28,167 bases of DNA. It comes from a virus. The DNA lies in IMG/VR virus record IMGVR_UViG_3300025644_000265, positions 1 through 28,167 of that record. One strand, written 5' to 3'. The notes under the pieces are model-generated. The model saw only the letters and a list, made by a program, of their open reading frames with translations. It did not search any database and was not told where the DNA came from. Below are positions 1-28,167 of the stretch, piece by piece (the first letter of the stretch is position 1; each line of letters starts with the position of its first letter). The translations under genes were made by a program, and so were the position numbers.

Positions 1-316
1 AAATTGCCACTACCGCTCCAAATAATCCGACAATAAAAAATGTCTTCCAGTTTTTACTTTTAATCCAATCTACGACAGCTTCTACGAACATGGATGTAAA
101 CCATAAACCCATGCCTTCCAAACCAAATACAAATGTAAAAGCAATTCCAGGAGGAAAATTTAGAAAAGCTGCTGTACTATCCATTGTCAGCCAAGCTACA
201 GGAATGGGAGTGGTGTATGGTAATACCGCTGAAAGAAACCGATAAGCTGCGGGATTAAATACATCAAATACATCTCCTATCCAATTAAAAATATTTGCTA
301 ACCAATTAGTTTTCAT
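1..316 (-). CDS. Hydrophobic membrane protein of unknown function, C-terminus outside window
   Basis: A minus-strand reading frame starts at ATG 316-314 and stays open to the left edge (about 105 codons). The start is supported by an AGGAGTG ribosome binding site (complement of 320-326) 3-4 nt upstream. The protein starts MKTNWLANIFNWIGDVFDVF and has one long hydrophobic stretch around residues 45-75 (rich in Phe, Gly and Pro) and a second at the window edge after the basic segment DWIKSKNWK, so at least two membrane spans are likely. It is the only gene here on the minus strand and runs divergently from the packaging genes, which suggests that a different transcription module lies to the left. 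Its mRNA would begin with the interleaved inverted-repeat leader at 328-413. I do not recognise the family. Confidence 0.75.
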   Translation of the reverse strand, partial: MKTNWLANIFNWIGDVFDVFNPAAYRFLSAVLPYTTPIPVAWLTMDSTAAFLNFPPGIAFTFVFGLEGMGLWFTSMFVEAVVDWIKSKNWKTFFIVGLFGAVVAI

Positions 317-327
317 AAACACTCCTA

Positions 328-413
328 TTTATTAATATCTCCCCAACAACCAACAAATTCCGTCACAGAGAGGAGTTGATTGCGGGGGAGATATTAATAA
401 AATTCTCTGTGAC
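328..413 (-). ncRNA. Structured 5' leader: interleaved inverted repeats (pseudoknot-type)
   Basis: Two perfect inverted repeats interlock. TTTATTAATATCTCCCC (328-344) pairs with its complement at 385-401 (17 bp). GTCACAGAG (362-370) pairs with CTCTGTGAC (405-413) (9 bp). Read as minus-strand RNA the order is a (413-405), c (401-385), a' (370-362, inside the loop of c), c' (344-328), then the AGGAGTG ribosome binding site and ATG 316. A probable promoter ends at 422, so the transcript would start near 415, right at arm a. Pairing is seen directly. That it acts as an RNA pseudoknot or switch is inference, and a DNA-level operator is the main alternative. Confidence 0.6.
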
Positions 414-421
414 ATGGACAC

Positions 422-430
422 ATTCTATCA
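422..430 (-). promoter_or_regulatory. Extended -10 promoter for the minus-strand membrane gene
   Basis: On the minus strand this reads TGATAGAAT: an extended TGn element followed by the -10 box TAGAAT. No good -35 box is visible at 16-18 nt. The predicted start is near 415. TAGAAT is also the -10 box of the promoters at 11877 and 27625. Confidence 0.45.
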
Positions 431-617
431 CACTTTCTTGATAGTTTTATTAAAATAATATGAGAATTTCCTTAGATTTATAAGTATTTTGTTAATAACT
501 ATGTCAAATTCCTTGCAGATTTCTAGAAATGAGTGGTATTAATATACTAACTTAATTTAACCTCTAAATATCCCTTCTAAACTCTAATCTAATATTAATG
601 TTACTATCTTGACACTA

Positions 618-626
618 TGTTATAAT
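618..626 (+). promoter_or_regulatory. Extended -10 promoter for the packaging operon
   Basis: The sequence TGTTATAAT gives a TGn extension plus a consensus -10 box (621-626). The predicted start is near 633, only 17 nt before the GTG at 650, leaving a short leader with AAAGGA. No -35 box lies at the right distance. A TTGACA at 609-614 is too close to serve. Confidence 0.6.
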
Positions 627-649
627 ATATTTAATTAAAGGAAAAAAGT

Positions 650-793
650 GTGTATAAATTTTTGGCGTTTCTTTGTTTTTTAGTTATTTTTCTTATTATT
701 ATTACTCCTGATGATGGAGAATTAAAGGGTATAGCTATTTTTGGATGGGTTATATCCTTCTTAATGACTCATTTAGCCAATCGGGAAAATTGA
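650..793 (+). CDS. Small single-pass membrane protein (47 aa)
   Basis: A short frame starts at GTG 650, 7 nt after AAAGGA (637-642), and ends at TGA 791-793, one base before the ATG of the next gene (795). The product begins with a short basic start (MYKFLAF) and a hydrophobic stretch rich in Leu, Ile, Phe and Val over residues 4-20. An acidic patch (PDDGE) and a second hydrophobic segment of about 12 residues follow, and it ends in NREN. It is the first gene after the extended -10 promoter. Its small size, good ribosome binding site and exact fit with the next gene argue that it is real. Function is unknown; a lysis accessory or superinfection-exclusion role is possible but nothing in the sequence proves it. 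Confidence 0.6.
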   Translation: MYKFLAFLCFLVIFLIIITPDDGELKGIAIFGWVISFLMTHLANREN

Positions 794-794
794 T

Positions 795-1184
795 ATGGCA
801 TTTCCAAAAATGATAAAAAGAAAAACTTTAGATGGTGAAGCTCTATTTAAACATTACTATGTCAGAATGGGTACTGGAGGAAGTTTCAGGAAACTGGCTG
901 GTTGGTATGAAAAAGAGTTTGGTAGGAATCCTTATACTGGTAGAGCTTATACACATGAATCTTGTGTTCAAGCTATGTGGAGATGGGGGCTGAATAATTT
1001 AGAAGAATCAAAGAGAATTTACATCATGTATATTATGCAATTCGAGAATGATGACCTAGAAACTCCTAATTTGGATGAAGTTTGGAAATATAATGTTCAA
1101 CGAAGACTTCTTTCCTGTTACAAAGAAGGAACTAGACAGTATAGAGAATTTTACAAAAATCATCCTGAATATTTGGGGGACTAA
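795..1184 (+). CDS. HTH-like protein of unknown function
   Basis: A 129-aa protein with many Trp, Tyr and Arg residues. Residues 28-70 look like a helix-turn-helix region of the sort found in phage packaging proteins: a loop with GGSFRKL, a helix ending YEKEFG, then YTHESCVQAMWRWGL. The C-terminal half is helical and charged, ending NHPEYLGD. The gene starts one base after the stop of the 650 gene and overlaps the next by one base (TAATG), so it is translationally coupled. It might bind DNA in packaging or regulation. I do not recognise a named family. Confidence 0.7.
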   Translation: MAFPKMIKRKTLDGEALFKHYYVRMGTGGSFRKLAGWYEKEFGRNPYTGRAYTHESCVQAMWRWGLNNLEESKRIYIMYIMQFENDDLETPNLDEVWKYNVQRRLLSCYKEGTRQYREFYKNHPEYLGD

Positions 1185-1462
1185 TGAGAGAAGCAAACGA
1201 TTCTAAAGAATTTATTGTGTGGTTATTTAATAGTAGATGTGTTGGTTTAAATAAAACTTGCTGGAATCTTGGAACAGATAGAAGTCACATTCTCCCTAAA
1301 TCTCGTGGTAAGATTGCAAGGGATTGGAAGAATATTGTATTACATTGTCCTGAGTGTCACTCTAAATATCACAGTATGGGAGCTTCTGAAATGAATATAA
1401 GGATGCTTCAAGATCGCAGAGAAAAGTATCTTGTTATGTTTGGTAGGGAAGATTATATTTAG
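1184..1462 (+). CDS. HNH endonuclease
   Basis: The 92-aa protein shows a compact HNH fold. A zinc knuckle is formed by C19-X6-C26 and C55-X2-C58. The catalytic His is H35 in DRSHILPKSRG, with N50 in DWKNIVLHC and H59 and H63 following. HNH nucleases cut DNA using one metal ion. Small HNH genes next to terminases are often part of the packaging machinery of phages with cohesive ends, but free-standing HNH homing enzymes look similar. The position two genes before TerS/TerL fits the packaging role. The start overlaps the previous stop (TAATG). Family assignment is firm; the choice between packaging and homing is open. Confidence 0.85.
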   Translation: MREANDSKEFIVWLFNSRCVGLNKTCWNLGTDRSHILPKSRGKIARDWKNIVLHCPECHSKYHSMGASEMNIRMLQDRREKYLVMFGREDYI

Positions 1463-1500
1463 TGGGAATTATAGAGTTTTCAAAACCATAGGAGTTTCTG

Positions 1501-2805
1501 ATGAATGAAGAAATCTTTAATGATTGTCTTGAACGCTGGAATAGTAGTAACGGACAACCTTTCTGGCAAGAGTTAGCAGATAAGTATGGATACACAAAAA
1601 GGCGTATTAGGTATTTATTCACACAAGAAAGAAAGCGCAGAGGAATTGAAGGAAAGAACCAAGAAAAGCCAAAAGAGAGTTCTACTTACAAAGAAACGGA
1701 TGAAGGTTTGTATGTTGTTTGTGCATCTTCAAGAGTAAGAACAAGGGAGGATGTTATAAAACATTTTAATATTGATACTAATATTTGGAAGGTGGATTCT
1801 TTTGAAGTGAAGTCAAGTGAGGGATATAGAAAAGATAGAAGTGTTGAGTGGGATGTAGATGATGGGAAGGTTACTCATGGTACAGTGAGAGATAGTGGGA
1901 AAATGCTTGTTGTTCCTCTAATTCACACAAAAACAAAATTTATTCGTATTACTCTTCCAGAACTAACTATAAGTGATTTAGAGAACTTTTATAAAGATAA
2001 GAAGTTTGAGAGTAATATAAAATTTCCATCATTCAAGAAATCCAATAAGCGAGTTTTAGAACTTTGTCCATCTGACGCGCATATCGGAGCAAGATTCTTC
2101 GATAAAAACTATAGCGACTTGGAAGACATATTTCCTGCTATGATGGCAGATGTATTTGCTCGTATAGAAAGAGACACTTTAGGATTTAGTAAGATAATTT
2201 TTGCTCCTTTAGGCGACATGTTCCATTTCTCAAATAGAAAACAGCAAACTGAAAGACATCAGCAAGTAGTTGATGGAAATGGAATGAATCCTTTAGAGAT
2301 GTTTGACACAGCAAGGCAAATGTTCTTTGCTACAATGGATAGACTTCTTACATATGCTCCAGTAGAGTATGTCTATATTCCAGGCAATCATGATGGACTT
2401 TCTATGTATCATTTAGCCTGTGTAATGGATGCTAAATATGGAAACGAGAAAACCTTCACTTCTGATTTAGGTCACGCTAATCGTAAATGGAAACTTGTTG
2501 GAGAAAATTTGATAGGTTTAGAGCATGGGGAGATGTCTAAGAAAAACAGAGTTCATTGGCTGGCAGTAGAAGCAAGCGAAGATTGGGGCAAATCTAAATA
2601 TAGAGAAACACATAGTGGACATTTGCACCACGAAGAGGTCATTGAAGTTGGAGGAGTGAAAACTCGTAGACTTCCTGGCATTGCTCCTACAGATTATTGG
2701 CATCATGAATCTGGATATTCTGGTGCAATTCGAGCGACTATGAGTTTTGTTTGGGATGAAGATCGTCTTGGATGGACTGATATGTGGCAATCTACTGGCA
2801 GGTGA
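1501..2805 (+). CDS. Metallophosphoesterase with N-terminal HTH
   Basis: The 434-aa protein carries the full calcineurin-like metallophosphoesterase set: DAH (D192, H194), GD (D239), GNHD (295-298), H342 in EHGE, and GHLH (373-376), which together bind two metal ions. The catalytic domain covers about 183-425. Residues 5-48 form a predicted helix-turn-helix (elements ELADKYGYTKRRIRYLF) and the linker 50-70 is rich in Lys, Glu and Ser. The start has a clear TAGGAG site 5 nt upstream. Such enzymes cut phosphodiesters or remove phosphates. With an HTH and a place just before the terminase genes, a DNA-processing role is likely, but the substrate is not shown by the sequence. Confidence 0.85.
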   Translation: MNEEIFNDCLERWNSSNGQPFWQELADKYGYTKRRIRYLFTQERKRRGIEGKNQEKPKESSTYKETDEGLYVVCASSRVRTREDVIKHFNIDTNIWKVDSFEVKSSEGYRKDRSVEWDVDDGKVTHGTVRDSGKMLVVPLIHTKTKFIRITLPELTISDLENFYKDKKFESNIKFPSFKKSNKRVLELCPSDAHIGARFFDKNYSDLEDIFPAMMADVFARIERDTLGFSKIIFAPLGDMFHFSNRKQQTERHQQVVDGNGMNPLEMFDTARQMFFATMDRLLTYAPVEYVYIPGNHDGLSMYHLACVMDAKYGNEKTFTSDLGHANRKWKLVGENLIGLEHGEMSKKNRVHWLAVEASEDWGKSKYRETHSGHLHHEEVIEVGGVKTRRLPGIAPTDYWHHESGYSGAIRATMSFVWDEDRLGWTDMWQSTGR

Positions 2806-2812
2806 TACCTTC

Positions 2813-2841
2813 TTTACAAAAAAGATAAACTTTCGTACAAT
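2813..2841 (+). promoter_or_regulatory. Sigma70-type promoter giving a leaderless terS mRNA
   Basis: TTTACA (2813-2818), a 17-nt spacer and TACAAT (2836-2841) make a strong sigma70-like match. The ATG at 2848 lies exactly 6 nt after the -10 box, where transcription normally starts, and no ribosome binding site precedes it. The mRNA is therefore expected to be leaderless. Confidence 0.65.
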
Positions 2842-2847
2842 AGTCTT

Positions 2848-3399
2848 ATGGCTATTTCAAAGACAAAGAAAGTATATAAAACTTATTCAAAGACTTACAG
2901 ACAGAATTGTTTCAATGCTTGGTACTCAATGGGGAGACCAGGATTAGGGTCTTTTGTAAAAGAGATGGATGAAGATGAATATGGAAGAACTCCATCTCAT
3001 GCAATTGTAATGAATTGGAGGCATGAAGATAGTTGGGATGTTCATGCTGACGATTTGGATGCAAAAGCAGTAGCTATAGTAGACGATGAACTAATAAATC
3101 ACCGAGTTCTAATGCTAAAGCAGATGGCATCAAAAGGAAAAGAATTACAGAAAATGGGGATGGAATGGATTAGAGAGAATAAGTTTGACACCTCATCGTC
3201 TGCTGTAAGTGCAATTTTCAAAGGGGCAGAATTAGAAAGAACCTCTCGTGGTATATCTGAAAGATTAGTAAAAATGTTGAAGATGTCTGACGAAAATCTA
3301 CTTCTGGAAGCACAAAAACTTCTTGAAAAGGCTTCTGGTGCTGGTGAGATTATTGATATGGAAGCAGTAGAAGTGGAAGACGATGAAGAAGTAGAGTAA
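2848..3399 (+). CDS. terS: Probable terminase small subunit
   Basis: The 183-aa product lies 1 nt before the large terminase gene, the classic place for TerS. The N-terminus is basic (KTKKVYKTYSKTYRQ). Residues 18-62 suggest a helix-turn-helix domain with the Trp-rich turn MNWRHEDSWD. The middle (70-130) is a charged helical stretch suited to oligomerisation. The C-terminus is very acidic (from about 170: EAVEVEDDEEVE). TerS forms a ring that recognises the packaging site and hands DNA to TerL. The call rests on context plus shape, because TerS proteins share little sequence. It has no ribosome binding site; the promoter spacing indicates leaderless translation. Confidence 0.6.
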   Translation: MAISKTKKVYKTYSKTYRQNCFNAWYSMGRPGLGSFVKEMDEDEYGRTPSHAIVMNWRHEDSWDVHADDLDAKAVAIVDDELINHRVLMLKQMASKGKELQKMGMEWIRENKFDTSSSAVSAIFKGAELERTSRGISERLVKMLKMSDENLLLEAQKLLEKASGAGEIIDMEAVEVEDDEEVE

Positions 3400-3400
3400 G

Positions 3401-4918
3401 ATGGCTAGAACTAAAACTTTCACTTTAGATGATAAACGCGCTCTTTTATTAGTTTTAGAAGAGTTGAATTCAAGAAACGTAAGTTTGCCAGAAGAGACGG
3501 CAGGGGTTTTGAAAAAGAAAAATTTAGTATGGCCTGTAGATGAAAATGGATATTTTATAAAGAAAGATGGTACTCTTTATAATGCTACAGAAGCACAGGC
3601 TGGCTTTATTGCAACGGACTCCAGATTTTCTTTATATTACGGAGGCCGAGGTAGCGGGAAAAGTTGCGCGGGAGGTCAAAAAGCCTTACGGAAAATAATG
3701 GATGGGGAGAATGGGGCGGTAATAAACCCCTTGTTCTCTGACTTCAAAGATTCAACTTGGAAAGAATTCAAACAGTGGATACCTTGGGATATGGTCGTTC
3801 CTGCACAAAAGCATCGTGCTAATGATGAATGGCAGCCATCTCAACCTTTTACTATGGTATTTATGAATGGGGCTACTGTAATGTGTAAAGGATTGAAAAA
3901 TCCAGATAGCGCACGAGGCCCTAATATCAATTGGCTTTGGTATGATGAAAGTCGTAATGATCTTACGGGCATGGCTTGGAAAATGGCTATCGCTTCTGTT
4001 CGTGTTGGCAAAAACCCACAAGCATGGACTACTACTACACCAATGGGCATGTCACATTGGCTTTATGAATTTTTTATTGAAAAAGATTTACCTGATGTTG
4101 TATTAGGAATTATGGAGAAAGAAGGAATCAGTATGGATTCTCTTATTTCTTCTTTCAAGGGGTCTATCAATGACAACAAAGAAAATCTTGATCCTGGCTT
4201 CTACGTTTCTATTCTTAGCTCTTACCCTTCTGGCTGGTTGAAAGATAGGGAAGTAGATGGAGATTTCGCAGAAGAAGGTGGGAAGATAGGTGATGCTAGA
4301 TGGTTTACTGCAAATGATGATGGTGAGAATAAAATCATAAAAGAGCCATTGCCTGACCAAACTAATATTATAAGATATTGGGATTTAGCTGCTACTGAAA
4401 AGAAGCAAGCAAAGAATGACCCTGATGAAATGGTAGGAACTCTTCTTTCTAAGCATAAAGGGAAAGAGAATGATAAGCCCTTATTTTGTATTCAAAATCA
4501 AATTGGTGGTTATTGGGGAGATAAAAAGGCTATAGAAGTAATTGCAAACGTAGCTAGAGCAGATGGCCCTCTAATTACAGTTATGGTTGAGCAAGAGCCA
4601 GGAGCATCGGGAAAGATTACAGTTGCAGCAGTTCAGGAGTATTTCAAGCGATTTCCTGAGTTACAGGCGCATACTGTGAAGGGTTTAGATGTAAAAAAGG
4701 TCGGAGATAGAGTTTTGGCTGCGAACTTGTTGTGGTTTTCTGTTGCACAAGAGGGTAGAATGTATATGATGGAAGGTGCGTGGAACAAAGAAACCCTAAA
4801 GCAGATAGATGGATTTACTCAAGTTGTCCATGACGATAGAGTTACTTCTATCACAAATGGGATGTTTGAGCTTAATCCATATCGAGTATGGAAGAAATCC
4901 GAGTTTATGACTTTATAA
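3401..4918 (+). CDS. terL: Terminase large subunit (packaging ATPase and nuclease)
   Basis: At 505 aa it is a normal length for TerL. The ATPase domain shows Walker A GGRGSGKS at 81-88, Walker B with DE at 182-183 (WLWYDE), and a coupling motif TTTPMG around 211-216. The nuclease domain has the RNase H-like acidic triad: D328 in IRYWDLA, E398 in MVEQEPG and the DD pair 478-479 in VVHDDRV. The protein pumps DNA into the prohead and makes the headful or site-specific cut. The gene starts 1 nt after terS and its TAA overlaps the ATG of the GIY-YIG gene. It is intact, with no sign of an intein or intron. Confidence 0.95.
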   Translation: MARTKTFTLDDKRALLLVLEELNSRNVSLPEETAGVLKKKNLVWPVDENGYFIKKDGTLYNATEAQAGFIATDSRFSLYYGGRGSGKSCAGGQKALRKIMDGENGAVINPLFSDFKDSTWKEFKQWIPWDMVVPAQKHRANDEWQPSQPFTMVFMNGATVMCKGLKNPDSARGPNINWLWYDESRNDLTGMAWKMAIASVRVGKNPQAWTTTTPMGMSHWLYEFFIEKDLPDVVLGIMEKEGISMDSLISSFKGSINDNKENLDPGFYVSILSSYPSGWLKDREVDGDFAEEGGKIGDARWFTANDDGENKIIKEPLPDQTNIIRYWDLAATEKKQAKNDPDEMVGTLLSKHKGKENDKPLFCIQNQIGGYWGDKKAIEVIANVARADGPLITVMVEQEPGASGKITVAAVQEYFKRFPELQAHTVKGLDVKKVGDRVLAANLLWFSVAQEGRMYMMEGAWNKETLKQIDGFTQVVHDDRVTSITNGMFELNPYRVWKKSEFMTL

Positions 4919-5643
4919 TGAAACTAAATAAATCATACAGAGAAAGTGGTGTGTACAAGATAACTAACAATGTGAATGGTAAATTTTACATTGGAAGTTC
5001 CAATAACGTTTATCGTAGATTTAATTCTCATTTGTCTTCTTTACGTAGTAATAGTCATTCAAATGAAATTTTGCAAAGGTCTTGGAATAAATATGGCGAA
5101 GACAATTTTTCCTTCGCTATATTAGAAGTGTGTGATAATAGATTGGAAAGAGAGCAGTTTTTTATAGACGACCTTATTCCAGATTACAATATTTTAAAAC
5201 GAGTTAGAGGAGTGAGAATTACTCCTTTTTCTGAGAAGCATAAGAAAAATCTGTCCTTGGCACAGCAGAATTCTATAATAAAACATTCTGAGAAATATAA
5301 AGAATCTGTAGCAGAAAAGATGCGTAGTTTATGGAGAACTAAGGAATACAAAGAAAAAATGTTAAGTGCTTTCTCTACAGACGAGTATAAGGAAAATCGT
5401 TCTGTATCTTCCAAATCTGTCTGGAAAAGACCAAACACAAGAAAAAATTTTGATGAGTCTTGGAAAACTGGGTTTGTGCAAAAGGGTAGAAAAAATGGTG
5501 TGAAAGATGCTGAGACGGTTTTAAAAATACGGCATTTACATTCTTCTAACAGATACACGTATACAGAATTGAAGGAGATGTTTGGTGTAAGTTATAATAC
5601 AATTAGAAGAGTGATTAGTAGAGAGACTTGGGATTGGGTGTAG
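4918..5643 (+). CDS. GIY-YIG homing endonuclease, NUMOD3-like and HTH tail
   Basis: The first 95 residues form a GIY-YIG nuclease domain: SGVYKITN, then KFYIGSS, a conserved Arg in VYRRFNSH, and a Glu in LEREQFF. A NUMOD3-like segment (TPFSEKHKKNLSLAQ) follows, then basic repeats, and a C-terminal HTH (YTYTELKEMFGVSYNTIRR). This is the usual plan of free-standing phage homing enzymes. The ATG at 4918 overlaps the TerL stop (TAATG) and places the GIY motif at the normal distance. An ATG at 4888 would add 10 residues read inside terL and is less likely. The nuclease half is a clear paralogue of the gene at 13321. Confidence 0.85.
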   Translation: MKLNKSYRESGVYKITNNVNGKFYIGSSNNVYRRFNSHLSSLRSNSHSNEILQRSWNKYGEDNFSFAILEVCDNRLEREQFFIDDLIPDYNILKRVRGVRITPFSEKHKKNLSLAQQNSIIKHSEKYKESVAEKMRSLWRTKEYKEKMLSAFSTDEYKENRSVSSKSVWKRPNTRKNFDESWKTGFVQKGRKNGVKDAETVLKIRHLHSSNRYTYTELKEMFGVSYNTIRRVISRETWDWV

Positions 5644-5648
5644 ATATT

Positions 5649-5849
5649 ATGTGCTATGATGAAAATTGGAAACAGGGAACTTGTGCTTGCGGAAGACCTC
5701 CACCAAAGAAACATTTTTCTGGTGGCGGTATAGTTAGATATGAATACCCAGTCTCAATCTGTACTCATCGTTTAGGAACTTTTCCTGTGTATAGATGGGT
5801 CTATCTTTCTGAAAATGAATCCGAAGTAATAAAAGTAGGTGAAATATGA
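5649..5849 (+). CDS. Small Cys-containing protein of unknown function
   Basis: A 66-aa frame is read from ATG 5649; a TTG 21 nt upstream is possible but weaker. It carries GTCACGRPPPKKHFSGG near the N-terminus (a C-X-C pair) and ICTHR in the middle, so a single metal site made of two Cys plus Cys/His is conceivable. Its TGA overlaps the ATG of the lysozyme gene (ATGA), so the two are translationally coupled. No strong ribosome binding site is visible. It resembles the short Cys-rich proteins at 18692 and 24158 only in general character. Confidence 0.6.
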   Translation: MCYDENWKQGTCACGRPPPKKHFSGGGIVRYEYPVSICTHRLGTFPVYRWVYLSENESEVIKVGEI

Positions 5850-7792
5850 GAATCGGTACTGATACAAGTTTTTGGGCAGAGAATGTAGATTACACAAAGA
5901 TGGTAGCTAATGGGGCAGAATTTACTATTCTTCGTGCAGGGCAGGGTTCTTGGATTGATAATTATTTTCAGAAGAACTATGACGCTTCGGAAGGCATGTT
6001 GCCTAGAAGCACTTATTGGTTTTTCGACCAAAGATACAAACCATCAAGACAAGCAGAGCTTCTTGCTGCTGTATTGAAAGATAATCCTTTAGAAGGTTAT
6101 ATTTGGGCTGATTATGAAAGAGATTATGACAATGCTCCTTACGCATCTTGGGTAGACTTTCACACATTTCTTAGAGAAATTGAAAGATTGATTCCTGAAA
6201 TGGTTGGAAGGATTGGTGTTTATACTCGTTATTATTATTGGAATGAGAAAGTTCCTCAAGATAAGTGGAATTTATTCGAGAAATATCCTTTTTGGGAAGC
6301 TAGATATGAAGCAGATGCTCCATTTGATAAGCCTTTCAAATCTTTGCTTTGGCAGTTCTCTGAGAGAGGGGATGGTGTTGCATACGGTTTGAATAAATAT
6401 GTAAAGACGGCTATTGACCTGAATTATTTCATGGGAACGGATGAAGAATGGGAAATTTTTACTGGTAATATTGAAAATAATGTATTAGAAGTAGCGGAAG
6501 AAGTGGAGCCTGAAATCCTTGCAACGGTTGTCTCTGGTAAAGTTCCTTCATTGAAGGACGGCTCTGGAATAGATTATGAAACTGTAGCAAGGACTTGGGG
6601 AGGTAGACAGTTTCCAGTGAAGAATGTAAAACATCCTGACGATGACGGTTTTATCTATTGTGAGACAACTTTACACGTTCCAGTAGAAAATATTTTCACA
6701 GGTAAAAAGTATGTTACTTTGGAAACTGTAGTAGATGAAGAGCCTCCTGATAATCCTGCTAGACGTTGGAATTGGAAACCTGACCCTAATCGTCCAGAGA
6801 ATTTGTATTCTTGTTATCAAGATAAATGGAAGTACGTAAATGTAAGGGAGGAGCGTGGAAGTGGAAAAATTCTTGCTACAACTTATCGTGGAGCAGTTAT
6901 AGTTGGAGATAGAATTGTTACAGATAGAGGTCAAAAATGGCTTCATACATTATACGTAGAAAATCCTAATATTCCTATAGAAGGGTGGATTTCTATTGAT
7001 GATGCTGATTTACTTGTTTGGGAAGTTCCTGAAAAAACTTTAAATTCCCTTATACCACCTAAAAGCTCCATTCCCGCTGAAATAAAGAGATTTGTTACTG
7101 CTCCTGATGATGGGAAATATTGGTGGTGGGGTTTTGAGACAGATAAGAGATATAGTAAATTATCTGTACCCTATACTGCGGTTTTTGTTAAACCTAATCA
7201 ACAGCGCGTTGTTTTTGTGCAGTTACAAGAACCTACTCAGTTTTTCCAATTTGAGCTTTCGATGCTAGATAACCCTGGGATGCCTATAGCTTATTACGTA
7301 ATGGTTTATTCTTCTCTCATGGCACAGAATCGCGCTTTGACCGATTACACTTCAAGTGAAGATAAGAATTTTACGACAGATTATGTTATTGGTGCTAACT
7401 TAGAACTAAATAATCCTTACTATTTTAAACTTCTTGGTTTTAAAGGTAATATGTACTACGAAGAAAGTAGAGATAGTGACACTGAAATAAGATTTGGTGG
7501 ATTAGACCAAGATAATTTACCTTACCCAGAAGATGTTCATGGTAATCCTAGATATGTTCAGATGTTTACTGTAGTAAAACCAGAAAAGCATCCCGATAAT
7601 AGATTTATGGTCAGCACCAATGCGCCTCAGATTTCTCGTATGATAGATGGGCGTATGGAAAATATAGGGTCAAGTATTATTAATTTAGCGAAACCTTGGA
7701 CATCTAATGTCCTAATAACTGAACTTGAAGAAGTTAATGTTGGAGAAAAGAAACATCTTGTAAATTTATCAAGAGATGTAAATATTTTCTAG
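5846..7792 (+). CDS. GH25 muramidase with SH3-like and unknown C-terminal domains
   Basis: Residues 1-205 form a glycoside hydrolase family 25 lysozyme domain. Features are GTDTSFW with D6, the FTILRAGQG strand, YWFFD (D61), the catalytic pair in ADYERD (D89, E91), GVYTRYYYW, PFWEARY and LLWQFSERGDG, closing with DLNYF. GH25 enzymes cut the MurNAc-GlcNAc bond of peptidoglycan. Residues of about 328-393 look like a bacterial SH3 domain (wall binding), with WLHTLYV and EGWISIDD. The last 250 residues are unrecognised and rich in aromatic residues. At 648 aa it is long for an endolysin and has no signal peptide. It lies between TerL and portal, away from the holin candidate at 16055, so it could be a virion-bound lysozyme. 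The ribosome binding site AGGTGA is good. Confidence 0.85.
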   Translation: MRIGTDTSFWAENVDYTKMVANGAEFTILRAGQGSWIDNYFQKNYDASEGMLPRSTYWFFDQRYKPSRQAELLAAVLKDNPLEGYIWADYERDYDNAPYASWVDFHTFLREIERLIPEMVGRIGVYTRYYYWNEKVPQDKWNLFEKYPFWEARYEADAPFDKPFKSLLWQFSERGDGVAYGLNKYVKTAIDLNYFMGTDEEWEIFTGNIENNVLEVAEEVEPEILATVVSGKVPSLKDGSGIDYETVARTWGGRQFPVKNVKHPDDDGFIYCETTLHVPVENIFTGKKYVTLETVVDEEPPDNPARRWNWKPDPNRPENLYSCYQDKWKYVNVREERGSGKILATTYRGAVIVGDRIVTDRGQKWLHTLYVENPNIPIEGWISIDDADLLVWEVPEKTLNSLIPPKSSIPAEIKRFVTAPDDGKYWWWGFETDKRYSKLSVPYTAVFVKPNQQRVVFVQLQEPTQFFQFELSMLDNPGMPIAYYVMVYSSLMAQNRALTDYTSSEDKNFTTDYVIGANLELNNPYYFKLLGFKGNMYYEESRDSDTEIRFGGLDQDNLPYPEDVHGNPRYVQMFTVVKPEKHPDNRFMVSTNAPQISRMIDGRMENIGSSIINLAKPWTSNVLITELEEVNVGEKKHLVNLSRDVNIF

Positions 7793-7819
7793 GCTATTGC
7801 AAAATAAAAGGATTTATTT

Positions 7820-9754
7820 ATGACAAAAACACTGGGATTTCCTAGTTCACAAAATACATTAACTCCAATTCCAGAAGTTCCTGAACCTTCAAAGGAGTCT
7901 GGTCAGCGTTCTATAAATACTGATGATATATTCTTCACCAGATTTACTACGCCTTGGGCTAGACCTGATGCGGTTAGTGCTGAAATGTGGCGTAAGTTTG
8001 TTATGCTACAGCCAATTGCTGTAGATTGTAAAGAATCTCTTTTATCCACAGTTATTGGATTTGATTGGTCTGTTACTGCTAGGGACAGTGAAAAACGTGA
8101 CGAGCTAAAATCAGTGGTTAAATATTACTCCAAACTTATTGATAAGGGAGGCTATTATTATGATTTTGGATATGAAGGATTAGTTGAACGAATTTTGTCT
8201 GATTTCCTGGACATTCCTTTTGGTGCAGGAGCAGAAATTGGAAGAAAGAAAGACAGTTCAAATGGTAGAGTTGTTTGGGTAAAGCCGATTGATGGAGCAA
8301 CCTTGTATCCCACTCTAAACAGAGAATTCCCCGTAGTTCAGTACTATAATGGTCATTCTGCTAAGTTCCCCGCTTATGCCATGTCTCGTGTGTATATGAC
8401 TCCTAGAAATGATATTCTTAGGGATGGTTGGGGAATGGCTCCTCCTGAAAAAGTGTATTTTGCTTTAGAGATGTTGCGTAGAGGTGATCAATATTATTCC
8501 AATTTATTGCTAGACACTCCTCCAGCAGGTCTTTTAGATTTAGGAGATATGGAAAAGGATAGTGCATACGATTGGGCGAAAGCGTTTAGAGCTTTTCAAG
8601 CAGGAGACCCTAGCTCATTTGCTATTCCTATTCTTTATGAGCATACTACCGATGTAAAATTTATTCCTTTTGGTAAAGTACCGAATGACATCATGTATGA
8701 CAGGATTACTTTGAAATATGCAGCCATAGTAACTGCTGCTTATGGATTATCTCTCTCTGATATAGGGTTACAAACTACGTCTGCTTCTGGAGAAACTTTA
8801 GCAGGTTCTATACGCCAAGAGCGTAGAACTAAGCGAAGCGGTATTGCTAGAGCAAAGAAAGCAATAAAACGTTTTATAGAGAACTTTCTTCCTGACACAT
8901 TACAGTTCAACATCATTGACCCTGACGATGAAGTAAATATGGCAATGGGTAAGGCAAGATTGGCTACTGTTACAGCTTTCAAGCCAATGTATGAGATGGG
9001 GCTATTCTCCCGCGAAGAAATGCGATTACAAATGCTACAAGATGGGCTGATGAGTAAAGATTTTCAAGAAGCTATTCCAGAAGGCGTTGAACCAGAGGAA
9101 GATACAAATAAGTCTCCAGAACGACCTGGCTCTCTTGGAAGTTCTGAAAGTGTAGCATCTGGTGGACAAGGGCAAGTACGTTTATCTGCTATCTCTGTAA
9201 ATAAGTCAAAAGATTTTGAAAGATACGTGAAAGGCTTCGTTACTGATATTGTAAAACCTGCTGGAGAGTCTATTATTAAAGCAAAGAAACAGCTTTCAGA
9301 AGATGAGATTTATTTGGTTCGTTCTATGGTAGATACTTCTCTGTTTGGAGATATTGATTCTTTAGAATTGATTGAAGTTATAAAATCAGTTTGGAAAGGT
9401 AAAAAGTGGATGAAGCTAAGTTTCTCTAACTCCTTACCAGAAGAACTTGAGAGATTAGCTACAAAGAATATGTCTGATGACATGAAAGGAAAATTACATG
9501 GTGTAGATTGGGATACGGTTGCTGAGGAATTTAAAAGTAGTTTAAATGATGGAGCAAAGGAATTTATAGGAAAGTCTACCATTTATCTTCTGAAAGACAT
9601 TTTACTAACAGAAAACGGTGTTGACACTGATATAGAAACAAATTACGATAATATAGTAAAAGATGTCCATAAAGCCTTATATGGAGATTTTGATAGTTTT
9701 GTTTCGGCTTATATAAACCTAGAAGCAAAAAGTCTTTTAGGAAGATTCAAATGA
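7820..9754 (+). CDS. Portal protein
   Basis: At 644 aa and placed after TerL and before the protease and capsid genes, this matches a phage portal, the dodecamer through which DNA enters the head. Typical features are the early MLQPIAVDCKESLLST region, VKPIDGATLYP, the MSRVYMTPRNDILRDGWGM stretch (about 190-210), the long helix with EMLRRGDQYYSNLLLD, and IVTAAYGLSLSDIGLQ followed by SGETLAGSIRQERR. A low-complexity Pro/Ser/Gly linker (about 425-460) leads to a charged helical tail of about 185 residues, which may be a separate domain. It starts at ATG 7820 after AAAAGGA. Confidence 0.85.
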   Translation: MTKTLGFPSSQNTLTPIPEVPEPSKESGQRSINTDDIFFTRFTTPWARPDAVSAEMWRKFVMLQPIAVDCKESLLSTVIGFDWSVTARDSEKRDELKSVVKYYSKLIDKGGYYYDFGYEGLVERILSDFLDIPFGAGAEIGRKKDSSNGRVVWVKPIDGATLYPTLNREFPVVQYYNGHSAKFPAYAMSRVYMTPRNDILRDGWGMAPPEKVYFALEMLRRGDQYYSNLLLDTPPAGLLDLGDMEKDSAYDWAKAFRAFQAGDPSSFAIPILYEHTTDVKFIPFGKVPNDIMYDRITLKYAAIVTAAYGLSLSDIGLQTTSASGETLAGSIRQERRTKRSGIARAKKAIKRFIENFLPDTLQFNIIDPDDEVNMAMGKARLATVTAFKPMYEMGLFSREEMRLQMLQDGLMSKDFQEAIPEGVEPEEDTNKSPERPGSLGSSESVASGGQGQVRLSAISVNKSKDFERYVKGFVTDIVKPAGESIIKAKKQLSEDEIYLVRSMVDTSLFGDIDSLELIEVIKSVWKGKKWMKLSFSNSLPEELERLATKNMSDDMKGKLHGVDWDTVAEEFKSSLNDGAKEFIGKSTIYLLKDILLTENGVDTDIETNYDNIVKDVHKALYGDFDSFVSAYINLEAKSLLGRFK

Positions 9755-9767
9755 GAGGTGTTTAGTT

Positions 9768-10028
9768 ATGATTAAGAAACAGATCGGTTGGCAAACAGTT
9801 CCTTTACAATATCCTACTCAGTATGAGAGCTTTCGTAAGCAAGTTCAAGAGTTACAAAAGAATGGATGGGAAGTAATGGGACAGACTTATGGCGGTATGC
9901 GTCATAATGATGCAGGTGTAAATGTGGATTTCTTCTTTATTCATATGGCAAAATATGAATGGGTAAATGAAGCATCAAAACCTAAAGTCGTAGCAAAGAA
10001 AGTAGGTAGACCTAAGAAAGATGCTTAA
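9768..10028 (+). CDS. Small basic protein with an AT-hook-like C-terminus
   Basis: An 86-aa protein with a GAGGTG ribosome binding site. The first 60 residues suggest a small alpha-beta domain (VQELQKNGWEVMGQTYGG, then VDFFFIHMAKYEW). The end reads KKVGRPKKDA, with a Gly-Arg-Pro core between lysines, the pattern of an AT-hook that binds the minor groove of AT-rich DNA. Its stop overlaps the next start by 8 nt. It could bind DNA or nucleic acid in the capsid, but one short motif is weak evidence. The family is unknown. Confidence 0.75.
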   Translation: MIKKQIGWQTVPLQYPTQYESFRKQVQELQKNGWEVMGQTYGGMRHNDAGVNVDFFFIHMAKYEWVNEASKPKVVAKKVGRPKKDA

Positions 10029-10326
10029 ATGGTTTTTGTTAGTAGTGTTATTTGGAAGATTAACAATTTATCTAGTTCAGAAGTTTCCCCTTCCACAATT
10101 TCTGAACGAATGGCAAAATTGTTCTCTTTGCTCTGGAGTATGGATATTTTCCATACTCGCAGCTATCTTTAGAGTAGATTTATTGTCTACCGTATTTTAT
10201 GAGTTAGGAGTTGGTTACGTTCCTTTTGTAAGTGAGTTTTTCACTGGAGCTATAACTAGCTGGATGGTTTATATTTTTGAAATTGGTTTTAGAGAGCGTT
10301 ACTTAAATGTAACAATTTTGGAGTAA
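10021..10326 (+). CDS. Small membrane protein, DUF1360-like
   Basis: The 101-aa product has an N-terminal hydrophobic segment (1-20), the motif NCSLCSGVWIFSILAAIF with a C-X2-C pair followed by Gly-Val-Trp (about 33-50), and a third hydrophobic region near 70-90. The Cys-X2-Cys-Gly-Val-Trp pattern at the start of a membrane span resembles the DUF1360 family of small phage and Bacillus membrane proteins; I cannot confirm this without a profile search. The start lies inside the previous gene (8-nt overlap). It sits among head genes, so a membrane role during infection or assembly is possible. Confidence 0.7.
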   Translation: MLKWFLLVVLFGRLTIYLVQKFPLPQFLNEWQNCSLCSGVWIFSILAAIFRVDLLSTVFYELGVGYVPFVSEFFTGAITSWMVYIFEIGFRERYLNVTILE

Positions 10327-10328
10327 AT

Positions 10329-11846
10329 ATGGACGAAGTTCAACCTATTTCTAGCGTTGATATGATTATTGTAAAGGCTTCTCGTGAGAAAGCAGATGGG
10401 ACTATGCGCTTGCGCATGGTAAATTCTGATACTGGAGAGGATGTTTACGGGGAGAAAATGTCCGTAGAACTTTTTGAAGATTTCATTCAGAGAAGTGATG
10501 ACAATCTTCCTGTACCAGAACCATTTGACACTGTTGTTCACGAAGAGAAGTGGCAAGGTGGTAAACCCTATCTATCTGTTGCTCACTATAAGTCGGACGC
10601 TTTTGATGAGCTTCCTGGTGAACAAGAAAAGTTATATCTTGATGGGGAGAAACTAAAATCAGTAGACGTTCTTTATGATAATGATTTGGGCAATAGAATT
10701 TGGAAATCTGTGTACAATGATTTGTATGCAGAAGAAAAAGACTTTGAAAATCCAGTTAGAGTGTCTATTGGATTTATTGACTTAGAACATAAGCATGAAA
10801 TCAAAGATGGTGACGATTTTGTGTTCACTAGAAAATCGTTAGAAGATAAATGTGAACTGTGTACTAAATGTGTAGAGAACAAAGTTTATTTGAAAGGACA
10901 TTTGGTACACAAAGCATTTACTCGTGTTCCTGCTCATCCTAGAACTGATGTGGAGATCGAAATGAAATCAAGTGATATTATGACTAAGAAAGATGATGCA
11001 GAGAGCATTATAGGAAGTGACATCGAACTTGAGCAGAAGTCTCAAGTAGTTGAAGATATTTTGGTTGTGAAGTCTGAAAAAGATTTAGAAGATTACGCAT
11101 GGTCTGTTCGAGGAAGTTTTTATGATGAATTCAGTCCTCCAATGTATGTGCGTACTGTTACAGAAAACAGCGTTATTGTGTCCGAATCTGGAACTTTATA
11201 CAGAGTAGGATACAGTGATGGTGATAAAGGTTTTTCATTCGATAAGCGTTCTGCATGGGAAAGAGTTGAAATTGGGTATATTTCTGTGAAGAGTGAAGCT
11301 GGAGATGATGGATGGAGAATTGAATTTGATGAAGAAATTAGTACAGAGAAATCTGTAAATGATGAGGTAATTATGAAAGACGGAAAATCAGTTGAAGCGG
11401 AAGCAGTTCCCGCTAAGAAAGTAGAAGTTGTTCCCGAAGAAGAAGTTACTCCAAAATCAGAAGTAGTAGAATTTGCCAAAATCTTAGAAGACAAACTTGC
11501 TGAACTTGCTGAAAAAGGTATTTATGGCGAAGAAGCATTGAAAGAAATTCAGCCTATGTTCAATGAGCTTGGAGAAGTTGTGAAGTCTAAAGTAGCCCCC
11601 CAAGGCGCATTAGCTGACGTTGCAGGTGTCATCAAATCTACTATGCAAGAACTTATTCCTACTTTGAAACAAGAAATCGTTTCGCAGCTAGTGAAAGAGT
11701 TAAGTGGACTTACTGCACAATCTGTAGCTCCAGCACTTACTGATGATGTTCCCGCTCCTCGAAGCATTGAAGTAAAGCGAAGTAATATCACTGAGCAGGG
11801 ACAAAAACAATTATCTCAAATTGAGAGACTTGCAGGATTGGGATAA
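10329..11846 (+). CDS. Prohead protease fused to scaffold domain
   Basis: At 505 aa and directly upstream of the capsid gene, it fits a fused maturation protease-scaffold. The N-terminal half has the pattern of the herpesvirus/HK97-type serine protease: a His in SVAHYKS (H86), a Ser in RVSIGF (S146), and a later LVHKAFTRVPAHPRTDVE stretch that resembles the usual closing strand before Pro-Ala. The C-terminal part (about 365-480) is rich in Glu, Lys, Ala and Val, predicted helical, and suited to scaffolding; it is expected to be digested after assembly. Unusually, a CELCTKC cluster (175-181) sits inside the protease domain. The start has GGAG 5 nt upstream. Confidence 0.65.
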   Translation: MDEVQPISSVDMIIVKASREKADGTMRLRMVNSDTGEDVYGEKMSVELFEDFIQRSDDNLPVPEPFDTVVHEEKWQGGKPYLSVAHYKSDAFDELPGEQEKLYLDGEKLKSVDVLYDNDLGNRIWKSVYNDLYAEEKDFENPVRVSIGFIDLEHKHEIKDGDDFVFTRKSLEDKCELCTKCVENKVYLKGHLVHKAFTRVPAHPRTDVEIEMKSSDIMTKKDDAESIIGSDIELEQKSQVVEDILVVKSEKDLEDYAWSVRGSFYDEFSPPMYVRTVTENSVIVSESGTLYRVGYSDGDKGFSFDKRSAWERVEIGYISVKSEAGDDGWRIEFDEEISTEKSVNDEVIMKDGKSVEAEAVPAKKVEVVPEEEVTPKSEVVEFAKILEDKLAELAEKGIYGEEALKEIQPMFNELGEVVKSKVAPQGALADVAGVIKSTMQELIPTLKQEIVSQLVKELSGLTAQSVAPALTDDVPAPRSIEVKRSNITEQGQKQLSQIERLAGLG

Positions 11847-11853
11847 GTTATAC

Positions 11854-11882
11854 TTTACATAATGTAATCAAGGTTGTAGAAT
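11854..11882 (+). promoter_or_regulatory. Capsid gene promoter with overlapping palindrome
   Basis: TTTACA (11854-11859), a 17-nt spacer and TAGAAT (11877-11882) form a sigma70-like promoter just after the protease-scaffold stop. The palindrome TTACAT-A-ATGTAA (11855-11867) overlaps the -35 box and could be an operator. The predicted start is near 11889. Confidence 0.6.
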
Positions 11883-11888
11883 AAAACT

Positions 11889-11957
11889 ATAACCAACAAC
11901 TACGGTTAAGCCTTCTTCGGCGGCGTGGGAAACCTATTGAATTAGAAGGAGGCTATA
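11889..11957 (+). ncRNA. Capsid mRNA leader with hairpin hiding the ribosome binding site
   Basis: AGCCTTCTTC (11909-11918) pairs with GAAGGAGGCT (11945-11954) over 10 bp with one G-U pair, and the 3' arm contains the AGAAGGAGG ribosome binding site. Upstream, TAACC (11890-11894) can pair with GGTTA (11904-11908), or GGTT (11904-11907) with AACC (11931-11934) inside the big loop, giving a pseudoknot. These options suggest a two-state control of capsid translation. Pairings are seen; the function is inferred. Confidence 0.55.
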
Positions 11958-13145
11958 ATGCCTGAATTAGTATTAAATCTTGGTCAAGACCAAGTAGCAG
12001 AACAGGGATTTGTTTCAAAAGCAACAGACCCTGTACTCCCTGGAGTTTCTACTCCTGATGATTTTGCTGCACAATACCCTACCCCCTTAGACACGACTGA
12101 ACTACTCGCTATGTGCGAAGAAGTAAATTTGCTTCGGGCTATTCCAGATGAAAGCACTGGACTGAAAGCATTTACTTATCGAGAGATGGATGAACTTGCT
12201 TTTGTCTCTGGTTCATCTTATGTTTCATTTGCGGATGGAGCATGCCCTGAAAATTATGAGCATGATGGTGATAATGTTACTGCCACACTAAAAAACATTG
12301 GCGCTTACAAATCTCTAACCCTTTCTGACATCATGCACTCTGCTGCTGTAGCAGGCATGTCGCAAGGCGGTTTTGGTGTAGGTATTGATAGTTTGAACGG
12401 GCCTATGCCTGCTGGTCAAGGACTTCCTGGTGTTGCTGGTGTAAATACGTTAGCTAATCAGGCAGTTGCTAATTTGAAAGCAAAAGAAATGGCTTTGATG
12501 GCAACCCTCGTACTGAATGGCGAAGATCGCCTCTTAGTTCGTGGTAACGCAAGCTCTAACGCTCTCGAATATGATGGCATTGAAACTCTCATCACCTCTG
12601 GCAATGGCTCACATACAAACGCTTCGAGTGAGGCATCTGGCACGTTCTCTGGTGCAAACTTTGACCGTTTCTTAGCAGAAGGTTGTGCTAAACCTACCGC
12701 AGTTTTCGGTCATCCCACTGCCATCCAAGAAATGATGAGCGCATATTTCCAACTTGGTTATCAAGGTTCGCAACTTGTAAATCACAATGACGGAAGTCGC
12801 ATCGTTCCTGGTTACAACTTCGCAGGTGAAGTCAATACTGGCATCGGTACGCTCATGGTTGTTGCGGATAGTAACTTTACTCGCACAGCTTCAAGTGCAA
12901 CTACATTCCAATCCAGCCTTTACGCTCTGCGTATGAGCCACAACGGAGAACCTTTGATATTCCGTAAGACTCAAATCCCATTGGCTTTCAAGGACTTAGC
13001 TCCTGGATGTACTGCAATTGCGTTCCAGATTTGGAAGAAAACTGTCCTAGTTGCCAAAGCTCGATGCGCTCATGGTAAATATACGAGCTTGTTCAGTGGG
13101 AGATCGGTATCAACCTGTCCAGTAGTCCACTTATCGAACGATTAA
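11958..13145 (+). CDS. Probable major capsid protein
   Basis: The 395-aa protein follows the protease-scaffold gene. It has its own promoter, a strong ribosome binding site (AGAAGGAGG) and a strong terminator, as expected for the most abundant virion protein. It is rich in Gly, Ala, Ser and Thr, with an Ala-rich helix around ANQAVANLKAKEMALMATLVLNG cut by strands, a pattern compatible with an HK97-fold capsid. The codon choice differs from its neighbours, with more C-ending codons, which fits high expression. The C-terminus carries two cysteines (KARCAHGK and STCPVVH). No clear short motif defines the family, so the call rests on context and composition. Confidence 0.75.
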   Translation: MPELVLNLGQDQVAEQGFVSKATDPVLPGVSTPDDFAAQYPTPLDTTELLAMCEEVNLLRAIPDESTGLKAFTYREMDELAFVSGSSYVSFADGACPENYEHDGDNVTATLKNIGAYKSLTLSDIMHSAAVAGMSQGGFGVGIDSLNGPMPAGQGLPGVAGVNTLANQAVANLKAKEMALMATLVLNGEDRLLVRGNASSNALEYDGIETLITSGNGSHTNASSEASGTFSGANFDRFLAEGCAKPTAVFGHPTAIQEMMSAYFQLGYQGSQLVNHNDGSRIVPGYNFAGEVNTGIGTLMVVADSNFTRTASSATTFQSSLYALRMSHNGEPLIFRKTQIPLAFKDLAPGCTAIAFQIWKKTVLVAKARCAHGKYTSLFSGRSVSTCPVVHLSND

Positions 13146-13169
13146 GATAAGATTAGTCCGATTTAGATT

Positions 13170-13200
13170 AAGAGTGCAAGAATTTCTTGCACTCTTTTTA
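13170..13200 (+). terminator. Rho-independent terminator after the capsid gene
   Basis: AAGAGTGCAAGA (13170-13181) pairs perfectly with TCTTGCACTCTT (13185-13196) around a 3-nt loop, followed by a T-rich tract. The right arm also holds the -35 box (TTGCAC, 13187-13192) of the next promoter, so termination and restart share the same bases. Confidence 0.85.
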
Positions 13201-13215
13201 TTTTAATGGTATACT
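13187..13215 (+). promoter_or_regulatory. Promoter for the second GIY-YIG gene
   Basis: TTGCAC (13187-13192), a 17-nt spacer and TATACT (13210-13215) with an extended TGG just upstream form a strong sigma70-like promoter. The start is expected near 13221-13222, at the first base of the structured leader. Confidence 0.65.
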
Positions 13216-13220
13216 CTTTA

Positions 13221-13314
13221 TGCTTATGACATAAGACTTCGAGAACAAATAGCGGTTAGTGAACTTGTGTCATAAGCAAACACTCGAATTTCATTAGCCG
13301 CTATTTGTTTTGGA
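13221..13314 (+). ncRNA. Structured 5' leader: triple interleaved inverted repeats
   Basis: Arm a TGCTTATGACA (13221-13231) pairs with 13268-13278 (11 bp perfect). Arm b TTCGAG (13238-13243) pairs with CTCGAA (13283-13288). Arm c AACAAATAGCGGTTAGTG (13244-13261) pairs with 13292-13309 (18 bp, two G-U pairs). The order a, b, c, a', b', c' means that the partners of a and b lie in the loop of hairpin c, a pseudoknot arrangement. The leader begins at the predicted transcription start and ends at the ribosome binding site. The c stem followed by TTTT could also act as an attenuator. It shares this plan, but not its sequence, with 328-413. Confidence 0.65.
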
Positions 13315-13320
13315 ATGGAT

Positions 13321-14208
13321 ATGAATAATGTGTCTGGAATATACAAGATAGTAAACTTAGAGAATGGAAGAATTTACATTGGGAGTAGTATAGATATTGT
13401 ACATAGGTGGAATCATCATAAAAGTTTTCTTAGAAGAAATGCTCACCCCAATCCGCTTTTGCAGAACTCATGGAATGTTCATGGAGAAACATCTTTTGAA
13501 TTTAGTATTTTAGAAGAAGTGGTAGATAGGGGATCTATATATGATAGAGAGCAATGGTATTTGGATAATGTAGTTGAGTGGGGACAGGATTATAATTTAT
13601 CTAAATATGCGGATGTACATGCAGAAGGTCGTATTATGTCAGAAGAAATGAAAAGAAAGGTTTCTGCTTTAACCTTAGATGAAGAATTAGAGATACAAAA
13701 TTTGTATAAAGATACTAACCTTTCTACAAAAAAGATTAGTAAAATATATAATGTGAGTAGGCGTACAGTTAGTAGAATTGTAAAGAAAGATTTAGGAAAA
13801 GGTGTTCCAGAACAACGTGAGTTGCTTATACCAAAACCCGACTATAAAGAAGTACAGAACTTGTATATGTCTGGAGATTACACACAACAAGAAATTGGAG
13901 ATATATGGGGAGTGTCTTCTGCTATGATAGGAAAGATTATCCGCAAAGATTTAGGTAGAGGTGTTCCAAAGTATCCAGAAAAAACTTTATCCCGCGCACA
14001 TAAACAAAATATAAAGAACTCTGCTCCACGAGAAGAAGAACACGCTCTTTCAAAAATAAATTGTGATGTTGCTAGAGAGATGCGTAGATTATGGAAAACA
14101 GGAAATTACTCGCAAAGAGAGATAGGAGAGATATGTGGAGGTATTAGTCAACCTACAGTTGGTAGAGTTGTTAGATATGAGTCATGGTTGTGTGAAGATA
14201 AATACTAA
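13321..14208 (+). CDS. GIY-YIG homing endonuclease with three HTH repeats
   Basis: The N-terminus holds a GIY-YIG domain: SGIYKIVN, then RIYIGSS, an Arg or His in HRWNHHK, and a Glu in YDREQWY. It is clearly related to the gene at 4918 over the first 95 residues. Three HTH repeats follow, each of the form LY-X5-T/S-X2-I-X2-I-(Y/W/C)-X-V/G-S: near ISKIYNVSRRTVSRIV, IGDIWGVSSAMIGKII and IGEICGGISQPTVGRVV. These would read a long target site. ATG 13321 is preferred because TGGAATGG gives a usable ribosome binding distance; ATG 13315 sits directly on the GGA. It lies right behind the capsid gene, a typical spot for a free-standing homing enzyme, and is preceded by a structured leader. Confidence 0.85.
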   Translation: MNNVSGIYKIVNLENGRIYIGSSIDIVHRWNHHKSFLRRNAHPNPLLQNSWNVHGETSFEFSILEEVVDRGSIYDREQWYLDNVVEWGQDYNLSKYADVHAEGRIMSEEMKRKVSALTLDEELEIQNLYKDTNLSTKKISKIYNVSRRTVSRIVKKDLGKGVPEQRELLIPKPDYKEVQNLYMSGDYTQQEIGDIWGVSSAMIGKIIRKDLGRGVPKYPEKTLSRAHKQNIKNSAPREEEHALSKINCDVAREMRRLWKTGNYSQREIGEICGGISQPTVGRVVRYESWLCEDKY

Positions 14209-14238
14209 TCTAATTCTAATCTGCACCTAGGTATTTTC

Positions 14239-14247
14239 TGATAAGAT
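14239..14247 (+). promoter_or_regulatory. Possible extended -10 promoter for the small-gene cluster
   Basis: TGATAAGAT gives TGn plus a -10-like TAAGAT. No clear -35 box. It would start transcription close to the AAAAGGAG ribosome binding site of the 14267 gene. Confidence 0.35.
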
Positions 14248-14266
14248 ATATGAAAAGGAGAAAATT

Positions 14267-14542
14267 ATGATGAATCATGTAGCAGGTTTCAAACTCGTAT
14301 CAGATGGCAATTTAGTAGTGCCAGATGGATATACTGCAAAATATGTAAATAGGAGCATAAAAGAAAGGCTTTTTACTAAATTGTATGGTAGAAAGTGGTC
14401 TCCTTTTTGTAAGAAAGAGTTGGTGATTACTAAGAAATACAAACCAGATAGCTCTTTTTATAAGATGGGAGATATTGTAATGGCTCATCCTGAAACTCTT
14501 ATAAGGCTAAAAGGTGCAATAGGTGAAAAATCCCCAATCTAA
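14267..14542 (+). CDS. Small basic protein of unknown function
   Basis: A 91-aa basic protein, rich in Lys and Arg (for example SIKERLFTKLYGRKW and CKKELVITKKYK), with a single Cys and no membrane span. It has a strong AAAAGGAG ribosome binding site 6 nt before the first of two adjacent ATG codons, so either could start. It opens the run of small genes between the homing enzyme and the glycan island. The family is not recognised. Confidence 0.7.
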   Translation: MMNHVAGFKLVSDGNLVVPDGYTAKYVNRSIKERLFTKLYGRKWSPFCKKELVITKKYKPDSSFYKMGDIVMAHPETLIRLKGAIGEKSPI

Positions 14543-14594
14543 TTTTAACCTTAATAAAGAATAAATGGTGTAAAATGCAGGAAAGGAGAAGATT

Positions 14595-14894
14595 ATGAAT
14601 GATAGAGATATAGAAGATACTAGGATGCCTCCAGATCGAATAGCGATGAATGTTGTATGTTATTTTTGCGAGAATAGTGTAAGTATAGATGATGCAACAT
14701 GCTTGAATTGTGATGACCAAATGCGTAGGTTTGAAAAATACGCTTGTCGTTGGTGCGAAGATGTATATGAAGAGTGTGACGATTGTGGCGGTAGCGGTAA
14801 AGATATTTTAGGATCACCTGACCCGTTTGGTGGTTGTGATTGCGTTACTTGTGAAGGATCAGGAGTTATTACCGTCAAACTTCCGATAAAGTGA
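14595..14894 (+). CDS. DnaJ-type zinc-finger protein without a J domain
   Basis: The 99-aa acidic protein has many Cys pairs: CYFC near 22-25, CLNC, CRWC, then CDDCGGSG and CVTCEGSG. The last two match the Cys-X2-Cys-X-Gly-X-Gly repeats of the DnaJ/Hsp40 zinc-finger domain, which binds two zinc ions and helps hold unfolded clients. There is no J domain, so it could not recruit DnaK by itself. It might serve as a small zinc-binding adaptor or as a scaffold for a metal site. The ribosome binding site AAAGGAG is strong. The exact role is unknown. Confidence 0.75.
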   Translation: MNDRDIEDTRMPPDRIAMNVVCYFCENSVSIDDATCLNCDDQMRRFEKYACRWCEDVYEECDDCGGSGKDILGSPDPFGGCDCVTCEGSGVITVKLPIK

Positions 14895-14905
14895 TAATAA
14901 CGGTA

Positions 14906-14927
14906 ATCCTTATTGTCAAATAAGGAT
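14906..14927. repeat. Perfect 9-bp inverted repeat
   Basis: ATCCTTATT and AATAAGGAT flank a 4-nt loop (GTCA) just after the stop of the zinc-finger gene. No T-run follows on the plus strand, so it is not a normal terminator; it may protect the mRNA end or be an operator. Confidence 0.4.
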
Positions 14928-14985
14928 AAAAGTGTAATTATAGGATATATTTTGTACCTACACTTACTTGGAGACTTAGATAAGT

Positions 14986-15144
14986 ATGAATACAAAGCTA
15001 ATAACCAAATTCCTCCGCTATTTCACAGTCTTCATCTCTGGTGTTTTCTGTGGAATACTAATAGTTACAGTCATGTATATTTTTATTACGTCACAAGTAA
15101 GCCAGGAAGTTCCTGAGATCGTATTACCTATATTAATTGGATAA
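14986..15144 (+). CDS. Small single-pass membrane protein (52 aa)
   Basis: A frame from ATG 14986 to TAA 15142-15144 encodes a protein with a basic N-terminus (MNTKLITKFLRYF), one clean membrane span at about 13-35 (FTVFISGVFCGILIVTVMYIF) and a short polar tail (SQVSQEVPE). GGAG at 14970-14973 lies 12 nt upstream, a bit far. It ends 9 nt before the ATG of the next gene, whose AAGGAG site overlaps its end. A competing frame (TTG 14913-15116) has no ribosome binding site and no domain-like pattern. The topology suits a small inner-membrane regulator or spanin-like subunit, but nothing more specific can be said. Confidence 0.55.
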   Translation: MNTKLITKFLRYFTVFISGVFCGILIVTVMYIFITSQVSQEVPEIVLPILIG

Positions 15145-15153
15145 GGAGAAAAT

Positions 15154-15441
15154 ATGGAATTGAATATCACACATGAACGAAGGTTAGGTAGAAAAGATGT
15201 AGACTACTCTAAGAAGTTTGTTCCTTCTGGCAGATTATGTGAAGAACGAGATGAAACTGATTATGTTACACCATGCGATTATTTCAATAGAACAACTAGG
15301 AAATGTAAATTATTTGGTGTAAACCCTACGTTTACACAAGATATTTCTCATGGTTTGAGACCTAGACCATTATATAAAAAGCCTAATCTCTGCTTATCTC
15401 AGACTATGGATTTTAGTGAAACTGTAGGGATGTTTGATTAG
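15154..15441 (+). CDS. Small Cys-containing protein of unknown function
   Basis: A 95-aa soluble protein with a strong AAGGAG ribosome binding site 6-7 nt before the ATG. Four cysteines occur: one in GRLCEERDE, then PCDYFNRTTRKCK in the middle, and CLSQTMDF near the end. The middle pair (C-X9-C) could take part in metal binding. The sequence is rich in Arg and Asp and shows no membrane segment or repeat. It is followed by a strong terminator. I do not recognise the family. Confidence 0.7.
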   Translation: MELNITHERRLGRKDVDYSKKFVPSGRLCEERDETDYVTPCDYFNRTTRKCKLFGVNPTFTQDISHGLRPRPLYKKPNLCLSQTMDFSETVGMFD

Positions 15442-15465
15442 AATATAAATTCATATGCTTGATAT

Positions 15466-15510
15466 AAACACCTTACTAAATTATTATATTAGTAAGGTGT
15501 TTTCATTTTA
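15466..15510 (+). terminator. Rho-independent terminator
   Basis: AAACACCTTACTAA (15466-15479) pairs perfectly over 14 bp with TTAGTAAGGTGTTT (15489-15502) around a 9-nt AT loop, followed by TCATTTTA. It closes the small-gene cluster. The T-run is broken by one C and one A, so some read-through into the next gene is likely. Confidence 0.75.
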
Positions 15511-15523
15511 ATAAGGAATTTAT

Positions 15524-15772
15524 ATGAAAGATAAAAGAGAAGATTTTGAAACCAAAGATATTTACCTGGCTTCTGCTTTGATAGCTCTAGGTGGATTTTA
15601 TAGTCATGCAGATAAGTCAGACCCTAGACATCAGGTATTTTATTTTAGAGACAATGGAAGAGTTGATTTTGAAAAAGTAGTTTCTGAGTACGTTACAGGA
15701 ACTCTTATGATAAATGCGGCGGCATTTAAAGAATCTATACAGCGAATGAAGTCTGTTATACATTCTTACTAA
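15524..15772 (+). CDS. DUF5659-like small protein
   Basis: An 82-aa protein that begins with a charged stretch and then FETKDIYLASALIALGG, followed by VFYFRDNGRVDFEKVVSEY and MINAAAFKESIQRMKSVIHS. The T-K-D-hydrophobic-Y-L-A-S/A opening, the F-R-D turn and the final helix match what I know of the DUF5659 family of short phage and bacterial proteins with unknown function. The ribosome binding site TAAGGA is good. It lies right after a terminator, so expression depends on read-through or on an unseen promoter. Confidence 0.65.
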   Translation: MKDKREDFETKDIYLASALIALGGFYSHADKSDPRHQVFYFRDNGRVDFEKVVSEYVTGTLMINAAAFKESIQRMKSVIHSY

Positions 15773-15797
15773 ATTCTTATAATTCAGAGTAATTTTG

Positions 15798-15806
15798 TGG
15801 TATACT
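15798..15806 (+). promoter_or_regulatory. Extended -10 promoter giving a leaderless mRNA
   Basis: TGGTATACT is identical to the element at 13207-13215. The ATG at 15813 is exactly 6 nt after the -10 box and has no ribosome binding site. A -35 box is weak (TTATAA, 15777-15782, 18-nt spacer). Confidence 0.55.
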
Positions 15807-15812
15807 GTCTTT

Positions 15813-16055
15813 ATGGTGAAAAGAGATGGTTATGTAGCTACGCAACATTATAATGAAAACGGACATAGCGTGAAAGTGGGGGAAACTGTGTATATCTGGA
15901 CACCTAGAAATCATGTTTCATTGGGATGGGTAAAGGAAGGTGATTTAGGCAAAATATTGGCAATTGATACGAAAGCGTGCTGCGGGAAACGTAAAAAGCG
16001 TTTCTTTTTAGCATCGCAAACTAATGTAAATTTACATGAAACGGGAGCAATGTAA
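15813..16055 (+). CDS. Small protein of unknown function, leaderless start
   Basis: An 80-aa protein with VKVGETVYIWTPRNHVSLGWVKEGDLGKILAI, which looks like a small beta-barrel (SH3-like), then a basic patch (CCGKRKKRFF) with a Cys pair. The start at ATG 15813 is chosen because it lies at the predicted transcription start of the promoter TGGTATACT. The in-frame TTG 18 nt upstream lies inside the promoter and cannot be transcribed from it. The stop overlaps the start of the next gene (TAATG). The function is unknown. Confidence 0.65.
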   Translation: MVKRDGYVATQHYNENGHSVKVGETVYIWTPRNHVSLGWVKEGDLGKILAIDTKACCGKRKKRFFLASQTNVNLHETGAM

Positions 16056-16255
16056 TGAAAAGTTGGAATGAGAGTAAAACTCTTTGGTTTTCTATTTTAT
16101 ACGCGCTATTACAAGTAGCGGGATTGTTCGGATATGCGGATTACACCCCTGGAGCAGATGTGTCTGAATGGGTAGGTATTGGTATAGCCATTATTGTGGC
16201 AGCCTTGCGGTTTAAGACAAATAAGGCGGTTAGTCTTTCTGCCGCAAAAGGGTAA
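16055..16255 (+). CDS. Small membrane protein, possible holin
   Basis: A 66-aa protein with two hydrophobic segments: about 8-26 (TLWFSILYALLQVAGLFGY) and about 38-53 (VSEWVGIGIAIIVAALRF), joined by a short acidic loop (ADYTPGADVS), and a basic C-terminus (RFKTNKAVSLSAAKG). Two spans, small size and a basic tail fit class II holins, which make holes in the inner membrane to release the lysozyme. The position far from the GH25 gene weakens the link. It overlaps the stop of the previous gene and could be co-translated with it. The family is not certain. Confidence 0.55.
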   Translation: MKSWNESKTLWFSILYALLQVAGLFGYADYTPGADVSEWVGIGIAIIVAALRFKTNKAVSLSAAKG

Positions 16256-16277
16256 ACTAATATAAAGAGAAGATAAA

Positions 16278-17090
16278 ATGAAAATAGCAGTTATTGGGCA
16301 TACTGGTAGGGTTGGCACAGAGTTATTGAAACAAGAAGGATATGTTCCTTTAGACTGTGACATTAGAAACGAAAAAAGTGTAGAGAAGGCGATTACATCA
16401 TGTAAGTGTGATGTGGTCGTCTCTCTTGCTTCTAAGTCATCTCCTGAATGGTGTGAGGACGACAAGAATTTCAAAGATATGTTCAACGTAAATGTTATGG
16501 GGATATTCAATCTTGGAGAAGTAACCAGTAAACTGGGTATCCCAACAATCATTTTATCAACCGATCATGTGTTTAGCGGTAAAAGTTACTTTGATTTTCC
16601 TTTGAAAAGATGGATAAAGAAAGGGCCATATAAAGAAGACTACTATAGGCGTGTTCCTGTAAACCAATATGGTAGAACTAAATTATCTGGTGAGTATATG
16701 GCTGGTGAGTACGACAACATGAAAGTTGTTCGCACTAGCTATTTATTTGACACAGACAGAATTTATCCATTACAAGAATCCTATCCTACTTTCATGTATC
16801 GCTCATTTATGCACATAGAGCATTTTGTTGAGAGTCTTTTGTATTATGTTGATAATATAGAGAAGATGCCAAAAATACTGCATATTTCTGGAAGCCAGAC
16901 TGTAAGTTGGGTGGACTTTATGGCAAGACATTTTCTTGATTGCGGAAGTCTTTTGCCTACATCATCCACTCACAGAAAAGACAAGAAAGAATTTGCTCCT
17001 AGACCACATAAAGCAGGTTTAGACGTATCTCTTTCTGCTAAACTTGGATTGCCTCAGTATTCTTATAGAGATGGATTGGAGTTGCTGTGA
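16278..17090 (+). CDS. RmlD-like NAD(P)-dependent sugar reductase
   Basis: The 270-aa protein is an extended short-chain dehydrogenase. Features are a nucleotide-binding turn GHTGRVG (7-13), the STD catalytic Ser/Thr (94-96) followed by HVFSGKS, and QYGRTKLSGE with Tyr131 and Lys135. The phrase TDHVFSG and the YG-X-TK-X-GE block are typical of dTDP-4-dehydrorhamnose reductase (RmlD) and its relatives. These enzymes reduce a 4-keto-sugar nucleotide. It opens the glycan island and overlaps the next gene by 4 nt (GTGA). The substrate here is unknown; a CDP-dideoxyhexose or dTDP-sugar is possible. Confidence 0.75.
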   Translation: MKIAVIGHTGRVGTELLKQEGYVPLDCDIRNEKSVEKAITSCKCDVVVSLASKSSPEWCEDDKNFKDMFNVNVMGIFNLGEVTSKLGIPTIILSTDHVFSGKSYFDFPLKRWIKKGPYKEDYYRRVPVNQYGRTKLSGEYMAGEYDNMKVVRTSYLFDTDRIYPLQESYPTFMYRSFMHIEHFVESLLYYVDNIEKMPKILHISGSQTVSWVDFMARHFLDCGSLLPTSSTHRKDKKEFAPRPHKAGLDVSLSAKLGLPQYSYRDGLELL

Positions 17091-17755
17091 AAACTACTGT
17101 AGTCATTCCTGCATTTAATAACTACGCCTTACTAAATCAATTATTATTTGATATATATAAATGTGGTGGGAGTAAAGACTTTGAAGTTATTATAGTAAAT
17201 GATAAAAGTACAGAAAGTGAGTATGGTGGAGGGTTGCAGTGGTGGTCACTTCAAGAGATGTTAGATATTTCTGTCATCCACAATGAAGAAAATCTAGGAT
17301 TTCTTCTAACTTCTAATAGGGGGCTAAAAGAAGCGTCTGGAGATGTCATTATTTTGGTGTCTACGGATGTTAGAGTCTACAAAGGATTTTTTGAAGCGAT
17401 TAATGGACGATTGAAAGAGCATCCCAAAACTTTGATTAGTGGAAAGGTTTATACTGAGACTACTGGATGGAATGAGTTTGACGGTAAAATATTTCCCTAT
17501 GCAGAAGGTTTTGTTCTGGCAACCACGAAAGAAGGTTGGGAAGAGTTAGGATATTTTGATGTTAGGTATGCGCCTAATGACTTTGAGGATGTAGATTTAT
17601 CCACTACTGCTTTAGAAAAGGGTTACGAGTTATGGTCACTCTCTCCAGAAGTTGTGATGCACCTTGGGGGTAAGACGATTGGATATGGAGAAGATAGGCA
17701 GAAGGGTACAAGAATAAATCAACAGAAGTTCAGGGAAAAATGGGTGACAAAATGA
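17087..17755 (+). CDS. Family 2 glycosyltransferase
   Basis: A GT-A fold sugar transferase of 222 aa. The N-terminus VVIPAFNNYALL begins the Rossmann-like core, followed by VIIVNDKST, NEENLGFLLTSNRGLKEASGDVIIL and STDVRV (a DxD-type metal site). The C-terminal acceptor region has YFDVRYAPNDFEDVDLSTTALEKGY, with the usual ED in the catalytic place. It transfers a sugar from a nucleotide donor to a growing glycan at the cytoplasmic membrane face or on a protein. It starts with GTG, overlapping the stop of the reductase gene, so translation is coupled. Confidence 0.85.
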   Translation: MKTTVVIPAFNNYALLNQLLFDIYKCGGSKDFEVIIVNDKSTESEYGGGLQWWSLQEMLDISVIHNEENLGFLLTSNRGLKEASGDVIILVSTDVRVYKGFFEAINGRLKEHPKTLISGKVYTETTGWNEFDGKIFPYAEGFVLATTKEGWEELGYFDVRYAPNDFEDVDLSTTALEKGYELWSLSPEVVMHLGGKTIGYGEDRQKGTRINQQKFREKWVTK

Positions 17756-18699
17756 CACAAGGAATTCCGAAAGAAAAAATAAATGTTCTTATGCTTTCGA
17801 TATGGTATCCACTTAGTATGTCTCGATATTGGGAAAATGCTTTCAATAGGAATCCTGATGTAGAATTAAGAACCTGCGGTGTTTATACTGGTTCATGGAT
17901 TCCTTGGCTGGGAGGTCTCAACGTATTGGAGAAATATGCAAAATCTCCTACATATCCGTTGCCATTTAAGCCTAATATTGGAAGAATTCCTTATGAAATA
18001 GTAAATGCGCAATTAGATGGATGGATTCCTGATATTGTGATTGCTGTTGACGCAGGTGTAAATTGGGTAAGTAAGCCATCCGATGGAAAAGTTGTTTCTA
18101 TTTTTACAGATAGCCACTGTTTAGATTATTCTCATGCAAGAAGCGTTTCTGACGTGTCCTATAATATGCACCCGAAGTATGCTCAAGGGGACGATGTACT
18201 CTTGCATTACGCATTTGACCCTGATGTCCACTATCCTATGACAGAGATTGAGAAAGATGCCGATGCAGTACTTATCGGTATGCCCTATCCGCAGAGAATT
18301 GAATGGATAGATAGATTACGATCTTTAGGGATTTCTGTTCTATTTGAGAATGGGCCAATCTTTGATGAGTATAGAGAACTGAATAATAGAGCTAGATTAG
18401 GACTAAACTGGTCATCTTTAGGGGATTTGAACGCTCGTGTACTAGAAATTTCTGCTATGCGTCTTTGTCCTATTATAGATAGAGTTTCTGATTTATCCGT
18501 AATAGGATTTGAAGAGGGGAAGCATTATTTAGGATTCGATAATTTAGATGAAGCAGTTTTAAGAGTTCAATGGGCATTGAATAGTCCACACGAAGCAGAA
18601 GAGATTGCTCTTGCTGCATATAATAAAGTTAACATGGAAGATTTTACCTATGATGCACTTGTTAGTAAAGTGTTGAAGGAGTTTAGATTGGATGAGTAA
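17752..18699 (+). CDS. CgeB-like glycosyltransferase
   Basis: The 315-aa protein looks like the CgeB or Glyco_trans_1_2 type (GT-B fold). The N-terminal part has VLMLSIWYP and a stretch with DIVIAVDAGVNW. The C-terminal signature is LGLNWSSLGDLNARVLEISAM, then LCPIIDRVSDL, and a closing helix pattern with EDFTYDALVSKVL. I start at ATG 17752, which overlaps the previous stop (ATGA); an in-frame ATG at 17740 is also possible. It is part of the coupled island and probably adds one sugar. Its donor and acceptor are not known. Confidence 0.75.
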   Translation: MTQGIPKEKINVLMLSIWYPLSMSRYWENAFNRNPDVELRTCGVYTGSWIPWLGGLNVLEKYAKSPTYPLPFKPNIGRIPYEIVNAQLDGWIPDIVIAVDAGVNWVSKPSDGKVVSIFTDSHCLDYSHARSVSDVSYNMHPKYAQGDDVLLHYAFDPDVHYPMTEIEKDADAVLIGMPYPQRIEWIDRLRSLGISVLFENGPIFDEYRELNNRARLGLNWSSLGDLNARVLEISAMRLCPIIDRVSDLSVIGFEEGKHYLGFDNLDEAVLRVQWALNSPHEAEEIALAAYNKVNMEDFTYDALVSKVLKEFRLDE

Positions 18700-19069
18700 A
18701 AATAATGGTGGTTCTCCCAAGGCATCTACAGACCTATCACCAATTGAAGTTGCTATGAAAACAGCAAAGCCTCCTAATATAATACATCATCGTGGAGATT
18801 TGAATAGAGTTACATCTGACGGAAAGGAATTTGTTAGGCAAGAACATGTATTCATTCCTTCAATTGGTAAAGTGAAATGTACTCCTTATGATAATCATTT
18901 CGTTTATAGAGATGCCAGAAAGTTAGGATGGGTATTGTTTTGTACGTGTGGCTCTCCTGCTGTAGTAGTAAATTACGATGCCTATAAGCAGCATGGTAGT
19001 TCACAAGGAGCTTTACTTGTTTGTAAACATCATACTGATAATAACAAACATCAACCAGTGAATAGGTAA
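18692..19069 (+). CDS. Small protein with a Cys/His metal-binding pattern
   Basis: A 125-aa protein that starts with a Ser/Gly/Pro-rich tail and ends with a possible metal site: FCTCGSP and VCKHHTDNNKH. The middle reads FIPSIGKVKCTPYDNHFVYRD. There is no enzyme motif. It overlaps the previous gene by 8 nt and is followed after 4 nt by the dehydratase gene, so it is part of the same transcription unit. Function unknown. Confidence 0.65.
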   Translation: MSKNNGGSPKASTDLSPIEVAMKTAKPPNIIHHRGDLNRVTSDGKEFVRQEHVFIPSIGKVKCTPYDNHFVYRDARKLGWVLFCTCGSPAVVVNYDAYKQHGSSQGALLVCKHHTDNNKHQPVNR

Positions 19070-19073
19070 TATT

Positions 19074-20006
19074 ATGACTTTCTGGAAAGATAAAAAAGTG
19101 CTAGTTACTGGAGCTACAGGGTTTATCGGTAATCATTTAGTCACTAAGCTATTAAACTCTGGAGCAGAAGTCACTGAGTTTATTCACATAAAAGAATCTA
19201 AACGTCCTAATACTTGGAAATTGTTTGGAGATTTGCTTGATTTAGAATCCTTCTCTGACGCATTGGAAGACCTGAAACCAGACATCGTATTCCATTTAGC
19301 GGCACAGCCCATTGTAGGAATTGCTGGAGAGATGGAGTATGAGACATTAGATGTGAATATACGAGGGACTTACAATCTTCTCTCTGTCCTGAATAAGATT
19401 GGAGTAGGTGGTTATGTACATATCTCTACAGATAAAGTTTATGGGGACACCCCTTTCATAGAAGATACAAGTGATTTGTTAGGATTAGACCATCCCTACA
19501 ACGTGTCTAAATTATGTGGAGATAACCTGGCAACTATGTATGCCAGATTCTTTAATGTTCCTACAACCATTATCAGAAATGCTAATGTGTATGGTGAAGG
19601 TGACCCCCACTTAGAGAGAATTGTTCCTAGAACAGTAAAAAGGTTGGTAGATGGAAAGAACCCCGTTATTAGAGGAGACGGTACAAATCTAAGAGATTAC
19701 GTCTATGTGAAGGATATTGTAGATGGATATGCACTTGCTGCTGAATATGGGTACGAGAAGGATTATAATGTATTCAATTTTGGTGCAGAATGTGCTACTT
19801 CTGTGGGGGATATTGTAAAGATGATTATAAGTCTTGTAAGGAATGATTTATTTATAAATTTTGAACACCAACTAAGAGGAGAAATTCCTAATCAGCATGT
19901 TAATTGTGATCGTGTAAAAGAAGTCCTTGGTTGGACACCTAGCACATCCTTACAAGAAGGATTAGAGAAAACTGTGAAATGGTATCAAAATGAATTCAAA
20001 AATTAG
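19074..20006 (+). CDS. rfbG: CDP-glucose 4,6-dehydratase-like enzyme
   Basis: An extended SDR of 310 aa. It has VTGATGFIGNHL (Gly motif 13-19), HLAAQPIV (74-81), ISTDKVYGD with T119, D120 and K121, and PYNVSKLCGD with Y142 and K146. The AAQPIV and STDK pair are what I expect of CDP-glucose 4,6-dehydratase (RfbG), in which Asp-Lys replaces the Asp-Glu of the dTDP-glucose enzyme. It would make CDP-4-keto-6-deoxyglucose, the substrate of the RfbH-type protein encoded at 20819. It is about 45 residues shorter than the usual RfbG. A different nucleotide-sugar dehydratase is the main alternative, but the neighbour supports this call. Confidence 0.75.
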   Translation: MTFWKDKKVLVTGATGFIGNHLVTKLLNSGAEVTEFIHIKESKRPNTWKLFGDLLDLESFSDALEDLKPDIVFHLAAQPIVGIAGEMEYETLDVNIRGTYNLLSVLNKIGVGGYVHISTDKVYGDTPFIEDTSDLLGLDHPYNVSKLCGDNLATMYARFFNVPTTIIRNANVYGEGDPHLERIVPRTVKRLVDGKNPVIRGDGTNLRDYVYVKDIVDGYALAAEYGYEKDYNVFNFGAECATSVGDIVKMIISLVRNDLFINFEHQLRGEIPNQHVNCDRVKEVLGWTPSTSLQEGLEKTVKWYQNEFKN

Positions 20007-20829
20007 TCTCTTTGGAAATGGTTATATAGGAAAAGAATTTGTTCGTCAGTTTGAGGATGACGTAATTATTCAGGACAAATTCGATTATGCTTCCAGAACA
20101 CCAAAAGTCTTGTATGGGATTAGCACAGTTCACAATTATCATGTAAAGAAAAAACCTTACTTGGATATTGATACTAATTTAACTACTCTTGTTACATTCC
20201 TTGAGAATATGAGACGGATACACGGAGAGAAATCAGACATTACGTTTTTGTCTAGTTGGTTCGTTTATGGACGACAGGACTTTGTTCCTGTAAAAGAAAC
20301 TGCTTGCTGTAATCCTACGGGATTCTATTCTGTCACAAAATATGCTGCTGAGATGTTATTAGCTAGTTACTGCAAAACTTACAATATGAAATACAGAATT
20401 CTGAGACTTTGTAATGTGATTGGTGGAGTAGATGAAAAAGCAGACAGGAAGAAAAACGCTCTCCAGTATATGATTACGGAATTGGTAAAGGGGAGAAAAG
20501 TAGATTATTTATATGATACAGAGTGCTATAGAGATTATATGGATGTTAGAGATGTTGTAAGAGCAATAAAAATCGCTATGACATCAGAATCAGGGGAGAT
20601 TATAAACATAGGTTCTGGAAATGGTCGGATAGTGAAAGAAATAATAGAAGATGTTCATTGTGAAGTACGAGGAATAAATTTATTAGAGCTAATACCCATT
20701 CCAAAATTTCATAAAGATGTTCAAACAGATAATATGGTTTTGGATGTGTCAAAACTAAAATCTATGGGATTTGTTCAGCAATATTCATTACAAGATACAA
20801 TAGAAGATATAATAAAACATGCTAAATAA
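19990..20829 (+). CDS. Second SDR sugar-nucleotide enzyme (epimerase or reductase)
   Basis: The 279-aa extended SDR has FGNGYIG (8-14), LSSWFVYG (87-94) and the catalytic FYSVTKYAAEM with Tyr113 and Lys117. The later RDYMDVRDVVRAI is the typical nucleotide-sugar SDR block. The first acid of the usual STD triad is replaced by Trp (SSW), so it may act as a reductase or epimerase rather than a 4,6-dehydratase. Placed between RfbG-like and RfbH-like genes, it could be the final step of a CDP-3,6-dideoxyhexose route (the place held by paratose or abequose synthase in O-antigen clusters). It overlaps both neighbours (17 and 11 nt). Confidence 0.7.
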   Translation: MNSKISLFGNGYIGKEFVRQFEDDVIIQDKFDYASRTPKVLYGISTVHNYHVKKKPYLDIDTNLTTLVTFLENMRRIHGEKSDITFLSSWFVYGRQDFVPVKETACCNPTGFYSVTKYAAEMLLASYCKTYNMKYRILRLCNVIGGVDEKADRKKNALQYMITELVKGRKVDYLYDTECYRDYMDVRDVVRAIKIAMTSESGEIINIGSGNGRIVKEIIEDVHCEVRGINLLELIPIPKFHKDVQTDNMVLDVSKLKSMGFVQQYSLQDTIEDIIKHAK

Positions 20830-22162
20830 ACTTGGGAAGAGTGCAATTGTAGCAGCCGTAAAACATTTAGTTTCAGGAACGCATAATGAATTTATTCCTG
20901 GAGAAACTTTCATTCCTACACATGGAGCTATGTATAATGGTGGAGATGTTTGGAATGGTGCTGATGTAGCATCTTTGGTGGAGTGTGCTTTAGATAAGTG
21001 GTATACAGAAGGGAAATACGCTAGAGAATATACACGAAAACTAAAGAGCTATCTTAGAAATTCTTCTAAATATATTACACTGTGTAATAGTGGCAGTAGT
21101 GCAAATCTTCTTGCTATTATGGCTATGACCGCTCCTGAGTTTGGTGAAAGAAGAATAAAGCCTGGAGATGAAGTCATAACCACTGCTGTAAATTTCCCCA
21201 CTACCGTAAATGCCATTATTCAAGCAGGAGCTATTCCTGTATTTGTAGATGTAGCTTTAGGTACTTATGTTCCTGATGTTGAAGATATAGCAGAAGCGAT
21301 TGTAGAAGGAAAAACAAAAGCAGTTATTCTTGCTCATACAATGGGTAATGTATTTGATGCAGAAGCTATTGAAGACCTTTGTAGAGAATATAATATATTT
21401 ATGATGTCGGATTGCTGTGACTCTTTAGGTAGCACTTTTCAAGAAAAGCCTGTGGAATCCTACGGAGATATTTCTACCCATTCTTATTATCCCGCTCATC
21501 ATATTTCTGGTGGTGAAGGTGGGGCAGTTCTTACAAATAGTTTTATGATTTCTAAGGTTGTGAAATCTCTTAGAGATTGGGGTAGAGATTGTTTCTGTGC
21601 TACTGGACAGGATGCTGCTTGTGGGAAACGCTTTGAACATAAATTTGAAGGTTTGCCAGAAGGATATGACCATAAATATGTTTACACTCGTTTAGGCTAC
21701 AACTTAAAAATGACAGACTTACAGGCATCTCTTCTGTCTTCACAAATAGATAGGTTGGATGAAATAGTTGAGGCGCGTAGGTATAATTTTATTTATTTGT
21801 TTGAGAAGATGCAAGAGTTTGAGAATTGGTTCATCCTTCCTAGACCTGCTTTAGATAGTGAACCTTCCTGGTTTGGTTTTCCTATCACAATAAAATCTTA
21901 TGCCTGTAACTTCACAAGAGCAGAACTTATAGCTCATCTGGATAAGAATAAAGTTGGAACAAGGCTTCTTTTTGGAAGTAACTTATTAAGACAGCCAGCC
22001 TATAGAGATATTGAATATTTAGTTCAAGATAAACTCTACAATAGCGATATTGTAACAGAAATGACTTTCTGGATAGGATTACATCCAAGCATGACACCTG
22101 AAATCATGGACTATATTATTTCTGTGTTTAGAGAATTCTTAGAAGGGAGAGAAGGATGCTGA
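20819..22162 (+). CDS. rfbH: CDP-4-keto-6-deoxyglucose-3-dehydrase (E1, RfbH)
   Basis: The 447-aa protein is of the DegT/StrS aminotransferase fold but has the signs of the dehydrase E1. In YPAHHISGGEGG (224-235) the PLP lysine is replaced by His227. Asp198 holds the cofactor. Cysteines C200, C258, C260 and C268 give the spacing C-X57-C-X1-C-X7-C, which I recall as the [2Fe-2S] motif of the Yersinia enzyme. The segment from DWGRDCFC to CGKRFEHKFE also looks like RfbH. It removes the C3 hydroxyl using PMP, with electrons from a reductase partner (E3/AscD), and leads to 3,6-dideoxyhexoses. The usual length is about 437 aa. It is preceded by an RfbG-like gene; no E3 gene is in the window. Confidence 0.88.
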   Translation: MLNKLGKSAIVAAVKHLVSGTHNEFIPGETFIPTHGAMYNGGDVWNGADVASLVECALDKWYTEGKYAREYTRKLKSYLRNSSKYITLCNSGSSANLLAIMAMTAPEFGERRIKPGDEVITTAVNFPTTVNAIIQAGAIPVFVDVALGTYVPDVEDIAEAIVEGKTKAVILAHTMGNVFDAEAIEDLCREYNIFMMSDCCDSLGSTFQEKPVESYGDISTHSYYPAHHISGGEGGAVLTNSFMISKVVKSLRDWGRDCFCATGQDAACGKRFEHKFEGLPEGYDHKYVYTRLGYNLKMTDLQASLLSSQIDRLDEIVEARRYNFIYLFEKMQEFENWFILPRPALDSEPSWFGFPITIKSYACNFTRAELIAHLDKNKVGTRLLFGSNLLRQPAYRDIEYLVQDKLYNSDIVTEMTFWIGLHPSMTPEIMDYIISVFREFLEGREGC

Positions 22163-22737
22163 GAGATTTCAGGAATTGGAACATCTTTTTAAACGAACTT
22201 ATAAAAGATGACTACCCATCTCCTCCTGATAAAGGACATACTGCGCTTATGCGAGGCATTATGACAGAATGGATAAGCGGGTTAAAGGGTGTAAAAACTG
22301 TCCTTGATGTTGGGTGCGGAGATGCTGCTATTGCAGAAGGATTTTTCAAGAAATTAGGCATTGAATACACTGGTATCTCAAACGGAATGGATGTAGAGAA
22401 ATTAAAAGGTTTAGGAAAGAATGTTATCAACGGAGACTTTAGTTTCTTAGAAGAGTTTGCAGATGAATCCTTTGGACTTATCTTCTCTCGTCATTCCCTT
22501 GAGCATAGTCCTGCCCCACTGCTTACCCTAATGGAGTGGTACAGGGTATCAGCACACTTCCTATGCCTTGTTCTTCCAAACCCCGCCTATTGGGGGCGTG
22601 TAGGGCAGGGACATTATTCTGTATTGGAAGAAGATCAGTGGAATTTCTTATTGAAGCGTTCTGGATGGAATGTGATATGGAGAAAGAATACTAACCAAGA
22701 GTTTTGGTTTATGTGTGAAAAGGCTAAAAGATATTAG
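22156..22737 (+). CDS. SAM-dependent methyltransferase
   Basis: The 193-aa protein has a class I methyltransferase core: motif I VLDVGCGDA (about 48-56), an acidic turn at YTGISNGMDVE, VINGDFSFLEE, and SRHSLEHSPAP, typical of the Methyltransf_11/23 type. It probably adds a methyl group to a sugar or a small molecule of the glycan. It overlaps the E1 gene by 7 nt and is followed by a glycosyltransferase. The acceptor is unknown. Confidence 0.8.
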   Translation: MLRDFRNWNIFLNELIKDDYPSPPDKGHTALMRGIMTEWISGLKGVKTVLDVGCGDAAIAEGFFKKLGIEYTGISNGMDVEKLKGLGKNVINGDFSFLEEFADESFGLIFSRHSLEHSPAPLLTLMEWYRVSAHFLCLVLPNPAYWGRVGQGHYSVLEEDQWNFLLKRSGWNVIWRKNTNQEFWFMCEKAKRY

Positions 22738-22738
22738 C

Positions 22739-23431
22739 ATGAAAAAATCTGTCAATATTGTGGTGGCTGTTAGATGTCTAAACGAAGAGAAGAATATAGA
22801 AAGATTTTTGCACGGATACGACTTTGCAGATTCTATTGTAGTTTCAGATGGTGGAAGTACAGATGATTCTTTGAACCTGTTATCCAAGAATAAGAAAGTT
22901 ATTATACATAATTATGATGTCGTGGAAAAGTTTCCAACTGGATGTTCGTGGAATCCAGATAATCCTCACATAAATTTTGTGCTAGAAAAAGCGAAGAAAC
23001 TATCTCCAGATTGGCTAATATTGGATGATATGGACGATGTTCCTACTTATACATTGAGAAGAAATGCTAGGAAGGTACTGGAACATACAAGTAAATCTCA
23101 AGTCAATGCTTTTAGGTTATATATGTGGGGAGATAGAGAGTTCTTCCCTTATATGAATAGAGATTTTGATAAGGATTATTTGGCTTTATGGGCATGGCGA
23201 CCTGATGAACTAGACATATACGCAGATGAGCAAAAGCATCATGCTACTTATAGAGGAATATCGTCAGACTATGAAGAACTTAAAGTGCCTATGGCTCTTC
23301 TTCACAAGTCGTGGCATCCAGATACTATAGATGATAAGGTGAAGTGGTATAATTCCGTTGGGATAAAGACAAGTCACCCATTTAATTTTGCAGGAAAACC
23401 GAAAAGGCTTCCTCCTTGGGCAAAGGAATAA
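22739..23431 (+). CDS. Family 2 glycosyltransferase
   Basis: A 230-aa GT-A enzyme: NIVVAVRCLNEEKNIERFL at the N-terminus, IVVSDGGSTDDSLNLL (nucleotide-binding and first acidic turn), and WLILDDMDDVP as the metal-binding DxD-type site. The later part contains ALWAWRPDELDIY and HKSWHPDT. The LNEE..DGGSTDDS pattern is common in family 2 enzymes that work on LPS cores. I start at ATG 22739; an in-frame GTG at 22715 inside the preceding gene would add 8 residues, and neither has a good ribosome binding site. Confidence 0.8.
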   Translation: MKKSVNIVVAVRCLNEEKNIERFLHGYDFADSIVVSDGGSTDDSLNLLSKNKKVIIHNYDVVEKFPTGCSWNPDNPHINFVLEKAKKLSPDWLILDDMDDVPTYTLRRNARKVLEHTSKSQVNAFRLYMWGDREFFPYMNRDFDKDYLALWAWRPDELDIYADEQKHHATYRGISSDYEELKVPMALLHKSWHPDTIDDKVKWYNSVGIKTSHPFNFAGKPKRLPPWAKE

Positions 23432-23432
23432 C

Positions 23433-24161
23433 ATGGCTAGATTGTTTATTACATCATATCAAAAGTCAGGAACTCATCAAATTATGCCCGCTTTTGGAAT
23501 TACGGCGGATATTGTAGACAGAAGTCATAATGGGACTCATAATCTTCCAGATTACGTTGGATTGGAGAATACCATAGATAAGGACGGTATACTGGTAACA
23601 GTAAATGCGCTAGAAGAATTTTATAAAGGAAAATTTGGTCACGTATCTTACCTGCCAGAATATGCAGTAGCTATACAAAAGAAGCCTACTAAAGTTCTTT
23701 TTAATATTAGAGACCCTAGAGACATTATAGTTTCTGAGTATTACAATATGATGAAGCTGTTTAGCAGGGGAAATTCAGATCACGCTCTTTGGAACTTCCG
23801 CATGAAGGATAGTAGAACAGTATATGGTTCTGGAGACCCCATAAAATACCTAATAGAATTTGCATCTTGTAGATGGCTAAATTGGCTAGGGTGGATGAAG
23901 CACGATTTTGTTTATACTGTAAAATATGAAGATTTGAGATTGAACGGAATAGAGACGTTAGAAAAGATAAAAGAGTTCCTTGCTCCTGAAATAACGATAA
24001 ATACAGCTTGGAATTTTGAACATCTAAAACCGAGACACGGAAACCCTACTTTTAGAAGGGGCGTTCCTGGGGAATGGAAAGATGTGTTTACTGACGAACA
24101 CAAGAAACAGGCGGCGGAACAGTTAGGAGCGACAATAAGAAAATTAGGGTATACGCTATGA
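23433..24161 (+). CDS. PAPS-type sulfotransferase
   Basis: The 242-aa protein has the conserved parts of the sulfotransferase fold. SYQKSGTH (8-15) is the 5'-phosphosulfate loop. His70 in FGHVSYLP is the likely base. NIRDPRDIIVSEYY (91-104) is the 3'-phosphate-binding motif with R93 and S101. RRGVPGEWKDVFT (208-220) is the usual closing loop. Such enzymes move a sulfuryl group from PAPS to a hydroxyl of a sugar or protein. It starts at ATG 23433 with AAAGGA upstream; an earlier in-frame ATG (23388) lies inside the preceding gene. In this island it probably sulfates the glycan. A phage sulfotransferase is uncommon. Confidence 0.85.
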   Translation: MARLFITSYQKSGTHQIMPAFGITADIVDRSHNGTHNLPDYVGLENTIDKDGILVTVNALEEFYKGKFGHVSYLPEYAVAIQKKPTKVLFNIRDPRDIIVSEYYNMMKLFSRGNSDHALWNFRMKDSRTVYGSGDPIKYLIEFASCRWLNWLGWMKHDFVYTVKYEDLRLNGIETLEKIKEFLAPEITINTAWNFEHLKPRHGNPTFRRGVPGEWKDVFTDEHKKQAAEQLGATIRKLGYTL

Positions 24162-24388
24162 TAAAATTTAGTATTTTTGACGATTATGCAGATGGTAAGG
24201 ATGAAGCGGAATTGGCTATTTTCAATGCTGTCTGTGAGTGTGGGCATAAACTACATGAGCATGGGTTTGTTGTAGATTGGAATGGTATCCAAAAATTTTG
24301 GGTGTCTCAATGCACTAGCTGTCCAGTAGTGGATGGAGTATTTACGTGTAAAGAATTCAGACTAGCGGAGAAGAAAAATGAAAATTGA
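24158..24388 (+). CDS. Small zinc-ribbon-like protein
   Basis: A 76-aa protein with CECGHKLHEH (26-35), CTSCPVVD (52-59) and CKEFRL (64-69). The pattern of C-X-C-G-H and C-X2-C with a late Cys-Lys-Glu-Phe is common in short phage proteins that bind zinc. It overlaps the sulfotransferase gene (ATGA) and the next gene by 11 nt. It has no enzyme motif; a role in glycan modification is inferred only from its place. Confidence 0.7.
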   Translation: MIKFSIFDDYADGKDEAELAIFNAVCECGHKLHEHGFVVDWNGIQKFWVSQCTSCPVVDGVFTCKEFRLAEKKNEN

Positions 24389-25427
24389 CTTGCTTTGCAA
24401 TGATGGCAGCCCTCTTGAAGTATCAGAGAAAAGTATTTCTGGTGAAGATGGTCGTATGGGCGTAGGAGGCGCGGAGCTATTCCTTCTCACGATTTGTAGA
24501 GCTTGGCATGAAGCTGGACATGAAGTAACTCTTTATAACAGTCCTAAGTATCCTAATAGTTCTGTATTCAATCAACTTCCAGTAGATGCTTTTGTTCCAG
24601 AAGATGAAAGAGATGTTGTAATTGTGTGGCGTTCTCCTAACGATAGACTTACTCCCGATACAGTAGGATTGAAAGTTTGGGTGTCTTGTGACCAACATAC
24701 AAAGGGAGACTTTGGAAAGTTTGCTCAAAAAGTAGATAAGATTGTTACTATCTCAGAACGTCATGCTGATTATTTTAGAGATATTTATGGCATTCAGGAC
24801 ACTATTACCATAGACATTCCAATTCGTATATGGGAGTATGAAGAAAATGAAGTAGAGAAAGTTCCTTATCGTTGTATCTTCAATCATATGCCTGATAGAG
24901 GTGTAATGCAGTTACATGCTGCATGGGCAGAAATCGTTAGAGATGTTCCAGAAGCATCTTTGGTGATTACGTCTGATTGGAGATTATGGAGTGAATGGGC
25001 AGACCCTACTGCTACACAGCAATTCAAGACTACGTTTGCTAGGCTTCCTGGAGTAACGTATCTTGGTGCGGTAAAGAGAGATGAACTTATTAGGCATCAA
25101 CTGGAAGCACAATTGGAGTTGTACCCATCTATTTATGATGAGCTTTTTGGTATCGCTACTGCTGAAAATCAAGTGGCTGGATGTTACCCTATTACAAGTG
25201 ATGTTGGGGCAACAAGGACTACAAACATGGGGACTGTAATTGCTGGAAATGTTTACTCTCCTGAATGGAATAGAGAGTTTGTAGATACAGTAGTGGCTAC
25301 GCTTAGAAATCAAGATAAGTTGAAAGAAAATGCTATGCAAGTACAGAAGTTAGCAAAGGAAAGGTTTGCTTTGGATAGAATCTTAGAAATCTGGAACGAT
25401 AAAGTTTTCAATATTCATTATAAATAA
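24378..25427 (+). CDS. Family 4-type glycosyltransferase
   Basis: A 349-aa GT-B enzyme. The N-terminal domain carries GGAELFLLTICRAWHEAGHEVTLY, the classic GGAE start of family 4. The C-terminal domain has the nucleotide-sugar-binding stretch YPSIYDELFGIATAENQVAG with an E-X7-E motif, followed by YPITSDVGA. These enzymes transfer sugars with retention of anomeric form. It has a GGAGAAG ribosome binding site inside the previous gene. It is a likely link in building the glycan; donor and acceptor are unknown. Confidence 0.85.
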   Translation: MKIDLLCNDGSPLEVSEKSISGEDGRMGVGGAELFLLTICRAWHEAGHEVTLYNSPKYPNSSVFNQLPVDAFVPEDERDVVIVWRSPNDRLTPDTVGLKVWVSCDQHTKGDFGKFAQKVDKIVTISERHADYFRDIYGIQDTITIDIPIRIWEYEENEVEKVPYRCIFNHMPDRGVMQLHAAWAEIVRDVPEASLVITSDWRLWSEWADPTATQQFKTTFARLPGVTYLGAVKRDELIRHQLEAQLELYPSIYDELFGIATAENQVAGCYPITSDVGATRTTNMGTVIAGNVYSPEWNREFVDTVVATLRNQDKLKENAMQVQKLAKERFALDRILEIWNDKVFNIHYK

Positions 25428-25437
25428 AAGGATACAA

Positions 25438-25644
25438 ATGCCGCAAAAACAAAAATCTAGTTCTGGTGGAAATAAGAAACATGGTCGCAATAAAGATAAA
25501 TGTACTCGCTATAGGAATATGCATACTAGAGAAAAGAACAAAGTAAGGCGTGTCTTGAGGTCTTCTGGATTAGAAGAAGCTAAAAGATGGGCTAAAGAAA
25601 ATAACGTTTCTGTTTATTTAAGGAAAATAATTAATGACATCTAA
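25438..25644 (+). CDS. Small basic conserved phage protein
   Basis: A 68-aa basic protein: an N-terminal Ser/Gly/Lys tail, then KKHGRNKDKCTRYRNMHTRE, NKVRRVLRSSGL, and a short helix. The HGRNK-X2-C-X2-Y block followed by EKNK is a pattern I have seen in short phage structural-type proteins, but I cannot name the family. The ribosome binding site is AAAGGA. It has no glycan-related motif even though it sits inside the island, and it overlaps the next gene by 11 nt. Confidence 0.65.
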   Translation: MPQKQKSSSGGNKKHGRNKDKCTRYRNMHTREKNKVRRVLRSSGLEEAKRWAKENNVSVYLRKIINDI

Positions 25645-26782
25645 AAAGATTTTATTTATTACGGATTTAGCCTTTATAGGCTCTGGATACATGTACATTT
25701 CTTTGCCTTTGATGAAGGGCTTAGTTGGATTGGGTTTTGATGTGAAGGCAATTGGGTTAGGAAATGATGGAAGCGAACATGATTTTCCCTTCTCTATCAT
25801 TCCTGCTAAAGATTTTAAGTCTGCTCATGCTATAGCTCATAATCTGCATTTTTTAGATTGGCAACCTGATATAGTTGTAGTTGCTTTAGATGTTCCTCAT
25901 CAAATATTCTTTATTGAGAAACTGAAAGAGTTACCTTCTAAGTATCTTGTCATTACTCCTTTAGAGAATGGCCCTCTTACTATGTCATGGGCAGGTTCTT
26001 TAATGTTTGCTGATGGAGTTTTCTTTATTAGCGAATTGGCAACTAGAGAAGCCAAGAAAGCTGGTCTCACAAAAGCTAAACATATTAAGATTGGTTCTGA
26101 TACAGAAATCTGGCCTGAACGTGATGAAGAAACTAGAAATAGAATTAGAAAATCTATGGAGCTTGACGATAAATTTGTCATCCTTTCTGTAGCAGATAAT
26201 CAAGAAAGAAAGAACTTGTGGGCTGCTATGGATATTGTCTCTAAGGTGAAGAAGTCAGGTGTAGACAATCTGAAATACATTCTTGTGACTAGAGAACATA
26301 GTCATGTAGGGCATAAAATACGAGATTTGGCTTCACAATTAGATATAAATGATGAATTAGTGATTATGGAACGGGGATTACCGCAGGATGTTTTATGGTC
26401 TCTATATGCTGCATCTGATTTATATTTGAATACAAGTAAAGCAGAGGGTCTTGGATTACCTCTACTAGAGGCTATGAGCGTAGGATTGCCAGTAATGGCT
26501 ACTGATACTGGAGCAATGACTGAATTACTTGCTGATGGTCTAGGGACAGTTCTTAGAGGGTTTTTGATTCGTCCTGAGTACGAGTTTACTGATGTTTGGG
26601 GCAATTCTAAGCGTAGTATGATAGACAGAGAAAAAGCGACAGAAGAAATATTATATTGTGTAAAAGATGGTCGTATTATGAAGCACATGTCTGATGCTGC
26701 TTTACATTATGTAAAATCGCTTACATGGGATATTCCCGTAAATCAACTTAAAGAAATGATAGAAGAGGTTTTAGATGAGTAG
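25634..26782 (+). CDS. Family 4 glycosyltransferase
   Basis: The 382-aa GT-B protein begins with ILFITDLAFIGSGYMYISLPLM (an N-terminal Rossmann fold with a Gly turn). In the C-terminal domain it has SVADNQERKNLWAAMDIVSK, ASDLYLNTSKAEGLGLPLLEAM with the E-X7-E pattern, and GLPVMATDTGAMTELL. These are the donor-binding parts of family 4 glycosyltransferases. The gene follows the small basic protein with an 11-nt overlap and AAGGA upstream, and overlaps the last glycosyltransferase gene by 8 nt. Confidence 0.88.
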   Translation: MTSKKILFITDLAFIGSGYMYISLPLMKGLVGLGFDVKAIGLGNDGSEHDFPFSIIPAKDFKSAHAIAHNLHFLDWQPDIVVVALDVPHQIFFIEKLKELPSKYLVITPLENGPLTMSWAGSLMFADGVFFISELATREAKKAGLTKAKHIKIGSDTEIWPERDEETRNRIRKSMELDDKFVILSVADNQERKNLWAAMDIVSKVKKSGVDNLKYILVTREHSHVGHKIRDLASQLDINDELVIMERGLPQDVLWSLYAASDLYLNTSKAEGLGLPLLEAMSVGLPVMATDTGAMTELLADGLGTVLRGFLIRPEYEFTDVWGNSKRSMIDREKATEEILYCVKDGRIMKHMSDAALHYVKSLTWDIPVNQLKEMIEEVLDE

Positions 26783-27593
26783 AAAACGAAACAAGTCAAA
26801 GAAGGAAAAGTTTCTTCTGGATGTAGTAGTTCCTACCGCTGGTAGATACGACATCCTAGAGAAATGTTTAGATGCCTTAGAAACTCAAACAGTGAAAAAG
26901 TTTAACACCTATCTCATTGATGGTAATGATGATATTCCAGACAGAAATCAAAATAGAGAGTTGTTAGAGAAATACAATGCTAAGATGCTTGGACAAAATG
27001 TTGGATACCCTCGTCTCTGTAACGCTGGAATAGCAATGGGGAAAGCTCCTTTAGTTTTGCTACTTACTGATGATGTTGTTCTTTCTGATACTGCTATTGA
27101 ACAAATGCTTGAAGTAATGAAAGATGAAACAATCGGTATGTTAGGAATAAAACTTCTCTTTCCAGAAGACAGTGTAGACCCTGGAAGACCTGCTGGAAAA
27201 GTTCAACATGTGGGTTTGGCTATGGATGTTGAAGCCAATGTCATTCACCCTTTAGTTGGATGGAGCGCAGATAATCCTAAATGTTGTGTGTCCAGAGATG
27301 TTTTTGGGGTTACTGGAGCGTGTTTTGTGGTTCGTAGGGAACTGTTTAAAAAAGTTGGCGGTTTTGATGTTGATTTTGGATTAGGAACTTACGAAGACAT
27401 TTCTCTCGCTTTAGCTATTCGCTCTTTAGGTAAAAGAATATATCTTGATGCAGATATTATTGGGCATCATCATGTGGGAGCTACGGTGCAGAAGAAGAAA
27501 ATAAACTTTTCTTTACATCAAAATGCAAATATATTTAAAGCAAAGTGGTCACAAAGCGGATTATTTTTATACGATAGTTATAAGTTTTATTAG
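26775..27593 (+). CDS. Family 2 glycosyltransferase
   Basis: A 272-aa GT-A enzyme. The highly basic start (MSRKRNKSKKEK) leads to LDVVVPTAGRYDILEKCLDAL, then YLIDGND, NVGYPRLCNAGIAMG, LLLTDDVVL (DxD-type metal site) and GACFVVRRELFKKVGGFDVDFG with a later YEDISLALAI; this GGFDxxFG plus ED layout is the classic acceptor and base region. The end holds IGHHHVGATVQ. It resembles rhamnosyltransferase-type enzymes. It is the last gene of the glycan island; a new promoter follows. Confidence 0.87.
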   Translation: MSRKRNKSKKEKFLLDVVVPTAGRYDILEKCLDALETQTVKKFNTYLIDGNDDIPDRNQNRELLEKYNAKMLGQNVGYPRLCNAGIAMGKAPLVLLLTDDVVLSDTAIEQMLEVMKDETIGMLGIKLLFPEDSVDPGRPAGKVQHVGLAMDVEANVIHPLVGWSADNPKCCVSRDVFGVTGACFVVRRELFKKVGGFDVDFGLGTYEDISLALAIRSLGKRIYLDADIIGHHHVGATVQKKKINFSLHQNANIFKAKWSQSGLFLYDSYKFY

Positions 27594-27601
27594 AAAGGAC
27601 A

Positions 27602-27630
27602 TTGCTAACTATAACAGATTAGAATAGAAT
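27602..27630 (+). promoter_or_regulatory. Sigma70-type promoter after the glycan island
   Basis: TTGCTA (27602-27607), a 17-nt spacer and TAGAAT (27625-27630) give a good match. The predicted start is near 27637, 26 nt before the ATG at 27663, with TGGAG as the ribosome binding site. CAGATTAG (27615-27622) and CTAATCTG (27647-27654) form an 8-bp inverted repeat that crosses the promoter and could be an operator. Confidence 0.55.
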
Positions 27631-27662
27631 TAGAGTATAAAATAAACTAATCTGGAGCAATT

Positions 27663-27929
27663 ATGACAACTTCTCAAAATCGTCAACATTTCAAATTTGT
27701 AGTGCCTAGTGCATATCCAGTTCTTATTGCAGGTGAGGGGTCTCGTTACACTGTTATCATTGTAAATGAAGGAGCAGACGCTACCAGAATTGGGCCAAGC
27801 GGGTCTCTTGCTACAGAAGGCATGTATATGGAAGCAAAATCAGTCCATGAAGATATTTGGAGTATGGATGAGTGGTGGGCTATTGCTCCTAGTTCTTCTG
27901 GAAGCGTTTCTGGTTACATCATATATTAA
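27663..27929 (+). CDS. Small beta-rich probable virion protein
   Basis: An 88-aa protein with short strands and turns (FKFVVPSAYPVLIAGEG, YTVIIVNEGADATRIGPSG, DEWWAIAPSSSGSVSGYIIY). It looks like a beta-sandwich of the type used in capsid decoration or fibre proteins, and has no catalytic motif. It lies behind a new promoter, after the glycan island, and its TAA overlaps the ATG of the next gene, which suggests a structural gene block. The family is not recognised. Confidence 0.65.
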   Translation: MTTSQNRQHFKFVVPSAYPVLIAGEGSRYTVIIVNEGADATRIGPSGSLATEGMYMEAKSVHEDIWSMDEWWAIAPSSSGSVSGYIIY

Positions 27930-28167
27930 TGTTAATCTATCCGTACACTGTCCCCCTAATTCTGACAGACGATATTTATGTTGAATATGGTGGTCAGACT
28001 GGCTCTAGTACTCCCGCCCAAAGACAAAATGCTTTTCTGATTGCCGAGCAAAGAGCAACTAAATATATTGGCACATTCCTTCTGCCAACTATAGTTACGG
28101 GTACATATCCTTATAACTCAAGCAATTTTATTGTGACAGATTATGGTTATGTGCATCAAATACTCTC
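27929..28167 (+). CDS. Probable virion or head-tail protein, C-terminus outside window
   Basis: A frame starts at ATG 27929, overlapping the TAA of the previous gene (TAATG), and stays open to the window edge (79 codons seen). It begins MLIYPYTVPLILTDDIYVEY, then GGQTGSSTPAQRQNAFLIAEQRATKYIG, a Pro-rich FLLPTIVTG and YGYVHQIL. An Ala/Gln-rich helix next to beta strands would suit a head-tail adaptor or head-completion protein, but the family is not clear. Position after the capsid region supports a structural role. Confidence 0.65.
   Translation, partial: MLIYPYTVPLILTDDIYVEYGGQTGSSTPAQRQNAFLIAEQRATKYIGTFLLPTIVTGTYPYNSSNFIVTDYGYVHQIL

Follow-up and report, generated by a model that had tools for sequence, protein, structure and literature searches.

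A phage-borne gene trio as the putative core of a variant CDP-3,6-dideoxyhexose pathway

Genes of the locus and their surroundings

The window, i.e. the whole stretch of DNA analyzed here, is 28,167 nucleotides (28 kb) long and forms part of a virus contig (IMG/VR record IMGVR_UViG_3300025644_000265). Three overlapping open reading frames on its + strand, at 19074-20006, 19990-20829 and 20819-22162, are the subject of this study and are referred to as SDRb, SDRc and E1, respectively. Moving along the window, one encounters genes for TerL (3401), a GH25 lysozyme (5846), the portal protein (7820) and a putative capsid protein (11958), and then, about 3 kb after the latter and on the same strand, a sugar cluster, which runs from 16278 to 27593 on a single strand and contains three SDRs, E1, a methyltransferase, a sulfotransferase and up to six glycosyltransferases. 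The preliminary description of this DNA spoke of a phage structural region. This is borne out by the identification of TerL and portal, while the 11958 gene, which matches no family model and for which a search for relatives returned nothing, is taken to be the major capsid gene from its size and position. TerL itself gives partial matches only, at about 23-31% identity and scattered over many phages, and across viral contigs E1 does not lie significantly nearer to TerL than expected at random (a hand estimate, P about 0.09).

Two sister contigs come from the same virus, one of 33.8 kb (G001) and one of 67 kb (G002), the latter agreeing to about 98% over the sugar cluster. G002 carries head genes, the sugar cluster and a replication block with a family A DNA polymerase, a UvsX-like recombinase and a DnaB-like helicase and, judging by size and order, presumably the tail genes as well. 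None of the proteins scanned was recognized as an integrase, and a search for a contig extending the genome past the end of the window found none.

All other recognized genes of the cluster also lie on the + strand. The first of them, SDRa (16278..17090), resembles RmlD-type NDP-4-keto sugar reductases (Pfam RmlD_sub_bind, 101 bits; TIGR01214, 77 bits, under its cut-off) and may serve a further sugar branch. It is followed by two strain-variable glycosyltransferases, namely a GT2 enzyme (17087..17755; PF00535), with 78.9-81.8% nucleotide identity to strains L004 and G002, and one of the Glyco_trans_1_2 type (17740..18699; PF13524, 47 bits), with 78.3% and 89.4% nucleotide identity between strains. 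On the other side, a SAM methyltransferase (22156..22737; PF08241) overlaps the end of E1, and after it come a putative, weakly matching GT2-like glycosyltransferase (22715..23431; PF13704, E=0.003, below cut-off), a sulfotransferase (23388..24161; PF00685, 46 bits), two GT4-type glycosyltransferases (24378..25427, with PF13439 and PF00534 just over cut-off, and 25634..26782, with PF00534 at 65 bits) and a GT2 glycosyltransferase (26775..27593; PF00535) with 80.4% nucleotide identity to G002. Between strains, nucleotide identity is 98-100% for SDRb, SDRc and E1; three glycosyltransferase genes differ by approximately 10-22%.

The 3-dehydrase and its two SDR neighbors

Judged by its sequence, the 447-residue protein encoded at 20819..22162 is a genuine PMP/[2Fe-2S] CDP-4-keto-6-deoxyglucose 3-dehydrase (E1) of the RfbH/AscC/DdhC family, with [2Fe-2S] binding predicted. 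Both marks by which the preliminary description recognized it are there. Namely, the PLP lysine is replaced by His227, which is located in YPAHHISGGEGG and corresponds in the alignment to His220 of Yersinia E1 (PDB 3bcx), the residue mutated to Lys in PDB 3bb8, and the cysteines follow the expected spacing exactly (Cys200-X57-Cys258-X1-Cys260-X7-Cys268). In a first comparison, this set of one histidine and four cysteines was present in 79 of 80 sampled cellular E1 loci and in 17 viral sequences, including that of the window. What is more, the protein clears the cut-off of the NCBIfam RfbH equivalog model NF011936 (557.6 vs 423 bits), and its best PDB match by sequence is 3bcx at 437 bits (ColD, 143 bits), so that the assignment is not a matter of chance. 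The predicted fold (mean pLDDT 88.7) likewise has 3bcx as its best Foldseek match (TM 0.89/0.95, E=7e-49, 43% identity), followed by ColD at 2.5e-30. In other words, the phage protein shares with E1/RfbH/AscC/DdhC the fold, the histidine and the four-cysteine spacing, and differs in being phage-borne, on a long branch and without E3 or RfbF alongside.

Does the protein belong among true aminotransferases? In a 171-sequence tree, it is nested among the His/4-Cys proteins, outside both the Lys-type aminotransferases and the cysteine-less ColD-like group; a node of 104 sequences containing nearly all cellular RfbH proteins has a support of 0.945, with some inner nodes being weak. A Lys-type aminotransferase is therefore ruled out by residues, tree and fold. 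ColD (GDP-4-keto-6-deoxymannose 3-dehydratase) has the same histidine for lysine and the same fold but lacks the Fe-S cysteines, and the four cysteines of the phage protein, together with tree and fold, speak against that identity as well. The group into which E1 falls in the tree (support 0.92, long branch) also contains two viral loci and two of Patescibacteria type. A search of 380 Patescibacteria-phylum genomes gave a best match of 50% identity, and the closest cellular E1 sampled is also about 50% identical to the phage protein.

Upstream, SDRb (19074..20006; 310 aa) is a putative member of a divergent RfbG group of CDP-glucose 4,6-dehydratases, here called type 2, and its long branch (1.2-1.3 substitutions per site) leaves room for another nucleotide. 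It carries the motifs STDKVYG and Y142NVSK, and [ST]DK...YxxxK is the signature of CDP-glucose dehydratases (Table 1 in PMC8987622). In the tree, it falls into a clade with support 1.0 that is separate from RmlB and has 74 members, including 47 canonical RfbGs and 21 type-2 proteins, and all 73 members readable at this position have TDK or SDK; the position of SDRb inside the clade is weak (0.37-0.46). Both the phylogeny and the TDK motif thus uphold the earlier label "RfbG-like", which fails on the RfbG equivalog model TIGR02622, where SDRb scores 157 bits, below the cut-off of 278. That said, the scanned type-2 relatives from cells, which occupy RfbG slots, also fall below this cut-off. Type-2 genes are present in 21 of the 80 bacterial E1 loci, and only in loci where canonical RfbG is missing; 16 of the 21 lie directly upstream of E1, most of them with RfbF nearby, i.e. 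in the slot of RfbG in RfbF-RfbG-RfbH operons.

Between these two genes, with E1 abutting it, lies the third SDR of the preliminary description, SDRc (19990..20829; 279 aa), an extended SDR with the motifs SSWFVYG...YSVTK. By its sequence, SDRc is no dehydratase: SSWFVYG replaces the dehydratase acid/base pair and YxxxK is kept, so that the enzyme should reduce or epimerize. Its predicted fold is that of an extended SDR and nothing more specific, a structure search matching it, as a generic SDR, to epimerases, dehydratases and reductases alike. In the tree, the SDRc family forms a virus-only clade with 15 viral members and support 1.0. It is absent from the 80 bacterial E1 loci, and a search of 40 E1-bearing bacterial genomes, run without a positive control, gave no match at 1e-30.

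The linkage of SDRc to E1 across viruses is strong. Among 50,697 phage records, six contain SDRc, and all six also contain a relative of E1 of the four-cysteine class, the cysteines having been read directly in S-H68, RB11-B and AG-345-D19. A separate, SDRc-seeded scan of IMG/VR found a His/4-Cys E1 at 67 of 78 loci, abutting SDRc in 51 of them, where the contigs were not deduplicated and the 78 loci do not represent independent events. One viral locus (L223) even repeats the order of the window, with a type-2 dehydratase, SDRc and E1. Given this linkage and the motif, SDRc is probably the C-4 ketoreductase that acts on the E1 product and finishes the sugar.

Viral E1 loci and the steps absent from this virus

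The ddh/rfb operons of Yersinia and Salmonella (RfbF-RfbG-RfbH with RfbI) likewise have an RfbG-clade dehydratase upstream of E1. They differ from the window in three respects: neither RfbF nor RfbI was found on the available contigs of its virus, its dehydratase is of the divergent type that stands in for RfbG at many other bacterial loci, and the gene between dehydratase and E1 belongs to an SDR family observed in viruses alone. More precisely, RfbF, the glucose-1-phosphate cytidylyltransferase, was not found on contigs G001, G002 and G003, and the E3-type reductase domain (NAD_binding_1) is absent from G000, G001 and G002, the genome being possibly incomplete in both cases. On the available contigs, the pathway encoded by the virus is incomplete. 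A viral ferredoxin as electron donor was likewise not found when the window, G002 and the viral E1 loci were scanned for motifs.

How damaging are these absences? The lack of RfbF is typical of viral E1 loci (7/89, vs 67/80 in bacteria) and means that CDP-glucose would come from the host or that another nucleotide is used. As for E3, it is found near E1 at none of 89 viral loci and at just 7 of 80 bacterial ones, and the E1 homologue SpnQ works with ferredoxin or flavodoxin reductases (PMC8987622); its lack is therefore not disabling, and the bacterial count alone rules it out as proof of a dead pathway.

The presence of an E1 gene in a phage, which the preliminary description considered unusual, is in fact already known. 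Our E1-seeded scan found relatives in at least 583 stretches of IMG/VR, Synechococcus phages carry the gene, with one copy annotated as CDP-4-dehydro-6-deoxy-D-glucose 3-dehydratase, and viral rfbH/ascC/ddhC entries appear in AMG surveys (PMC10653327, PMC11295528). In the accessible parts of these surveys, members of the same family are given by name, without pathway context, the SDRc partner or the missing E3. In the literature searched, we found no description of the SDRc-E1 module, and the pair can be called widespread in viruses and hardly described.

The putative pathway and its rivals

It is our belief, held with a probability of roughly 0.6, that this gene trio forms the core of a CDP-3,6-dideoxyhexose branch carried by the phage, real but variant, with the final sugar and the nucleotide being putative. 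SDRb would convert host-made CDP-glucose to CDP-4-keto-6-deoxyglucose; E1, with PMP and [2Fe-2S], would take off the C-3 hydroxyl through His227, drawing electrons from host ferredoxin or flavodoxin reductase or from a host E3; and SDRc would reduce the 4-keto group, giving a CDP-3,6-dideoxyhexose. Since no 3,5-epimerase was recognized in the cluster, the product would belong to the D series. The nearby glycosyltransferases, methyltransferase and sulfotransferase could then assemble and decorate a glycan with the dideoxyhexose, late in infection and most likely on virion proteins. In this scheme, we infer the nucleotide, the steps supplied by the host, the reaction of SDRc, the final sugar, the timing and the target.

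Regarding the target, the same chemistry could instead place the sugar on the host surface, in the O-antigen, the capsule or another envelope glycan, changing serotype or blocking superinfection. We consider this a serious possibility, albeit below even odds. 3,6-Dideoxyhexoses are known in bacterial O-antigens (PMC8987622), phages modify their hosts to exclude other phages, according to the accessible part of one report (PMC11436027), and the strain-to-strain variation of the glycosyltransferases would fit such a role. However, the cluster is located among structural genes, the scanned proteins lack an integrase, and the host may be one without lipopolysaccharide. "O-antigen" itself is an assumption, as no lipopolysaccharide-specific gene, i.e. 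no multi-span membrane protein resembling a flippase, polymerase or ligase, was recognized in the cluster. Because the glycosyltransferases are presumably late and soluble, and fast-varying, virion glycosylation is slightly favored over host conversion, and we lean towards the virion as the target.

Regarding the nucleotide, the same enzymes could act on a dTDP- or other NDP-4-keto-6-deoxy sugar and yield a non-CDP 3-deoxy sugar, with E1 being SpnQ-like in nucleotide use. At most other viral E1 loci, a dehydratase of the TDE type (dTDP-like; STDEVYG) lies near E1 and RfbF is lacking, so viral E1s need not be CDP-specific; RmlB is present in the cluster of Synechococcus phage S-H68 (381.7 bits vs a cut-off of 365.1), and the lack of RfbF in the present virus points the same way. 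Against this, the dehydratase of the window is of the TDK type and branches with RfbG rather than RmlB, and the window shows no dehydratase of the TDE type, which makes a non-CDP sugar unlikely here.

Less likely still is that the E1 product is turned into a branched or epimerized, yersiniose-like sugar, with SDRc as epimerase or as reductase of that branch. E1 and a reductase together yield CDP-4-keto-3,6-dideoxyglucose, which YerE extends by a two-carbon unit (PMC12247030), and a ThDP gene similar to YerE or acetolactate synthase lies near E1 in 44 of 89 viral loci. However, the ORF lists of the window, its sugar cluster included, and of the 67-kb sister contig contain no recognizable ThDP-type gene, and SDRc and the ThDP enzyme seldom occur together in viral E1 loci (2/15 vs 42/74, Fisher P=0.0035). 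This tendency towards mutual exclusion suggests alternative fates of one keto sugar and supports the placement of the window on the unbranched route. Finally, misassembly of bacterial DNA into the viral contig, which might be brought to mind by the exclusion of LPS-island contigs from the AMG catalogue of one virus survey (PMC11360552), is highly improbable, as the same genes, with E1 identical, lie between the same phage genes in contigs of other metagenome records, and both SDRc and E1 are present in genomes of isolated Synechococcus phages.

Returning to the CDP-3,6-dideoxyhexose branch, one can ask how far it extends beyond this virus. Tentatively, and with somewhat less than even confidence, we propose that E1 and SDRc, as a virus-specific ketoreductase, make up a conserved two-gene module powered by host electrons and with no viral E3, that the E1s of a second viral set supply YerE/ErwE-like enzymes that make branched sugars, and that many phage groups put such rare sugars on virions or infected cells. 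3,6-Dideoxyhexoses are immunodominant surface sugars in Gram-negative bacteria, and such rare sugars usually define bacterial surface identity. If our reading is true, there would be a common viral 3,6-dideoxyhexose route that has a candidate reductase of its own and lacks the cytidylyltransferase and the electron-transfer partner usually involved. Such a route would offer enzymes open to testing and a concrete handle on whether phages glycosylate their own particles or their hosts, and it would direct attention to the "LPS islands" left out of the survey catalogue mentioned above (PMC11360552).

Among isolated phages, the nearest parallels are the Synechococcus phages S-H68, S-B05, S-B43, RB11-B and RN05-S, with an E1 relative of about 33% identity (the histidine and four cysteines checked in S-H68 and RB11-B) and an SDRc of about 37%. 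As in the window, their islands combine further SDRs, glycosyltransferases and methyltransferases in one cluster. S-H68 and RB11-B additionally have RmlB of the dTDP type, an RmlC-like epimerase and a small cytidylyltransferase, a gene set that would suit an ascarylose-like L sugar.

Putative branched-sugar genes beside viral E1

The E1 product (E1 being the RfbH/AscC-type CDP-4-keto-6-deoxyglucose 3-dehydrase) can alternatively be used by thiamine diphosphate (ThDP) enzymes leading to branched sugars, and YerE/acetolactate-synthase-like ThDP genes lie close to E1 in 44 of the 89 viral E1 loci in our set (L005-L015, L104-L107 and L109-L182), where a pair of ORFs frequently takes the place of one intact gene (as in L006 and L010, among other loci). 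In particular, a phage cluster on a 192-kb viral contig (L005, 8164-17415) encodes E1, the cytidylyltransferase RfbF, a canonical CDP-glucose 4,6-dehydratase (RfbG, 459 bits) and a ThDP enzyme whose top PDB match is JanthE (8rph, 390 bits; acetolactate synthase, 220 bits), as well as 4-hydroxy-2-oxovalerate aldolase and acetaldehyde dehydrogenase. Judged by this gene content, the cluster looks like a nearly complete ErwE/YerE-type branched-sugar pathway. Dehydrogenase and aldolase genes also accompany the ThDP-type gene in L175 and L179.

Dehydratases and nucleotide specificity

The dehydratases near the majority of viral E1s are of the TDE (dTDP-like) rather than the TDK (CDP) type, namely in L105, L106, L107 and about 30 IMG/VR loci, which suggests that E1-family enzymes in viruses may act on dTDP sugars. 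In bacterial loci (L047, L099, L055, L043, L082 and others), a divergent, second-type CDP-glucose 4,6-dehydratase that scores under the NCBIfam cut-off stands where RfbG would be expected, with RfbF on one side and RfbH on the other.

A ColD-like 'aminotransferase' of Synechococcus phage ACG-2014f (L108, 5896-7089) has the His and lacks the Fe-S cysteines; two SDR genes precede it and a sulfotransferase gene is nearby.

Variable and accessory genes

Between strains, the glycosyltransferase genes of the window (17087-18699 and 26775-27593) are 78-89% identical, as against 98-100% for E1 and the two preceding SDR genes, as if the former were exchanged as cassettes. Elsewhere in the window, two ORFs (4888-5643 and 13315-14208) that resemble GIY-YIG homing endonucleases by eye follow the terminase and the putative capsid gene, respectively, and a 648-aa protein with a GH25 lysozyme domain (5846-7792) is encoded between terminase and portal. 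The 67-kb sister contig of the same virus carries multiple minus-strand DNA methyltransferase genes (195-5891 of its reverse complement) amid presumed tail-side genes.
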